Source: Cytophagaceae bacterium ABcell3 | GTDB taxonomy: Bacteria; Bacteroidota; Bacteroidia; Cytophagales; Cytophagaceae | NCBI GenBank assembly: GCA_030913385.1 | Contig: CP133159.1 | Coordinates: 1,758,584-1,822,583 of the forward strand | Length of the DNA: 64,000 bases | Reading direction: 5' to 3' | In this document: positions 1 to 64,000 of the stretch, piece after piece | Numbering within the stretch: the stretch's first letter is position 1 | How the letters are laid out: the number at the start of each line of letters is the position of its first letter | Notes under the pieces: generated by a model | Databases searched by the model: none | What the model was told of the DNA's origin: nothing | Seen by the model: the letters and a program-made list of their open reading frames with translations, nothing else | Position numbers and translations under genes: made by a program

Positions 1-268
1 GTGTGAAACTTGGCCATCCTGAGTGTGAATCGTATTTTTCAGCAGAATCAAAAAGTAATGTGCCGCAGCAAATGCATGCATACTTCCCTGGGCCATGGGC
101 TTCGCAGTACTGGCCTGAGTAGGGGCTTTCTGTGCCTTTCTTGCGGGCTATGTTGTATTGTTCCGGTGTTAATAACCCCTTCCATTCCTCTTCGCTTTTC
201 TCTATTCTTTGGTCAGGTTTAGGGTTTCCTTTTTGGGTAAAATGTATAATGTCGTTCCAGCGTAACAT
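1..268 (-). CDS. msrB: Peptide-methionine (R)-S-oxide reductase MsrB, N-terminal part (cut by window edge)
   Basis: Reading the minus strand from the ATG at 268-266 gives about 89 residues starting MLRWNDIIHF, followed by EEEWKGLLTPEQY, KKGTESPYSGQYCE and HSGWPSF. This is the characteristic N-terminal half of MsrB, which reduces the R-epimer of methionine sulfoxide using thioredoxin. The zinc-binding CxxC (ACICCGTLLF) is present; the catalytic RYCxN cysteine of the family would lie beyond the left edge. The reading frame is open upstream to a possible GTG at 298, but the MLRWNDII start matches the usual beginning of the family. There is no signal peptide, so a cytoplasmic enzyme is likely. 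It lies 75 bases downstream of the broken amylase gene on the same strand. Confidence 0.9.
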   Translation of the reverse strand, partial: MLRWNDIIHFTQKGNPKPDQRIEKSEEEWKGLLTPEQYNIARKKGTESPYSGQYCEAHGPGKYACICCGTLLFDSAEKYDSHSGWPSFT

Positions 269-343
269 ATCAATAGGGTTTAATACTAGTGGGAACACAT
301 AATAACACTATTTGTTTTAGGTTCAAAATTTTGGGGAAGCCGG

Positions 344-1842
344 TTATATGTTCGCTGGTTTTAAAAAGCGGACTCCATGTGCCTTTATAGGTATTTCTAC
401 CATGCCATTGTTGCTTTTGAGATCCTCTCTATGGAGAATGTCCGCATAATGGCTTGATGCTTCAATTTTGATGCTTGCTGGTTGTTCACCGAAATTGACC
501 ATTACGATAATTTCTTCATCTCCTTTCGCTCTGATATACGAAACGATTGATTTTGGTCCAGAAACTTCAAATTCTTTTAGTTCTCCACCTCTTTAGGATG
601 GGTGGGCTTTTCTTAGAGAAATAAGGGTCTGGTAGAATTCATAAAGGGAAGTGTCACCTTGTGTCCTGATTTTTTTATTCCTTTCAAAGGTGGCTGCCCC
701 GTCATAAGGGTGGATGTCTACACCGATTTCCTGTCCATTGTATAACATAGGCATCCCCGGCAAAGAGAAAATTAACGCTGCTGCCATTTTGGTTTTTGCT
801 GCACCATGCTGCTCTATAAACCGCGCATGGTCGTTGTTTTCTATAAATCTAAGTTTTCTGTGAGGGTACTGGCTTGAGAATATAGAGTTTTTAAATATAT
901 GAGCAGCTTTTTCAGGGTCGGGGTTGTTGAAGATGGTTGTTCCACTGGCGTAATCATACTCCCACACCCATTGCGAGACCCAATTCGTGTCGGCGGTCCA
1001 GTCGTAGGCTGCATCAAAACCAGCTTGGTAAATACCGAGATCTGCACCCTTGGCTTCTGCCAGTAGGAGCAGGTCGGGGTTTAGCTTTTTAAGTTCCTGG
1101 TTCATGGTTTTGATAAAATCAGGATTCCTCGCCAGAACACCCCAAATAGCATCAAAGCGGTAGCCGTCTATATCGTATTTGTTGACCCAGTGCTTCAAAT
1201 GGTTTAATATCCAGTATTGTACTTTGGGATTGTCATAGTTTAGGTTTACCAGGTCTTCCCAAAAGTAGACAATGAACCCGGCTTTGGTCTTTTTGTAAAA
1301 GGAAGCATAGGGCTTGCTGTCTTTGCGCTGTTGGTAGTAGTCGTAATAGCGGGATTTGGACCCTTTTTTAATGCAATGTTGTGCATAAGGGTGGTATATC
1401 GATGTGTGGTTTATTACTACATCAAGCATGACTTTCATGTCCAGTGCTTTGGCTTGGCAATGAGCGATTTTAAGCTCTTTTTGTTCCCTAGCTCCGGGTT
1501 GATTTTGGAATAGTCTATTATGTCATAACCTTGGTCCAGTGTGTGGGAGTGGAAGATGGGCTGCAGCAGCAACGTGTTAACGCCCAATGTCTTCAATTCC
1601 GGCAACCTGTTTGCAATATCCTCAAGTTTACCTTCTTGGACAAAGTTGAAAGGGGTGATTGGGTAAATGATCGCATCTTTCATCCATGCGGGTTCCCCAA
1701 GTGAGTCTCGTACGGCTAAGTTCTCTGTGTCTAATGAAAGGAAGGGGGTGCCAGTAGAAACCATTGGGAAAAAGCTTATGAAAAGGACTACTTTAATTAT
1801 GCAGCTAATTCTTGTTAGTATTGAAAGAGGGGGTAATTTCAT
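344..1842 (-). pseudogene. GH13 alpha-amylase-type glycoside hydrolase, broken by a frameshift and an in-frame stop
   Basis: Two overlapping minus-strand frames (1842-1435 and 1438-593) together make one GH13 protein. The first has a signal-like N-terminus and the start of the (beta/alpha)8 barrel (AIIYPITPFNF, LGVNTLLLQPIF). The second has region I DVVINH, region II GYRFDAIWG (nucleophile Asp), region III LLLAEAKG (acid/base Glu) and region IV FIENNDHARF. The frame changes near 1450-1458, where SLIAK in one frame should join AKALDMKV in the other. A TAA at 593-595 interrupts KAHPS*RGGELKEFE, and the same frame then continues through a C-terminal beta-sandwich-like stretch (GDEEIIVMVNFGEQPASIKI) to a stop at 344-346. 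In region IV the usual His-Asp pair is Asn-Asp. Two independent lesions make a decayed gene more likely than a sequencing error. Confidence 0.85.
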
Positions 1843-1912
1843 GGCAGAGTTTGTTAGACCACTTTTCTGCTATAAATGTTGCACGCTGAAAAAAGGTTCT
1901 ATAACAAATAAA

Positions 1913-1940
1913 AAAAGGCAGGATTTGCGCCCTGCCTTTT
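1913..1940 (-). terminator. Rho-independent terminator hairpin
   Basis: A perfect 10-bp inverted repeat (AAAAGGCAGG at 1913-1922, CCTGCCTTTT at 1931-1940) with an 8-base loop. It sits 6 bases past the stop of the 61-residue gene on the minus strand. The A/T flanks would let it work in both directions. Confidence 0.8.
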
Positions 1941-1946
1941 CGGTAA

Positions 1947-2132
1947 CTATGTCAACCTCCTGTGCCTAGAGGTGATGTCAGGAAACTTCATTCCGAAATT
2001 TTCTGACACCCATTGCTTTAAAGCTTTTATTTCGTTTTTAGAAAGCCACTTTTTTGATTTTTTTAGCTCTTTTTCAAAAAGAGCCTTGTCGAAACTTACT
2101 TTTTCGAGAATTTTTTTGCAATACTCAAGCAT
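1947..2132 (-). CDS. Small conserved-type Bacteroidota protein of unknown function (61 aa)
   Basis: The product begins MLEYCKKILEKVSFDKALFE and continues with KELKKSKKWLSKNEIKALKQW. From memory, short proteins beginning MLxYCKxILxKVSFDxxLFxKELKK are widespread in Bacteroidota without a known function; that comparison was not run. The sequence is basic, predicted mainly helical, and has no signal peptide or membrane segment, so it is probably cytoplasmic. A strong terminator follows directly, which supports a real monocistronic gene. Confidence 0.7.
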   Translation of the reverse strand: MLEYCKKILEKVSFDKALFEKELKKSKKWLSKNEIKALKQWVSENFGMKFPDITSRHRRLT

Positions 2133-2302
2133 AAAAATAACTGTTTTTTAATGACCTACTTAGAACAATACGCTTATTTATTTATATGCTAAAGCATATC
2201 CATACTAGAAGATCTGTGATGTGATAATACCACTTTTGAGAATTATCCTTTTTGCCCTGACCGCTAGCCAAGGTCTGAGGATACATTATGTTACACCTTT
2301 GT

Positions 2303-2596
2303 CTAAATTAAAATAGCTCGGTGCAAAATAAATAGCGGCGTTTTGGGTATATAACTTGATTGATAAAAATGGTTGGCATAATAGCCATTTTCAAAAAGGT
2401 TTTTGCGTAGATGGTTGTTTTTAAAGCCTACAGGAACTCTTTCTCTCAAAGAAACAACTTCTTCTTTGATCTCCTTTGTTTCCGGAATAGAGCTTTCAAT
2501 GTTTTGCTGGACAGTAATAGCCCTCTGACCTTGTCCCATCGAGGAGACAAAAGGTGTCAGGTAAACTAAAATTAGTAATAGTGTTATTACGTTCAT
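2303..2596 (-). CDS. Hypothetical secreted or membrane-anchored small protein (97 aa)
   Basis: The first 18-20 residues (MNVITLLLILVYLTPFVSSM) form a plausible signal peptide. The rest is polar (SSIPETKEIKEEVVSLRERV) with a Tyr/Phe-rich C-terminal part (NGYYANHFYQSSYIPK). No family is recognised. It is isolated between two unannotated spacers, so it may be a real small exported protein or a chance frame. Confidence 0.4.
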   Translation of the reverse strand: MNVITLLLILVYLTPFVSSMGQGQRAITVQQNIESSIPETKEIKEEVVSLRERVPVGFKNNHLRKNLFENGYYANHFYQSSYIPKTPLFILHRAILI

Positions 2597-2942
2597 AATG
2601 CTTTGTATAATGCAAAAATTTTGCCAGATTTTACAATTTTCGGTATAATATTTTTATTGGATTACACCTTTCCAGCTATTGTTCCATTCTATGGTAATAA
2701 CATACATTACCTGCATTTATTATATGTTTTAGCTGTTTTATTGAAAATATATTAGGGTTTTTGGCAGTCATGGCGTATAACATTAAATACGCCACTGTTC
2801 ACTTAAACGTAATCAGGGTTAAAATGGTTCTGTGGGGGGATTTATAGGAAGCCTCGTGGAACATTATATAAAAAATACCTGGCTTCAGAATAAGAGCTGA
2901 GTGCAGTGGTTTGCCCCTCCCTAATTATCAAGGTAGGAACAG

Positions 2943-3229
2943 GAGTATGTTTTTGGCCATAAACCTATTATAGACGATGTAAAGTTTGGTCTTGGTCCTG
3001 AAAGCAGTACTCTAGGGGGTACGTTAATAAAATACGGCAGACGTTTTGAATATGTTGGTTTTCTTTTATTTTGAATGAACTGATATTTCATCAAAATGAT
3101 ATTAAGTTTAGAACTGCTTTTTCAGGAAAACTAGATAACATGATTATTCTCGTAATGACAGAAATTGAAAAGAGAGGTTGTAAATCATTTCGGTATATGT
3201 TTAAAAGGTTAGTTGATTCTGACGGTTAA
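2943..3229 (+). pseudogene. Possible decayed coding fragment in the 2597-3328 spacer
   Basis: Frame 1 from 2943 reads EYVFGHKPIIDDVKFGLGPE and ends at a stop near 3074. The next frame then continues FHQNDIKFRTAFSGKLDNMI and ends VDSDG at 3229. The two stretches are protein-like and adjoin at an apparent frameshift, with no start codon in front, as expected of a gene remnant. No family was recognised. Nothing else was seen in 2597-2942. Confidence 0.3.
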
Positions 3230-3328
3230 TAATACTTTTAAGGCTGTTTTTTATTATCTTGCTTCGGTTACGGTGAATAGCATTAAAGAGACACTCAGTT
3301 TAAAGCAAACAAAAATTAGCCTTTCATT

Positions 3329-3664
3329 ATGAGTATAGCAAATACACCTGAACCTCCATATTATGCAGTAATATTTACCTCAATTAGAACCGAGGTAGAT
3401 AATGGTTACGATCAAATGGGAAAGAGAATGGTGGAGTTAGCACAACAACAAGAAGGATATTTAGGTCATGAAAGTGTTAGAAATGATTTGGGGATAACTG
3501 TTTCATATTGGAAAGATATAGACGCAATAAAGAAATGGAAAAATAATATCGAACATTTATTTGCTCAGGATAAGGGTAAAGAACTCTGGTATAAGTCTTT
3601 TAAAACAAGAATTTGTAAAGTTGAGCGAGATTATGAGTTTGAAAAGAATGACTTAAGCAGGTAG
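3329..3664 (+). CDS. ABM-superfamily (antibiotic biosynthesis monooxygenase-like) protein
   Basis: A 111-residue protein with the hallmarks of the dimeric alpha+beta barrel ABM family: YYAVIFTSIRTE at the start of strand 1, MVELAQQQEGYLGHES, GITVSYWKDIDAIKKWKNN, and a C-terminal KTRICKVERDYEFE. Family members range from quinol or heme monooxygenases to uncharacterised stress proteins, and the substrate here cannot be read from the sequence. It is cytoplasmic, with no signal peptide. No partner genes are close by; it stands alone between two non-coding spacers. Confidence 0.85.
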   Translation: MSIANTPEPPYYAVIFTSIRTEVDNGYDQMGKRMVELAQQQEGYLGHESVRNDLGITVSYWKDIDAIKKWKNNIEHLFAQDKGKELWYKSFKTRICKVERDYEFEKNDLSR

Positions 3665-4585
3665 CAACTAAGGCTTTGTTGGATATTATAATGTCCTCAA
3701 TGAAGCCAGTGTTGTACGAAACCTGGGTAAAGCTATGGGGATTGCTCTGCTGGATTTGGGTGTTGGTATTTTGGGATGGTGTTTTAAAGGCTAAAACAAA
3801 CACTTTAGCTGCCTTCCCGCACTTGTTGCGGGGTCTGTTGGGGTAAAGGGTTTGTGGTTTTTAATTGACCAGTAACGATACCAATGTTAATATTACCTTC
3901 TTTCCTTCACACTTCTACCTGTCATCCTGACGAAGGAAGGATCTGTTTGGGTAACAGTATGAGTGTCTTTATTAATACCTATTACAAGGTTAAGTGCCAG
4001 CGTCTGGTAGACCCCTCGTTCCTCGGGATGAAAAGGTTATGCCCCCCCCCTTGTTGGTGATTTCACCAACAAGCAATAAAAATGGGGTAATCTCCAAACC
4101 GTGGTACCATCCTGACATAGTTTCTTATGAAAAATGCCGCGGCAATCAGTTGGTGGCAAGCTGTATAGGTTGTTTGTGGGGATTGATACCAGACCTGACG
4201 ATTAGATTGCTTCGTCGTTTCCTCCTCGCAATGACGTTGTTGAGTGAGTTGTAATAGTGGTTGTTATTATCTGATAGGTTGTATAAACATCTTCCTTTTA
4301 ATCCTGTCTATCCTTTCATCCTGCGAATCCCGGTTCAGACAGTATAATACCAAACCTGACGATGAGATTGCTTCGTCCTTACCTCCTACCGATGACGGTG
4401 GTTGGGTAAAAGGAGGAAAACAAGTAATATAGGCCATGCCGATAAAAAATCGGCACTACATTCATACGTGCCATTATAGGGAGTAAAGCAGGATGTAAAT
4501 TGGGAAATATTAGTCGGTGCTAGCGTCTGACAGATCCCTCGTTCCTTGGGGTGACAGATTGTTATGGGTGATATAGTTAAGGATT
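3665..4585. repeat. Non-coding mosaic of short dispersed repeats
   Basis: No convincing gene is present in these 920 bases. Two related direct-repeat pairs are visible. One has the core CCCTCGTTCC with flanks agcgtctg and ggatga/gggtga (about 3993-4037 and 4515-4560). The other has the core gattgcttcgtc (about 4191-4242 and 4349-4400). A 24-base palindrome lies at 4050-4073. A further phrase near 3922, tgtcatcctgacgaagga, has the same style. Short open frames here run through the repeats and are not supported as genes. Confidence 0.7.
4050..4073. repeat. Dispersed palindrome (TTGGTG/CACCAA family), copy 1
   Basis: Perfect inverted repeat CTTGTTGGTGA / TCACCAACAAG with a 2-base spacer, preceded by a run of nine C. 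The same motif recurs at 50628, 50761 and 50995, and partially at 63983. Confidence 0.85.
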
Positions 4586-4663
4586 TTGATTATATTTACT
4601 AGTAAAACAAAAGAGGAGGGTGTGAGGCTCGGGAAAAAACTCGATAGTTTAATATATCTAAAA

Positions 4664-5599
4664 ATGAAGAAACAAGTTAATGGTTTAAAGCGAAGGGAAT
4701 TTATAAAAGGAACGGCAAAGGCTGCTCTGGCAACAGTTTTTTTGGGATCGGGTAGTTTAAATGTGTTGGGAGCTATTGCGCAAAAGAATAGTTCAATTCC
4801 GACGGTTACACTTAACAACGGCATACCAATGCCGGTGCTTGGGTTTGGTACAAGTACCTTAACAGATTCAGTCTGTATTCAAAGTGTGTCTGATGCAATT
4901 TCGGTTGGTTATCGCCTTATAGACACGGCACATATTTATGGAAACGAAGAAGCCGTAGGGGAAGGGATAAAACAAAGTGGAATTGATAGAAAGAAACTGT
5001 TTATAACATCAAAGCTCTGGGTTGACGATTCGGGTTATGAAAGCACTAAAAAGGCTTTTGAAACATCCATTAAAAAATTGGGGATTGACTATTTAGACCT
5101 TTATCTTATTCATCGTCCCAGGGGAGATGTGAAAGGTTCATGGCAGGCAATGGAAGAGCTTTATGAAGCCGGCAAAATCAAAGCCATTGGCGTGAGTAAT
5201 TTTCTTCCGGAACAGCTTAAGGAATTGAATACTTACGCAAAGGTTGAACCTACAATAAACCAAATAGAGAGCCATGTATTTTTTCAGCAGAAAGTTTCTT
5301 ATCCATATTTAAAAGACTCACCTACCCAATTAGAAGCCTGGTCTCCATTTGCCGCAGGCAGGAATGACATTTTTAGCAACCCAACCTTGGCTGCTATTGG
5401 CCAAAAGTACAATAAGTCCATCGCTCAGGTATGTCTAAGGTGGCACCATCAGCGAGGTGTTGTCGCAATCCCAAGGTCTTCACAAAAAGCCCATATGATC
5501 GAAAATTTAAATATTTTCGATTTTGAGCTTTCTGAAGCCGATATGGACAAGATCGCATCTCTGGATTTAAATATAACTCAATTTCCTGAATGGGAGTAG
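4664..5599 (+). CDS. Aldo/keto reductase with twin-arginine signal
   Basis: From the ATG at 4664 the protein has 311 residues. The N-terminus KRREFIKGT followed by a hydrophobic stretch is a Tat-type signal, so the enzyme is probably exported folded with its cofactor. The AKR barrel follows, with the catalytic tetrad visible as Asp87 and Tyr92 (DTAHIYGNEEA), Lys117 (ITSKLW) and His150 (LYLIHRP). The GVSNF motif and the NADPH-binding IPRSS segment are also present. The frame is open upstream to 4586, but that extension crosses AT-rich leader and would bury the signal, so 4664 is preferred. Members reduce aldehydes or ketones with NADPH; the substrate is unknown. Confidence 0.9.
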   Translation: MKKQVNGLKRREFIKGTAKAALATVFLGSGSLNVLGAIAQKNSSIPTVTLNNGIPMPVLGFGTSTLTDSVCIQSVSDAISVGYRLIDTAHIYGNEEAVGEGIKQSGIDRKKLFITSKLWVDDSGYESTKKAFETSIKKLGIDYLDLYLIHRPRGDVKGSWQAMEELYEAGKIKAIGVSNFLPEQLKELNTYAKVEPTINQIESHVFFQQKVSYPYLKDSPTQLEAWSPFAAGRNDIFSNPTLAAIGQKYNKSIAQVCLRWHHQRGVVAIPRSSQKAHMIENLNIFDFELSEADMDKIASLDLNITQFPEWE

Positions 5600-5684
5600 T
5601 CATGTGGGATACGTAAACAAAAGAAATTCCATCTCAGAGACAATTAAAAAAATGGTCAGGTAGCATTTTTATATAAAGAAACAT

Positions 5685-6152
5685 ATGAGACGAATTAAAT
5701 TCAAAGGTTATTTAATATTTCTTTCTGGCCTGTTTTTATTAGGCTCTTGTTGTACCAAAATGGAATGTGTGAGCGGGATTGACACTCAAGTAGTAAACTT
5801 GATATCATTTAATAGCCAAGAAGTTGACACTATATATGTGGCCTCGTGCCTCAGGGGGGCTGGCTTCAGGACATTAGTAGACAGTGCTTTTGCAAGTGCT
5901 TCTTATACTTTTGGTGATGCTTTAGTTATTAACATGCCAATAGAGTTAAACAAAGCCTGTGATTACAGATTTGTTTTCTCACATTCAGGAAAAAAGTATG
6001 ATATAACAAACATCACAACTGGCATGAGAACATGCAATAAGTGCTTTCTTACCTCAGATGAATTTGAAGCTTTAAATAGTTATGAGGTCAATGGGGAAAT
6101 AGTGCATTCTGGAGCTTTTGAGATTATAGATAGGTATCAGCTGGAACTTTAA
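5685..6152 (+). CDS. Putative lipoprotein, unknown function (155 aa)
   Basis: The N-terminus MRRIKFKGYLIFLSGLFLLG is followed by SC, a good lipobox (LLGSC), so the mature protein is probably lipid-anchored. The body is beta-rich, with QEVDTIYVASC, NKACDYRFVFSHSGKKYDI and MRTCNKCFLTSDE. It resembles the protein at 6734 in layout: an acidic E-x-D-T-I-x-V motif near the start, a D/N-Y-x-Y/R-F strand, then a cysteine and a gly-rich end. I infer a local paralogous pair, not a known family. Confidence 0.7.
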   Translation: MRRIKFKGYLIFLSGLFLLGSCCTKMECVSGIDTQVVNLISFNSQEVDTIYVASCLRGAGFRTLVDSAFASASYTFGDALVINMPIELNKACDYRFVFSHSGKKYDITNITTGMRTCNKCFLTSDEFEALNSYEVNGEIVHSGAFEIIDRYQLEL

Positions 6153-6419
6153 AGAAGAAAGAACATAACGTATTCATAAACGAGGATTTTTGGTGTTTCT
6201 CAGCACCTCTAATTAAATCCCCATACAGTTTATGGAATTTATTTATATTTGCCTGAAAACAAGGGAGGAAGGATGAATTGTCTGCACCGGCCACCTAATT
6301 AAAGATTAGGATTACCCATTTAAGTCTCTAGAAAGTAATAAGGTTTATACTTGATGGCAATATGCTTTTAAAACGCTTTCCTTTAAATGGCGGTATGTGC
6401 TATTGTTAGATAATAAGGC

Positions 6420-6660
6420 GGCCATTGATGAAATTGCGCCTGCCTGTCGGCAGACAGGTTAAAACTTTATAAACATGGAGCGGCCAAAAATTTTGCTGTT
6501 TGAGCCCGACGCAAGGAGGGTGAGTTTCATTCCGATAGCTATCGGAATAGCGTAATGGTTATAAAGTTTAGCAAATTTCATCACAGGCCTTGACTTTTTT
6601 GCTTACTTTTTTTGTCTAAGAAAAAAAGTAAGGCCCTGCCGGCGAGGCAGAAAGTAACTA
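6420..6660. repeat. Repeat-rich spacer with palindromes
   Basis: A hairpin CCTGTC/GACAGG (4-base loop) lies near 6443-6458. A perfect 20-bp palindrome (ATTCCGATAG/CTATCGGAAT) lies at 6529-6548. An inverted pair of about 11 bp (actttataa and ttataaagt) brackets it from about 6462 to 6565. After it comes ttgacttttttgcttac with its near-complement. These phrases look like a dispersed non-coding repeat. The 6153-6419 part shows nothing recognisable. Confidence 0.65.
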
Positions 6661-6733
6661 AGTGAGCTTATGTAAGCTAGTAAAACATAAGATATTTAAA
6701 TGGGTAACCCTATTAAAGATTACTACATTATCG

Positions 6734-7222
6734 ATGAGAATTGCCATATTTCTATTATTTTGTGTGTTTATAACAAGTGCTTGCAGCTGGACCAATAAAC
6801 AGCGCCGGGCATTCAAGGAAGAGTGCGCCCAGAAGGAAAAATTCAATGACGTGGTATTCCTTTTTATGGGTTTTGACAACAGCGAATTCGATACTATATG
6901 GGTCAAAGAATATAGCGATACTAGCCTGTTGGATACTTTTTCTGTATTTGTCAGTCCATCTCAAAGCCACTACGGCAAAGAAAGAAAGGTGCGTTCGGCT
7001 TCTATAGAGCGGCCTATGAACGTCAATTATACGTATCACTTTATGTTGCCTGGGCAAGAACCATACGAGCTTTCAAACATGAAAATGGTCATGTGGTCTC
7101 AATTTTCAATGATGTCCGAAGGGTGGGGCTGCGTTATGGGAGAATATACTATTGATGGTGAAAAATTTGAACAGAGTGCCAATCCGACATTCATAAAAAG
7201 AGAAACGCAGGGTGAAGAATAG
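6734..7222 (+). CDS. Putative lipoprotein, unknown function (162 aa)
   Basis: The frame opens at 6662, but the ATG at 6734 gives a clean lipoprotein signal (MRIAIFLLFCVFITSAC, lipobox ITSAC), so it is chosen. The mature part contains NDVVFLFMGFDNSEFDTIWV, MNVNYTYHFMLPGQEPYEL and GCVMGEYTIDG. The pattern is similar to the lipoprotein at 5685, which suggests a small paralogous family of envelope lipoproteins. No function is known. Confidence 0.7.
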   Translation: MRIAIFLLFCVFITSACSWTNKQRRAFKEECAQKEKFNDVVFLFMGFDNSEFDTIWVKEYSDTSLLDTFSVFVSPSQSHYGKERKVRSASIERPMNVNYTYHFMLPGQEPYELSNMKMVMWSQFSMMSEGWGCVMGEYTIDGEKFEQSANPTFIKRETQGEE

Positions 7223-7371
7223 GAAAGAATAGATTAATATAGTTCGTTGGTATGTTTCTTGAAATTAAACTATTAAGGTGTATTTCTTTCTTAAAGGTTT
7301 CTTCCGGATGATTGTATTTTTCTATTGTCATATACGGCTTTTTCAGCAATTCATACTTAATAAGTTAGACT

Positions 7372-7917
7372 ATGAAAAAAAGTTTTGTAATAGGAGTTGT
7401 TGTAATTTGCTTTTTTGCAGCATGTAATCCTTTTAAAAGAAATACCAGCAAACTTTATGCGCTTTCTGCTGCATTTGAAGACAGCCTATCCATTATAGAG
7501 CAAAAGTTGATTGAGGAGAATAAGGATTATATAATCCATAGTTACAGGCAAATGATTTCTTGTTATACCCCTCCTTTTTCTGGAGCAATAAAGGTTTATT
7601 CTAAAGAAGAAACTAATGATAGTTGCCGCGTAATTTGGAAAAATCATTTTGAAAAGGAACTCTCGGTGAAGAAAGTAAGCTGTGATTTTGATGACTTAAT
7701 TTATTATTTTAAATCTTATAAATTAGACACTGTAAAAACATTGCCCAAAGGAGAAGCGCATCAATACACTAGTAATGTTACTGTTGGAAGTGTTTCTGTT
7801 AAAGCTGATTCTACGATATGGAGTATACGGTATGATTTATATGTCGATGAGGAATTTACCGATTCAGGACATGTTTTGTATGAGTTTTTTAAGAAGCTTG
7901 GGATAGTTAACGAATGA
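7372..7917 (+). CDS. Putative lipoprotein, unknown function (181 aa)
   Basis: The N-terminus MKKSFVIGVVVICFFAACNP carries a lipobox (FAAC). The mature protein is mixed alpha/beta, with a predicted helical stretch (FEDSLSIIEQKLIEENK) and charged strands (TVKTLPKGEAHQY). It ends in a short helix (YEFFKKLGIVNE). No family is recognised. It follows the lipoprotein at 6734 with a 149-base gap on the same strand. Confidence 0.65.
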   Translation: MKKSFVIGVVVICFFAACNPFKRNTSKLYALSAAFEDSLSIIEQKLIEENKDYIIHSYRQMISCYTPPFSGAIKVYSKEETNDSCRVIWKNHFEKELSVKKVSCDFDDLIYYFKSYKLDTVKTLPKGEAHQYTSNVTVGSVSVKADSTIWSIRYDLYVDEEFTDSGHVLYEFFKKLGIVNE

Positions 7918-8373
7918 AATATCGGGTGATAGACAAATTGTCTTCATTTGAATCTAGGGTTGTTTTTTTAAGTTATTTTTTGTGTAAGTCTTTGAGGCGG
8001 GCAATAGTCTAAGGGGTGGTAAAGTTTGGTCTTCATGTGGATAGAGGTGCTGTTGACATTATAATTTAATCTAGGCGAACAAAGCTTTTAGAGGAAAGCT
8101 AAGTTTTCCTATACCAATTAAAAAGAATTGAAAGCAGGTAGAGAACTACCTTGCATTGAACCTGAGCATATTATTACAACAACGTAGTCATGGAGCTTTA
8201 AGTCATTCATTTTTCCACAGTCTTTGGTGCTGTGGATATGTTTTGTTTGTTTCTTTTGTATATCGTGCTGTTTATCATTACCTTTGATATGTTGTATGTG
8301 ATGGTAAACGGCTTTTTTATACTTCCCACCAAAGCATTTGTCACATTATAGCATGTGAAACACATTTAACGAG
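7918..8373. other. Spacer, nothing recognised
   Basis: AT-rich sequence without a convincing coding frame, hairpin terminator or repeat shared with the rest of the window. Confidence 0.5.
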
Positions 8374-8589
8374 ATGGGCTTTTTGAAACAAATACTAGGT
8401 ACACTCCTAAGAAAATTGTCCGGCGAAGCTGTCGAAGATTTTTTTGAAGAACGGGCAGATAGCCAAGTTTCAGTACTTGATCTTTTAATAGAAATCTACA
8501 ATAATTTTACTGGAAAGTTAAAAGAACTACTCCGAGTAGTGCGCATTGTTGACCTGAGCAAGAGGACGGTCCATTTGCCATATTCCTGA
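8374..8589 (+). CDS. Hypothetical small protein (71 aa)
   Basis: MGFLKQILGTLLRKLSGEAV starts an amphipathic helical stretch and is followed by VLDLLIEIYNNFTGKLKELL. There is no signal peptide and no recognised family. It is short and isolated between spacers, so it could be a chance frame or a fragment. Confidence 0.3.
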   Translation: MGFLKQILGTLLRKLSGEAVEDFFEERADSQVSVLDLLIEIYNNFTGKLKELLRVVRIVDLSKRTVHLPYS

Positions 8590-8727
8590 AAGGAGTCGAT
8601 GAAAAGGGTAAGATGTGTAAGTGTATGACCCTATTACATAGTGCTTTAAAATATAAGAGCCATATTTATTGATATTTCAGGCTTTTTGTTGTTTTGCTTT
8701 CATTTTTAATAAAATAAAATAAAAGAA

Positions 8728-11700
8728 ATGATAAAGTTCATTCTTTCATTCGGACTGATTTTTTTTGCTTTAGGATTTCAGTCTAACGCCCAAAACATAA
8801 CCATTACAGAACCTAACGGTGGGGAGACGCTTTTTGCTGGTAGTTCCACGAACATTCGATGGACTAGCTCAGATGTTTCTTCTTCAGTGACCATTGAGTA
8901 TTCTGTTGATAATGGTGATAGCTGGACACTTATCACGGGAGGGGTTAGCAACTCTGGGTCATATAGTTGGACTGTACCTGATGATGTTTCCGAAGAATGC
9001 TTGGTAAGGGTAAGTGACCATGCTGATCAAAGCGTTTTTGGTATAAGTGAGGAAGTTTGGACTATAAAACACCCATATATCAACCTTACCTCTTTTAATG
9101 GAGGAGAAGAAGTTGAGGGATGCAGCCAACAAACCATTTCCTGGGAGGCTGAGGGTTTAAGCAACAGGGTTAGGTTGTATTACTCTTTTGATGGCGGAGC
9201 AACCTGGACTTATATCACCAACCCTTTGAGCTCAAATAGTACTTATAACTGGACTGTACCTTCCATAGAATCCGAGAATTTTAAAGTACGTGTTCAAGAT
9301 CAAGGTAACAGTAGCTTTAGCGACGAAAGTGAAGGTACCTTTACAGTTACCAAACCTGAGGACCACCTTCAATTGACTTCTCCTAATGGAGGTGAAACAT
9401 GGTCCGCAAGCTCTATTAGGACTATAACCTGGAATTCTGTTGGTGATATCGGGAATGTTTCTATCAGGTATTCTACTAATGGAGGGGAAAACTGGAGTTG
9501 GGCTCGGAATGCAGAGGGGCAGAATGCCAGCAATGTTTCCAATACCGGAAGCTATGATTGGCTGATTCCTGATATGTCTGCATCGTCTTCATGTCTGGTT
9601 CAGGTGCAAGAGCAGGGCGATGCGTGTAACATAGATATTAGCAACAATACCTTTACCATTGACAACAGTCCCTCAATTACCGTCACAGAACCTGCAGAAG
9701 GGGAAACATGGTATGTAGATAGAAGTTATACGATCCGTTGGACTGCATCAAATTTGCCTACAAATTTTGTGGCTATTGATTACTCTACAGATAATGGTTC
9801 GACATGGCACGTCGTTACTGAATCTCAAACGAATAGTTGGGGTACTTATAATTGGACTATTCCTGATGATGTGTCATCTCAATGTTTGATTCGCGTTAAA
9901 GCAAGAGATAATGACGCTATTACCAGTATTTCTCCTGGCCACTTTACTATAGCACAACCTTCGGTAGAATTGACTTCTCCTGTAGGGGGAGAGGTCATTG
10001 CAGGTTGCTCTTCTTTTCCTATTACATGGGAACAAGAAGGAATTCAAAGCAGGGTTCGGCTTTACTATTCTTTAGATGAAGGGAACAACTGGATTTATAT
10101 AACCAACCCTTTGGTAGGGAATTCCTCATATAATTGGTCTGTCCCTTCGGTAGGAAGCGATAAAATTAGAATTAGAATAGAAGATAACAACAACTCAGCT
10201 GTTAACGATGAAAGTGCTTCCAACTTTAGCATTACTAGGGGAGATAATTATATAGATTTAGTTTCTGGGAACGGAGGTGAAATTTGGCCAGCAAGCTCCA
10301 TTCAAGAAATTACTTGGAATTCTACTGGAACTGTAGGAAATGTGAATATCAGGTATTCTACCAATGGAGGCAGCAGTTGGTCATGGGCTAGAGACCCTTC
10401 CGGATCTAATGCTAGCAATGTCCCTAATGCAGGTTCTTTTGAATGGCTGTTGCCCGATAATGTTGAGTCATCTAATTGCCTGATACAAATTACTGACCGG
10501 TCAAATAATTGTTTAAGGGGCTATAGTGACAGCTTTTTTACAATTGATGACAGTCCAACGATATCTGTTACTGCACCGGAAGAAGACGACATTTGGTATA
10601 TAGGCAGAAGTTATACGATCCGATGGAGTGCTTCAAACCTCCCTACCAATTTTGTGGCTATTGATTATTCTACAGATAATGGTTCTACATGGAAAGTAGC
10701 AACTGAGTCTCAAACTAATAGCTGGGGAACTTTTAACTGGACAGTTCCTGACGAAGTGTCAGATGAATGTTTAATCCGGGTTAAAGCCAGGGATGATAGT
10801 ACTATTTATAATCTCAGTAACACATTTTCTATTGCTCCCCGTACCCTTACCTTAACTTCTCCAATAGGAGGAGAAGAAATCGAAGGGTGTACTACTTTTC
10901 CTATTACTTGGGAGCATGAGGGAATCCAAAGTAGGGTAAGACTCTATTATTCTTTGGATGAAGGAGAAAATTGGATATATATAACAAATCCACTTGCCGG
11001 CAATTCAGGAAACTCATTTAACTGGAATGTTCCTTCTGTAGGTACTGGAAATATAAGGGTAAGGGTAGAAGACAGTAATAGTTCAGAGGTTTATGATGAA
11101 AACAGTGAAAATGTATCTGTCAGCCGAGGGGATAATTATTTAGATTTGGTTGCTGGCAATGGGGGAGAGACTTGGCCGGCAAGCTCTATACAAGAAATCA
11201 CTTGGAACACTACCGGAACTGTAGGAAATGTGGATATCAGATATTCTACCAATGGGGGGAGTAGTTGGTCTTGGGCTAGAGACCCTTCCGGGTCCAATGC
11301 TAGCAATGTCCCTAACACAGGTTCTTTTGAATGGCTTTTGCCTGATAATATAGAATCATCTAATTGTCTTCTACAAATTTCTGAGCGGTCAAATAATTGT
11401 AATGTAGACTTTAGCGACGAGTTTTTTACTATAGATAATAGCCCTACCATTTCTGTGACTGCACCGGAAGAAGCTGATGAATGGTTTGTGGGCAGAAGTT
11501 ACACGATCAGGTGGAGTGCCTCAAACCTTCCTTCTAATTTTGTAGCCATTGATTTTTCTACAGATAGTGGTTCGACATGGCAGGTAGCAACAGAGTCTCA
11601 AACTAATAGCTGGGGGACTTTTAACTGGACAGTTCCTGACGAAGTTTCTGATCAATGCCTGATACGGGTTAAAGCACGTGATGATGCCACAATTTATGGT

Positions 11701-14700
11701 ATAAGTCATCTATTTGAAATTGTACCACCTACTGTTACTTTGCTTTCCCCTACAGGAGGAGAGTCATGGCCAGGGTGTACGCAAAACCAGATCAGTTGGG
11801 AGCATGAAGGGATTCAGAGTAGGGTAAGGCTGTATTATTCTTTAGATGAAGGGAATAACTGGATTTATATTGCGAACCCTTTGGCAGGGAACTCCGGGAA
11901 TACCTATAACTGGACCGTGCCGGCTGTGGGAACAGATAAAATTAGGGTTAAAGTAGAAGATCAGAATAATTCGGCAGTGAGCGATTCGAGTGCTGCCAAT
12001 TTTACTTTGTCTAAAGGTTCAAACTACCTGACAGTTACTGCTCCCAATGGGTTGGAAGAATTTTCTTCCAGTACCATGCAAGAGATCACTTGGACTACCA
12101 CTGGGTCAGTAGGAAATGTTACAATCAGATACTCTACTAATGGAGGTGAAAGCTGGACATTGGCTAGGGATAATGAAAGCTCAACCGCAAGCAATATTCC
12201 TAGTACAGGTTCTTTTTTATGGCAGGTTCCGAATAATGTTAGCTCTGACAGATGCATTATTCAAATCCATGAGCATAATAACAGCTGCAATATTGATTTT
12301 AGTGATGATTTTTTCACTATTAATGATGACCCAGTACTGACACTTTCTTCGCCACTGCCTGGGGAAACACTCTTCTATGAGCAAAATAAAACCATTCGCT
12401 GGAACTCAACTAACCTGCCTAACAACAGGGTCGATTTGGAGTACTCTCTTGACGGTGAAGAATGGATACCAATAGCTAGTAACCTTTCTGCCAACTCTTC
12501 AAGGAACTGGACTGTGCCTGCAGAAATGTCAAATACTGCTTATGTTAGGGTCAGTGTGCGGGACTATCCAGAGGTTTATGATGTCAACTCAGAACCATTT
12601 TACATAAAACCACCTCAGGTTCAAGTGCTCACTCCCAATACAGGGGAAGAAAACTGGTTGGTAGGGGAAAACAGGAATATTACTTGGTCTTCTACGGCGC
12701 TTTCTTCAAATGCATTAATGCAAATTGAGTTTTCGGACGATCTTGGAGAGTCATGGTCGTTGATCGTCGATTCAATTTCCAATTCTGGTTCTTATATATG
12801 GACTATTCCTGATATTTCAACCTCCTCCCGGTGCTTAGTAAAAGTTTCATCCATGTTATATCCTGAGAGTTATGATGTGAATGACAATGCCTTTACTGTA
12901 ACCAGGCCTGTTGTGGGAATCACGGTGCCTAATGATGGACAGTTATGGTACATTGGAGAATCCAGGTCTATCCGATGGGAAGGCATGGGCAGTGCTCCAA
13001 ATGTAAGGCTAGACCTCTCCTCTGATGGTGGGCAGACATTTTCGCCTATTGTAGAATCGACACCTAATAATGGTCAATATTATTGGTTTATATCTTATGA
13101 TGTTGCTCCTTCTGAAGATTCATACATTCGTATCATTGATTTGGATGATCCTACCAATGGCGACACAACGGACGTGCCTTTCACCATTGCCAAACCTATT
13201 ATCACACTTAGTGCTCCAGCGCCTTCTGAAACCTTGTACTTAGGTCAAACCAAGTCCATCAGTTGGGACAATACGGGCATGAGCAATGCAAAGGTGAAAA
13301 TTGAGTATTCTGTGGATAGCGCCGAAAGCTGGTCTGAAATTGCGCTTGTCAATAATACTGGATCATACGAATGGTCAATCCCTTCTTCTCTAACACCTTC
13401 AGACCATGCATTGCTTAGGGTAAGTGATGAAAATGATGCTTCTATTTCGGATGAGGTTTATATAGAGGTGGTCAAACCTTCTATAACCGTTGTTAATCCT
13501 AATGGTGGTGAAACGGTATTTTTAGGTCAAGACAGGTTGATTACGTGGCAAAAAGATGGTGCTTTTTCGCCTAATGTAAGTATAGATTATTCTCCCGATA
13601 ATGGAAGTACATGGGAAGAGGTGGTTGAAAGAATAGCCAATAACGAATCTTATACTTGGACTGTACCAACTACCCTTGAGCCTGGTAGTGCTTATTTAAT
13701 TCGTATACGTGACGAAATAGATACCACTATTGTAGATGTCAGTGATGCGCCATTTACTGTAGAACAGCCATCGCTTACTGTTACGGCGCCAAACGGGGGG
13801 GAAATTTATTACAATGGCGTTTCTAGGGCTATTCGTTGGAACTCCCGTGGGTTGGGAAGCTCAAGGGACTTAGAAATTAACCTTACTACGGTAGATAGTA
13901 CCAACGTCATGCTTATTGCAAGTGGAACACGTAACTCTGGTAGCTTTAACTGGGCCATTCCTCAAGACTTGGCACCTGGGGAATACCTGATTAAAATTAA
14001 CGACCTCACAGATACTGGCATCTTAGATTATAGTGATGCTCCTTTTACTATTTCCAAACCTAGTCTATCTTTGGTAACCCCGAGTGGTGGCGAAAACTGG
14101 TATAATGGGCAGGTTCGGCAAATCAGGTGGAACTCTACCGCTTTGCCAAGGTTTAGCGAAATCAAAATTGAATACTCGCTAGACCAGGGTACTAGTTGGG
14201 AAACGATTGCTGCGAACACCAATAATACCGGCTCATTTTTCTGGACTGTGCCAACGGAATTTACAGGGGCGGCCTTAATGAAGATTTCAAGTCTTGTTTT
14301 TGACGAGGTTTACGATATAAGCCATAGTACTTTCAATATATTCGAGCCAAGGGCGGGAGATGAATTTGAAACTGCAATTGCTTTGGGTGCGTTGCCTCTA
14401 TCGCTTTCTGATACCACTCGCTTTTACTCTGCTCAATACACAGGGCCGAACAGTCAGCCTTCTGGTGATATCTTTTACTCTTTTACCATTCCTGAAGAGT
14501 CGGATTCTGTTAGCTTTTCATTAACTGCCAGTTTTCAGGCGATAATGCATATCCTATCTTCAGAAACTGACCATGTTGTGAGCAGTCCAGTAGGTAGGAA
14601 CATTGAATATGGACTGAGGGATTTGACTCCTGGTAGTACCTATTACCTGGTGGTAGAGGGTAGCAATAATAACTCCGGAAACTTTAACTTAAACATAAAC

Positions 14701-17700
14701 AGCCATTTGCCAGCGCCTGACCTCAGTGTGAGTGCTGTGACTGCCAATCAGTCTAATATTTCGCCGGGCGACAGTATTACTGTTTCATGGGAAATTGAGA
14801 ATATTGGAGAAGGCTTCTCCACCATTGATTGGGTTGAGCGCATTTATATGCAGACGGTCGATGGGCAAGACCGTACCCAAATAGCACAGTCCTCTTTCGC
14901 TAACGACGACACTTTGTTTACTGGGGGAGTTTGGGAAAGAAGTGCAAAGATTGAAATTCCTTCCCAGGTGACTTTGGGAGATGAAGGAGTATTTGTTGTA
15001 GAAATTATTCCAGGGCCATCTATTACCGAAGTTCCGGGTGGAGAAGCGAACAATATTGCGGTGCAGGATACGCCTTGGTCTGTCATTAGGATCTTATCCA
15101 TTGAGTTGTCTTCTGATGAGATAACCGAAGGAGACGAAAATGGCATAAGTGTTAGGGTAAACAGAAGTGGGTCTTTAAGTGATCCTGTAGAAGTAACTAT
15201 TGGCCTAAACGATCCAGATAGATTTACCTTCCCTTCCATAGTTACCATTCCATCGGGTAGGGCTGGTGCTAGTTTTACATTGACGGCTCCAGATAATGAC
15301 CTGATTGAAGGCGATATCGTGGATGTCTTGAGCGTTTCTTCTGATGGTTTTACAACTGCAGAGGCGGATATCACATTGATAGATAATGATAAACCTTCCT
15401 TGACAATCCAAGATTTGCCATCAGAAGTAACCGAGGGTGACAGTGTTACCTTTAGGGTTGAAACTAATCTGGCACCTGTTCAGCCTTTAGAAGTTTTCTT
15501 GAGCGCTTCCCCTTCAAACCGTTTTCCTTTGCCTGCTTCTGTAATAATTCCAGAAGGAAGTTTGTCGGTAGAGGTTACGGTCAAGATTGAGGATAATGAT
15601 ATCCCTGAACTTGATGTTGATGTTGCTATTATTGCCTCTGCGTCTAATCATTATACAGCCAATGGGTCAGTCCTAGTGTTGGATAATGATGTGCCAGGCC
15701 TTGAGCTTATTTTGCATTCAGATGTTATCTCGGAAGGAGCAGGCGCGCATGCTACTCAAGCTACACTACGAAGGACGGAGGGCAGTAATCCGATTGCTTT
15801 CAACACACACTTATCTGCCAGCATTCCTGATAATCTTATCATGCCTTCTTCCATTCCTATGGCTGCCGATGTAAATGAAGTGACTTTCACCATTGGTGCC
15901 ATTGATAATGATTTGGCCGAGGGCGACCGGGACATAGAAATAACTGCTTCTGTGTTTGTCAATTCATGTGGCTGTAATGTGCCTGAAACTTCTGCTGGGC
16001 ATGTTTCTGCTGTTCTAACAGTTACAGACAATGATGGGCCTGCGCTAACTTTAACTACGAACGAACTTACGCTTCCTGAAGGAGTGGATATGGCTGGTGA
16101 TTTAAGGGTTACCAGAAACACGCCTTCTGATGAACCTCTGACAGTGCAACTGTCATCCTCAGATGAAGAAAGGGCCATAGTGCCAGAAACCGCTACCATA
16201 CCTGTAGGGGAGTCTTTTGTGGAAGTCCCAATTACCACTATTGATAATGGGATTTCTGATGGAGATCACCAAGTTTATTTTTATGCAAAAGCACCGGAAT
16301 ATTCTACCGGTTCGGTATGGATCATGGTGACAGACCAAAATATCCCTGACTTGCAAATTGCTAGTGTAGGTTTAAACAATCATAACATACAGGCTAATAG
16401 CATTTTTAATTATACTGTAACGGTTAAGAATACTGGATTTGCAACGGCGCCTTCCGGGATAGTAGTGAGAGGCTACTTGTCGAAAAATAATAGGGTAGAT
16501 GCATCGGATGTGATGGTCAGCGAAGATATAATCCCTTCGTCTATTGTTGCGGGCGGTACTGCTCAAATACAAAATGCTGTTCAAGCGCCTAATTTGCCGG
16601 GTGGACATAATTTAATTTTCCAAGTCAATCCTGATGCTGTTATCAATGAGCTTTTATATACGAATAATGTTTCTGACCCGGTACAGATTAATATCAATGC
16701 AGATTACGCTGCCACGGCAACTGTTGTAAATGATTATTTTTTAAGAGGGCAAGCAGTCCCGATAAATGGTACGGCTACTAGACATGATGGCTCTTTGGCT
16801 GCTAATGAGGAAGTGGAAGTTTATATTATTACCAATGGGTTAAGGAGAACCCTTACGGCAATGACCGACGATAATGGGAATTACAGTACCGAGTTTGTGC
16901 CACTAGAAAGAGAAGCAGGACACTATATCGTTGGCGCAAGCTACCCAGGAATGAGTTTGTCAGATGAACAGGACAGTTTTGATATACTTGGGTTAAGGGT
17001 AAATAATAATCGTGTGCCGGAGTTTAAGGTTACTGTGGACGATACCATCACTGGCTCTATCTCTGTCAGGAATATGAGCAATAGAACCCTGACAAACTTT
17101 ACCATTGCTCCTGGTAATTCCATGCCAAATGGAGCTCAAATTCTTTTTGATACCCTTGCTTCCTTTGAAGGAAACGCAACCGTTAATCTTCCTTATCTGG
17201 TAACAGGGACGACTTTATCACCAGGTGTTAATTTTGAGGTGGCAAATATGTTGGGTGTCGCCGACGAAGGGGTGGTTCAAGAGGTGGATGTGTTTTATTA
17301 TTGTCAGGCACCTAACGCTTTGTTGGAGCCAGATCAACGAAGATTGGATATAAGAGCTTCTTCCAGTACAAGGGATCGACTGGTAGAACTGAATATTGTT
17401 AACAGAGGCCAAGGAGAGTCTGGCGAGCTATCAATAGACTTGCCCCAGCTTAACTGGTTGAGAAGTGTAACCCCAACGACACTTCCTTCCTTGTCTTCTG
17501 GCGATACTGCTGTTGTTATTTTACGTTTCCTTACCCTTGAGGAGGTGCCTTTTAATTATCCGGTGAGTGGAAGTATGGCAATAAACTCGCCTAACAGCGA
17601 TTTTGTACGTATTCCGTTTACTTTTGAAAAAGTATCTGAGTCAACTGGGGATTTGGTTGTAGATGTAACCAATCAGTTTACTTATTATTCTGAAGATGAA

Positions 17701-20700
17701 CCTAAGGTAGAAGGAGCTTTTGTAAGGGTTAGGAATTATTTTTCAGGGGAACTTTACGCTGAAGGGTACACCGATGAACATGGCATTTTTGAGGCGTTTG
17801 ATATTCCTGAAGGTAGGCACCGTATTACTGTTGAAAAAGACAAACACTTGTCTTATAATAATACGGTTAATATTAATCCAGGCGAGGTTACGAATACTTC
17901 TGTATTTATTAACTACCAAGCCATTACATTTAGCTGGTCGGTGGAGCCAACTGCTATACAAGACGAGTATGATATAACGCTGGTTGCAGAGTTTGAGACC
18001 CATGTCCCTATGCCAGTGGTAACGGTAGATATGCCAGACGAAATGCCGCAGCTTTTTGGGTCGGAGGTTTATGCTTTTAATGTTGTATTAACAAACCATG
18101 GACTTATTGCGGCGGAAGATGTTGCACTGAACTTGCCGGACTCAGATTCGGAATATGAGTTTGTTTCTAATTATGAACCTGCACGCCTACATGCCCAGCA
18201 GAGCATTCAAGTGCCGGTGGTTATGCGCAGGAGGGGGAGTCAAGAAGAAAAGTCCGCCTCAGGTGGTGGGGCTTCTTTAAAGGATGTTTCTGACTTTTTA
18301 GGAATAGACGCCCCACGTTTCAGTCAAAAGTCTTCCGGAGGAAACTGTTCAGATTTTGTAGGAGTAGTTTATTGGTACAAGTGTAACATAAGTAACGGAT
18401 TGTGGCAACAAGGTGGGAAAATGTTTACATATTCTGGCAGAACCTGTCCTGGTTCAGGAAGACCATCAGGAGGATTTTACACAGGACCGGGAGCTAGTGG
18501 TAATCCCGCAGTCCCTAATTGTGCGTCGTGTCCTCCTCCCTCTGGCTCAGGAACAGGTAGCACACCTGAGTTCTCGACAAGCAGAAGTAGTTGTGTAGAT
18601 TGCATTAATGATTTGATTGGAGTGGCTTCTTGCCTTCCTATTCCTGGTGCTACTGTTATAGGTACAGGCTCATGCGTTTTCGGAAATTATAGAAGTGGAG
18701 GAGGGGCATTAGGTTATATACCGTGTATCCCAGGCTTAATCCCTAGCCCTATTGGTTGTGCGAAAGGTATAGCTGATGCTACAAGGTCATGTGCTACAAC
18801 TCAAACCGCTGGTCCTGCTCCAAAATCTTCAGATGACCCTGCAAGCGGACTGTTTCAGCAAATCAGTGATAACCTTGATATGGTTATTGAGTCCTATGAA
18901 CGTGAAGAACTTTGGGCAAGGGAGTACTTTGGCAACTTGGTTGAAAGTGATGCATGGAGAGACCTCTCTTCAAAAATTGATGGGTATGTCGTTAACTTAG
19001 ACAGCATACCTCTTAGTTACCAAACAGATGTCCTTGCAGAAATGCAAGGGTATGATATTTCCCAGTCAGCTATAAAAGACTTTTTTGTCCGGTGGAACCT
19101 GTCCATCGAAGCCCTCGATAATGATGTTATGGAGCCTAATGACGAATATGGCGATATCATCAACTGGAACTATGTCAAAGAACTGTCCGATGAAATCATT
19201 GAGGCCATGGAAGAAGCTGAATCGTTAGGTTATGAGTCTCTATACGATATGTATGTGGCAAATATTGAGGCTGTAGATGAAATTATAGAAGGACAGTCCA
19301 ATGCAGTTTGTGCTACTGTTAAAGTTCAGTTTAGTCAACAATTGACTATGACTCGTGAAGCTTTTGAAGGAACATTGGATATCTTTAACGGCCACCCTAC
19401 AGACCCAATGGACTCCCTAACTGTAAATATTCGCATTACAGATGAAAACGGCGTACCTAGCAATGATCTTTTTGAAATACAGGTTCAGTCCTTGGACAAT
19501 GTTTCAGATATAACTGGTACGGGGGCTATTGCTTCCCAACAAAACGGCCTTGTTAAGTTCTTGTTTATTCCTGTGCAGCATGCAGCGCCTGAGGTGCCTA
19601 AAGAATATAATTTTGGAGGGTCTGTGCGATACTTTGACCCTTATGCGCAGGCAATGGTTACACTGCCTTTGGCGGATGTGCCATTGATGGTAAACCCAAG
19701 TCCAAACCTGATGTTGCATTATTTTATGGAGCGTAACATTTTAGGCAATGATCCATTTACTGATGTTGTTGAACCATCTATTCCGGCAGAATTGGCGGTA
19801 ATGGTAGAAAACCACGGTCATGGCCCGGCAGTAAATATGTTAATATCTTCTGCTCAGCCGGAAATAATCGAAAATGAAAAAGGTCTGGCTATAGATTTTG
19901 AAATCGTTGGTTCAAACTTTCAGGGAGAACCTAAAAACTTAGGTGTTACGAATATCAATTTTGGAACGATTCCTCCGCTGGAAACCCGGATAGGGCAGTG
20001 GTATTTTACAAGTACTTTGCTAGGAAAATTTGTGAGTTACCAAGCTGATGTGGTGCATTCCAACAGTTTTGGAAACCCTGAATTAAGTCTGGTGAAAGGT
20101 GTTAAACTTCATGAGCTCACTAAGAGTATTAAGGCTTATGGCCCTGAAGAAGACAATATCAATGACTTCCTGGTCAATGATGTGTTTGACATAGACGATA
20201 CTCCTGACATTATTTATTTCTCGGAAGGAAAACGTACTGAAACTGTTTACGAAGCAGAATCGGGTAGTTTCTCTGCACCGGTTTCTCCTGCTAATTTGAC
20301 AAATACCTTAACACTCACAGCATCTGAAAAAGGGTGGAACTATATAAGGCTTGACGACCCTGGCAACAACCGCTACGATCTCGTAAGTGTCACAAGGGAA
20401 GATGGTCAGGAAATCCCGTTGGATAACGCATGGCTTACTTTCGTGACGCTGCCAGTTAGTAGGCCGCCTAACTATGAAAATAAGTTTCACTTTGTGGACA
20501 AGCTGGACTCTTTAGAGCCTGTTGAGTATACCGTGGTTTGGAAGAGAAAAGATACTGGTGTGCCTTCTGTTGTCAGCATCGAAGGTGTTGCAGAGCCAGT
20601 AACTGCCGAACAGGTTGAAAAGCTAACTGTGGTTTTCAATACTGAGATAAACCCTTCTACTTTTACAATTGATGACCTTAACTTGGCTTTCCAAGGAGGG

Positions 20701-23682
20701 TCAAATATCATTGATAGTACGGTAGATATTTCGCAGCTTGACCCGGTTACTTTTGAGGTCGATTTATCTTCTTTGACCATAGGTAATGGCTTTTATAATT
20801 TTACGGTTCAGGCTGCTAATATTGAGGATGTAGATGGTGTTAAAGGTGTAGAAGGTAGAAATGTCACTTGGTCACAATTCCTGACCGTTCCAACGGTTCA
20901 GGCTTACTATGGCATACCTGAAGGTAATATTGCAGCGGCGTTTGATACCATACAATTAGAGTTTAACCTGCCTATGGATTTAAGCACCGTCACACCTGAA
21001 AGGTTTAATGTTTATCAAGATAGCCTTCAGGTTGGCACTTTATCTATAGACTCTATTAGTGAGGACAAGCAAATGGTTTACTTGTCTGGCTTGCAGGAAA
21101 TTCTTATAGAAAGCGGTACATACGAATTAATAATAGATCTTCCTGAAATGCTTTCCGAAAGTGGGGAAGCTGGTATGCAAGAGCGTAGCATCAGGCTGAC
21201 CTTGGACAATGAAGGGCCTGTGGTGATAAATATGGCAACCTCAACCAGAGGAGGGCTTGACCCGCAACATGTAACTTTTGTGGACATTGAGTTTGATGAG
21301 GAGGCCTATGGCTTTAATACTGCTTCTGTTCGACTTACAAGGAATGGAGAACGATTGCACTTGAATATTGATCAGCTTTCCAATACGGACTTGAAAAATT
21401 GGAGTGCCGGTAATTTTGGAATGCTTACTTATTATGAGGGAGATTATAAGTTTACCGTAAATACTGAAGGTATAGATGATGCCATAGGAAATGCAGGGGT
21501 CGAAACTTTTGAAATTGCCTGGACGGTGAATCGGTCGGAGGAGTTAGAAGTTACTGAACTTGCTATTGATCCTGATCTTGGTCACTCAGATTCAGACGGA
21601 ATCACTTCAACACGTTCACTTGATGTTAGTTTTTACTTAAGCCGGTTTGCTGAAGAGCTGGTGATTTCTCAGGTAGACCTAAGTGGAGAAGTAACCCTGG
21701 AAACACTGTATAATGTAGACAGTGGATTTGTTTCTGTACCGGTGCGGTTGCCTTCTGGCGGAAATACAGGTATAAGGGTGCATGCAACAGGCATTTACGG
21801 AGGTACAGGAGAAACCACTAAGACCTTGTTTATCGATCAAGTGCCTTTGACAGCAGAATGGAATTTTGATGACAATCAAGAGGTGGATGTGCAGGTAGAT
21901 AGCCTTCATATTAGTTTCAATAGTAAATTGCTTGATGATGAGCTGCTGATAGAGGCTTTACGTTTCCGAAGAAATGATGTTGATCTTCCAAAAGAGGAAA
22001 TTGATATTGTAAAAATAAGCGATACCGAATATCAAATAACAGGTCTCGGTCAGACGAGGAGTACTGCTGGGAAATATGAAATAAGCATGAACCTCGAAAT
22101 GCTTCACAAGCATAGCAGTGGAATTAATGGGACAGGACGGCGCACCGTGTCGTGGAAGCTTAAATCTACGAATCTGGCTCCTGTCGCTGATGCTGGCAAA
22201 GATGTTATGGTAACGACTGAAGGTTGGGTGATCTTGGATGCTTCTTCTTCGTATGACCCTGATGGCGATGAAATTACTTTCGAGTGGTTTGCGCCGGAAG
22301 GAGTAACCTTGTTAGATTCGTTAACATCTACCCCTTCTTTTAAGGTTACGGAAGATGATCATGGAAATACTTATTCTTTCTTACTCATTGTACGGGATGG
22401 AGCACTGTTCTCCACGGATGTAGTGGATGTGCATATCAATATTGGTGCAGAAGCGCCTATTGTTCTGGTTGGTAACGTGTTTTTGCAGGGTCGCCCTGAG
22501 GCGCCAAATAGTAAGTGGGCAATACCTTTAGATATTAAGATATTCCCAGCAGGTCAGACTACTCCATTGGTTACCTATCATTCTCAGACGGATGAATCAG
22601 GGGCTTTTGTACTTGATAATTTAGAGGTTGAAAATGGCGATTATGTAATAACGGTAAAAAATGATCGCACCTTGAAAAATGCACAGGCTGCAACTTTGAC
22701 GGCAGGGGAGAATGAGATTGAGTTTGGTAGATTGAAAGATGGGGATGCTGATAATGACAATAAGGTTTCAATTACGGATTTCAGCATCTTGGCCAATACT
22801 TTTAATTTGCCTTTAGGGGAGGGCGGATATGATGAGCGCGCAGATTTTAATAGAGATGATCAGGTGACTTTGCTAGACTTCTCGCTGCTTGCCAGCAATT
22901 TTAACGAAAATGGATATAAGGTAGAAGCCTCTTCGTATGATGAATTAAGTGCTTTAAATGCTCGGGCCAGCAGCTTTAGGGCTATGTTTACCGACGCTGA
23001 AATTTCTATGGAACTACAAAAGCCTGCTGAACCAGTCCAAAAAGGGGCTACCTTCACGATGCCGGTGGTGCTTTATACTGGCGACCAAGAAATTGATGCA
23101 GCCGAAGTATATCTGGAATTTGACCCTGAGGTTTTAAGAGTTTCTGAAATGAGTGGAATGGGCAATCTGCCGGTAGAGTTGATCAACCATTATGATAATG
23201 ACATAGGAAAAATTGCTTATGCAGCGGGGTCTTTATCAGATCTTCCTTTAGGGGATTTTGGGTTGTTTAACATTACTTTTGAGGTACTGGATGATACAAA
23301 AGAATCTTATGTGAAATTCACCAATGATTATCCGGGACAAACTCAGGTTGCTTATAAGGGATATTCCGTGTTGGGAGATTTAAATGACGCTGCACTATTG
23401 ATTACAAGCGTAGAGGAATGTGAGTCGTGTGAAGAGGTCAATGTAAGCGTTGCTCCAAACCCTAGTTCCGGAATGTTCAATGTTTCTTTAAACGGATATT
23501 CTCAATCTGGAGGAAAGTTGACTGTAACTTCAGTAGATGGAGCAGTGCTCAAGTCCGTAGAGCTGGACTTCCACAGCGAAATGGAAATACCAGTGGATAT
23601 AACCGAACAACCTGCAGGGGTTTACTTTATTCAGGTAGAAACCTATCGCTCTGTTAAGGTGCTTAAGATTTTGAAATTTTAG
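8728..23682 (+). CDS. Giant T9SS-exported multidomain surface protein (4984 aa) with Ig-like array, dockerin-like and cohesin-like domains
   Basis: Signal peptide 1-21. Residues 22-1871 hold 19 tandem Ig-like modules of about 97 residues resembling the Kre9/KNH-type repeat (pattern PNGGE..W....IRW, YSxDxGxxW, WTVP, CLVRV). Then, roughly: a PPC-like domain 1876-1992, CARDB 1996-2115, four Calx-beta-like domains 2122-2538 (EGD..., DNDxPxL), CARDB 2540-2655, a carboxypeptidase-regulatory-like domain from 2975, a segment with 12 Cys at 3205-3356, a helical segment 3370-3530, two Ig-like (Big_5 type) domains about 3945-4165, and a PKD-like domain 4483-4572. Residues 4671-4731 carry two dockerin-type calcium motifs (DADNDNKVSITD and DFNRDDQVTLLD). 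A cohesin-like domain spans 4758-4895 and the T9SS sorting domain 4905-4984 (VAPNPSSG...GVYFIQ). It is probably a cell-surface adhesin or scaffold. Its neighbour at 23703 begins 20 bases later. Confidence 0.93.
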   Translation: MIKFILSFGLIFFALGFQSNAQNITITEPNGGETLFAGSSTNIRWTSSDVSSSVTIEYSVDNGDSWTLITGGVSNSGSYSWTVPDDVSEECLVRVSDHADQSVFGISEEVWTIKHPYINLTSFNGGEEVEGCSQQTISWEAEGLSNRVRLYYSFDGGATWTYITNPLSSNSTYNWTVPSIESENFKVRVQDQGNSSFSDESEGTFTVTKPEDHLQLTSPNGGETWSASSIRTITWNSVGDIGNVSIRYSTNGGENWSWARNAEGQNASNVSNTGSYDWLIPDMSASSSCLVQVQEQGDACNIDISNNTFTIDNSPSITVTEPAEGETWYVDRSYTIRWTASNLPTNFVAIDYSTDNGSTWHVVTESQTNSWGTYNWTIPDDVSSQCLIRVKARDNDAITSISPGHFTIAQPSVELTSPVGGEVIAGCSSFPITWEQEGIQSRVRLYYSLDEGNNWIYITNPLVGNSSYNWSVPSVGSDKIRIRIEDNNNSAVNDESASNFSITRGDNYIDLVSGNGGEIWPASSIQEITWNSTGTVGNVNIRYSTNGGSSWSWARDPSGSNASNVPNAGSFEWLLPDNVESSNCLIQITDRSNNCLRGYSDSFFTIDDSPTISVTAPEEDDIWYIGRSYTIRWSASNLPTNFVAIDYSTDNGSTWKVATESQTNSWGTFNWTVPDEVSDECLIRVKARDDSTIYNLSNTFSIAPRTLTLTSPIGGEEIEGCTTFPITWEHEGIQSRVRLYYSLDEGENWIYITNPLAGNSGNSFNWNVPSVGTGNIRVRVEDSNSSEVYDENSENVSVSRGDNYLDLVAGNGGETWPASSIQEITWNTTGTVGNVDIRYSTNGGSSWSWARDPSGSNASNVPNTGSFEWLLPDNIESSNCLLQISERSNNCNVDFSDEFFTIDNSPTISVTAPEEADEWFVGRSYTIRWSASNLPSNFVAIDFSTDSGSTWQVATESQTNSWGTFNWTVPDEVSDQCLIRVKARDDATIYGISHLFEIVPPTVTLLSPTGGESWPGCTQNQISWEHEGIQSRVRLYYSLDEGNNWIYIANPLAGNSGNTYNWTVPAVGTDKIRVKVEDQNNSAVSDSSAANFTLSKGSNYLTVTAPNGLEEFSSSTMQEITWTTTGSVGNVTIRYSTNGGESWTLARDNESSTASNIPSTGSFLWQVPNNVSSDRCIIQIHEHNNSCNIDFSDDFFTINDDPVLTLSSPLPGETLFYEQNKTIRWNSTNLPNNRVDLEYSLDGEEWIPIASNLSANSSRNWTVPAEMSNTAYVRVSVRDYPEVYDVNSEPFYIKPPQVQVLTPNTGEENWLVGENRNITWSSTALSSNALMQIEFSDDLGESWSLIVDSISNSGSYIWTIPDISTSSRCLVKVSSMLYPESYDVNDNAFTVTRPVVGITVPNDGQLWYIGESRSIRWEGMGSAPNVRLDLSSDGGQTFSPIVESTPNNGQYYWFISYDVAPSEDSYIRIIDLDDPTNGDTTDVPFTIAKPIITLSAPAPSETLYLGQTKSISWDNTGMSNAKVKIEYSVDSAESWSEIALVNNTGSYEWSIPSSLTPSDHALLRVSDENDASISDEVYIEVVKPSITVVNPNGGETVFLGQDRLITWQKDGAFSPNVSIDYSPDNGSTWEEVVERIANNESYTWTVPTTLEPGSAYLIRIRDEIDTTIVDVSDAPFTVEQPSLTVTAPNGGEIYYNGVSRAIRWNSRGLGSSRDLEINLTTVDSTNVMLIASGTRNSGSFNWAIPQDLAPGEYLIKINDLTDTGILDYSDAPFTISKPSLSLVTPSGGENWYNGQVRQIRWNSTALPRFSEIKIEYSLDQGTSWETIAANTNNTGSFFWTVPTEFTGAALMKISSLVFDEVYDISHSTFNIFEPRAGDEFETAIALGALPLSLSDTTRFYSAQYTGPNSQPSGDIFYSFTIPEESDSVSFSLTASFQAIMHILSSETDHVVSSPVGRNIEYGLRDLTPGSTYYLVVEGSNNNSGNFNLNINSHLPAPDLSVSAVTANQSNISPGDSITVSWEIENIGEGFSTIDWVERIYMQTVDGQDRTQIAQSSFANDDTLFTGGVWERSAKIEIPSQVTLGDEGVFVVEIIPGPSITEVPGGEANNIAVQDTPWSVIRILSIELSSDEITEGDENGISVRVNRSGSLSDPVEVTIGLNDPDRFTFPSIVTIPSGRAGASFTLTAPDNDLIEGDIVDVLSVSSDGFTTAEADITLIDNDKPSLTIQDLPSEVTEGDSVTFRVETNLAPVQPLEVFLSASPSNRFPLPASVIIPEGSLSVEVTVKIEDNDIPELDVDVAIIASASNHYTANGSVLVLDNDVPGLELILHSDVISEGAGAHATQATLRRTEGSNPIAFNTHLSASIPDNLIMPSSIPMAADVNEVTFTIGAIDNDLAEGDRDIEITASVFVNSCGCNVPETSAGHVSAVLTVTDNDGPALTLTTNELTLPEGVDMAGDLRVTRNTPSDEPLTVQLSSSDEERAIVPETATIPVGESFVEVPITTIDNGISDGDHQVYFYAKAPEYSTGSVWIMVTDQNIPDLQIASVGLNNHNIQANSIFNYTVTVKNTGFATAPSGIVVRGYLSKNNRVDASDVMVSEDIIPSSIVAGGTAQIQNAVQAPNLPGGHNLIFQVNPDAVINELLYTNNVSDPVQININADYAATATVVNDYFLRGQAVPINGTATRHDGSLAANEEVEVYIITNGLRRTLTAMTDDNGNYSTEFVPLEREAGHYIVGASYPGMSLSDEQDSFDILGLRVNNNRVPEFKVTVDDTITGSISVRNMSNRTLTNFTIAPGNSMPNGAQILFDTLASFEGNATVNLPYLVTGTTLSPGVNFEVANMLGVADEGVVQEVDVFYYCQAPNALLEPDQRRLDIRASSSTRDRLVELNIVNRGQGESGELSIDLPQLNWLRSVTPTTLPSLSSGDTAVVILRFLTLEEVPFNYPVSGSMAINSPNSDFVRIPFTFEKVSESTGDLVVDVTNQFTYYSEDEPKVEGAFVRVRNYFSGELYAEGYTDEHGIFEAFDIPEGRHRITVEKDKHLSYNNTVNINPGEVTNTSVFINYQAITFSWSVEPTAIQDEYDITLVAEFETHVPMPVVTVDMPDEMPQLFGSEVYAFNVVLTNHGLIAAEDVALNLPDSDSEYEFVSNYEPARLHAQQSIQVPVVMRRRGSQEEKSASGGGASLKDVSDFLGIDAPRFSQKSSGGNCSDFVGVVYWYKCNISNGLWQQGGKMFTYSGRTCPGSGRPSGGFYTGPGASGNPAVPNCASCPPPSGSGTGSTPEFSTSRSSCVDCINDLIGVASCLPIPGATVIGTGSCVFGNYRSGGGALGYIPCIPGLIPSPIGCAKGIADATRSCATTQTAGPAPKSSDDPASGLFQQISDNLDMVIESYEREELWAREYFGNLVESDAWRDLSSKIDGYVVNLDSIPLSYQTDVLAEMQGYDISQSAIKDFFVRWNLSIEALDNDVMEPNDEYGDIINWNYVKELSDEIIEAMEEAESLGYESLYDMYVANIEAVDEIIEGQSNAVCATVKVQFSQQLTMTREAFEGTLDIFNGHPTDPMDSLTVNIRITDENGVPSNDLFEIQVQSLDNVSDITGTGAIASQQNGLVKFLFIPVQHAAPEVPKEYNFGGSVRYFDPYAQAMVTLPLADVPLMVNPSPNLMLHYFMERNILGNDPFTDVVEPSIPAELAVMVENHGHGPAVNMLISSAQPEIIENEKGLAIDFEIVGSNFQGEPKNLGVTNINFGTIPPLETRIGQWYFTSTLLGKFVSYQADVVHSNSFGNPELSLVKGVKLHELTKSIKAYGPEEDNINDFLVNDVFDIDDTPDIIYFSEGKRTETVYEAESGSFSAPVSPANLTNTLTLTASEKGWNYIRLDDPGNNRYDLVSVTREDGQEIPLDNAWLTFVTLPVSRPPNYENKFHFVDKLDSLEPVEYTVVWKRKDTGVPSVVSIEGVAEPVTAEQVEKLTVVFNTEINPSTFTIDDLNLAFQGGSNIIDSTVDISQLDPVTFEVDLSSLTIGNGFYNFTVQAANIEDVDGVKGVEGRNVTWSQFLTVPTVQAYYGIPEGNIAAAFDTIQLEFNLPMDLSTVTPERFNVYQDSLQVGTLSIDSISEDKQMVYLSGLQEILIESGTYELIIDLPEMLSESGEAGMQERSIRLTLDNEGPVVINMATSTRGGLDPQHVTFVDIEFDEEAYGFNTASVRLTRNGERLHLNIDQLSNTDLKNWSAGNFGMLTYYEGDYKFTVNTEGIDDAIGNAGVETFEIAWTVNRSEELEVTELAIDPDLGHSDSDGITSTRSLDVSFYLSRFAEELVISQVDLSGEVTLETLYNVDSGFVSVPVRLPSGGNTGIRVHATGIYGGTGETTKTLFIDQVPLTAEWNFDDNQEVDVQVDSLHISFNSKLLDDELLIEALRFRRNDVDLPKEEIDIVKISDTEYQITGLGQTRSTAGKYEISMNLEMLHKHSSGINGTGRRTVSWKLKSTNLAPVADAGKDVMVTTEGWVILDASSSYDPDGDEITFEWFAPEGVTLLDSLTSTPSFKVTEDDHGNTYSFLLIVRDGALFSTDVVDVHINIGAEAPIVLVGNVFLQGRPEAPNSKWAIPLDIKIFPAGQTTPLVTYHSQTDESGAFVLDNLEVENGDYVITVKNDRTLKNAQAATLTAGENEIEFGRLKDGDADNDNKVSITDFSILANTFNLPLGEGGYDERADFNRDDQVTLLDFSLLASNFNENGYKVEASSYDELSALNARASSFRAMFTDAEISMELQKPAEPVQKGATFTMPVVLYTGDQEIDAAEVYLEFDPEVLRVSEMSGMGNLPVELINHYDNDIGKIAYAAGSLSDLPLGDFGLFNITFEVLDDTKESYVKFTNDYPGQTQVAYKGYSVLGDLNDAALLITSVEECESCEEVNVSVAPNPSSGMFNVSLNGYSQSGGKLTVTSVDGAVLKSVELDFHSEMEIPVDITEQPAGVYFIQVETYRSVKVLKILKF
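9067..12606 (+). repeat. Four-fold super-repeat of three Ig-like modules (about 885 bp each)
   Basis: Modules 2-13 of the giant protein fall into a repeating A-B-C order. A modules carry GC..PITWEHEG, B modules PASSIQEITW and SWSWARD, and C modules GRSYTIRW..SNLPTNFV. Units start at 9067, 9952, 10834 and 11722, giving lengths 885, 882, 888 and 885 bp. This implies that the array grew by duplicating three modules at a time. Confidence 0.85.
22735..22917 (+). other. Dockerin type I-like module (within the giant CDS)
   Basis: Two calcium-loop motifs with Asp/Asn at positions 1, 3, 5 and 12, each followed by a short helix (FSILANTF and FSLLASNF), separated by about 20 residues. This matches the duplicated F-hand layout of type I dockerins. 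Confidence 0.75.
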
Positions 23683-23702
23683 TAATTAGATAATTTTTTG
23701 AT

Positions 23703-26700
23703 ATGACTCAAAGACAGTCTAGTAATAATACATCTATGGGTGGTAAATTACCTTTCAGGTTTGAAATGGCCACCTACATAATATCGTTGGTATTGCTATT
23801 GTTGAGTAATGCCAGCTATGCACAGGTTGATCTCCTTGTTTCTTCAAAGGAAGTTGAAGTAGACGAAACTTTCTATGTAGATGTGAAGGTAGATGCAGGA
23901 ACACAACAGATAGATGGGGCAAATGTGTTTTTGTCTTTTGACCAGGCGCATTTGGAAGTATTGTCCATTAATGAGGGAGAGGACTTAAATGTCCAAATTA
24001 CGCCTACTTCTTATGATAATGATTTAGGCATAGTGAAATATGCTTATGGAATATTTTCAGATTTCCCTTCGGGAGACATACTGCTTTTTACAATAACCTT
24101 TAAGGCTTTGCAAGCAGGGGAAAGCCCTTTGGATTTTGTGAGTTTTGATGATATCGCAACTGATGTAACTTTTGGGGGGTATTCTGTATTGGAAGATAAG
24201 CATGGAGCCGTTATTTCTATTTTGGAACAGAATATCGCCCCTGTAGCGGATGCCGGTGCTGACCAAGAACTTGTAGATGAGTCTGGGGAGGGTGTAGTTG
24301 AGGTGGAGCTAGACGGTTCCGGCTCGACAGATGAAGATGGAGAAATAGTGAGCTATAGTTGGACGGTAGATGGAGAGGAAATTGGAACAGGGGTCAATCC
24401 GACGGTAGAATTGCCCGTGGGTACTACCACCATCGTATTGACAGTGACCGATGATGATGGCGATATAGCTACCGACGAGGTAGTTATTGTAGTAAACCCT
24501 CGTGAAAACATCCCGCCTGTGGCGGATGCCGGTTCTGACCAAGAACTTGTAGACGAGTCCGGGGAGGGGACAGTTGAGGTGGAGCTAGACGGTTCCGGCT
24601 CGACAGATGAAGATGGTGAAATAGTGAGCTATAGTTGGAAAGTCGATGGAGAGGAAATCGCGGAAGGAGTTAACCCGACGGTAGAATTGCCTGTAGGTAC
24701 TACCACCATAGTATTGACAGTAACCGATGATGATGGAGACACAGCTACCGATGAGGTAGTTATTGTAGTAAACCCTCGTGAAAATATTCCCCCTGTAGCA
24801 GATGCCGGTTCTGACCAGGAACTTGTAGACGAGTCCGGGGAGGGGACAGTTGAGGTGGAGCTAGACGGTTCCGGCTCGACGGACGAAGATGGTGAAATCG
24901 TGAGCTATAGTTGGAAAGTCGATGGAGAGGAAATCGCGGAAGGAGTTAACCCGACGGTAGAATTGCCTGTAGGTACTACCACCATAGTATTGACGGTAAC
25001 CGATAATGATGGCGATACAGCTACCGATGAGGTAGATATTGTAGTAAACCCTCGTGAAAATATCCCCCCTGTAGCAGATGCCGGTTCTGACCAGGAACTT
25101 GTAGACGAGTCCGGGGAGGGGACAGTTGAGGTGGAGCTAGACGGTTCCGGCTCGACGGACGAAGATGGTGAAATAGTGAGCTATAGTTGGACGGTAGATG
25201 GAGAGGAAATTGGAACAGGGGTCAATCCGACGGTAGAATTGCCCGTGGGTACTACCACCATCGTATTGACAGTGACCGATGATGATGGCGATATAGCTAC
25301 CGACGAGGTAGTTATTGTAGTAAACCCTCGTGAAAACATCCCGCCTGTGGCGGATGCCGGTTCTGACCAAGAACTTGTAGACGAGTCCGGGGAGGGGACA
25401 GTTGAGGTGGAGCTAGACGGTTCCGGCTCGACGGACGAAGATGGTGAAATCGTGAGCTATAGTTGGAAAGTCGATGGAGAGGAAATCGCGGAAGGAGTTA
25501 ACCCGACGGTAGAATTGCCTGTAGGTACTACCACCATAGTATTGACAGTAACCGATGATGATGGAGACACAGCTACCGATGAGGTAGTTATTGTAGTAAA
25601 CCCTCGTGAAAATATTCCCCCTGTAGCAGATGCCGGTGCTGACCAAGAACTTGTAGATGAGTCCGGAGAGGGTGTAGTTGAGGTGGAGCTTGACGGTTCT
25701 GGCTCGACAGATGAGGATGGTGAAATAGTGAGCTATAGTTGGACGGTGGATGGTGAGGAAATCGCTGAAGGGATCAATCCAACGGTTGAATTACCCGTAG
25801 GTACTACTACCATAGTTTTAACAGTAACCGATGATGATGGAGACACAGCTACCGATGAGGTAGTTATTGTAGTAAACCCTCGTGAAAATATTCCCCCTGT
25901 AGCAGATGCCGGTTCTGACCAAGAACTTGTAGATGAGTCCGGAGAGGGTATAGTTGAGGTGGAACTTGACGGTTCTGGTTCGACAGATGAGGATGGTGAA
26001 ATAGTGAGCTATAGTTGGTCGATCGATGGAGAGGAAATCGCCACAGGAGTTAATCCGACGGTTGATTTGCCTGTAGGTACTAACACCATCGTATTGACCG
26101 TAACCGATAATGATGGAGACACAGCTACCGATGAGGTGGTTATTGTAGTAAACCCTCGTGAAAACATACCTCCTGTAGCAGATGCCGGTGCTGACCAAGA
26201 ACTTGTAGATGAGTCCGGAGAGGGTATAGTTGAGGTGGAACTTGACGGTTCTGGTTCGACAGATGAGGATGGTGAAATAGTGAGCTATAGTTGGTCGATC
26301 GATGGAGAGGAAATCGCCACAGGAGTTAATCCGACGGTAGAATTGCCTGTAGGTACTACCTCCATCGTATTAACAGTAACCGATGATGATGGAGACACAG
26401 CTACCGATGAGGTGGTAGTGGTGATAGAAGTTGGTACGAGTATATTTTCATGCGTTGATTGCGAAGAGGGCTTGCTAAATGTATATCCTAATCCAAGTCG
26501 AGGTGATTTTGTCGTTTCGGTAAATCAGGGTATGGACAGTCAAGGTGTGGTAAGTGTTATTTCCACTCAAGGGGTTGTTTTGAGAAAAATTTCTATGCAA
26601 GACTTTTCTCAAGAGGGTAATGTCAATATTGACCTGAGTATGCAGCCGGCTGGGGTTTATTTTATAAAGTTTGAAACGCCCGCTTCTCAAAGTATGGTTA

Positions 26701-26717
26701 AGGTTTTTAAGCTTTAG
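23703..26717 (+). CDS. T9SS-exported cohesin-like / PKD-repeat surface protein (1004 aa)
   Basis: A signal peptide ends near residue 41 (LLLLSNASYAQ); an alternative start at 23766 would shorten it. Residues 42-176 form a cohesin-like domain clearly homologous to the one in the preceding giant protein: QQIDGANVFLSFD versus QEIDAAEVYLEFD, then YDNDLGIVKYAYG versus YDNDIGKIAYAAG, then GGYSVL versus KGYSVL. Residues 177-912 are eight 92-residue PKD domains (PPVADAGSDQELVDE, DGSGSTDEDGEIVSYSW, VLTVTDDDGD). The end is a T9SS sorting domain (YPNPSRGDF...GVYFIKF), preceded by CVDCEE like the giant protein's CESCEE. The 20-base gap to the giant gene suggests co-transcription. I infer a surface partner of the giant protein. 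Confidence 0.92.
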   Translation: MTQRQSSNNTSMGGKLPFRFEMATYIISLVLLLLSNASYAQVDLLVSSKEVEVDETFYVDVKVDAGTQQIDGANVFLSFDQAHLEVLSINEGEDLNVQITPTSYDNDLGIVKYAYGIFSDFPSGDILLFTITFKALQAGESPLDFVSFDDIATDVTFGGYSVLEDKHGAVISILEQNIAPVADAGADQELVDESGEGVVEVELDGSGSTDEDGEIVSYSWTVDGEEIGTGVNPTVELPVGTTTIVLTVTDDDGDIATDEVVIVVNPRENIPPVADAGSDQELVDESGEGTVEVELDGSGSTDEDGEIVSYSWKVDGEEIAEGVNPTVELPVGTTTIVLTVTDDDGDTATDEVVIVVNPRENIPPVADAGSDQELVDESGEGTVEVELDGSGSTDEDGEIVSYSWKVDGEEIAEGVNPTVELPVGTTTIVLTVTDNDGDTATDEVDIVVNPRENIPPVADAGSDQELVDESGEGTVEVELDGSGSTDEDGEIVSYSWTVDGEEIGTGVNPTVELPVGTTTIVLTVTDDDGDIATDEVVIVVNPRENIPPVADAGSDQELVDESGEGTVEVELDGSGSTDEDGEIVSYSWKVDGEEIAEGVNPTVELPVGTTTIVLTVTDDDGDTATDEVVIVVNPRENIPPVADAGADQELVDESGEGVVEVELDGSGSTDEDGEIVSYSWTVDGEEIAEGINPTVELPVGTTTIVLTVTDDDGDTATDEVVIVVNPRENIPPVADAGSDQELVDESGEGIVEVELDGSGSTDEDGEIVSYSWSIDGEEIATGVNPTVDLPVGTNTIVLTVTDNDGDTATDEVVIVVNPRENIPPVADAGADQELVDESGEGIVEVELDGSGSTDEDGEIVSYSWSIDGEEIATGVNPTVELPVGTTSIVLTVTDDDGDTATDEVVVVIEVGTSIFSCVDCEEGLLNVYPNPSRGDFVVSVNQGMDSQGVVSVISTQGVVLRKISMQDFSQEGNVNIDLSMQPAGVYFIKFETPASQSMVKVFKL
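24231..26438 (+). repeat. Eight tandem 276-bp PKD repeats
   Basis: Copies start at 24231, 24507, 24783, 25059, 25335, 25611, 25887 and 26163, all exactly 276 bp. Copies 4-5 (25059-25610) are nearly identical in DNA to copies 1-2, displaced by 828 bp, with long exact blocks. The repeats are coding and contiguous, so this is not a CRISPR array. Confidence 0.92.
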
Positions 26718-26765
26718 GAAACCTGTAGCAGGTGTTTAAAGACGCTTTAAAATATAAGTGACCGA

Positions 26766-26798
26766 AAAACTGGTTCTAGTGTAGGAACCGCTAGTTTT
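26766..26798 (+). terminator. Probable terminator after the PKD-repeat gene
   Basis: Interrupted inverted repeat: AAAACTGGTTC at 26766-26776 pairs with GAACC at 26785-26789 and AGTTTT at 26793-26798. It lies 49 bases past the stop codon. Confidence 0.5.
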
Positions 26799-26841
26799 GA
26801 AATGGTTTTATATTACTTGTTCGCAGCGTTCTGCTAATTGG

Positions 26842-27094
26842 AACCTGTTGGAAAAGTCACAGATGTAGCCACAAGGCATGCCTTGTGGCTACACTACGTT
26901 TGGCCTTACAAGAAGAGGTGTTGGAGTAATTCTTGAATGTAAGGCCTTTTGGCTACCCAAAAGTATTGGATTGAAAAATTCTCAATTTACTGTACATGGG
27001 AAAATATGAAATAACCGAAAAAACTTTGCTCCTAAACCTCCTAATAGTTTAACAAATATAAACAGATCAATATTTTAGGCGTTTTCAGTGCGCC
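26842..27094. mobile_element. MITE-like element, degenerate copy
   Basis: It aligns along its whole length with the element at 37685-37939, sharing gaaaagtcac, gaatgtaaggcc, ctcaatttactgtaca, ataaccgaaaaaa and acagatcaat. Ends are imperfect inverted repeats (aacctgttggaaaagtc and the complement of gttttcagtgcgcc). The flanks taattgg and taatttg agree in 6 of 7 bases, a possible decayed target duplication. A perfect 28-bp palindrome (gtagccacaaggca and its complement) at 26865-26892 lies inside this copy only. No transposase is encoded. Confidence 0.7.
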
Positions 27095-27118
27095 TAATTT
27101 GGATATGTTAAACTTGAA

Positions 27119-27142
27119 TAACTCCGAATAAATTCGGAGTTA
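27119..27142 (-). terminator. Hairpin downstream of the FGE-like gene
   Basis: Perfect inverted repeat TAACTCCGAA / TTCGGAGTTA with a 4-base loop, 34 bases past the minus-strand gene. No T run follows on the minus strand, so terminator function is uncertain. Confidence 0.4.
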
Positions 27143-27175
27143 TAAAAAAAGCAGAGCTTTTAAACGTCCATAGTG

Positions 27176-28523
27176 TTATTTTAAATTTTTTGTGGGTTTA
27201 AATTTTACCTTTTCGGAAGATTGTTCTTTAAATTTATTTCCAAGTAGTTTCTCCAATTCAGGGTGAAGCGTGAGCGCCAGACGGAAACCTATGGTTGAAT
27301 GTTGGGCTTTTTCAGAGTACACCTGATTTACTGAGTTCTGAAGATAAACCGGAGGGTCATTCCAGGAGCCTCCTTTTACGATCAGCAGATCATCAGAATG
27401 TTCCAATACCATAAGGTTATGTAACTCTTCCTCCTTTCTTTGTTTTCCTGAAAATAAAATTCTTTCCATTTCCCAGCCATTGGTAGCGTTGTAGGAATGG
27501 TTTTTTTCTTGTTTAACGTGTTCCTCAAACAAGCGCCAGTCAGGACTCTCTCCGCATAGCTCGGGGAACAGGAAATCATAATTGCTTCCTGTCAACTCTT
27601 TATATACTTCTTTGTAATTTTGAATCACGCTATTTTTGTCTAGCGAAGTTGAAGTCCATTCAGAAACGTTTCCTGCCATATCAAAAAGTCCTGTTTGAGT
27701 GGGTTTAAAAGATTTCACGGGAGCAGTAAAAATGTAATTGTCCTCATAATTGACCTTAGAAACTATATTATTTTGATCACGAATTGTTCCGAAATTAGCA
27801 TAATAACCATTTACGTCATGTAGTCTATGGCTGCCCCAGGGATATAACTGATTATAAACATACCTTATATTGTCTTTCGTTAGCGATTCCTGCGCACCGC
27901 GCTCCCATTCCTGCAGGGTTGGTAACCTGAATTCGCCACCTGTTTCAATGTTGTACTTTTCCAGCAAGGTTTCAAACTGTCTGGTCATCCAATGGCAGTA
28001 TGCACGGGCCTGAATGGCAGAAACACCCACAACAGGAAAGTTTGTAGTTGTCGGATTGGAATGGTAGTAATTCAGCTCCGGGTCTATTATTGAATGCCTA
28101 AAATCTTTGATCCAAACCGTCGTGTCAGGTTTGACATTTACCACAATCTGTTTCCCCTGGTCTGTAAAACGGTAGCTATATACTTCAACAGCAGGTTCTG
28201 TTTTTAGCAAAGAGTCTTTTACCCAGTTGACAAACTGTTGGTACTCGCCATTTGTAACTTCATGATCAGACATGTAGAATTTAGGTATGGTGTCCTTATA
28301 TGAAATGCCAAGGGGAGGTCGATTAAGAAGATTTGTGTCACTGGCGGTAATCGGATAGCTTATGGTAGTTATCGTCATGTCTGACTCCAGCAGGAATGTT
28401 TCTCATTCCCTCTAAAAAAGATAATATTTCCTTTAACTCTTTTTTTGTCTGTGCCGGCAGTTGATGGCCGCTTAAGATAACCAGCAGCATCATTATCAAC
28501 ATAAAAGCATTATTTAATTTCAT
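27176..28523 (-). pseudogene. Formylglycine-generating-enzyme-like (SUMF1/GldJ-GldK type) exported protein with a frameshift
   Basis: The N-terminal frame (28523-28338) has a signal peptide without lipobox Cys (LVILSGHQLPAQ) followed by KKELKEILSFLEGMRNIPAG. The second frame (28378-27176) has a complete FGE-sulfatase domain: FYMSDHEVTNGEYQQFVNWV, FPVVGVSAIQARAYCHWM, GGEFRLPTLQEWERGA, YPWG, FDMAGNVSEWTS, IVKGGSWND and a final GFRLAL. The frames overlap, and the protein makes sense only if joined between about 28378 and 28400. Relatives in Bacteroidota include GldJ and GldK of the gliding/T9SS apparatus, though this one lacks their lipobox. A single frameshift could be decay or a sequence error. 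Confidence 0.8.
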
Positions 28524-29242
28524 TAGGTATTGTTTGTTTTCCTTTCTTCAAATTTATCTATATTAGCCTTATAATAATATTGGCTGAGGAAGCTTTGTAA
28601 GTACTATTTAATTAAATTTTGTGCTTCCCTAAAAGAAGGGTGTTGTTAGCAACAATGAAAACTACAAAGCTTAAATTCAATTCTTGCAAGCCCTCTTTTA
28701 AAGTTTTGATGATAATTATAGGAGAAGTTAGACAATGCTAAAATTGTTAGGTCCAAGTTTGACCTGCCTCTGAGCTGTACCGTATTTCTCCAATAGTGCC
28801 CACTCAAACTCTTCAATTATCTAGGTGAAGTTTGGCCAATTGTCTAGGTTGTGCGTGAGTCTTTTCATTCATTACAGGTTTTCAACGAATATACCTTTTA
28901 ATCGTCGTATTTAAAACCCTTGATACGGTGAAAATGTGGGATATTTGCAAAGAAGAAATGGATATCGTTGAAGGGTCTATGACAGTGACTACAGGAAAAG
29001 TGGAGTATCGAATTTTAGAAAATGGACAGATAATGAAAAAGGGAAAAAATAACATGTAGCTGTATAGTAGCAGTCGTTGTAAGTCATCCTACATTTATTT
29101 ATCTTTACCTTATTCCGGCAGTTATAGGCTGTGCATGAGTGAATCGATTGACATTTTGTTACTTATATAAAAATATGTTGCAAATTTTAGGTTATAAATA
29201 GCAGCTAAAGCTCATCCCATTACCAGCCATCCAAAACACACA
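28524..29242. other. Spacer with one tiny open frame
   Basis: A 41-residue plus-strand frame at 28934-29059 (MWDICKEEMDIVEG, then GKVEYRILENGQIMKKG) may be a gene remnant. No promoter, terminator or shared repeat was recognised in the rest. Confidence 0.3.
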
Positions 29243-30067
29243 GTGAGACAAAGGGTATTACTCAGTCAAAGACATCCCATTTTTTACTTCTTAGCCGTTT
29301 GGTCCAGGCGGGTAAAACGATACATTGAATGGTATTTTGGCAAAAAGAGGTATTCGAGCGCAAGAAGTTCAGAGAAACTTCCTTTCCGTGTTAAAAAACA
29401 TCAATCTGTACTGCTGAAAAAGCTTGGAGGTAGTGACATGCAGTTACAGGTCAATAAAGTGACAAATTTGAAAATTGCTATTCAGAATATTGATGGCATT
29501 GTAATTAAACCTCAAGAGACATTTTCTTTTTGCAAGCTCGTAGGATTGCCAACTAAAGGCAAGGGGTATTTGCCTGGAATGGAGTTGTCGTTTGGCAAGG
29601 CAAAACCTGGTATTGGAGGAGGTATTTGTCAAATATCTAATCTTATTCACTGGCTTGTTATTCATAGCCCATTAACTGTTACTGAAAGATACCATCATTC
29701 GTTTGACCCTTTTCCAGATGATGGGAGAGTTTTGCCCTTTGGCAGTGGCGCAACGGTCTTTTACAATTATAGGGATTACCAGTTTACGAATAACACCGAT
29801 CATGTATTTCAAATAAACCTTTGGATGTCAGAAAAATGTCTTGAAGGGGAGCTTAGGATTGACACAGAGCTGGATTATGCGTATCATGTATTCGAAAAGG
29901 GGCACAAGTTTGTCAAGATTGGAAATGATTTTTTTAGAAAGAATGAGATTTGGAGAGAGAAGATTTTAAAATTTAGAAGTGGGAAAGTTGTGAGTACAGA
30001 ACTTATTACAAAAAATTTTGCCCGCGTTACCTATACACCAGAAAATTACATAGAAGAGCAATCCTGA
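29243..30067 (+). CDS. VanW family protein
   Basis: 274 residues from a GTG start at 29243. The central VanW domain is recognisable by NIDGIVIKPQETFSFCKLVG, KGKGYLPGMELSFGK, GGGICQISNLIHWLV and ERYHHSFDPFPDDGRVLPFG. VanW was named from a vancomycin-resistance cluster and its biochemical role is still unclear; VanW domains are associated with cell-wall proteins. No signal peptide is obvious. The stop codon overlaps the start of the L,D-transpeptidase gene by one base (TGATG), which indicates translational coupling and a shared cell-wall role. Confidence 0.88.
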   Translation: MRQRVLLSQRHPIFYFLAVWSRRVKRYIEWYFGKKRYSSARSSEKLPFRVKKHQSVLLKKLGGSDMQLQVNKVTNLKIAIQNIDGIVIKPQETFSFCKLVGLPTKGKGYLPGMELSFGKAKPGIGGGICQISNLIHWLVIHSPLTVTERYHHSFDPFPDDGRVLPFGSGATVFYNYRDYQFTNNTDHVFQINLWMSEKCLEGELRIDTELDYAYHVFEKGHKFVKIGNDFFRKNEIWREKILKFRSGKVVSTELITKNFARVTYTPENYIEEQS

Positions 30068-30582
30068 TGAAGAAAACGCTTAAAACAGTCGCTTTTTTAA
30101 TATTTGCAGCACTTTTGGTTTATAATTACTATCCAGAACAAAAACTGCCTGAAAATTCTGTGATTGACTCTTTGGTAGTACATAAGTCCAAAAGAGAAAT
30201 GCTGGCATTTTCAAAGGGGGAGCTGGTGAAGGTTTACAAAATTTCTCTTGGAGGCAACCCCATTGGTAGGAAAGAGTTTGAGGGAGATAAAAAGACCCCT
30301 GAAGGAGTCTATTTTATTGATGGAAAAAGTGATAAAAGCCGGTATTATAAAAATCTTGGGATCTCTTACCCTAATAAACAAGATATTGAACATGCAAAGT
30401 CAAAATCCAAGTCGGCAGGGGGTGATGTAAAGATTCACGGAATCAAGAATGGGCTGGGTGCAATCGGAAAGCTGCACAGATTGTTCGATTGGACTTTAGG
30501 TTGTATTGCAGTGACAAACGGGGAAATGGAAGAGTTATACAATGCCGTACAAATAGGGGCTGAAATTGAGATAAAGCCTTGA
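30067..30582 (+). CDS. L,D-transpeptidase (YkuD) family protein
   Basis: 171 residues with an N-terminal hydrophobic signal or anchor (LKTVAFLIFAALLVY). The YkuD domain follows: DSLVVHKSKREMLAFSKGEL, KTPEGVYFI, His124 in VKIHGIKNG and the catalytic Cys146 in TLGCIAVTN. Enzymes of this family form 3-3 peptidoglycan cross-links or attach proteins to the wall by a Cys nucleophile, acting in the periplasm. The start overlaps the VanW stop, so the two are made together. Confidence 0.88.
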   Translation: MKKTLKTVAFLIFAALLVYNYYPEQKLPENSVIDSLVVHKSKREMLAFSKGELVKVYKISLGGNPIGRKEFEGDKKTPEGVYFIDGKSDKSRYYKNLGISYPNKQDIEHAKSKSKSAGGDVKIHGIKNGLGAIGKLHRLFDWTLGCIAVTNGEMEELYNAVQIGAEIEIKP

Positions 30583-31069
30583 ATGAATTGAGTCTTGTAA
30601 ATCATTGGGTGGTGGTTTAATTAAGTAATAAAGATTTAATAGGTTTTCATGAGTGAAAATGGGAAGCAGTTTGTCATTGCGATATAGACTAATTGGTTTA
30701 TTTTTTTCTTGTTCCCTTTCATATTGTGGCAGTATTATTGGCTATAATTGTCACATCGGTCAGGTGGGTTCCTGTTTCGTGAGTGATAAAATTTTATTTC
30801 CGAATAAAGTGCAGGGGCGCATAGTAAATTTAATGGGGAACTGTTTTTTATGCGGTCAGTCTTCTGTTTGGGCAGTTATTTGGTTCAGAAATTATTTCAT
30901 TTGATAAGAGTGGTGAGGATGTTTTAAAATGGAATGCCCTAATCAATAGACCAGTTGTATTAGCCCTGGTATGTATGAATTATCGATTTTTTTAAATTAT
31001 ATTTTTTTTGAGGGTAGGGTAAGAGGGTGTATACTTGTTCTTATATTAAATGAACAGGAAATTCATACG
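30583..31069. other. Spacer before the ECF operon
   Basis: No convincing gene. An 83-residue frame at 30653-30904 has no start context or family resemblance. The promoter of the ECF operon is expected here but was not identified. Confidence 0.4.
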
Positions 31070-31657
31070 ATGACAAAGACTGGTGCGGACACTGCGAATA
31101 CAGATTATTCGGTTTTTAGAAATTTTACTCCTGAGGAGAAGGTTGAGGTACTTTTCCGGGAACTTTATGCCCCTCTGTGTAAGTCACTTTACAATCTTCT
31201 AAGAGATAGTTCTGCTGCTGAAGATATTGTGCAGGAGGTATTTTTGAAAATCTGGGACCGGCGTGATAAGCTGCAGATTGACCAGGGGATAAAATCATAC
31301 CTGTACAGATCCTGTTATAATTCGGCTTTGAATTTCCTGAAGCTCCAAAAAAAAATATCTGGCGATGATGTGGCAGGCATGGATATCATGGGCTATATGG
31401 ATACTGAAAAAAACATGCTTTTTCGTGAAGCGGAAAGTTCTGTATATAAAGCCATAGATTCTTTGCCCCCTAAAACTAAAATTGTCTTTTCGCTGAGCCG
31501 GTTCGAAGAACTTAGCTACAAGGAAATCGCTGACCGTCTGGAAGTATCTGTGAAAGCAGTGGAAAAGCATATGGGTATAGCTTTGCAGCGCCTTAAAAAC
31601 AGTTTGAAAGATGTAGTGGCAGCTTTAATAATCAGCCTTATATCTCAGATTTTATAA
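31070..31657 (+). CDS. RNA polymerase ECF-type sigma factor
   Basis: From the ATG at 31070 the product has 195 residues; the frame is open to 30971, but the extension is low-complexity and improbable. Region 2 is seen as LFRELYAPLCKSLYNLLRDS and AEDIVQEVFLKIWDRR, region 4 as SLPPKTKIVFSLSRFEELSY, KEIADRLEVSVKAVEKHMG and ALQRLKNSL. It directs transcription of its own operon in typical FecI/FecR systems. A FecR-type anti-sigma gene follows after 16 bases, the standard Bacteroidota arrangement. Confidence 0.92.
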   Translation: MTKTGADTANTDYSVFRNFTPEEKVEVLFRELYAPLCKSLYNLLRDSSAAEDIVQEVFLKIWDRRDKLQIDQGIKSYLYRSCYNSALNFLKLQKKISGDDVAGMDIMGYMDTEKNMLFREAESSVYKAIDSLPPKTKIVFSLSRFEELSYKEIADRLEVSVKAVEKHMGIALQRLKNSLKDVVAALIISLISQIL

Positions 31658-31673
31658 ATCTGAAGGTAGGGTA

Positions 31674-32681
31674 ATGGCTCACTTAAATGTTTTATTAATG
31701 ATGGAAGAGAATAAAGAGAAATATTATCAGAAACTTGCCGGGTATATAAGCGGCAATATTTCCCCTGAAGAAAAGCAAAGACTTTTTGCGCTGGGGGAAA
31801 GCAATGCGGCAGTGAAGGAAGATTTAACCGATGCAGAATCTGTATGGAAGAAAACCGATGCTGGCCAAAACTATGAACCAGATACAGAAAAGGCTTGGCA
31901 AAGGTTCAGGCTGAAAGCAGAGATGAGAAAGCCACGGAAGAGATTTCTTCAGACTAAACATCTTGCCATTGCCGCTTCACTGGTTTTGCTGTTATCTGTC
32001 TCATATGTGGTGCACAATTATATAAATTCAGAAAATCTTATTAGTGTACATACTCCAGCAGGAGAAACAAGGGTCCTAGATCTTAGCGATGGCAGCCGTA
32101 TTACCATGAATGAAAATAGCACAATTTCATATTCGTCCGGATTTAATTCAGACAACCGTTTGGTGCGCCTGGACGGAGAAGCTTTTTTTGAAGTGGCAAG
32201 GGCTGAAGGAAAGCGTTTTACAGTTTATGCCGGAAATTCCATTACAGAAGTTATCGGAACGGCTTTTAACATAAAAACTTTTAAAGACTCTGTGGCCATA
32301 CATGTAAGTTCAGGTAAGGTAGCCTTTGCTCATAAAGATAAACAGGATGCTATATTTCTGAAACCGGGGCAGCAGGCCACGCTTAATACAGCACATGTAA
32401 CGCCTGTAAAGGAACCTGTCCGGGATATCAATTATTCAGCCTGGAAATCTAGGAAGCTCTCTTTTGACAATATGCCTCTTGAAGAAATTGCACGTGCACT
32501 GGAAGCATATTTCAAGGTAAATATCAGTATTCGTACTGGAGAACTGCAGAACTGCAGGTTTACTGCTTCTTTTGATAACCCTCAGCTTGAAGAGGTACTT
32601 GATGTCCTTTCTTTAACAGGAAATATTGATATTGAGAAAGAAGCCAATCATTATATTCTTTCAGGGCAAGGTTGTAAATAG
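31674..32681 (+). CDS. FecR family anti-sigma factor
   Basis: 335 residues: a cytoplasmic N-terminal part that would bind the sigma factor, one membrane segment at about 97-113 (HLAIAASLVLLLSVSYVV), then a periplasmic FecR domain (HTPAGETRVLDLSDGSRITM, LDGEAFFEVARAEGKRFTVY, TEVIGTAFNIKTF). It ends in a DUF4974-type domain (LSFDNMPLEEIARALEAYF, CRFTASFDNPQLEEVLDVLS). Internal ATGs at 31698 or 31701 are possible true starts. It senses the periplasmic signal passed on by an STN-domain protein, encoded 8 bases downstream. Confidence 0.92.
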   Translation: MAHLNVLLMMEENKEKYYQKLAGYISGNISPEEKQRLFALGESNAAVKEDLTDAESVWKKTDAGQNYEPDTEKAWQRFRLKAEMRKPRKRFLQTKHLAIAASLVLLLSVSYVVHNYINSENLISVHTPAGETRVLDLSDGSRITMNENSTISYSSGFNSDNRLVRLDGEAFFEVARAEGKRFTVYAGNSITEVIGTAFNIKTFKDSVAIHVSSGKVAFAHKDKQDAIFLKPGQQATLNTAHVTPVKEPVRDINYSAWKSRKLSFDNMPLEEIARALEAYFKVNISIRTGELQNCRFTASFDNPQLEEVLDVLSLTGNIDIEKEANHYILSGQGCK

Positions 32682-32689
32682 AGGGTTCT

Positions 32690-34417
32690 ATGAAAACATA
32701 TATAAAATATCAGAAAGTGTTTCTATTCATACTTTGTCTGGTTCCGCTGCAGGGTTTCACGCAGGACCTGGATACGAAAGTATCTTTGACGGCTGAAGGC
32801 CAGAGCCTGCCAGAAATACTAAATGATATTCAGGACAGGTATAAGGTTAGGTTTGCATACATCAACAATGAACTGCCTGCCGGAACTATTAACCTCAAAG
32901 TAAAGGACAAACCCCTCTCCGGAGTGCTGGAACATCTGCTAGACGGATCTGAAGCGGGCTTTGTCTTTCAAAACGGCATAATAATTATTAAAGCTGGTTT
33001 GCCCCGTAAACAGTCTGAAGGTGAAACAAAGATATCCGGTGATGCCGGAAAAAACGATAAGTCTGTTCCAAAAAAGAATAGACAGAATCAATCTGAAAAT
33101 AAAGCTATACTTACCATTTCCAGAGAGGAAATCAAAAAGGAAATTAGGGAGCTTGTTGAAATTCCTGACTATAAGACTTCTGAAGGGATTGAGGAAACAT
33201 CTGGTGAAGGTTCGGATAAGGTGGAAGATAATAACGGCAGTCAGGAAATAGCATATAAGTACAGTTATGAGGTGTTTGAATATGAAATACTTAATAATAA
33301 AGACTCTCTGCCGGACATAGTTTGGGAAGGCCAGGACAGCATCAGAAATACAGAGGAAGTCAGAACGGTGTCTCGTTCATCATTTTTTAATGCAGGTCTG
33401 GTTCCGCCACTTAGTATATATGGAGTAAATTCGGATGAGGCTGTATTTAACCTGGGACTGTATTTGATATCCGGGCATTCTAAAGGGGTGCGGGGTGCGG
33501 AAATATCGCTGGTGGGAAACAGAACAGAAAGTTTTATGCATGGATTGCAGCTTAGCAGTGTATACAACTTAGTTAACGGAAAGGTAAGTGGTAGCCAGCT
33601 TTCGCTCGTTGTGAATATTGCGGGTGAGGAAGTCAGAGGTTTTCAGCTTTCGGGTGTCGTAAACAGAACAGCAGATTTGCAGGGTTTACAGTTGGGGCTT
33701 CTCAATTTTTCGGTTACTGCCAGTGGACTTCAGTTGGGTTTTTTAAATCAGGCAAAAAGTGTGCATGGTGTTCAGGTGTCCGGTATTGGTCTGGCCGGAA
33801 AAGTCAGAGGTGTGCAATTTTCAGCAATAAACATTGCCCGCAAGGTAAATGGGGGACAAGTTGGACTTATCAATATTGCTGATAGCATTTCAGGAATCCC
33901 TTTAGGCGTTATCAGCATTGTTAAATATAATGCCTATAAGGATGTGGAGGTTTTTGCTTCAGATGACTTTCATGTAAATGCAGCTTTCAAACTTGGAGTG
34001 CCCCTGTTACATACCATTTTTGCGCTGGGAGCTCAGACAAGTTCCGGCAGGCGCTGGGGCATTGGCGGGGGATTTGGTTCCGAATGGACAATTAGCAGGA
34101 GGCTGCGCTTAAATACGGATCTTATGACTTATTATGTAATGGAGACTCCCTATAGTGCTTTTCCTGAAGGTGTTTTTGGCAGTGGCTTGAATTTGCTCAA
34201 TAAATTCCGTCTGCCGCTTACCTGGAAAACAGAGGGAAGAATGGCTGTTTTTGCCGGACCTGTTCTGAATGTCATGGTATCACAGTACGGCCTTGAAGAA
34301 GGGGCGCCCGGGTCAATGATTGTCAGAAATGTACTTTTTAATAATACTTCCGAAAAAACAAGTGTTAAAATCTGGGCTGGATTTAACGCCGGATTAAGAT
34401 TTCACCTGGGTAAATAA
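32690..34417 (+). CDS. STN-domain protein fused to LA_2272-type surface repeats
   Basis: Signal peptide 1-24. Residues 26-105 form an STN domain (VSLTAEGQSLPEILNDIQDR, FAYINNELPAG, LKVKDKPLSGVLEHLL), the module by which TonB receptors and secretins signal to FecR. A charged linker rich in Lys, Glu and Ser follows (110-215). Then come repeats of the type G-x-Q-L/V-S/G-x-x-N at about 255-410 (VRGFQLSGVVN, LQGLQLGLLN, ASGLQLGFLN, VHGVQVSGIG), like the LA_2272 surface repeats known from Leptospira. The last 165 residues look like beta strands. There is no TonB plug or 22-strand barrel. Here the STN reports to FecR from a different kind of envelope protein. Confidence 0.8.
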   Translation: MKTYIKYQKVFLFILCLVPLQGFTQDLDTKVSLTAEGQSLPEILNDIQDRYKVRFAYINNELPAGTINLKVKDKPLSGVLEHLLDGSEAGFVFQNGIIIIKAGLPRKQSEGETKISGDAGKNDKSVPKKNRQNQSENKAILTISREEIKKEIRELVEIPDYKTSEGIEETSGEGSDKVEDNNGSQEIAYKYSYEVFEYEILNNKDSLPDIVWEGQDSIRNTEEVRTVSRSSFFNAGLVPPLSIYGVNSDEAVFNLGLYLISGHSKGVRGAEISLVGNRTESFMHGLQLSSVYNLVNGKVSGSQLSLVVNIAGEEVRGFQLSGVVNRTADLQGLQLGLLNFSVTASGLQLGFLNQAKSVHGVQVSGIGLAGKVRGVQFSAINIARKVNGGQVGLINIADSISGIPLGVISIVKYNAYKDVEVFASDDFHVNAAFKLGVPLLHTIFALGAQTSSGRRWGIGGGFGSEWTISRRLRLNTDLMTYYVMETPYSAFPEGVFGSGLNLLNKFRLPLTWKTEGRMAVFAGPVLNVMVSQYGLEEGAPGSMIVRNVLFNNTSEKTSVKIWAGFNAGLRFHLGK

Positions 34418-34504
34418 ACTAATGAAAAAAAACGGTCAAAAAAAATCCTGCTTCGGGCGGGCTGGGAGAGAACTGTCTTTTGTAAAACAAAAAACGATGA
34501 AACA

Positions 34505-35149
34505 ATGAAAAAACGATATAACTCTATTCAAAGATTATTTACTGTATTTATTGCAAGTATGCTACTGTCTTTCTGTCCGGCAGGTGAAAGCGATCATGAA
34601 CGTCCCGGAGGTGCTGTTTTAGTAAAATCGTCAAACGGAATAGCCATGTATGAAAGGTGGATTCACATTCCCGGAGGCCAGGAAGCAAGGGAAGTCTTAT
34701 TGCAGTTTAGTGTAAATGCCACGTCAGAAGATGTTTTTCAACTTATCAGAGATGTAGAAAAAACACCAAGTTGGAATAGGAGTATCAAAACCTGCCGGGA
34801 ACTGGATGTTTTTCCACGGGAATGGAGTGTTTATATCCGTTATGGTATCCCTTGGCCTTTTAATGATCAGGACTGCATACTAAAACACCAGCTGGTCAGC
34901 AAAACAAGTAAAGGATTTCTGATAGAATATTCAAGCTCTAAACACCCTGAAATGCCGAAATACAAAGGTGTGGAACGAATGGAGCAGGTTCTTGGAAAAT
35001 GGGAGGTATCAGAAAAAGGTTCTAAAACTTTTATAACCTATACTGTTGCTACCAAACCATCGGGTGTGCCTCAGTGGGTTACTGACCCCTTTGTCAGAGA
35101 TGCCTTTATTAGCTCTATGAAAAAAATGGTACGCTTACTTGAAAATTAA
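34505..35149 (+). CDS. START/SRPBCC-like exported lipid-binding protein
   Basis: 214 residues with an N-terminal hydrophobic signal (LFTVFIASMLLSFCPAG); the Cys could be acylated, but the lipobox is imperfect (Phe before Cys). The body matches START-like domains: ATSEDVFQLIRDVEKTPSWN, VYIRYGIPWPFNDQDCILKH, GVERMEQVLGKWEV, and ITYTVATKPSGVPQWVTDPF. START folds hold a hydrophobic ligand such as a sterol or phospholipid in a deep pocket. It sits in the ECF operon, 18 bases before an SDR gene, which suggests transport or handling of a lipid across the periplasm. Confidence 0.8.
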   Translation: MKKRYNSIQRLFTVFIASMLLSFCPAGESDHERPGGAVLVKSSNGIAMYERWIHIPGGQEAREVLLQFSVNATSEDVFQLIRDVEKTPSWNRSIKTCRELDVFPREWSVYIRYGIPWPFNDQDCILKHQLVSKTSKGFLIEYSSSKHPEMPKYKGVERMEQVLGKWEVSEKGSKTFITYTVATKPSGVPQWVTDPFVRDAFISSMKKMVRLLEN

Positions 35150-35167
35150 GTCTTAACAATAATACAT

Positions 35168-35980
35168 ATGAATAAGCATTATTACACCCTCATAACGGGG
35201 GCAAGTACCGGTTTAGGCAAAGCTTTCGCCATTGACTGTGCACGCAGAGGCATGAATCTAATTCTTGTAGCTCTGCCCGGAAGAAACCTTTATCAATTGG
35301 CTTCTGATTTGAAGCATGAATTTGAAGTCGATGCTCTGGCTATTGAAGCTGACCTTTCGGAAGAGGATTTTTGTGAAAAAATATTAGCTCAGATTTCTGG
35401 GAAATACAGAGTAAACTTTCTCATAAACAATGCAGGGACAGGAGGTTCAGCGGCCTTCGGACAGGCTTCTGCCGATTCACTTGATACCATAATAAAAGTA
35501 AACATGCGGGCTATGGCCTTGCTCACCAAGGCTTTTCTTCCGGAGCTTATGAGCCATAAACAGTCATATGTTTTGAATGTATCCAGTATGGCAGCCTTTA
35601 GTCCTGTGGCTTTTAAAACTGTATATCCAGCCTCAAAGGCTTTTGTGAATTCTTTCTCTAGGTCATTAAATTATGAATTAAAAGAATCTCCGGTCTCAGT
35701 TACCGTTACCCATCCGGGGCCGTTCATTACCAACTTCAACACCTCATGCCGTGTTATGGCGCAGGGGCTTAAAGCTCGTTTGACCTTGCTGCCTGTGGAA
35801 GAAATTGCACGAAAATCAATCGATAGAACCCTGTCCGGTAAAGCGGTTTTTATACCTGGTATCTGGAATGTCTTAAGCTATCTTCTGATGAAGGCGATTC
35901 CTTGTTCCGCAGGAATAAAGGTTGTTTCTGATATTATTAAGCGAGAAACCGATTATAACCATCAAGCAATTATACAATGA
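35168..35980 (+). CDS. Short-chain dehydrogenase/reductase
   Basis: 270 residues with the classical SDR motifs: TGASTGLG (10-17, cofactor binding), NNAG (87-90), Ser140 and YPASK with Tyr153 and Lys157 (catalytic). The relatives I recall include membrane-associated acyl or steroid SDRs with a hydrophobic C-terminal part (VLSYLLMKAIPCSAGIKVVS). Substrate unknown. The stop overlaps the next gene (ATGA), indicating coupling. Confidence 0.9.
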   Translation: MNKHYYTLITGASTGLGKAFAIDCARRGMNLILVALPGRNLYQLASDLKHEFEVDALAIEADLSEEDFCEKILAQISGKYRVNFLINNAGTGGSAAFGQASADSLDTIIKVNMRAMALLTKAFLPELMSHKQSYVLNVSSMAAFSPVAFKTVYPASKAFVNSFSRSLNYELKESPVSVTVTHPGPFITNFNTSCRVMAQGLKARLTLLPVEEIARKSIDRTLSGKAVFIPGIWNVLSYLLMKAIPCSAGIKVVSDIIKRETDYNHQAIIQ

Positions 35981-37470
35981 AAGTTCTGATCACAGGCGCC
36001 AGCGGATTGTTGGGTGGCCACATTACAAGAAAAATGTCAGAGGCCGGATATGACATCCGGCTGTTTATGAGAAAGTCATCCGGTACAGAAGGAATTAAAG
36101 GTTGTTTCTCTGAAATTATGTATGGATGTCTTACAAACCATAAAGAGGTGAATGATGCGGTAAAGGGGTGTGATATTGTTATTCATGTAGCATCTCTTAC
36201 ACCGGGAGCAGAAACTTCCTTTAAACATTATGAAGCTGTCAATGTACATGGAACCATTAATATTACAGAGGCTGCCATTCAACATGGTGTAAAAAAAATG
36301 GTGTATATAAGCACTGCTAATACAATCGGTCCAGGATCTTTGGAAAAGCCAGGCACAGAGCTTTCCGGCTTCAGCCTGTTCGGAGTCGGATCAGGGTATA
36401 TAAACAGCAAATATCTGGCTCAGCAATATGTGCTGGAACAAGTAGAAAAAAGAGGGCTGGACGCAGTAGTTATTAATCCGACCTTTGTCATAGGGCCGCA
36501 GGATTATAAACAGGGTACATCCAGAATGATCCTGCATGGCTTGCGGAAAATTCAGGTTGTACCACGGGGAGGTAAAAATTTTGTTCCTGCCTGTGATGTT
36601 GCCTCTGGCGTGCTGCTGGCGCTTGAAAAAGGCAAGGCAGGAGAGACCTATCTTCTTGCTGGCGAAAATCTTACCTACTCAGCTTTTTTTGATAAGGTAA
36701 ACAGCATTAGCGGACACAAACCTTTTAGAATCGTATTTCCCAAGACAGTTTTCAAAGCCTTGGGGATGGCCGGAACCTTATGGAGCAGGATCAGCGGCAA
36801 AGCCGTTTCGCTTAATTTTGTAAATGCCAGCATTTTGAGTCTTGATAATTATTATTCAGGAACTAAGGCTTTCCGGGAACTGGGGCTGAAAAATACTTCC
36901 ACAGATACAGCTATAGGACAAACCATTGATTGGCTTAATGTAATGGGTAAAACTGTGTCGCCAGTAAAATCAGGCAAGTCAAATTTTCTGAAAAACATGC
37001 TAATAAAAGCTGCTAAGAAGCTAACCGGTATCAATGATAAGCCTGAAAAGATTGCCGGAGGTTTTGCTCTTGGCACACTGATAGGTATGACACCTTTTGT
37101 AGGTTTTCAGATGGTTTTAGCCTTCTTTCTTGCCTCTGTTTTTAAGCTCAATAAAGTAGCTGCTGGAATTGCTGTGTTTAATACTAATGTATTTACCGGC
37201 TTGTTTATATTTAGCTTTAACTATTATATCGGCACATGGCTGCTGGGTTTTCAGCCAACTTTTGTTTTTCCTGAGCAGCTGGATATGCAGTTTGCCGCAC
37301 AAATCTTTAGCACTGGATACGAAACCATACTGGCATTATTTACCGGAGGGCTCGTTACCGGCATACCCACAGCATTTGTCGGTTATAAGCTGCTAATGAA
37401 ATTCTTTCTAAAGTTTCAGGTTCAAGCAAGCAGCCTGTTAAGCAATATGCATAAGGGCCATATTATTTGA
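35977..37470 (+). CDS. NAD-dependent epimerase/dehydratase fused to DUF2062 membrane domain
   Basis: 497 residues. Residues 1-330 form an extended SDR: TGASGLLG (6-13), VIHVASLTPG, VYISTANTIG, Tyr141 and Lys145 in YINSK, and NPTFVIGPQD. It is closest in feel to dihydroflavonol reductase / 3-beta-hydroxysteroid dehydrogenase types. Residues about 345-480 are a DUF2062 domain (KIAGGFALGTLIGMTPFVGF, NKVAAGIAVFNTNVFTGLFI) with several membrane segments. DUF2062 normally occurs alone or fused to glycosyltransferases, so this fusion is unusual. It would anchor the enzyme to the inner membrane. It is the last gene of the ECF operon. Confidence 0.87.
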   Translation: MKVLITGASGLLGGHITRKMSEAGYDIRLFMRKSSGTEGIKGCFSEIMYGCLTNHKEVNDAVKGCDIVIHVASLTPGAETSFKHYEAVNVHGTINITEAAIQHGVKKMVYISTANTIGPGSLEKPGTELSGFSLFGVGSGYINSKYLAQQYVLEQVEKRGLDAVVINPTFVIGPQDYKQGTSRMILHGLRKIQVVPRGGKNFVPACDVASGVLLALEKGKAGETYLLAGENLTYSAFFDKVNSISGHKPFRIVFPKTVFKALGMAGTLWSRISGKAVSLNFVNASILSLDNYYSGTKAFRELGLKNTSTDTAIGQTIDWLNVMGKTVSPVKSGKSNFLKNMLIKAAKKLTGINDKPEKIAGGFALGTLIGMTPFVGFQMVLAFFLASVFKLNKVAAGIAVFNTNVFTGLFIFSFNYYIGTWLLGFQPTFVFPEQLDMQFAAQIFSTGYETILALFTGGLVTGIPTAFVGYKLLMKFFLKFQVQASSLLSNMHKGHII

Positions 37471-37684
37471 TGCCATGTTTACGAGTGTTATATACTATCC
37501 AAAATCCTTGATTCTTTTATGTACTATGAGAACAGGAAGATTCAGGTATCATTAATTTTTTTTGTATAACAAAGTGAGTGAAAATATCTGCAAAACTTTT
37601 AATTTTTAAGGTTAGCTTTTAAAATGTTTTGGTGATATTGGTTCTCTTTCCTATCTTTCCTTAATTTTTCTGGCAGGTATATTA

Positions 37685-37939
37685 GGGCCTGCTGAAAAAG
37701 TCACAAGTGTGCAAGATACGCATGGCCTTACATGATGACATATTGGAATACTTCGAATGTAAGGCCATAAAGTAGATTGTGCGCTTGTGGCTAGTGCAAA
37801 AAAAAATAGATTAAAAGCTTCTCAATTTACTGTACACGGAAAAAATAAGAAATAACCGAAAAAAAACTTGCATCTATACCTCATAATAGTTTATGCAAAT
37901 ATTGACAGATCAATGTTTTGGCTGTTTTTCAGCGCGCCC
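37685..37939. mobile_element. MITE-like element with 7-bp target duplication
   Basis: 255 bp, no coding capacity. Terminal inverted repeats: GGGCCTGCTGAAAAAGTC at the left, and GGGCGCGCTGAAAAACAGC read inward from the right. TATATTA is repeated exactly at 37678-37684 and 37940-37946 as the flanking target duplication. It shares its full length with the copy at 26842-27094. It lies just upstream of the gene at 37962 and may supply part of its leader. Confidence 0.82.
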
Positions 37940-37961
37940 TATATTAAATAGAACTATTAAC

Positions 37962-38843
37962 ATGAAACTTAAACTATTTTTCTCTTTTCTGGCTGTTTTT
38001 CAGGTGCTCCTGTCTTATGGTCAGACTTTTGCCCCTGTGGGTGCGGAGTGGTATTATAGCTCCAGTGCAGGTGGCCGGGCACCCGGTGGTTCTGAGTATT
38101 ATCATTTTATAGTCCAAAAAGATACAGTTATAAACAATTATGACCTAAGGAAAGTCACTAGGACGTATTACAGGTATCAGGGTGATAGTGTAAACCTGGC
38201 TCCATATTTCATTTATCAGGAGGGAGATACGGTATCACTATACAACAATGAACTTAATAAATTTTACCGGCTACTGGTTTTCAATGTTTCTGTAGATGAT
38301 ACACTTACGATGGATGTGCCTTACGGTAATTTAAACGGGGAAGATTCTACTTACCGGATTGTTGTGGAGGATATAATTACTGAGATTTATGATGGGGTTG
38401 AGTTAAAAAAATATATTTTAAAGCAACCTGATGAGTTTGGCTGGTTTTCTCATTTTTATCTGGAGAAAATCGGCGGGTATGAATGGTTTCTGCCCTTAGG
38501 GAAGATTATTATCCCTGAAGCTGACGGACCGGTCAGGTGTTATCATGATGATGAGGTTAATATTAACTTTTCCCCATCCAGAGAATGTGACTATAGGTTA
38601 GTGAGCAATGTATCAGAAAGCCTTTCCGCTAAGATTAAGCTTTATCCCAATCCTGCTGCCGGTTTAGTGCAGATAAACGCTGATTTGGGAATAGATAAAA
38701 CAGAGGTGCTGGACTATTCCGGTAAGGTTTTGATTGAGACTGCTGATACGCTTATAAATATTGAAAGTCTGAGCAGTGGTGTGTACTTTTTCAGGATCTA
38801 TTCAGGTGATGAATTTATAGTAAAGAAGGTAGTTAAAAACTAA
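37962..38843 (+). CDS. T9SS-exported protein of unknown function (293 aa)
   Basis: The frame opens at 37893 inside the MITE, but the ATG at 37962 gives a signal peptide (MKLKLFFSFLAVFQVLLSYG), so it is preferred. The middle is beta-rich (PVGAEWYYSSSAGG, YYHFIVQKDTVINNYDLRKV, YFIYQEGDTVSLYNNELNKF), which resembles T9SS cargo of unknown function seen in Bacteroidota. The C-terminal 70 residues are a sorting domain (IKLYPNPAAGLVQI, GVYFFRIYSGDEFIVKKVVK). It is probably released or surface-bound. Confidence 0.82.
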   Translation: MKLKLFFSFLAVFQVLLSYGQTFAPVGAEWYYSSSAGGRAPGGSEYYHFIVQKDTVINNYDLRKVTRTYYRYQGDSVNLAPYFIYQEGDTVSLYNNELNKFYRLLVFNVSVDDTLTMDVPYGNLNGEDSTYRIVVEDIITEIYDGVELKKYILKQPDEFGWFSHFYLEKIGGYEWFLPLGKIIIPEADGPVRCYHDDEVNINFSPSRECDYRLVSNVSESLSAKIKLYPNPAAGLVQINADLGIDKTEVLDYSGKVLIETADTLINIESLSSGVYFFRIYSGDEFIVKKVVKN

Positions 38844-38881
38844 GAGGCATAGTACGGAAACCAGTGTACAAAAGGAGGTGA

Positions 38882-39113
38882 CCGCACAAATCTTTAGTGG
38901 CGGATATGAAACCATACTGGCACTATTTACGGGAGGGCTCGTTACCGGCATACCCACAGCATTTGTCGGTTATAAGCTGCTAATGAAACTCTTTCATAAA
39001 TGTTTAACCTGAATTATGCATTAGATTTTGCCACGAAATAGAAAGTTTTAATGCATATTTCAGGTTTAAGCAAACAGTCTGTGCAGGCACGTGTTCAGCA
39101 ATATGCATAGTTT
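38882..39113 (+). pseudogene. Duplicated 3' fragment of the epimerase-DUF2062 gene
   Basis: Bases 38882-38996 repeat 37298-37400 of the DUF2062 coding end almost exactly (shared blocks include gaaaccatactggca and ggagggctcgttaccggc). The homology resumes at 39059-39113 (caggtttaagcaaacag versus caggttcaagcaagcag, then agcaatatgcata). Between the two blocks lies a 60-base stretch containing a TGCATTA/TAATGCA inverted pair that is absent from the parent. This is a partial duplication later interrupted by a small insertion. Confidence 0.82.
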
Positions 39114-39156
39114 AGGAGGAGGCATGGGTGCTTGTAAAGTTTAGCAAATTTGTCCT

Positions 39157-39190
39157 GCAAGTAGCTTTGTTTTAAAATAAAGCTACTTGC
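39157..39190. terminator. Hairpin downstream of hrpB
   Basis: Perfect 12-bp inverted repeat GCAAGTAGCTTT / AAAGCTACTTGC with a 10-base loop, 60 bases past the hrpB stop on the minus strand. It has no clear T run, so terminator function is plausible but not certain. Confidence 0.4.
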
Positions 39191-39250
39191 CGTTGTAGGC
39201 GGGTAAGGTGCTATCCTGTTTGTCGTGAAATTAAAGATTCATTTGAGAAA

Positions 39251-41725
39251 CTAACTTCTCCTCTTTACCCCTCTGACAGCTTCGGCTTCCCATGGGTTTT
39301 CTGGCCAATAGTGCTTTTTATACCTTACCCTTAGTTCTTTTCTGACTTCCGGGTAGGTGTTGTTCCAGAAACTCTTTAGGTCTTGTGTCACTTGTACCGG
39401 TTTATATCCTGGGGAAAGCAAGTGCAGCAACACCTTTGTTTGTCCTTCATTTATAGCCGGTGTCTCTGCTTGCCCAAACATTTCTTGGAGTCTAACAGCA
39501 AGGATAGGTGGTGCGCCATCTTGTTGGTAAGTTAGCTGTAGCATAGAGCCTGTAGGGACTTGTAATTTGGATGGTGCAAGCGTATCTATTTTTTGAGACA
39601 GTTCCCACGGTATTATGCCTTGCAGTATGGTCAATAAGTCAAGCCTCTGGAAGTCTGTCTTTTTCTTTACATCTCCTAAGTAGATCCCTAGCCAAGGTTC
39701 TGGATTGTTTATTAGCGTTTTGGTGCTAATGTCTGGCCAGCCTTCTTCTGGTCGCCATATTCGTAAACATTGCACTCTTGCCTGAAACATAGCCACCTCT
39801 TTCTGATCCCACGGAAGAAGTCTTTCTCCGTCGGCCTGTACTGCTTGGCACAGTACCTTTATTTTCTCCTCTTGAGGATAATGGTTCAATGGACTGGTTT
39901 CTACGATGATTTCACCAATCCTTCGTTCTTTTCTAGCAATTAAGGTTTCGTTTTGTTTATCCCAGCTTAATACTTCTTTTTCTGTTATGAAATTTTCCAG
40001 GCTGGCAGGGTTAATAGGTGAGGCCAAGAAAATTTTTCCTTCATTGATACCAGCGTCTAACTGGGCTATGACCAACCACTTTTCTATTACTAATGGATCG
40101 TGGTCTGGCAGTTTTGCTACTCTACCAGAGGACAACTTGAACTTACATGGATCATTGGTTTGTTGTTTGGCAATTCTTTCAGGCCATGCTGCCGCTAATA
40201 GGAAACCAATATCTTCTACAGAAGCATCATCATTGTCAACTGGTGTTTTGAAGATCTTTCGCCAGGGAAATGCCAGTTTTTCGATGCGCTCAAATGCTCG
40301 GCGGTTTTCTCTTAATTCGTTTTCTCTAAACTGCCTTAACGCCTGTAGCCTGTCTGCAATAGCTGCTCCATGTCCCCAGCCTAGCGGATCCCGCTCTTCC
40401 AGTATGGCTGCCAAATCTGTCGCTAAAACCAGCAGATCATGACTTTCTGCCTCTATGAGCATGTGGGCAATTCGAGGGTGGGTTGGGAGATTGGCAATAG
40501 ATTTCCCATGCTCGGTTATTTTGCCGCTTTTGATCGCTTTGAGTTTTATAAGGAGGTCTAAAGCTTGATTGACTGCTCCTGTAGGGGGAGGTGTAATCCA
40601 TGAAAGCTTATGTACATCTTGTACTCCCCATAAGGTTAGTTCTAACATCATTGATGCCAAGTCTGCCTCCAAAATTTCAGGCTTCCTGTTCGGTAAAAGG
40701 TGTTGGGTGGAAGCCTTGTGCCAAAGACGGTAGCAGACACCGGGCGAAGTCCTGCCTGCCCGGCCAGCTCTTTGGTCAGCAGCGTCTAATGTTACGGGTA
40801 CAGTCTCTAACCTTGTAAAGCCTGTAACGGGGTTAAATCTTGGGCTGCGGGACAGGCCGCTATCTACTACCACTTTTATGCCCTCAATGGTAAGGCTGGT
40901 TTCAGCAATAGAGGTTGCCAAAATGACTTTTCGAAGTCCCTCTAAATTTGGGTTGATGGCTTCCTGCTGCTTTTGAAACGGGAGGTCGCCATACAAAGGT
41001 AGGACTTTTATGTTCGGAATATTTAGTAGTTCTATTGTTTGGTTTATTTCACTGGCGCCTGGTAGGAAAGCTAAAATGTCCCCTTCTTCCTTAGAAATTA
41101 TTTTTTTCACTGCATTGGCCATTTGTGTGGCAATGCTTTGGTTGGTCTCTTGTGGAAGGTACTCTATACGCACAGGAAATTGTCTGCCTTTGGAATGGAC
41201 TGTGGGTGTATCTGGGAGTGCATTGCTGAGTTGATCCATGTTTAAAGTCGCTGACATTATCAGGATCCTTAAATCTTCTCTTAATATTTGTTGTATTTCC
41301 CGGCACAGCGTAAAAGCTAAATCTGCATGTAGGCTTCTTTCATGGAACTCGTCAAAAATAACCATGCCTACATCTTCTAATGTATTGTCATTTTGCAGCT
41401 TTCGTGTAAGGATTCCTTCTGTAACTACTTCTAGCTTGGTAGATGGACTTGTTTTGTTTTCAAACCGTACCCTATAGCCTATTGTTTCTCCGTTGTGTTC
41501 TCCTAACTGTGCTGCCATACGAATAGCTACTGACCTTGCCGCAAGCCTTCGAGGCTCGAGCATGATTATTTTCTTGCCATTTAACCAAGGTTCGTTCAAT
41601 AGCTCCAATGGTAAGACCGTGCTCTTTCCTGCTCCTGGAGGTGCTTGTAAAATTAAGGTGTTCTTTTTGCCCAAAAGCTCTTTTACTTCTGGTATTATTT
41701 CCATGACTGGCAAGTGGTGATCCAT
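39251..41725 (-). CDS. hrpB: ATP-dependent helicase HrpB
   Basis: 824 residues, the usual length for HrpB. Walker A APPGAGKST (29-37), the DEFH box (125-128, VIFDEFHERS), LIMSATL (motif III), TSIAETSLTIEGIKVVVDSG and QRAGRAGRTSPGVCYRLW (motifs V and VI) are all present. The C-terminal HrpB-specific region includes LPWDQKEVAMFQARVQCLR and VKRR at the end. It is a DEAH-type helicase thought to act on RNA in the cytoplasm; its precise role is not well known. It is divergent from the VIT gene, with 118 bases between the starts. Confidence 0.95.
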   Translation of the reverse strand: MDHHLPVMEIIPEVKELLGKKNTLILQAPPGAGKSTVLPLELLNEPWLNGKKIIMLEPRRLAARSVAIRMAAQLGEHNGETIGYRVRFENKTSPSTKLEVVTEGILTRKLQNDNTLEDVGMVIFDEFHERSLHADLAFTLCREIQQILREDLRILIMSATLNMDQLSNALPDTPTVHSKGRQFPVRIEYLPQETNQSIATQMANAVKKIISKEEGDILAFLPGASEINQTIELLNIPNIKVLPLYGDLPFQKQQEAINPNLEGLRKVILATSIAETSLTIEGIKVVVDSGLSRSPRFNPVTGFTRLETVPVTLDAADQRAGRAGRTSPGVCYRLWHKASTQHLLPNRKPEILEADLASMMLELTLWGVQDVHKLSWITPPPTGAVNQALDLLIKLKAIKSGKITEHGKSIANLPTHPRIAHMLIEAESHDLLVLATDLAAILEERDPLGWGHGAAIADRLQALRQFRENELRENRRAFERIEKLAFPWRKIFKTPVDNDDASVEDIGFLLAAAWPERIAKQQTNDPCKFKLSSGRVAKLPDHDPLVIEKWLVIAQLDAGINEGKIFLASPINPASLENFITEKEVLSWDKQNETLIARKERRIGEIIVETSPLNHYPQEEKIKVLCQAVQADGERLLPWDQKEVAMFQARVQCLRIWRPEEGWPDISTKTLINNPEPWLGIYLGDVKKKTDFQRLDLLTILQGIIPWELSQKIDTLAPSKLQVPTGSMLQLTYQQDGAPPILAVRLQEMFGQAETPAINEGQTKVLLHLLSPGYKPVQVTQDLKSFWNNTYPEVRKELRVRYKKHYWPENPWEAEAVRGVKRRS

Positions 41726-41843
41726 TTACAAGGTTGTGTTTTTTAAGCCTGCTAAATTTTTTGTAGAATGTAGCATCAATATTTTAAAATTAACATATTG
41801 CATGGTTCCTGTTTACTACTTCAAGATACAATAATAATAGAAA

Positions 41844-42575
41844 ATGTCTTCTAGGTTAAATGTAGATAATAAAAGTGCCCCTTTCCTTCTTAAGAAGGAT
41901 TATATAGCAGAGTTTGTGTATGGTGGGATAGATGGGGCTATAACAACATTTGCGGTAGTTGCAGGTGCTACCGGTGCTGAGATGGAGCTGGGGATTGTAA
42001 TTGTGCTGGGTGTCGCAAATTTACTGGCAGACGGTTTTTCAATGTCCGTAGGTAATTTTTTCAGTACTAGAGCTGCTCGTGACAATTATAATAAAAGGTT
42101 GGATATGGAGACTTGCCGGATAGGAAATATGCCAGAAGCAGAAAAAGAAACGCTAAGGGACATTTTTGAAAAAAAAGGTTTTAAAGGACCTTTGCTTGAT
42201 CAGGTAACAGAAGTGCTTATGTCCAATAAAGAGGTTTGGGCTGAGACCATAATGAAAGAAAAACACGAACTTGTTCCAGATCCAAAGGCTCCAGTTAAGA
42301 CTGCGTTTGTCACATTTGTTTCATTTGTTTTGATTGGTGCAATTCCTTTGTTTTCTTATGTTTTTGATTGGTTTTATGGAGTTGGAGACGCGTACTATCT
42401 TTTTATATATTCTTGTATCCTTACAGGGCTTGCACTTTGTGTGGTAGGTAGTCTCAAAAGCTATGTTAATAAGAAGAACCCGGTCTGGGGGATTTTAGAA
42501 ACTTTGACCTTGGGTGGTTTTGCAGCTTTTATTGCCTATTTGGCTGGCAATTTGTTAAGGGGATTACTTGATTAA
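41844..42575 (+). CDS. VIT1/CCC1 family metal transporter
   Basis: 243 residues. The N-terminal pair of membrane segments has the family signature [20 protein letters not shown] and [17 protein letters not shown]. The hydrophilic middle ([20 protein letters not shown] ... [13 protein letters not shown]) corresponds to the metal-binding domain, and further membrane segments follow ([42 protein letters not shown]). Family members move Fe(II) or Mn(II); in bacteria the direction and substrate are usually unproven. It is a single gene. Confidence 0.9.
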
Positions 42576-42687
42576 TGCGGGAAATGTTGTCTGGATCAGA
42601 ATTTTCAGAATTAGAGAATTAACAGGATTTAAAGTTTAATATATATATCTTTAGTTGTGGTAATCTGTCTTATCTCTTCTACGCTCA

Positions 42688-42765
42688 CTGTAGCCTGTGG
42701 CTACAGAAACGAACTAAACGAACTAATAAATATAGCCGCACTGCCAGAGGTAGCCTGCGGCTACC
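42688..42765. repeat. Pair of GTAGCC/GGCTAC short palindromes
   Basis: CTGTAGCC-tgt-GGCTACAG at 42688-42706 and GGTAGCC-tgc-GGCTACC at 42749-42765. The same GTAGCC/GGCTAC ends cap the 28-bp palindrome inside the MITE copy at 26865-26892. Convergent genes flank this region, so the hairpins could also terminate transcription. Confidence 0.6.
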
Positions 42766-42802
42766 AAACATTAACACCTCCCACAACCATTACTCTGATA
42801 GA

Positions 42803-43666
42803 CTAATGCGGGAAACGCCAAGAAAATCCTAAGGCTACAAAACCGTCTGGTGAAATTTCAGAAAGGCCTACGCCTGCTTCAATATCGAGTTGTAAGTTGT
42901 CATTGACCAAATATACAAAGCCACCATCAATCCTGATATCGGGAATTAGGCCTTGGTGATGCCTTCTTTGCACTGGGTGTTCGATAAAGAAACCATATGA
43001 CTCTCCGTAGATGGACAGTCCCCGCCACAACTGGTATGTGAGAGAAATGGCATAAAAGTAGGAAGCATTGGGTGTGTAGCCTGTCCAGTGGGGGCCAAAG
43101 TTGTATTCTAATTCAATTCTATCGGTAATTTGGTTTTCAAAAAGCAAGCGCACAGTTCCGCCGGAAAAAGGCGGTCTGAATGCTGGGTGACCTAAAGAAG
43201 GTAAAAATAGTTCTGTCATTAAGGTGGCAACTGGTATCCACCCGTTTCCAGAGTAAAGCATTTTTTTTCCGCCCACTAAAATGCCCGTTAGTCCTACTAT
43301 GTTTTCGCCTAAGTCTGGCATCCGGTGGTTTACAAAACTGGAACCTACCCTCAAGTCAATGTTATGCCCTAGGCCATATTTTAGTAATAAGTCATTATAT
43401 CCTATAGAATATTCTCTGTTTATTCCGGTGTAGTCTCTTTCTACACTAAAGCCACTTTCAATTTGGAAATATCCGCTAGGTACGATCTGTGCTGTCTCTG
43501 TTTGGTGAGGGCGGTCAGTGGCAATAGGCTCCAATTCTGGTTTGGGAAGTACGTTTCGATCAACTAACTCCTGATACTGTTCTTTGGTGATGGTGATGGT
43601 AGTGTCCTGACCAAGTGCAGTGCTGGAAAGGAATATCGTAAAGAGTAAAGCTAATAGCAGTTTCAT
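42803..43666 (-). CDS. Outer-membrane-type protein of the phenol-degradation MetA (transporter) family
   Basis: 287 residues with a signal peptide (MKLLLALLFTIFLSSTALGQ). IATDRPHQTETAQIVPSGYF is the typical start of the family, followed by FQIESGFSVERDY, LLKYGLGHNIDLRVGSSF and alternating strands to a terminal aromatic segment (GFVALGFSWRFPH), as in outer-membrane beta-barrels. Bacteroidota members are usually annotated only as transporter; no substrate is implied. A terminator-like hairpin of uppP ends directly in front of the start codon. Confidence 0.78.
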   Translation of the reverse strand: MKLLLALLFTIFLSSTALGQDTTITITKEQYQELVDRNVLPKPELEPIATDRPHQTETAQIVPSGYFQIESGFSVERDYTGINREYSIGYNDLLLKYGLGHNIDLRVGSSFVNHRMPDLGENIVGLTGILVGGKKMLYSGNGWIPVATLMTELFLPSLGHPAFRPPFSGGTVRLLFENQITDRIELEYNFGPHWTGYTPNASYFYAISLTYQLWRGLSIYGESYGFFIEHPVQRRHHQGLIPDIRIDGGFVYLVNDNLQLDIEAGVGLSEISPDGFVALGFSWRFPH

Positions 43667-43667
43667 G

Positions 43668-43695
43668 AAAAAAGGCAGGTTTTTCTTTCCTGCCT
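43668..43695 (-). terminator. Terminator of uppP abutting the next start codon
   Basis: On the minus strand: AGGCAGG, a 9-base loop, CCTGCCT, then TTTTT. It lies 33 bases past uppP, and its T run ends one base before the ATG of the downstream gene. Confidence 0.75.
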
Positions 43696-43727
43696 CAAAG
43701 TTAGTTTTTTTTAATTTAATCCCGACC

Positions 43728-44519
43728 CTACATGTAGGTAACTATGGCTATAATACCTACGATAAAGCAGTAGATGGCGAAGTAGATAAGTTTTCCTTTT
43801 TTAACTATGTCAATCATCCACTTACAAGAAAGCCAACCAGAAAAGAAAGCTGCCAAGAAACCAACCGTCATAGCTGGCCCTGAAATTCCACCGGCAATAG
43901 TCGGATCCTGTAGGTATTGGATGAACTTTAGGAGCGAGGCACCCATCAAAGGCATGAGTATCATAAGAAATGAAAAACGGGTAGCCTTATATTTATCTAC
44001 TCCAATAAGCAATGCTGATGCAATGGTAGAGCCTGACCTAGATATACCTGGAAGTATGGCTATGGACTGCGCTATACCTATAATCATAGCTTTTTTATAA
44101 GAGATGTCAGTGCCTTTTCCTTTATAATAATAGGTCAAGCCTAACAATAAGGCTGTAATGAGGAACATAAACCCTATTAGTAGTACCCGCCCTGCAAAAA
44201 TTTCTTCTATATAATCTTCCAGAAAGAAACCTGCAAAAGCTAAGGGGATGGCTGATAATACCAGTTTGGAAACATAGTCTTTGCTATCATTCCATTCGGT
44301 AGTAAAGAATCCTTGGAAAAGCGATCCTATATCTTTTCTGAATACAACTATAGTGCTGAGGGTGGTAGCGGCATGTACAATGAGCTGAAAGATAAGGTTG
44401 TCTTCTGGATCTGTTCCCAGTATAAAAGATCCAATTTCAATATGTCCGCTGCTGCTTATAGGTAAAAACTCCGTTAGTCCCTGAAGTATGCCTAGTAAAA
44501 AGGCTTCAAAAGTACTCAT
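43728..44519 (-). CDS. uppP: Undecaprenyl-diphosphate phosphatase
   Basis: 263 residues, an integral membrane protein. The signature GLTEFLPISSSGH includes Glu17 and SSSGH (22-26), and the second motif PGISRSGST lies at 157-165. Both contribute to the active site that removes a phosphate from undecaprenyl diphosphate to recycle the lipid carrier of peptidoglycan and O-antigen synthesis. It has the usual BacA/UppP length. A terminator follows, then the MetA-family gene in the same direction. Confidence 0.95.
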   Translation of the reverse strand: MSTFEAFLLGILQGLTEFLPISSSGHIEIGSFILGTDPEDNLIFQLIVHAATTLSTIVVFRKDIGSLFQGFFTTEWNDSKDYVSKLVLSAIPLAFAGFFLEDYIEEIFAGRVLLIGFMFLITALLLGLTYYYKGKGTDISYKKAMIIGIAQSIAILPGISRSGSTIASALLIGVDKYKATRFSFLMILMPLMGASLLKFIQYLQDPTIAGGISGPAMTVGFLAAFFSGWLSCKWMIDIVKKGKLIYFAIYCFIVGIIAIVTYM

Positions 44520-44927
44520 TTATCTCAATTAAGTTAAAAAAACGCCTTTGTCAAATAAGGGTTTAAAAGGTAGTAAAGGTAATACATTTTTGAAACATTT
44601 AACTTAATTTATTGTTCCGAGAAACTGTTTTTTTATTTAATATGATTACATTTCTAAGTGTTTGTTTGTATGTTGATATAGGTGTTTTTGTCTAGTTTGT
44701 TCAAACAATGTTGTTTTGTCGTATGTTTAACCTGAAATAAGCAATAGAACTTTTAATTGCGTAGCAAAATAAATCAAATCAGTCGCTTTTTTTCACTTTG
44801 GTGCCACTGCTATACATTGCGATCTAAAAGTGTTGATTTACTGTTATTTTGCTCCTCATGACGAGAAGTCTATTGTATAATTCCGGTTTACGCCAAAACG
44901 GCATTGGCCATATTTAAAGGATTTTGT
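44520..44927. other. Divergent intergenic region with one dispersed repeat
   Basis: It separates the divergent uppP and kinase genes, so both promoters are expected here. At about 44724-44770 the phrase tgtttaacctgaa...gcaatagaa resembles 39001-39030 (tgtttaacctgaa...gcattagat). Each copy carries a small inverted pair (GCAAT/ATTGC here, TGCATTA/TAATGCA there), so it may be a short mobile or structural repeat. Confidence 0.45.
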
Positions 44928-46427
44928 ATGCGTTTTTTTGGCAGCTTTTTTGAGAAAATCAAGACCTGTACACCAACTTTGACCAAGTTGTATATTCCTG
45001 CCCTTCTTATAATTATATTGTTAAGTATAGTCAGTCAGATGATTGTTCAGTATGAATTGAAAAGTCAATTGCATGACTCATATGTAATAAATCTGGCTGG
45101 TAGGCAGCGCATGTTGAGTCAGAATATTGTAAAACAGGTTCTATTGCTTGTTCAACAAGGCGGGGAGGGAGATTCTGAAAGTAAGGCAGCGTTGGTTAGT
45201 ACTGTAGAGCATTGGGTTGATGTCCATGAACGGCTCAAACAGCGAAAACATAGTGAAGCATTGGAAGGAGATAATAGTGAAGTCGTAGATAGCCTTTTCA
45301 CTCAAGTGGATCCTTATGTGTATGAAATACAATTTAATGCCTTGGCTATGGTTGCTGAATTTGATGGTGATGGTGACCAAGAGAATATTAGAAGCTATCT
45401 TAGTGAATTGATCAATCATGAAGGTGTCTTCTTTAGTTTCATGGATGAGATTGTTGATCAATATGACTTGGAAGCTAGGGCTAGAGTATCCTCAACGGAG
45501 CGTTTGGTTTTTGCACTTTTTGTCATTATTGTTTTAACCGTACTTTTTGAAGGGTTGTTAATCTTTCGTCCAGCGTCCATTCAAATCAATAAATTTATTA
45601 AAAGGTTGAACAGAGCGAAACAGAAGCTTCAAGCATCTTATGAGCAAATAGAAGAGGCGCAGGAACAGCTTGTTAAAGCCAATCAGACACTGGAAGATAA
45701 AATTAGAGAACGGACTCAGGAGCTCAAGGAAAAAAATGACCTTTTAAGGCGGACTAATGCGGATCTTGACAATTTTGTTTATGTCGCTTCTCATGATTTA
45801 AGGGCTCCTATAGGAAATATCGATGGGCTGGTAAAGGTATTGGAATTACGTGCTTCTGAGGATAATCCTGGCGATAGCGAACTATTTGAAATGATACACC
45901 AGTCTATTGCTAAGCTTAGGCTTACACTTTCAGATCTTTCTGATACGGGGAGAATTAGAAATGAAGTCCAAGGGTTATCTGAATTTGTCAGTTTTAGCGA
46001 GGTGCTTGATGATGTCAAGGTAAATATTAAAGATTTAATCATTGAGAATAAGGCTATAATTAAAGAAAACTTTGAGCAAGTACCAGAAATTAAGTTTTCT
46101 CGTAAAAATTTGCGGAGTATACTTTATAATTTAATTTCTAATGCAATTAAGTATCACAGTCCTCAAAGGCCGCCGGTGGTAGAGGTGATTTCTAGAAAGG
46201 AAGGAGAGGCTACTGTTCTTCAGGTCTCTGACAACGGTATGGGCATGAAGCAAAAAGATGTTGATCAAGTATTTGCTATGTACTCCAGGCTTCAGGAAAG
46301 CGAACATATAGAAGGAACAGGGGTTGGGATGGCCATGGTAAAGAAAATTGTAGAGAATGCTGGTGGGAAAATCCACGTCCAATCTGAAGAAGGAAAAGGT
46401 AGTGTCTTTTCTATATTTTTTAAATAA
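44928..46427 (+). CDS. Membrane sensor histidine kinase with PilJ-type sensor domain
   Basis: 499 residues from the ATG at 44928, which has AAAGGA 7 bases upstream; a TTG at 44904 is less likely. A first membrane segment is at about 21-40, followed by the PilJ-type periplasmic signature NLAGRQRMLSQ, known from nitrate/nitrite and pilus sensors. A second membrane segment (LVFALFVIIVLTVLFEGLLI) leads to a coiled coil (EQIEEAQEQLVKANQTLEDK). The HisKA domain has phospho-acceptor His289 in YVASHDLRAPIG. The ATPase domain has NLISNAIKYH, VSDNGMGM and GTGVGMAMVKKIV. No response regulator is adjacent, so it is an orphan kinase here. Confidence 0.9.
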   Translation: MRFFGSFFEKIKTCTPTLTKLYIPALLIIILLSIVSQMIVQYELKSQLHDSYVINLAGRQRMLSQNIVKQVLLLVQQGGEGDSESKAALVSTVEHWVDVHERLKQRKHSEALEGDNSEVVDSLFTQVDPYVYEIQFNALAMVAEFDGDGDQENIRSYLSELINHEGVFFSFMDEIVDQYDLEARARVSSTERLVFALFVIIVLTVLFEGLLIFRPASIQINKFIKRLNRAKQKLQASYEQIEEAQEQLVKANQTLEDKIRERTQELKEKNDLLRRTNADLDNFVYVASHDLRAPIGNIDGLVKVLELRASEDNPGDSELFEMIHQSIAKLRLTLSDLSDTGRIRNEVQGLSEFVSFSEVLDDVKVNIKDLIIENKAIIKENFEQVPEIKFSRKNLRSILYNLISNAIKYHSPQRPPVVEVISRKEGEATVLQVSDNGMGMKQKDVDQVFAMYSRLQESEHIEGTGVGMAMVKKIVENAGGKIHVQSEEGKGSVFSIFFK

Positions 46428-46590
46428 ACCTATAATATAAGTCTCAAGGAGTCTAAAAGGGGCATAATCATTATTTTTTATTCTGCCTTAATATTAGCAC
46501 CTTATATTCTTATTTTTTTATGAATGTCTGTCAAAAATTCCTTTTTTTAGAAAATATCTGGTAAATTAAACAGATTCTAAAAAGTAAATT

Positions 46591-48945
46591 ATGGCATTAG
46601 TTTCATTTTTGTTGGGTATTTTAATTATTCTTCTGTTGGTTGTTAAAAACACTTTAGAGAGTAAGTTCAATACCTTGCTCCTAAGACTTGACAGAATTCA
46701 GAATGAGATTGAGCGCTTAAAAGGGCAAATGGCAAAGGACATTGGAGTGGTTGCTGAAAAGGTTCAAGAGGAGCAAAAAAGTGATCTTGGGTCGGTAAAA
46801 GTTGCGGCCAAAGCAGAAGATTCTCCAAAAAGGCAAAAAGAGCTTCAGCCGGCTGCTGTTCTTAGAGAACCAAAGAAAACGGCTCCTAAAGTTCCTGTCG
46901 CAAAAAGTAAGAGTTTTTGGGAAAAGCATCCTGACCTGGAAAAATTTATTGGTGAGAACCTCATGAATAAGATAGGGATTGCCATCTTGATAGTAGGTGT
47001 GGCAATTTTCGTTAAATACGCCATTGATAGGGATTGGATTGGGCCTGCCGGTCGTGTTCTGATTGGGGTTTTATGTGGCGGTGTCCTTATCGGGGTAGCC
47101 CACCGGTTGCACAAAGGTTATAAGGCTTTTAGCTCTGTCTTGCTAGGTGGTGGAATTGCTATTTTATATGTTTCTATTGCACTTGCCTTTCACCTTTTTG
47201 GATTAATCAGCCAGCCCTTGGCTTTTGTCCTGATGATGGTGATCACAGCCTTTACTGTAGGTTTTTCGCTTTTGTATAACAGAATGGAAATTGCAGTCCT
47301 TGCCATTCTAGGAGGATTTGGGTCTCCTTTTATGGTAAGCACTGGCGAGGGTAACCCTGTCATTCTTTTTTCATATATTTTATTGCTTAATAGCGGGATG
47401 CTTGTTCTGGCTTGGTTTAGAAAGTGGTATCCTATCAATATTATTTGCTATGCAATGACAGTTTTGCTTTTTGGCGGGTGGTTCCTTTCCCAAGTAGTAG
47501 GGGAAGCTAACCCTGCTGTAGGCGTTGCCCTTGTTTTTGCGTCCTTGTTTTTCATTGTCTTTCTTTTGATGAATGTTGTCTACGAATTGAAGCATCAACG
47601 GAGGTTTAAAGCGCTTGATTACTCAATTATTTTGAGTGTAACCTGCTTATATTTCTTTACGGGCTTACACTGCGTTAATGTGTTGAGCAATGGTTTGTTC
47701 AATGGTTTGTTTACTGCTTTGTTAGCCCTATTCTTTTTTGTGTGTGCTTGGTTCTTGTATAGAAGCAAAAAAGTGGACCTGAATATGATTTACCTGTTTA
47801 TCGGGCTTATTCTTACTTTTTTAAGCCTTGCTGCACCTATTCAACTTGAAGGGCATAATATTACTTTGTTCTGGGGTGCAGAAGCTGTGCTGCTTTTATG
47901 GCTTGCTGGTAAGTCAGGCATTAAAGTGTTGAAGAAGGGTTCGGTGGTTGTACTAGCTTTGATGTTGGTAAGCCTTTTGATGGATTTCAATAATGTGTAT
48001 TTGGGGGCAAAGCTTGGGTATGCACCTTCTAGGGTGTTACTCAATAAAGGTTTTTTGACGGGAGTGTATGCTTTGCTGTCTGTGTTTCTATACCTGAAGC
48101 TAGTTTATCAGGAAAATGAAAAGCAGTTTTTAGGCTTTCCTTTAGCTCAGGTAAAAAAAGCATTAATAATAGTCTTTAGTATATTAGTGTATTTGACTGG
48201 ATTTTTAGAGATATCTTACCAATTGCATGCGTTTCTGCATCCGTATTATTATAATGTATTGGTTATTTGTACTTTCTCAATAATTTATTCTATTGCTGTA
48301 TATTTTGTAAGCGCTAAGAAAGCATTTGCCTTTTTGAAGCCTGCTGCTTTTGTCCTGTCGCTTTTGTGCACGCTGGCCTATGTCATATTTGTCCATAAAG
48401 GAGTGGTGTCCTTAAGGAACAGCAGCATAGTTGATGAACTGTCTATGTGGTACTTTTGGGCGCATGCGCTGACCATAGGGTTGATATGTTGGTCGCTAGT
48501 TTTGAATTGGTCTTTGGCTAAGCTGTATGTAGGAAAAGGGGAAGGGGCTGGTACATTATCCTATCCTATATTTTCTTTACTGGTTGTCCTGTTCTTGGTT
48601 AGCAGTGAATTGGACCATCTTGTTGTCTTAGCATATGCTAATGACCTGTCTTTCATTTCTCAAGCCTTAGATATTTCTCACAAAGCAGGTTATCCGGTGG
48701 TTTGGGGCTTGTACTCTTTTGTTCTGATGATTGTGGGAATGAAAAAGAGAATAAAGTACTTGCGATTTGCTTCTCTTGCATTGTTTTCTGTAACATTACT
48801 TAAGTTATTTCTTTATGATATTAGGAATGCGTCAGAGGGTGGTAAGATTGGAGCTTTTGTTTCTCTCGGAGTCCTTTTGCTGATCGTTTCTTTTATGTAT
48901 CAGAAACTTAAGAGTATGCTTGTAAACACTGATCCTAAAAAATGA
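46591..48945 (+). CDS. DUF2339 family polytopic membrane protein
   Basis: 784 residues with an N-terminal anchor, a coiled coil (LLRLDRIQNEIERLKGQM), a charged linker, then FWEKHPDLEKFIGENLMNKI and a very hydrophobic remainder of roughly twenty or more membrane segments (GIAILIVGVAIFVKYAIDRD, AHRLHKGYKAFSSVLLGGGI). This is the DUF2339 layout. Function unknown. It overlaps the DUF3999 gene by 4 bases (ATGA), and the two families are known neighbours in other bacteria, suggesting a membrane complex. Confidence 0.88.
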   Translation: MALVSFLLGILIILLLVVKNTLESKFNTLLLRLDRIQNEIERLKGQMAKDIGVVAEKVQEEQKSDLGSVKVAAKAEDSPKRQKELQPAAVLREPKKTAPKVPVAKSKSFWEKHPDLEKFIGENLMNKIGIAILIVGVAIFVKYAIDRDWIGPAGRVLIGVLCGGVLIGVAHRLHKGYKAFSSVLLGGGIAILYVSIALAFHLFGLISQPLAFVLMMVITAFTVGFSLLYNRMEIAVLAILGGFGSPFMVSTGEGNPVILFSYILLLNSGMLVLAWFRKWYPINIICYAMTVLLFGGWFLSQVVGEANPAVGVALVFASLFFIVFLLMNVVYELKHQRRFKALDYSIILSVTCLYFFTGLHCVNVLSNGLFNGLFTALLALFFFVCAWFLYRSKKVDLNMIYLFIGLILTFLSLAAPIQLEGHNITLFWGAEAVLLLWLAGKSGIKVLKKGSVVVLALMLVSLLMDFNNVYLGAKLGYAPSRVLLNKGFLTGVYALLSVFLYLKLVYQENEKQFLGFPLAQVKKALIIVFSILVYLTGFLEISYQLHAFLHPYYYNVLVICTFSIIYSIAVYFVSAKKAFAFLKPAAFVLSLLCTLAYVIFVHKGVVSLRNSSIVDELSMWYFWAHALTIGLICWSLVLNWSLAKLYVGKGEGAGTLSYPIFSLLVVLFLVSSELDHLVVLAYANDLSFISQALDISHKAGYPVVWGLYSFVLMIVGMKKRIKYLRFASLALFSVTLLKLFLYDIRNASEGGKIGAFVSLGVLLLIVSFMYQKLKSMLVNTDPKK

Positions 48946-50180
48946 ACTTTGTGAAACTGATAGTTATATGTCTGCTTAGTGTGCTTTTGTTTAGTAACAG
49001 TACCATGTCTCAGAGCAGTTACCTTTATCAGGCTGACTTGCCTTTGGTAGAAGAAGCTGGCTATTATGAAATTAAACTTACCCCTGAGATTACAGGCAAT
49101 CTTAGCAAAGAACTGCATGACTTAAGGGTGGTCAGCGAGCATGGAGAGGAAGTGCCCTATATTTTGCAACAAGACCAAGTGCAACATACGAAGCTAGCTT
49201 TTGTGCCATATGAAATTGTGGAGTCTGTTTCTAAGATTAAAGGTGTTTCTCATTTTATTGTTCATAACCCTGACAAGAGGGCTGTTGACCATGTGGTTTT
49301 GAGGATTAAAAATGCTGATGTAGACAAAAATCTTAGGATTAGTGGGAGTAATGATGGGGAGCAATGGTTTGTTGTCAAGGGCAATGTTTTTGTTGAGGGT
49401 TTTCATGAAAAGGGAAGGGTTTTTATTGAGAAAAAGGTTTCTTTCCCTTTGTCTGATTACGAATACTTGAAATTTGAGATGGACGACTCTGTATCGGCGC
49501 CTATTAATGTACTTCATGCAGGATTTTATGCAGCTTCGGTTTCAGAGGGTAGTTATATGGAATTGCCTGCACCGGAAGTTGTTAGATACGACACATTGGG
49601 AAAAACTTTTTTGGATTTTACATTTGCACAAAGGTTTTTGTTGGATCGGATCAAATTTTCTGTGGAGTCTCCTGAGAAATATAAAAGAAAGGCAATGCTT
49701 TATGTAAACAGTGGAACTAGTGAGAATGATTTATGGACGCCTGTAGGTAAATTTGAACTTGAAAAAGGTGGTGACAATACGGTGTCAAGCCAAACTTTAA
49801 AAGGCCAGCGGTTTCGGGTGGTTGTTGAAAATAAGAACAGCCCTGCCTTACAGTTTTCTGATATGAGTTTTCAGCAACTGGAAATTTCACTAAAAGCGGA
49901 ACTGTCTGCCGGAGTTCACTATAGCCTTATTTTTGGAAACAAAGAGGCAGCCATGCCTGATTATGATCTGAAATATTTTAGTGAGCAAATCCCTGCGGAG
50001 TTACCCGTATTGCTTATTTCGGGTGTTCAAACCATTGAAGGGCATAAAGAGGATACAATAGCTTCGTCAGGCAATGATTTTGTTGCTTTTATGTGGCTTG
50101 CTATTGGGCTTGTAATAACTTTTCTGGGTTTTATGACTTATAAAATGGTGGTCGATTTAGGTAATAGAAATCAAGGTTAG
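48942..50180 (+). CDS. DUF3999 family protein
   Basis: 412 residues: signal peptide (KLIVICLLSVLLFSNSTMSQ), a long beta-rich exported region (LYQADLPLVEEAGYYEIKLT, DLRVVSEHGEEVPYILQQ, LRISGSNDGEQWF) and one C-terminal membrane segment (FVAFMWLAIGLVITFLGFMT). The F5/8-type-like strand pattern and the pairing with DUF2339 identify DUF3999. The role is unknown. The start is fixed by the 4-base overlap with the upstream gene. Confidence 0.82.
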   Translation: MNFVKLIVICLLSVLLFSNSTMSQSSYLYQADLPLVEEAGYYEIKLTPEITGNLSKELHDLRVVSEHGEEVPYILQQDQVQHTKLAFVPYEIVESVSKIKGVSHFIVHNPDKRAVDHVVLRIKNADVDKNLRISGSNDGEQWFVVKGNVFVEGFHEKGRVFIEKKVSFPLSDYEYLKFEMDDSVSAPINVLHAGFYAASVSEGSYMELPAPEVVRYDTLGKTFLDFTFAQRFLLDRIKFSVESPEKYKRKAMLYVNSGTSENDLWTPVGKFELEKGGDNTVSSQTLKGQRFRVVVENKNSPALQFSDMSFQQLEISLKAELSAGVHYSLIFGNKEAAMPDYDLKYFSEQIPAELPVLLISGVQTIEGHKEDTIASSGNDFVAFMWLAIGLVITFLGFMTYKMVVDLGNRNQG

Positions 50181-50218
50181 TGGCAAATGAGCAAATTGGC
50201 TACTTTTGTATGTTGGGT

Positions 50219-50269
50219 CATGTCCCTGTCGATGTTTGTGGTTAGCTGGGACGTGTGAATTGCTTTTTT
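50219..50269 (+). promoter_or_regulatory. Hairpin with T run between DUF3999 and the SMR exporter
   Basis: CATGTCCC at 50219-50226 pairs with GGGACGTG at 50248-50255 (one G-T pair). A run of six T follows at about 50264. It could terminate the upstream operon or act as a leader element of the exporter gene, whose start is at 50284. It does not match a guanidine riboswitch that I can recognise. Confidence 0.4.
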
Positions 50270-50283
50270 AAGAACAAGTATTT

Positions 50284-50601
50284 ATGAGTTGGTTTATATT
50301 ATTTGTAGCAGGTATTTTTGAAGTGGTCTGGGTAACTTCTATGAAGTACTCAGAAGGATTTACTAAACTTTGGCCTTCGGTAATTACGGTGGTGGCACTT
50401 TCTTTGAGCATGGCTCTGTTGGGGTATAGTTTAAAAGGTCTGCCTCTTGGTTCTGCCTATGCAGTATGGACGGGAATAGGCGCCGTAGGGGCTGCTTTAT
50501 TGGGAATGGTTCTTTTTGGTGAACCCAAAAGTTTTCTCCGTTTCGTATTTATCTTGTTTATTGTGTTTGGTATTGTAGGGTTGAAATACCTTTCTGAATA
50601 A
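50284..50601 (+). CDS. sugE: SMR-family exporter, SugE/Gdx type
   Basis: 105 residues, four membrane segments. The essential Glu13 lies in AGIFEVVWVTSMKYSEGF, and GLPLGSAYAVWTGIGAVGAA and FGIVGLKYLSE follow. The WVTSMKYSxGFTKLWPS pattern and the W at 16 resemble the Gdx (SugE) branch, which exports guanidinium, more than the EmrE branch. Substrate is inferred from the subfamily. No ykkC-type riboswitch was recognised upstream, only a simple hairpin. Confidence 0.88.
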   Translation: MSWFILFVAGIFEVVWVTSMKYSEGFTKLWPSVITVVALSLSMALLGYSLKGLPLGSAYAVWTGIGAVGAALLGMVLFGEPKSFLRFVFILFIVFGIVGLKYLSE

Positions 50602-50627
50602 AATACCCCTCCTGATGTTCCCTCCCG

Positions 50628-50649
50628 TTGTTGGTGTTTTCACCAACAA
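50628..50649. repeat. Dispersed palindrome, copy 2
   Basis: TTGTTGGTG / CACCAACAA around TTTT, preceded by ccctccc. Same family as 4050-4073. Confidence 0.88.
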
Positions 50650-50655
50650 AGAGGC

Positions 50656-50748
50656 TTATCCATTGTATAAAGGGAGGGTGAACTTAAAAGTGGCTCCTTC
50701 GCCTTTTTGGCTTTCAGCCCATATCTTACCGCCGTTTTTTTCAACAAA
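50656..50748 (-). pseudogene. Remnant of a histidine-kinase ATPase domain (3' end)
   Basis: On the minus strand 50748-50656 reads [20 protein letters not shown] followed by [10 protein letters not shown] and a stop. This is the G2-box end of a HATPase_c domain, with the typical NGGKIWxES and GxGxTFxFxLP. Nothing upstream continues it: a palindromic repeat (50761-50778) follows immediately, and another (50628-50649) lies just past the stop. The fragment is about 30 codons of an otherwise lost kinase gene. It does not derive from the kinase at 44928, whose end reads NAGGKIHVQSEEGKGSVFSI. Confidence 0.78.
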
Positions 50749-50760
50749 GTCCCCCCTGTT

Positions 50761-50778
50761 GTTGGTGTTTTCACCAAC
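50761..50778. repeat. Dispersed palindrome, copy 3
   Basis: GTTGGTG / CACCAAC around TTTT, preceded by cccccctgtt. It borders the kinase remnant. Confidence 0.85.
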
Positions 50779-50994
50779 GACTACTATAATTGGCTCGAAA
50801 TGGGTTCATGAGCATCCAGCTTTATTTTGCACATTTTATGTCTTATTTTGAATAGGTGTTAGGTGTGGGGTAAGGTTGGGTACCAACAAGGGGGAGATTT
50901 TATGAAGAAGGTAAGGATGATTTCGTTTTTTAACTCATTATATGTCCTACTTTGAGTGAAAATATGAATGTTAGGTGTGGGGGAGTTTGGGTAG

Positions 50995-51018
50995 CTTGTT
51001 GGTGAAAACACCAACAAG
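50995..51018. repeat. Dispersed palindrome, copy 4
   Basis: CTTGTTGGTG / CACCAACAAG around AAAA, followed by ggggga (opposite orientation to copies 2 and 3). A half-site, accaacaaggggga, lies near 50882. Confidence 0.88.
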
Positions 51019-51023
51019 GGGGA

Positions 51024-51129
51024 GTGTCGCTTGTCGGTATTTATTTTTAGATAGGAGTATATTTTTTTGGGTTACTTATGAGGCGTTGTGGGTATGTACC
51101 CATATAATGTCTTATTATAAGTTTTAGCT
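51024..51129 (+). promoter_or_regulatory. Duplicated promoter/leader of the surface-protein array, copy 1
   Basis: About 106 bases shared nearly exactly with the regions before copies 2 and 3, and with small changes before copy 4. It includes a 12-base palindrome GGGTATGTACCC at 51090-51101, 28 bases before the ATG, which may be an operator or the stem of a leader hairpin. Confidence 0.6.
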
Positions 51130-53547
51130 ATGGTACATAAAATTACATTTTCTTGGCACCTTTTTGTGTGTTTTCTGTTGTTTTCCTTTCACCTATTGCC
51201 TGCGCAGGAGATTCCTTTCTTTGATGTGGAGGTGGGGCGGGTTGCCCAGAATCACCGCCATTCTTCAGGAGGAGGGTATGAGCTTGCCAACCTGACTTCG
51301 CCGAGCCTTTCGAACCGTACACCTGTGGGCGATTACCTGATAGCCTCGGAAGAGGTCCAGGGCAATGCCAGTGTGCTGGAAGGGGAGGGTATCCCCATCG
51401 GTTTTGATTTCCCTTTTGCGGGCGATACTTTTGACGTGTTCGGTGTGAGCGGCAAGGGGTATATTGTGCTTGGCAAGCGCAGCGAAGGTTTGACCATCTA
51501 TGCCGATACGCTCCGGTACGAAGAGAATGACACGGTCTTTACCCGTCAGAACCCTTATCTGATATCAGGGTTAATGTTGGGAAAGAATACAGAGACTGTT
51601 TATAATTTTCGTTCGGCCTATAACAATTGGGGGTTCCCGGGAGATAGGAATATATCAATATATATAAGTTATACTCTTAGATTGCCTGCTCTAAACGGAC
51701 TGTCTGGGTCTTTTTTATGGGATTCAATGATTTCTTTATATGAAGACGGTAGGATTGTTAAAACATATACATCCAATGTCATGGATGGTGTTGAATTTGA
51801 AACGCTTGCATTTGTTCTGGACAGGTTCGGGGACGACAAAGGCTTGGGCATATATGCTCAGGAAGGAGGTTCTTGGGACAACCCTGAGGTTTTTTATGGC
51901 CTGGACAACCGCTTTGGTTATTTCAGTGAAAGTTTCCGGCCGGAAATTGTAAGAGACTTTCCGGGTTCAATTTATACCCCCTTTGACCGTCCATATAGCT
52001 GTCCCCAGCCTTTCCATTGGGAAATGGGCACGCGGGAGGGGAGCTACCACGCTTACTTTGACAATGACTATTCCCTGCTGGATGAAAGGCGGGCGAACAC
52101 GACGAGTTCCCTGTGGTGGTACAGTCCGGGTATCCATAATGCCTCCTATGATGTTTACCTTGGCACCGACCCCCATGACATGTGGGAGGCTGGGAGCGAG
52201 CTGCCCGGAGACAGTGTGGACATAAGGGCCGGCCATAGTGCAGTGCCTTTGGCCGAGTTCCCTTTCAGCGGGCTGGCACCGGACATGAAGTATTATATGG
52301 AGGTGATAGGGGCTACAGAAACAGATACCCTGACCTGTAGTTATGAGTTCCGTACCAAGACGGAAGAGTTCAATGACCGGTACTGCCGGTACTCAAATCC
52401 GCATGGCTGGGCCCAAACCCTGATGTACAAAGTGGATTTTAATGACCTTGAATTTGAGAACCCTCTAGAGCCCGGGCTTTTCAATACCTCCCGCCTGGTG
52501 CCGGACACGGGAAACTGGACCACTGAGCTTGCGCGGGGGGAGACCTATACCCTTTCCATAGGGGCGACAGAGCAGGCAGGCAGGCACGATATGCGGGTCT
52601 TTATAGACTATGACCAGGACGGGGTTTTTGACGAGGAGCGGGAAGCTTACCTGACCACGAGCAACAGCAGTACCAGCTACGAAGACATAGAGATCACCAT
52701 TCCTGAAGGGGCATTGCTTGGCAGGACGCGGATGAGGGTGGCCTCAAGGCAATGGCCCAGCTATGTTTTCCCTTGTGGGGACAGCTATCTTGACTTTACC
52801 GTGACCATCGTGCCCCAGGAGCATTGCCGCAGTCTGTCTTATAATGGGGAGGTTCTGGAAACTTGTTTCCGAGAGGCAGACGGTGCTTTTTCTGTTTCCC
52901 CTGAAGGTGGTACGCCCCCTTACAGCATCCAGTGGGACACGGGCAACCCGGAAGATACAGGCGCGGAACTTTCCGGCTTAGGGGTGAACGCCCACCACCG
53001 TGCGACTATCGAAGACGCTGAAGGTTGCCATATCCGCACGTCCATGTTGGTGATGCGCCAGACGCAGCCCGTGCTAGCGGACACCAATGGGCTATACGAA
53101 CACCGCCAGGCTTCCCTTTCCGGTGGGGTGCCACCTTTTTCCATAGAACTGAGCGGTGAAGGGGAGACATACTTCTTTGAAGGTGTTTCGGACCTCCTGG
53201 ACTTGGAGGGACTTGCGCCTGGCACTTACGACCTGGAGGTGCACGACAGCCAAGGCTGTACCTATACCGTAGAAGGCGTGGAGGTACCGGTGCTTTTATC
53301 GACCGCTACCGGTTCAGAGACGCTTGCCGATGTGCTGGTCTATCCCAACCCCGCCCGTGACATACTGTACGTACAAGGGGTGTCGCACCATGCGGTGGCA
53401 GAGGTTTATTCTATGAAAGGCGTGCTGGTGAAGGAAGAAAAGCTATCCGGCAACAGCATTGGCCTTACAGGGATCCCTTCCGGCCTTTATATCCTTCGCC
53501 TGAAGGATGGAGATATAATGTTTAACCAGAAAGTCCTCGTGCATTGA
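51130..53547 (+). CDS. T9SS-exported GEVED/SprB-repeat surface protein, array copy 1 (805 aa, intact)
   Basis: Signal peptide 1-26 (LLFSFHLLPAQ). An N-terminal beta domain of unknown family has variable segments at about 37-50 and 155-180. A fibronectin-III-like stretch follows near 325-405 (NASYDVYLGTDPHDMW). A GEVED-type domain lies at about 458-565 (RVFIDYDQDGVFDEEREAYL, IPEGALLGRTRMRVAS). Two SprB-type repeats span about 567-720 (GGTPPYSIQWDTG, GGVPPFSIELSGEG, APGTYDLEVHDSQGCTY), and the T9SS sorting domain about 728-805 (VLVYPNPARDILYV, GLYILRLKDG). It is surface-exposed or secreted, perhaps an adhesin or antigen. It is the first of four tandem copies, each with its own leader and terminator. 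Confidence 0.9.
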   Translation: MVHKITFSWHLFVCFLLFSFHLLPAQEIPFFDVEVGRVAQNHRHSSGGGYELANLTSPSLSNRTPVGDYLIASEEVQGNASVLEGEGIPIGFDFPFAGDTFDVFGVSGKGYIVLGKRSEGLTIYADTLRYEENDTVFTRQNPYLISGLMLGKNTETVYNFRSAYNNWGFPGDRNISIYISYTLRLPALNGLSGSFLWDSMISLYEDGRIVKTYTSNVMDGVEFETLAFVLDRFGDDKGLGIYAQEGGSWDNPEVFYGLDNRFGYFSESFRPEIVRDFPGSIYTPFDRPYSCPQPFHWEMGTREGSYHAYFDNDYSLLDERRANTTSSLWWYSPGIHNASYDVYLGTDPHDMWEAGSELPGDSVDIRAGHSAVPLAEFPFSGLAPDMKYYMEVIGATETDTLTCSYEFRTKTEEFNDRYCRYSNPHGWAQTLMYKVDFNDLEFENPLEPGLFNTSRLVPDTGNWTTELARGETYTLSIGATEQAGRHDMRVFIDYDQDGVFDEEREAYLTTSNSSTSYEDIEITIPEGALLGRTRMRVASRQWPSYVFPCGDSYLDFTVTIVPQEHCRSLSYNGEVLETCFREADGAFSVSPEGGTPPYSIQWDTGNPEDTGAELSGLGVNAHHRATIEDAEGCHIRTSMLVMRQTQPVLADTNGLYEHRQASLSGGVPPFSIELSGEGETYFFEGVSDLLDLEGLAPGTYDLEVHDSQGCTYTVEGVEVPVLLSTATGSETLADVLVYPNPARDILYVQGVSHHAVAEVYSMKGVLVKEEKLSGNSIGLTGIPSGLYILRLKDGDIMFNQKVLVH

Positions 53548-53563
53548 TCATAATTGATGTTTA

Positions 53564-53596
53564 AACATGTAATTGGTTGAAAAAAAATTACATGTT
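53564..53596 (+). terminator. Terminator of array copy 1
   Basis: 11-bp perfect stem AACATGTAATT / AATTACATGTT with an 11-base A-rich loop, followed by ctttt. The same hairpin recurs after copies 2 and 3. Confidence 0.8.
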
Positions 53597-53631
53597 CTTT
53601 TGTTGTAATAAACAGTCGGCTTTATTAATAT

Positions 53632-53738
53632 TGTGTCGCTTGTCGGTATTTATTTTTAGATAGGAGTATATTTTTTTGGGTTACTTATGAGGCGTTGTGG
53701 GTATGTACCCATATAATGTCTTATTATAAGTTTTAGCT
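53632..53738 (+). promoter_or_regulatory. Duplicated promoter/leader, array copy 2
   Basis: Almost identical to 51024-51129, with the palindrome GGGTATGTACCC at 53699-53710. Confidence 0.6.
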
Positions 53739-56155
53739 ATGGTACATAAAATTACATTTTCTTGGCACCTTTTTGTGTGTTTTCTGTTGTTTTCCTTTCA
53801 CCTATTGCCCGCGCAGGAAATTCCGTTTTTTGATGTGGAGGTGGGTATGTACCCAAGTAATTTCCGTTATTCTACGGCAGGGGGGAATGAACTGGCCAAT
53901 CTTACTTCACCGAGCCTTTCGAACCGTACACCTGTGGGCGACTACCTGATAGCCTCGGAAGAGGTCCAGGGCAATGCCAGTGTGCTGGAGGGGGAGGGCA
54001 TCCCCATCGGTTTTGATTTCCCCTTTGCGGGCGACACTTTTGACGTGTTCGGTGTGAGCGGCAAGGGGTATATTGTGCTTGGCAAGCGCAGCGAAGGTTT
54101 GACCATCTACGCCGATACGCTCCGGTACGAAGAGAATGACACGGTCTTTACCCGTCAGAACCCTTATTTGATATCAGGTCTTATGCTTGGGAAAAATGCT
54201 GAGACTGTTTACTCTTTATGGGTTGTTTGTAGAAATCATGGATTTCCCGGAGATAGAAATATCTCTATCCTTATAGATTACTCTCTACGGCTTCCTGCCT
54301 TAAACGGGCTTTCTGGCTCATTTTCGTGGACATCAATGATTTCTTTATATGAAGATGGCAGGATTGTGAAGACTTATACATCCAATGTTATGGATGGTGT
54401 TGAGTTTGAAACGCTTGCATTTGTTCTGGACAGGTTCGGGGACGACAAAGACTTGGGTATATATGCTCAAGAAGGGGGGGGTGGGACAGCCCTGAGGTTT
54501 TTTATGGCCTAGACAATCGCTTTGGTTATGTTAGTGAAAGTTTTCGGCCGGAAAGTGTGAGAGACTTTCCGGGTTCAATTTATACCCCCCTTGCCCGTCC
54601 ATACAGCTGTCCTTGGCCTTTCCATTGGGAAATGGGTACGCGGGAGGGGAACTACCACGCTTACTTTGACAATGACTATTCCCTGCTGGATGAAAAGCGG
54701 GCGAACACGACAAGTTCCCTTTGGTGGTATGGCTCGGGTATCCATAATGCCTCCTATGATGTTTATCTTGGCACCGACCCCCACGATATGTGGGAGGCGG
54801 GGGAGGGGCTGTCCGGAGACAGTGTGGACATAAGGGCCGGGCGTAGTGCAGTGCCTTTGGTGGAGTTCCCGTTCAGCGGGCTGGCACCGGACATGAAGTA
54901 CTATATGAAGGTAACAGGGTCAACAGAAACAGATACCCTGACCTGTAGCTATGAGTTCCGTACCAAGACGGAAGAATTCAATGACCGCTACTGCCGGTAT
55001 TCAAACCCGCATGGCTGGGCCCAAACCCTGATGTACAAAGTGGATTTTAATGACCTTGAATTTGAGAACCCACTAGAACCCGGGCTTTTCAATACCTCCC
55101 GCCTGGTGCCGGACACGGGGAACTGGACCACTGAGCTTGCACGGGGGGAGACCTATACCCTTTCCATAGGGGCGACAGAGCGAGCGAGCGACCACCGTAT
55201 GAGGGTCTTTATAGACTATGACCAGGACGGGGTTTTTGACGAGGAGCGGGAAGCTTACCTGACCACGAGCAACAGCAGTACCAGCTACGAAGACATAGAG
55301 ATCACCATTCCTGAAGGGGCATTGCTTGGCAGGACGCGGATGAGGGTGGCCTCAAGGCAATGGCCTTATTATATCTCCCCTTGTGGCAACAGCTATCTTG
55401 ACTTTACCGTGACCATTGTGCCCCAGGAGCATTGCCGCAGTCTGTCTTATAATGGGGAGGTCCAGGAAACTTGTTTCCGAGAGGCAGACGGTGCTTTTTC
55501 TGTTTCCCCTGAAGGTGGCACGCCCCCTTACAGCATCCAATGGGACACGGGAGACCCGGAAGATACAGGCGCGGAACTTTCCGGCTTAGGGGTGAACGCC
55601 CACCACCGTGCGACTATCGAAGACGCTGAAGGTTGCCATATCCGCACGTCCATGTTGGTGATGCGCCAGACGCAGCCCGTACTGGCGGACACCAATGGGC
55701 TATACGAGCACCGCCAGGCTTCCCTTTCCGGCGGGGTGCCGCCTTTTTCCATAGAACTAAGCGGTGAAGGGGAGACATACTTCTTTGAAGGTGTTTCAGA
55801 CCTCTTGGACTTGGAGGGGCTTGCGCCTGGCACTTACGACCTGGAGGTGCACGACAGCCAAGGCTGTACCTATACTGTAGAAGGCTTGGAGGTGCCGGTG
55901 CTTTTATCGACTGCTACCGGTTCAGAGACGCTTTCCGATGTGCTGGTCTATCCCAACCCCGCCCGTGACATATTGTACGTACAAGGGGTGTCGCAACATG
56001 CGGTGGCAGAGGTTTATTCTATGAAAGGCGTGCTGGTGAAGGAAGAAAAGTTGTCCGGCAACAGCATTGGCCTTGCAGGGATCCCTTCCGGCCTTTATAT
56101 CCTTCGCCTGAAGGATGGAGATATAATGTTTAACCAGAAAGTCCTCGTGCATTGA
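53739..56155 (+). pseudogene. T9SS surface protein, array copy 2: out of frame at a G8 run (phase-variable or broken)
   Basis: The first frame (53739-54512) ends after about 257 residues; the second (from about 54500 to 56155) carries the Fn3-like, GEVED, SprB and sorting domains. The break is at 54474-54481, a run of eight G where copies 1, 3 and 4 have the sequence for EGGSWD. Relative to them copy 2 is one base short, so one added G would restore the full protein. Apart from two variable windows it follows copy 1 closely (e.g. GEGLSGDSVDIRAGRSAVPL here). It may be switched off reversibly by slippage, or be a true pseudogene, or reflect a homopolymer sequencing error. Confidence 0.85.
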
Positions 56156-56171
56156 TCATAATTGATGTTTA

Positions 56172-56204
56172 AACATGTAATTGGTTGAAAAAAAATTACA
56201 TGTT
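56172..56204 (+). terminator. Terminator of array copy 2
   Basis: Same 11-bp AACATGTAATT / AATTACATGTT stem as after copy 1. Confidence 0.8.
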
Positions 56205-56239
56205 CTTTTGTTGTGATAAACAGTCGGCTTTATTAATAT

Positions 56240-56346
56240 TGTGTCGCTTGTCGGTATTTATTTTTAGATAGGAGTATATTTTTTTGGGTTACTTATGAGG
56301 CGTTGTGGGTATGTACCCATATAATGTCTTATTATAAGTTTTAGCT
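56240..56346 (+). promoter_or_regulatory. Duplicated promoter/leader, array copy 3
   Basis: Almost identical to the leader of copy 1; palindrome GGGTATGTACCC at 56307-56318. Confidence 0.6.
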
Positions 56347-58763
56347 ATGGTACATAAAATCGCATTTTCTTGGCACTTTTTTGTGTGTTTTCTGTTGTTT
56401 TCCTTTCACCTATTGCCTGCGCAGGAGATTCCTTTCTTTGATGTGGAGGTGGGGCGGGTTGCCCAGAATCACCGCCATTCTTCAGGAGGAGGGTATGAGC
56501 TTGCCAACCTGACTTCGCCGAGCCTTTCGAACCGTACACCTGTGGGCGATTACCTGATAGCCTCGGAAGAGGTCCAGGGCAATGCCAGTGTGCTGGAAGG
56601 GGAGGGTATCCCCATCGGTTTTGATTTCCCTTTTGCGGGCGATACTTTTGACGTGTTCGGTGTGAGCGGCAAGGGGTATATTGTGCTTGGCAAGCGCAGC
56701 GAAGGTTTGACCATCTATGCCGATACGCTCCGGTACGAAGAGAATGACACGGTCTTTACCCGTCAGAACCCTTATCTGATATCAGGGTTAATGTTGGGAA
56801 AGAATACAGAGACTGTTTACTCTATGAGGGTTGATTTTAGGAATCACGGATTTCCAGGGGATAGGAATATTGCTATTTTCATAAGTTGCTCCCTGCGCCT
56901 CCCTGCTCTCAATGGGCTTTCTGGCTCATTTTCGTGGACATCAATAATCTCATTGTATGAAGATGGGAAAATCTCTAAAACATTTCAGACTAATGCGATG
57001 GACGGGGTTGATATTGAAACGCTTGCGTTTGTTTTGAGCAGATTCGGGGAAGACAAAGACTTGAGTATATATGCTCAAGAAGGAGGATCTTGGGACAGCC
57101 CTGAGGTAACTTATAATTCAGAAAACCGGTTCGGCTATGTCAGTGAAAGTTTCCGGCCGGAAAGTGTCACTGATTTTCCAGGGTCAAGCTATATCCCCCG
57201 TGACCGTCCATATAGCTGTCCTTGGCCTTTCCACTGGGAAATGGGCACGCGGGAGGGGAACTACCACGCTTACTTTGACAATGACTATTCCCTGCTGGAT
57301 GAAAAGCGGGCGAACACGACGAGTTCCCTGTGGTGGTATGGCTCGGGTATCCATAATGCCTCCTATGATGTTTACCTTGGCACCGACCCCCATGACATGT
57401 GGGAGGCCGGGAGCAGCCTGTCAGGAGACAGTGTGGACATAAGGGCCGGGCGTAGGGCAGTGCCTTTGGTGGAATTCCCTTTCAGCGGGCTGGCGCCTGA
57501 CATGAAGTATTATATGGAGGTGATAGGGGTTACAGAAACAGATACCCTGACCTGTAGTTATGAGTTCCGTACCAAGACGGAAGAGTTCAATGACCGGTAC
57601 TGCCGGTACTCAAATCCGTATGGCTGGGCTGAACCCCTGATGTACAAAGTGGATTTTAATGACCTTGAATTTGAGAACCCATTAGAGCCCGGGCTTTTCA
57701 CTACCTCCCGCCTGGTGCCGGACACGGGAAACTGGACCACTGAACTTGCACGGGGGAGACCTATACTCTTTCCATAGGGGCGACAGAGCGGGCGGGCGAC
57801 CACCGTATGCGGGTCTTTATAGACTATGACCAGGACGGGGTTTTTGACGAGGAGCGGGAAGCTTACCTGACCACGAGCAACAGCAGTACCAGCTACGAAG
57901 ACATAGAGATCACCATTCCTGAAGGGGCATTGCTTGGCAGGACGCGGATGAGGGTGGCCTCAAGGCAATGGCCCAGCTATGTTTTCCCTTGTGGCAACAG
58001 CTATCTTGACTTTACCGTGACCATCGTGCCCCAGGAGCATTGCCGCAGTCTGTCTTATAATGGGGAGGTCCTGGAAACTTGTTTCCGAGAGGCAGACGGT
58101 GCTTTTTCTGTTTCCCCTGAAGGTGGCACGCCCCCTTACAGCATCCAGTGGGACACGGGCAACCCGGAAGATAGAGGCCAGGAGCTTTCCGGTTTAGGGG
58201 TGAACGCCCACCACCGTGCGACTATCGAAGACGCTGAAGGTTGCCATATCCGCACGTCCATGTTGGTGATGCGCCAGACGCAGCCCGTGCTAGCGGACAC
58301 CAATGGGCTATACGAGCACCGCCAGGCTTCCCTTTCCGGCGGGGTGCCGCCTTTTTCCATAGAACTAAGCGGTGAAGGGGAGACATACTTCTTTGAAGGT
58401 GTTTCGGACCTCCTGGACTTGGAGGGGTTTGCCCCTGGCACTTACGACCTGGAGGTGCACGACAGCCATGGCTGTACCTATACTGTAGAAGGCTTGGAGG
58501 TGCCAGTGCTTTTATCGACTGCTACCGGTTCAGAGACGCTTTCCGATGTGCTGGTCTATCCCAACCCCGCCCGTGACATATTGTACGTACAAGGGGTGTC
58601 GCACCATGCGGTGGCAGAGGTTTATTCTATGAAAGGCGTGCTGGTGAAGGAAGAAAAGCTATCCGGCAACAGCATTGGCCTTGCAGGGATCCCTTCCGGC
58701 CTTTATATCCTTCGCCTGAAGGATGGAGATATAATGTTTAACCAGAAAGTCCTCGTGCATTGA
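56347..58763 (+). pseudogene. T9SS surface protein, array copy 3: out of frame at a G5 run (phase-variable or broken)
   Basis: The first frame (56347-57777) runs through the signal peptide, N-terminal domain and Fn3-like region; the second (57807-58763) covers GEVED, SprB and sorting domains. The break is at 57752-57756, where five G stand in place of the six found at 52535-52540, 55143-55148 and 60363-60368 in the other copies, so ARGETYTLS becomes ARGRPILFP. The N-terminal variable window is the same as in copy 1, but the segment from about residue 155 to 290 is the most divergent of the four (KISKTFQTNAMDGVDIETL, PEVTYNSENRFGYVSESF). Confidence 0.85.
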
Positions 58764-58779
58764 TCATAATTGATGTTTA

Positions 58780-58812
58780 AACATGTAATTGGTTGAAAAA
58801 AAATTACATGTT
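58780..58812 (+). terminator. Terminator of array copy 3
   Basis: Same 11-bp stem as after copies 1 and 2. Copy 4 does not have it. Confidence 0.8.
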
Positions 58813-58847
58813 CTTTTGTTGTAATAAACAGTCGGCTTTATTAATAT

Positions 58848-58954
58848 TGTGTAGCTTTTCGGTATTTATTTTTAGATAGGCGTATATTTTTTGGGGTTAC
58901 TTATGGGGCGTTGTGGGTATGTACCCATATAATGTCTTATTATAAGTTTTAGCT
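58848..58954 (+). promoter_or_regulatory. Promoter/leader, array copy 4 (diverged)
   Basis: Same layout with several substitutions (gtagcttttcgg, aggcgtat, atggggcg) while the palindrome GGGTATGTACCC (58915-58926) is unchanged. Conservation of the palindrome amid change suggests a function. Confidence 0.6.
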
Positions 58955-61378
58955 ATGGTACATAAAATCGCATTTTCTTGGCACTTTTTTGTGTGTTTTC
59001 TGTTGTTTTCCTTTCACCTATTGCCTGCGCAGGAGATTCCTTTCTTTGATGTGGAGGTGGGTAGTTTCTTAAGGAACAGTCGCCATGTCACAGGGGGGGG
59101 GAGTGATCTTGCCAACTTGACCTCGCCGAGCCTTTCGAACCGTACACCTGTGGGCGATTACCTGATTGCTTCGGAAGAGGTCCAGGGCAATGCCCCTGTG
59201 CTGGAAGGGGAAGGCATTCCCATCGGTTTTGATTTCCCCTTTGCGGGAGACACTTTTGACGTGTTCGGTGTCAGCGGCAAGGGGTATATTGTACTTGGCA
59301 AGCGCAGCGAAGGTTTGACTATCTACGCCGATACGCTCCGGTACGAAGAGAATGACACGGTCTTTACCCGTCAGAACCCTTATCTGATATCAGGGTTAAT
59401 GTTGGGAAAGAATACTGAGACTGTCTATAACTTTCGAGTAAACCATAAAACATGGGGTTTCCCGGGAGACAGGAGCATGTCGATATATATAAGTCATACC
59501 ATGAGACTTCCTGCCTTGAACGGGCTTACAAGGTCTTTTTTATGGGATTCAATGATTTCTTTATATGAAGATGGCAGGATTGTTAAAAGCTATACATCCA
59601 ATGTCGTGGATGGTGTTGAATTTGAAACGCTTGCATTTGTTCTGGACAGGTTCGGGGACGACAAAGACTTGGGCATATATGCTCAAGAAGGAGGTTCCTG
59701 GGACAGCCCTGAGGTTTTTTATGGCCTGGACAACCGCTTTGGGTATTTCAGTGAAAGTTTCCGGCCGGAAATTTCTGGCAGCATGTTTCCTGGGACAATC
59801 TATACTCCCTTTGCCCGTCCATATAGCTGTCCCCAGCCTTTCCACTGGGAGATGGGTACGCGGGAGGGGAACTACCACGCTTACTTTGACAATGACTATT
59901 CCCTGCTGGATGAAAAGCGGGCGAACACGACGAGTTCCCTGTGGTGGTACAGTCCGGGTATCCATAATGCCTCCTATGATGTTTACCTTGGCACCGACCC
60001 CCATGACATGTGGGAGGCTGGGAGCGAGCTGCCCGGAGACAGTGTGGACATAAGGGCCGGCCATAGTGCAGTGCCTTTGGCCGAGTTCCCTTTCAGCGGG
60101 CTGGCACCGGACATGAAGTATTATATGGAGGTGATAGGGGCTACAGAAACAGATACCCTGACCTGTAGTTATGAGTTCCGTACCAAGACGGAAGAGTTCA
60201 ATGACCGGTACTGCCGGTACTCAAATCCGCATGGCTGGGCCCAAACCCTGATGTACAAAGTGGATTTTAATGACCTTGAATTTGAGAACCCTCTAGAGCC
60301 CGGGCTTTTCAATACCTCCCGCCTGGTGCCGGACACGGGAAACTGGACCACTGAGCTTGCGCGGGGGGAGACCTATACCCTTTCCATAGGGGCGACAGAG
60401 CAGGCAGGCAGGCACGATATGCGGGTCTTTATAGACTATGACCAGGACGGGGTTTTTGACGAGGAGCGGGAAGCTTACCTGACCACGAGCAACAGCAGTA
60501 CCAGCTACGAAGACATAGAGATCACCATTCCTGAAGGGGCATTGCTTGGCAGGACGCGGATGAGGGTGGCCTCAAGGCAATGGCCCAGCTATGTTTTCCC
60601 TTGTGGGGACAGCTATCTTGACTTTACCGTGACCATCGTGCCCCAGGAGCATTGCCGCAGTCTGTCTTATAATGGGGAGGTTCTGGAAACTTGTTTCCGA
60701 GAGGTAGACGGTGCTTTTTCTGTTTCCCCTGAAGGTGGCACGCCCCCTTACAGTATCCAATGGGACACGGGAAACCCGGAAGATACAGGCACGGAACTTT
60801 CCGGCTTAGGGGTGAACGCCCACCACCGTGCGACTATCGAAGACGCTGAAGGTTGCCATATCCGCACGTCCATGTTGGTGATGCGCCAGACGCAGCCCGT
60901 ACTGGCGGACACCAATGGGCTATACGAGCACCGCCAGGCTTCCCTTTCCGGCGGGGTGCCGCCTTTTTCCATAGAACTGGGCGGTGAAGGGGAGACATAC
61001 TTCTTTGAAGGTGTTTCGGACCTCTTGGACTTGGAGGGGCTTGCGCCTGGCACTTACGACCTGGAGGTGCACGACAGCCATGGCTGTACCTATACTGTAG
61101 AAGGCTTGGAGGTGCCAGTGCTTTTATCGACTGCTACCGGTTCAGAGACGCTTTCCGATGTGCTGGTCTATCCCAACCCCGCCCGTGACATATTGTACGT
61201 ACAAGGGGTGTCGCACCATGCGGTGGCAGAGGTTTATTCTATGAAAGGCGTGCTGGTGAAGGAAGAAAAGCTGTCCGGCAACAGCATTGGCCTTGCAGGG
61301 ATCCCTTCCGGCCTTTATATCCTTCGCCTGAAGGATGGAGATATAATGTTTAACCAAAAAATAATAGTCGAAAACTAA
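58955..61378 (+). CDS. T9SS-exported GEVED/SprB-repeat surface protein, array copy 4 (807 aa, intact; G9 run)
   Basis: Same domain order as copy 1 and fully in frame. It has a run of nine G at 59093-59101 coding for three Gly at about residues 47-49, just after the signal peptide; gain or loss of one base there would abolish the protein. The variable windows are its own (SFLRNSRHVTGGGSDL; VNHKTWGFPGDRSMSIYISH). The middle, from the Fn3-like region through GEVED, matches copy 1 almost exactly (SPGIHNASYD, ATEQAGRHDMRV). The last residues differ from the other copies (FNQKIIVEN instead of FNQKVLVH), marking the downstream boundary of the duplication. Confidence 0.9.
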   Translation: MVHKIAFSWHFFVCFLLFSFHLLPAQEIPFFDVEVGSFLRNSRHVTGGGSDLANLTSPSLSNRTPVGDYLIASEEVQGNAPVLEGEGIPIGFDFPFAGDTFDVFGVSGKGYIVLGKRSEGLTIYADTLRYEENDTVFTRQNPYLISGLMLGKNTETVYNFRVNHKTWGFPGDRSMSIYISHTMRLPALNGLTRSFLWDSMISLYEDGRIVKSYTSNVVDGVEFETLAFVLDRFGDDKDLGIYAQEGGSWDSPEVFYGLDNRFGYFSESFRPEISGSMFPGTIYTPFARPYSCPQPFHWEMGTREGNYHAYFDNDYSLLDEKRANTTSSLWWYSPGIHNASYDVYLGTDPHDMWEAGSELPGDSVDIRAGHSAVPLAEFPFSGLAPDMKYYMEVIGATETDTLTCSYEFRTKTEEFNDRYCRYSNPHGWAQTLMYKVDFNDLEFENPLEPGLFNTSRLVPDTGNWTTELARGETYTLSIGATEQAGRHDMRVFIDYDQDGVFDEEREAYLTTSNSSTSYEDIEITIPEGALLGRTRMRVASRQWPSYVFPCGDSYLDFTVTIVPQEHCRSLSYNGEVLETCFREVDGAFSVSPEGGTPPYSIQWDTGNPEDTGTELSGLGVNAHHRATIEDAEGCHIRTSMLVMRQTQPVLADTNGLYEHRQASLSGGVPPFSIELGGEGETYFFEGVSDLLDLEGLAPGTYDLEVHDSHGCTYTVEGLEVPVLLSTATGSETLSDVLVYPNPARDILYVQGVSHHAVAEVYSMKGVLVKEEKLSGNSIGLAGIPSGLYILRLKDGDIMFNQKIIVEN

Positions 61379-61390
61379 GAAAAAAAAAGG

Positions 61391-61484
61391 AGAAGTTTCC
61401 GGCGCTCGTCACCAGGTGAAAGAACCGGGCAGAAGCGGGCCTTACGGCCCGACTACCCGCTTTTCTGTGCGGCAACACAGAAAA
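61391..61484 (+). promoter_or_regulatory. GC-rich structured element between array copy 4 and the next gene
   Basis: Nested pairing can be drawn: CGGG with CCCG around GGGCC-ttac-GGCCC (about 61424-61459). Then comes a hairpin TTTTCTGTG / CACAGAAAA (61461-61469 with 61476-61484), followed by aagggtttttt. The second part can serve as a terminator for copy 4. The first may be part of the same terminator or a structured RNA leader of the gene at 61542. No known riboswitch class was recognised. Confidence 0.5.
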
Positions 61485-61541
61485 AAGGGTTTTTTAATAA
61501 AAAATTATTGACCAATTGTTTTACTAAATTTAACCCGTTTA

Positions 61542-63893
61542 ATGAAAACGCTAAAATTAGGAATTTGTTTGCTTTTTGCAACAAATATTTTACACGCACA
61601 GACACAGACCTGTGACTCTACCAATATTCCCAATGCCGGGAATAATTTTCATGTGGAAAATACCTTTGGTTCAGGGGCGGATTTTCAGCCTGTGAATGGT
61701 ACTACAGGCGATGAATGTGTGCAAACAAACGATCCTCTACATTATAGTCTCGATATTGGTTGCCCCCAAGAAGGAGGCGATATATCCAATGTTCAAACGG
61801 ATATAGACTTTAATGTTCAAGGTGGCCTGCAAATTAACAGTATTAATGGGAATACTATCAGTGTAACGCCTGTTGAGAGGGATGACCGATATGATAAGGG
61901 GAGAATCACAGCGGATTATATTTGTACCTATGACAGCGTAGGGACAATACCCATTCCATGTGAAGAGGGTACCATGCCTTTTACCTATAATAAAAGAAGG
62001 GAAGGCCGTGTGTATATGGACCTTTACCAAAAATTTGATTGGACAAGTGAAATTGTAGGGCCAAGCTGTGTGTCGGAAGGCGAAAAGGTTACCTACTCTA
62101 TCTTTGATTATGTAAGTGGTACTGCGGTAACAAGTTCTGGATATGGTATTGGAATAGACGAGTATAAGTGGTGCTGGCCAGATGGCTGGGAGATCGACTA
62201 CAATTCAGCAGATAACAGTTCTATAACTTTAGATGCTAATACCGTCAACCCTGGCCAAGACCAACTCTCTGTAATGGTGGGAAGGTGCAATACGCAGATA
62301 GAATTTAAGACCATAGGACTGGGTTTGCCTGAAGCTGTGCTTGACAGTGAGATTTGTGTGTCTGCGAGCAATACCATTGAGCTGGTGCTAAGCACGGTAG
62401 AGGATGTGCGCTATACTCTTGACCTAGGTGACTATACCCTTGCCAACGGTGGAGACTTGTCATTTGTGGGAACTGGGGGCAATATCAGCAGGGTCATCGA
62501 TGTAGGTGAAGATGAAAGTGGAAGCATTACGGTGATATCTTCTGCCGTCAGCGGCGGCGGTTTCTGTGCGGAGCAGCCACGTTCAGATGTATTTACTTTT
62601 GAAAGGGGCTTTACCGGTGGAGAAATAGACGGCCCAGAGTGCTTGGTGCCGGGCGAAACGTATCAGTTTAGTGTGGAGGGCAGTGGACCTGTTACATGGG
62701 ATTTCCCTCAGGGCATAACTATAGAGAGCAACCCGGACAATGCTGCCTCGGTAAGTGTTTCTGTAGGCGAATCATTTGTTGAAGGAAACGTTTCTGTCTC
62801 TGGTGGCTGTGAGGGAGTAACTACTATTACGAAATGGCTTAAAAAAGGGCCGGCGGCACCATCTGAGATTGTAGGGCCTGAGTGTATTAGCCAAAATACC
62901 AACTACGAGTACAGTGTTACTGACGGGCATGGCGATACGTATCAATGGAACTTACCACAAGGTTTCAGCCCACAAAGCCTTTTGGGAGGAGCATCTATAA
63001 ACCCTCATAGTGGCAATACTACCGGTGGAACTATTTCTGTGGTTGCCAAAATAGACGGTTGTCCAGATGCAGCGCCTGTTGAGAAAGAGGTTTTTGTTTC
63101 TCCAGGTGCCATTCACTCTATTGATGCAAGCCAACCATGCTTGAACAGTGGCATTGCAGACCAAGTGACCCTTACTGCTAATCCAGATAACTTTGGAAGT
63201 TATGAGTGGGACTTGCCTGCTGGTTGGTCTTTTGCAGGAGGTAACACAGACGCTGCCAGTGTAACAGTAAATACTGATGGAACAGGAGGCGAAGTAAGTG
63301 TAAGGGCATTAGCCGGAGGTAATTGTCCTGACGGCCCTGAGTACAACCAAAACTTTGCTGCTGAAGGTATTGGACAGCCGGTTTCTATTAGCAGACATAG
63401 TACAGACTTCGGGGGAGAGTATCTTGAAGTGAATGTATGGGCGCAGTCTTATCAATGGTATGTAGATGGGGTTGCTCTTGCTGGCGAAGACCGTCGTATA
63501 CTGGACTTGCCTTTCTATGATGGAGAAAGCCGTGAATATTGCGTAGATGTGAGCAATGGTGACTGTATATCAAGAGAATGTTTAAGTTCTGAGTATATTA
63601 AAAGCATGCGTATTTCTCCAGAAAGCATGGAAGTTTCTGAAGAAAAGAAACAAGCATCTTCTGTAAGGATATCTCCTAACCCTGTTTCTGAGACCTTAAG
63701 GATAGAAGCAGCGTCTGACCTAGAAGGTACTTCATTTAGTGTGGTGTCAATGAAAGGCGACGAAGTTGCCAGTGGACAATTTGGTTTAAAAGAAGTGAAA
63801 GTTAATGTTAGTGATTGGCCTAGTGGTACTTATATAGTTAAGTATGTTCTTAACGGAGAAGCCCATGCCAAGAAGGTAAATGTAGTGAAGTAA
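61542..63893 (+). CDS. T9SS-exported PKD-like-repeat protein (783 aa)
   Basis: Signal peptide 1-20 (GICLLFATNILHAQ). The body has several PKD-like/Ig-like domains typical of Bacteroidota surface proteins, each beginning I-x-G-P-x-C (EIVGPSCVSEGEKVTYSI, GEIDGPECLVPGETYQFSV, EIVGPECISQNTNYEYSV) and containing W-x-x-P/L-P-x-G-W/F (WCWPDGWEI, WDFPQGITI, WNLPQGFS, WDLPAGWSF). The final 80 residues are a T9SS sorting domain (VRISPNPVSETLRI, SGTYIVKYVLNGEAHAKKV). It is less GC-rich than the neighbouring array and probably an independent gene. The role is likely structural or adhesive; no catalytic motif was seen. Confidence 0.87.
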   Translation: MKTLKLGICLLFATNILHAQTQTCDSTNIPNAGNNFHVENTFGSGADFQPVNGTTGDECVQTNDPLHYSLDIGCPQEGGDISNVQTDIDFNVQGGLQINSINGNTISVTPVERDDRYDKGRITADYICTYDSVGTIPIPCEEGTMPFTYNKRREGRVYMDLYQKFDWTSEIVGPSCVSEGEKVTYSIFDYVSGTAVTSSGYGIGIDEYKWCWPDGWEIDYNSADNSSITLDANTVNPGQDQLSVMVGRCNTQIEFKTIGLGLPEAVLDSEICVSASNTIELVLSTVEDVRYTLDLGDYTLANGGDLSFVGTGGNISRVIDVGEDESGSITVISSAVSGGGFCAEQPRSDVFTFERGFTGGEIDGPECLVPGETYQFSVEGSGPVTWDFPQGITIESNPDNAASVSVSVGESFVEGNVSVSGGCEGVTTITKWLKKGPAAPSEIVGPECISQNTNYEYSVTDGHGDTYQWNLPQGFSPQSLLGGASINPHSGNTTGGTISVVAKIDGCPDAAPVEKEVFVSPGAIHSIDASQPCLNSGIADQVTLTANPDNFGSYEWDLPAGWSFAGGNTDAASVTVNTDGTGGEVSVRALAGGNCPDGPEYNQNFAAEGIGQPVSISRHSTDFGGEYLEVNVWAQSYQWYVDGVALAGEDRRILDLPFYDGESREYCVDVSNGDCISRECLSSEYIKSMRISPESMEVSEEKKQASSVRISPNPVSETLRIEAASDLEGTSFSVVSMKGDEVASGQFGLKEVKVNVSDWPSGTYIVKYVLNGEAHAKKVNVVK

Positions 63894-63914
63894 TCTTAAA
63901 CTTTTACTATTATA

Positions 63915-63949
63915 AAAAGAGGTTACCGTTCTTAGCGGTAGCCTCTTTT
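63915..63949 (+). terminator. Rho-independent terminator
   Basis: 14-bp stem with one mismatch (AAAAGAGGTTACCG / CGGTAGCCTCTTTT), loop of 7 bases, 22 bases past the stop codon at 63893. Confidence 0.85.
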
Positions 63950-63982
63950 GTTACTCATGCTCTGCTATAGTATACCCCTCCC

Positions 63983-64000
63983 GTTGCTGGTGTTTTCACC
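63983..64000. repeat. Dispersed palindrome, copy 5 (cut by window edge)
   Basis: cccctcccgttgctggtgtt then ttcacc: the left arm, loop and start of the right arm of the TTGGTG/CACCAA family, with the same cccctccc prefix as copy 2. Confidence 0.7.

Follow-up and report, generated by a model that had tools for sequence, protein, structure and literature searches.

A four-copy tandem array of T9SS surface-protein genes with conversion tracts and divergence islands in Cytophagaceae bacterium ABcell3

What maintains four head-to-tail copies of one surface-protein gene in a bacterial chromosome, and why do short parts of them differ strongly when the rest is so alike? We investigated this in Cytophagaceae bacterium ABcell3, a cellulose-degrading strain reported to represent a new genus-level lineage of that family (PMC11700989). 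Its genome is a single contig of 5,115,000 bases, of which a stretch of 64,000 bp (genome positions 1758584-1822583), hereafter the window, was analysed; coordinates refer to the window and its forward strand unless the genome is named.

Layout of the array and the encoded protein

The array spans 51024-61378 on the forward strand, as delimited by the ORF list, the alignment and a genome-wide DNA search (E-value 0.001), in which these four places match and no fifth copy is found; such an arrangement cannot be put down to chance. The units start at 51130, 53739, 56347 and 58955, with 2609, 2608 and 2608 bp to the next start, and homology sets in at 51024, exactly as a sequence-only reading of this DNA had described. 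Its description of each unit as leader plus gene, with a terminator for copies 1-3, agrees with the alignment, with the reservation that the hairpin is weak (z about −1.4). The leader of unit 1 (51024-51129) holds GGGTATGTACCC, and by alignment the leaders of units 2, 3 and 4 (53629-53738, 56237-56346 and 58845-58954) are nearly the same, with a few bases setting that of copy 4 apart. A terminator-like 3' stretch with an 11-bp hairpin follows copy 1 (53548-53628) and recurs after copies 2 and 3 (56156-56236 and 58764-58844), folding weakly in each case (z −1.36 to −1.43). It is confined to these three copies, as copy 4 diverges in its last codons and is followed by a different stretch that folds better (z −2.8). 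A sigma-70 scan, which does not cover Bacteroidota promoters, yielded no site in the leaders and 9 sites in the region against 11.9 expected. Upstream of the array lie DUF3999 and SMR-transporter genes, and downstream another T9SS cargo gene.

We also observe a palindrome, GTTGGTG-N4-CACCAAC, at 4053-4070, 50630-50647, 50761-50778 and 50998-51015, the last of which ends 8 bases ahead of the onset of array homology. It has 47 sites in the genome, which are clustered, and the reversed control pattern has 0. At genome positions 821849-822974 a tandem repeat of about 281 bp, with four copies about 92-96% alike, runs in step with four of these palindromes.

Copies 1 (51130-53547, 805 aa) and 4 (58955-61378, 807 aa) are intact, the latter being one codon longer in its body and ending differently. 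In copies 2 and 3 the frame is broken once, with the reading open on either side: copy 2 (53739-56155) is divided into 53739-54512 and 54557-56155, and copy 3 (56347-58763) into 56347-57777 and 57807-58763. The earlier observation that each lacks, relative to copy 1, exactly the one base that breaks its frame holds, and both losses are at G runs, a G8 in copy 2 (54474-54481) and a G5 in copy 3 (57752-57756) that is G6 in the other three copies. A further run, an in-frame G9, is found in copy 4 (59093-59101), within the divergent patch I described below.

The frameshifts could be assembly consensus errors, in which case all four genes would be intact. Each consists of a single-base indel in a G run, downstream of which everything is open, as such errors would leave it; however, open frames of 4984 and about 10365 codons are unbroken in the same assembly, and the breaks adjoin copy-specific bases, so that reads could be placed. 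We regard consensus errors as unlikely. Phase variation, in which slippage of the G runs toggles single copies on and off, is in our estimate somewhat less likely again. It is favoured by the position of both breaks, by the in-frame G9 of copy 4, and by copies 2 and 4 accounting for two of the window's three forward-strand runs of at least 7 G (plus one C9), whereas the run in copy 3 measures just 5-6 G, and one to two runs of at least 8 are expected by chance per 64 kb on a rough estimate. Outside the divergence islands, the codons singular to copy 2 comprise 31 synonymous and 10 nonsynonymous changes, which argues that this copy was under constraint before its break; the corresponding counts are 10 and 7 for copy 3 (small numbers), 9 and 5 for copy 1, and 9 and 3 for copy 4. 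The copy-specific counts, small as they are for copy 3, suggest that both frame breaks may be young, and they would represent recent G-run slips.

Upon examining the protein domains, we found three that exceed their curated cut-offs in copies 1 and 4: GEVED, SprB and a sorting domain of T9SS type A. The order in copy 1 is an N-terminal domain of about 300 residues (the N-domain), an FN3-like domain below its cut-off, as in copy 4, then GEVED, SprB and the sorting domain (E-values for the last three 1.4e-14, 1.5e-9 and 2.9e-9). GEVED (PF20009), downstream of the N-domain, scores 55 bits against a cut-off of 24.4, and the sorting domain scores 37.5 and 39.7 bits in copies 1 and 4 with PF18962 (cut-off 27) and 39.3 and 41.3 bits with TIGR04183 (cut-off 23). 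The first 26 residues resemble a Sec signal peptide by eye. The predicted domains identify copies 1 and 4 as intact cargo of T9SS type A, and the assignment as a T9SS surface protein, proposed from the letters alone, is upheld by the C-terminal sorting domain in both models.

The N-domain has no significant match in Pfam and none in the PDB by sequence or profile search. Two AlphaFold models (mean pLDDT 33.5 and 32.3) are too low in confidence for placing variable positions on a fold. The NR2 head domain PF18651 is absent from the Pfam scans of the array protein, and a search with it gave 0 matches in this genome and in the Cytophaga genome discussed below; since 14 control genomes likewise gave 0, this holds at the sequence level, and the fold may exist.

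Conversion tracts and islands of divergence

Near-identity over kilobases had been claimed for the array, but the base-by-base alignment gives 91-94.5% (pairwise identity 0.907-0.945 over 2510 columns), and the differences are clustered. A tract of 442 bp is identical between copy 1 (51161-51602) and copy 3 (56378-56819), linking an intact with a broken copy, and one of 788 bp between copy 1 (52089-52876) and copy 4 (59917-60704); in both cases the next base differs on either side. Counted over the 348 polymorphic sites, identity extends for at most 67 in a row between copies 1 and 3 and 74 between copies 1 and 4 (5000 shuffles of the polymorphic sites; p = 0.0002 each), and for the other four copy pairs the permutation p-values are 0.0004-0.0036. 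A stretch of identity that ends at a difference on either side is the signature of gene conversion or of a double crossover, and gene conversion between copies, which the sequence-only reading had raised, is well supported by these bounded tracts and clustered identical runs in the alignment. Bounded conversion tracts occur here together with divergence peaks, a combination expected of concerted evolution with selected islands.

The divergence peaks lie in the N-domain. Patch I covers 51234-51293 in copy 1 (homologues 53843-53902, 56451-56510 and 59059-59118) and patch II covers 51602-51739 (homologues 54211-54348, 56819-56956 and 59427-59564), both on the forward strand, as is a weaker patch III (copy 1, 51755-51957), in which mostly copy 3 differs from the rest. 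Synonymous divergence in patch I is high in five of the six copy pairs (dS 1.17-1.47) and zero for copies 1 and 3, whose 442-bp tract spans it; in patch II dS is 0.94-2.2, with two of the six pairs saturated. The 95-codon scaffold between patches I and II has a dS of 0-0.29. Because island dS reaches roughly 1 or exceeds it in the majority of pairs, the duplication is old and the remainder homogenised, and the recent amplification that had been proposed for the array is not supported.

There is no direct sign of diversifying selection, since dN/dS in patches I and II, where dS is unsaturated, is 0.13-0.27 and thus below 1. Along the N-domain, pS tracks pN (rho 0.86, 16 bins), and pS is uncorrelated with between-genus conservation (rho −0.26, p = 0.34). 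Conversion has crossed patch I between copies 1 and 3, so inaccessibility does not account for this island. Duplicated animal genes under conversion present a similar picture, with homogenised flanks and divergence islands, and the persistence of such islands against conversion has been taken there as a sign of selection (PMC2588116; PMC3728101).

On balance we lean towards the reading that the array is a repertoire of T9SS-exported surface-protein variants, probably adhesins, which are kept distinct against conversion. The scaffold is homogenised by conversion while the N-domain islands stay apart, which would give several head variants. The N-domain would be the putative ligand-contacting head, with selection presumably keeping the heads different, since the islands have survived even though patch I, at least, is open to conversion. 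The array would in this way store variants for binding on a common scaffold, with conversion reassorting head patches between copies. An adhesin role is suggested by the domain company, as GEVED domains in adhesins are described as partnering a highly mutable ligand-binding domain (PMC10952558).

A less probable explanation, which we still take seriously, is that these are old tandem paralogues under neutral, patchy conversion, in which the islands have drifted past the identity required for conversion. The island dN/dS below 1 speaks for it, whereas the conversion across patch I in copies 1 and 3 speaks against it; evidence on both sides also comes from related arrays, described in the next section. 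The short variable patches, together with 11 reverse transcriptase matches in the genome, could further suggest a diversity-generating retroelement. Such elements act by A-specific mutagenesis, unlike the patches, which differ heavily at synonymous sites. In addition, of the 11 transcriptase matches, the four that were scanned all pass the cut-off for a group II intron maturase domain, the transcriptase of the Cytophaga genome falls just short of it (21.5 against 23 bits), and the genome DNA search gave no further copy or template. As far as tested, this candidate is rejected on these grounds, and we assign it a negligible probability.

The proposal that the array serves antigenic variation proper, with the broken copies as silent donors to an expressed copy and switching that evades the immune system, is very improbable in our judgement. 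The converted tract spanning patch I, which copy 3 (broken) shares with copy 1 (intact), is what such donation would leave. However, all copies are ordinary full units with a leader, two of them are intact, and the other two have a single, apparently recent break each. The vls, pilE and msp2 systems of antigenic variation work by segmental conversion, and the array resembles them in segmental conversion among copies, but neither an expression site nor promoterless cassettes are seen. With leaders on all copies, two intact genes and no layout of a single expression site with silent promoterless donors, antigenic variation is unsupported, and the nearest homologues were found in Cytophaga, a genus of free-living polymer degraders, which also counts against it. 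Judged from the sequences, the pattern resembles a reserve of binding variants more than a means of evading immunity.

A separate observation concerns copy 2, in which patch I has a 15-nt exact match to the copy's own leader (matching stretches within 53841-53874 and 53697-53728). The local score is 37, compared with 28 for the best of 300 shuffled leaders and 19-23 for the other copies, and part of the longer match is also common to the other copies. It is possible that this patch was copied from the leader, or the match may be due to chance.

Related arrays and known systems

We searched 390 genomes of the order with the N-domain, of which nine match at an E-value of at most 0.001, with strong matches confined to this genome and one other, a metagenome-assembled genome (MAG) of an uncultured Cytophaga. 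Within the family, two of 19 genomes match, and this genome is the sole member of its genus among the 19. The nearest homologues, found in the Cytophaga MAG, are again tandem copies, with parts of five on two contigs, 33-37% identical to those of the window; as a MAG may mix strains, this array is weaker evidence.

The amino-acid variability of the Cytophaga array peaks in homologous columns (rho 0.355, 259 columns; 0 of 249 circular shifts reach this value), the smoothed variability of the two arrays correlates at r 0.74, and their pN at rho 0.81. The pS of the Cytophaga array is high throughout (0.39-0.85 per bin) and uncorrelated with that of the window array (rho 0.24, p = 0.37), and one pair of its copies shows no difference over about 870 bp. 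The agreement in variable columns speaks for the repertoire reading, and the uncorrelated pS speaks against it. Homologous amino-acid peaks that lack matching pS peaks count against neutral paralogues, although relaxed constraint may also explain them.

In G285, a genome of another family in the same order, two copies lie in tandem, of which the second is truncated by the contig end. The differences between them are strongly clustered (0 of 5000 shuffles as clustered), and the island is in GEVED, residues 401-547 having pS 0.76 and pN 0.35 compared with 0.07 and 0.03 for residues 1-400, with an almost invariant N-domain. Patches I and II of the N-domain are therefore not a universal rule, and this difference in island position favours neutral paralogues. 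In the family of G285, two of 98 genomes match, of which G396 has one copy.

Among the known systems that come close, the tandem LRR proteins of Flavobacterium psychrophilum are encoded by consecutive surface-protein genes (PMC8400371) that are of T9SS type by their TIGR04183 labels (PMC5682007), with a copy number that varies between isolates (PMC8400371). They differ in being LRR proteins of a fish pathogen, and the consulted part of that source describes copy number and not conversion tracts or islands (PMC8400371); the part consulted of another paper on this species has nothing on tandem paralogues (PMC5808330). The CshA_NR2/GEVED fibrillar adhesins likewise have an N-terminal head followed by GEVED, a surface anchor and a variable head (PMC10952558). 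The array protein is unlike them in that its N-domain lacks a CshA_NR2 match and its sorting domain is of T9SS type A, and in the sections consulted no tandem array with conversion is described for these adhesins (PMC10952558). Surface proteins of Porphyromonas gingivalis, T9SS cargo included, are diversified by recombination or gene conversion (PMC5266723), but this is between-strain variation of gingipains, haemagglutinins and fimbriae in an oral pathogen, and the portion consulted has no tandem array (PMC5266723).

Tandem arrays of LRR surface genes that vary in copy number (PMC8400371) and recombination of T9SS cargo (PMC5266723) were thus already known. Searches of open-licence PubMed Central gave no tandem GEVED/T9SS array with conversion in titles or abstract starts among the matches listed, and no paper on tandem T9SS paralogues with recombination among the matches listed. 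As far as these searches show, the GEVED/SprB tandem array in three lineages, the pattern of conversion plus islands and the GC contrast described below appear to be new. The arrays would be a case of T9SS surface proteins that conversion maintains as sets of tandem variants, in lineages that are not known as pathogens. Immune pressure is unlikely for that reason, and phage, predators, kin and substrates are candidate pressures.

GC composition of the homogenised DNA

Copies 1 and 4 have a GC3 of 0.56 and 0.57, compared with 0.30-0.38 for twelve other window genes that were measured and 0.355 for the genome (sd 0.049; 109 ORFs of at least 250 aa from twelve 20-kb stretches), in which one ORF of the 109 reaches 0.55. 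Within the array, GC3 declines with divergence (rho −0.59, 32 bins of 25 codons), and along the gene the correlation is r −0.676, with 0 of 750 circular shifts as low. GC at fourfold sites is 0.358 for the genome, 0.641 for the homogenised coding parts of the array and 0.402 for islands I and II together. GC-biased gene conversion in bacteria has been called an open issue (PMC9348620) and has been doubted (PMC6429543). That the array records it is a tentative reading that we consider doubtful; if true, converted and unconverted stretches within one gene would offer a direct test of this disputed process.

A similar GC contrast in two other repetitive loci fits GC-biased conversion. The ORF of about 10365 codons has internal 500-codon blocks with GC3 of 0.42-0.48, its first block being at 0.28 and its last at 0.34, and eight of nine RHS-like ORFs at 4.70-4.74 Mb reach 0.52-0.63 in their first 200 codons (0.42 in the remaining one), with last blocks at 0.11-0.25. 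The former is located at 1608-1640 kb of the genome and contains repeats some 237 bp long that are about 83-84% alike and match the SprB portion of the search query. The latter cluster (genome 4700000-4738000) has near-identical common stretches, differing ends and IS-like ORFs, with labels assigned by eye. The ORF of 4984 codons (window 8728-23682) has diverged internal repeats near its start, and with its long repeats 68-71% alike its GC3 stays at 0.27-0.37.

The non-coding parts count against GC-biased conversion, as the three spacers (GC 0.283-0.288) and the leader (0.33) are at the intergenic baseline of 0.309 (sd 0.049, n = 91), and so do the first 25 codons, which have a GC3 of 0.38 though homogenised. 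The copies in the Cytophaga MAG have a GC3 of 0.24-0.27, hardly higher than the 0.23 of a neighbouring cargo gene (0.195 in a ribosomal-protein stretch), with no clear increase along the stretch of full identity between two of them. G285 displays a weak contrast, 0.38 against 0.29 and 0.34 in the island (baseline 0.328, sd 0.034, n = 24).

The main alternative is that the coding body is of GC-rich, foreign origin. Genes of mobile or foreign descent can have a raised GC3 in this genome, as four group II intron transcriptases that were measured have values of 0.39-0.50, above the genome mean. The one sampled ORF of 109 with a GC3 of at least 0.55 is DnaE-like by eye and lies beside another GC-rich gene. 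Against a foreign origin, the islands, the leader and the spacers in the array are unremarkable in composition. At synonymous third positions outside the islands where the copies are split 3:1, the majority base is G or C at 35 and A or T at 19, which does not separate conversion bias from a GC-rich origin. Expression-driven codon bias was considered as another cause of the high GC3 and is unlikely, because the region of the ribosomal protein L2 gene has a pooled GC3 of 0.235, below the genome mean. The DnaE-like ORF and its neighbour, DinB-like by eye, lie at genome positions 4006901-4011075 with GC3 of 0.61 and 0.52, and are perhaps foreign.
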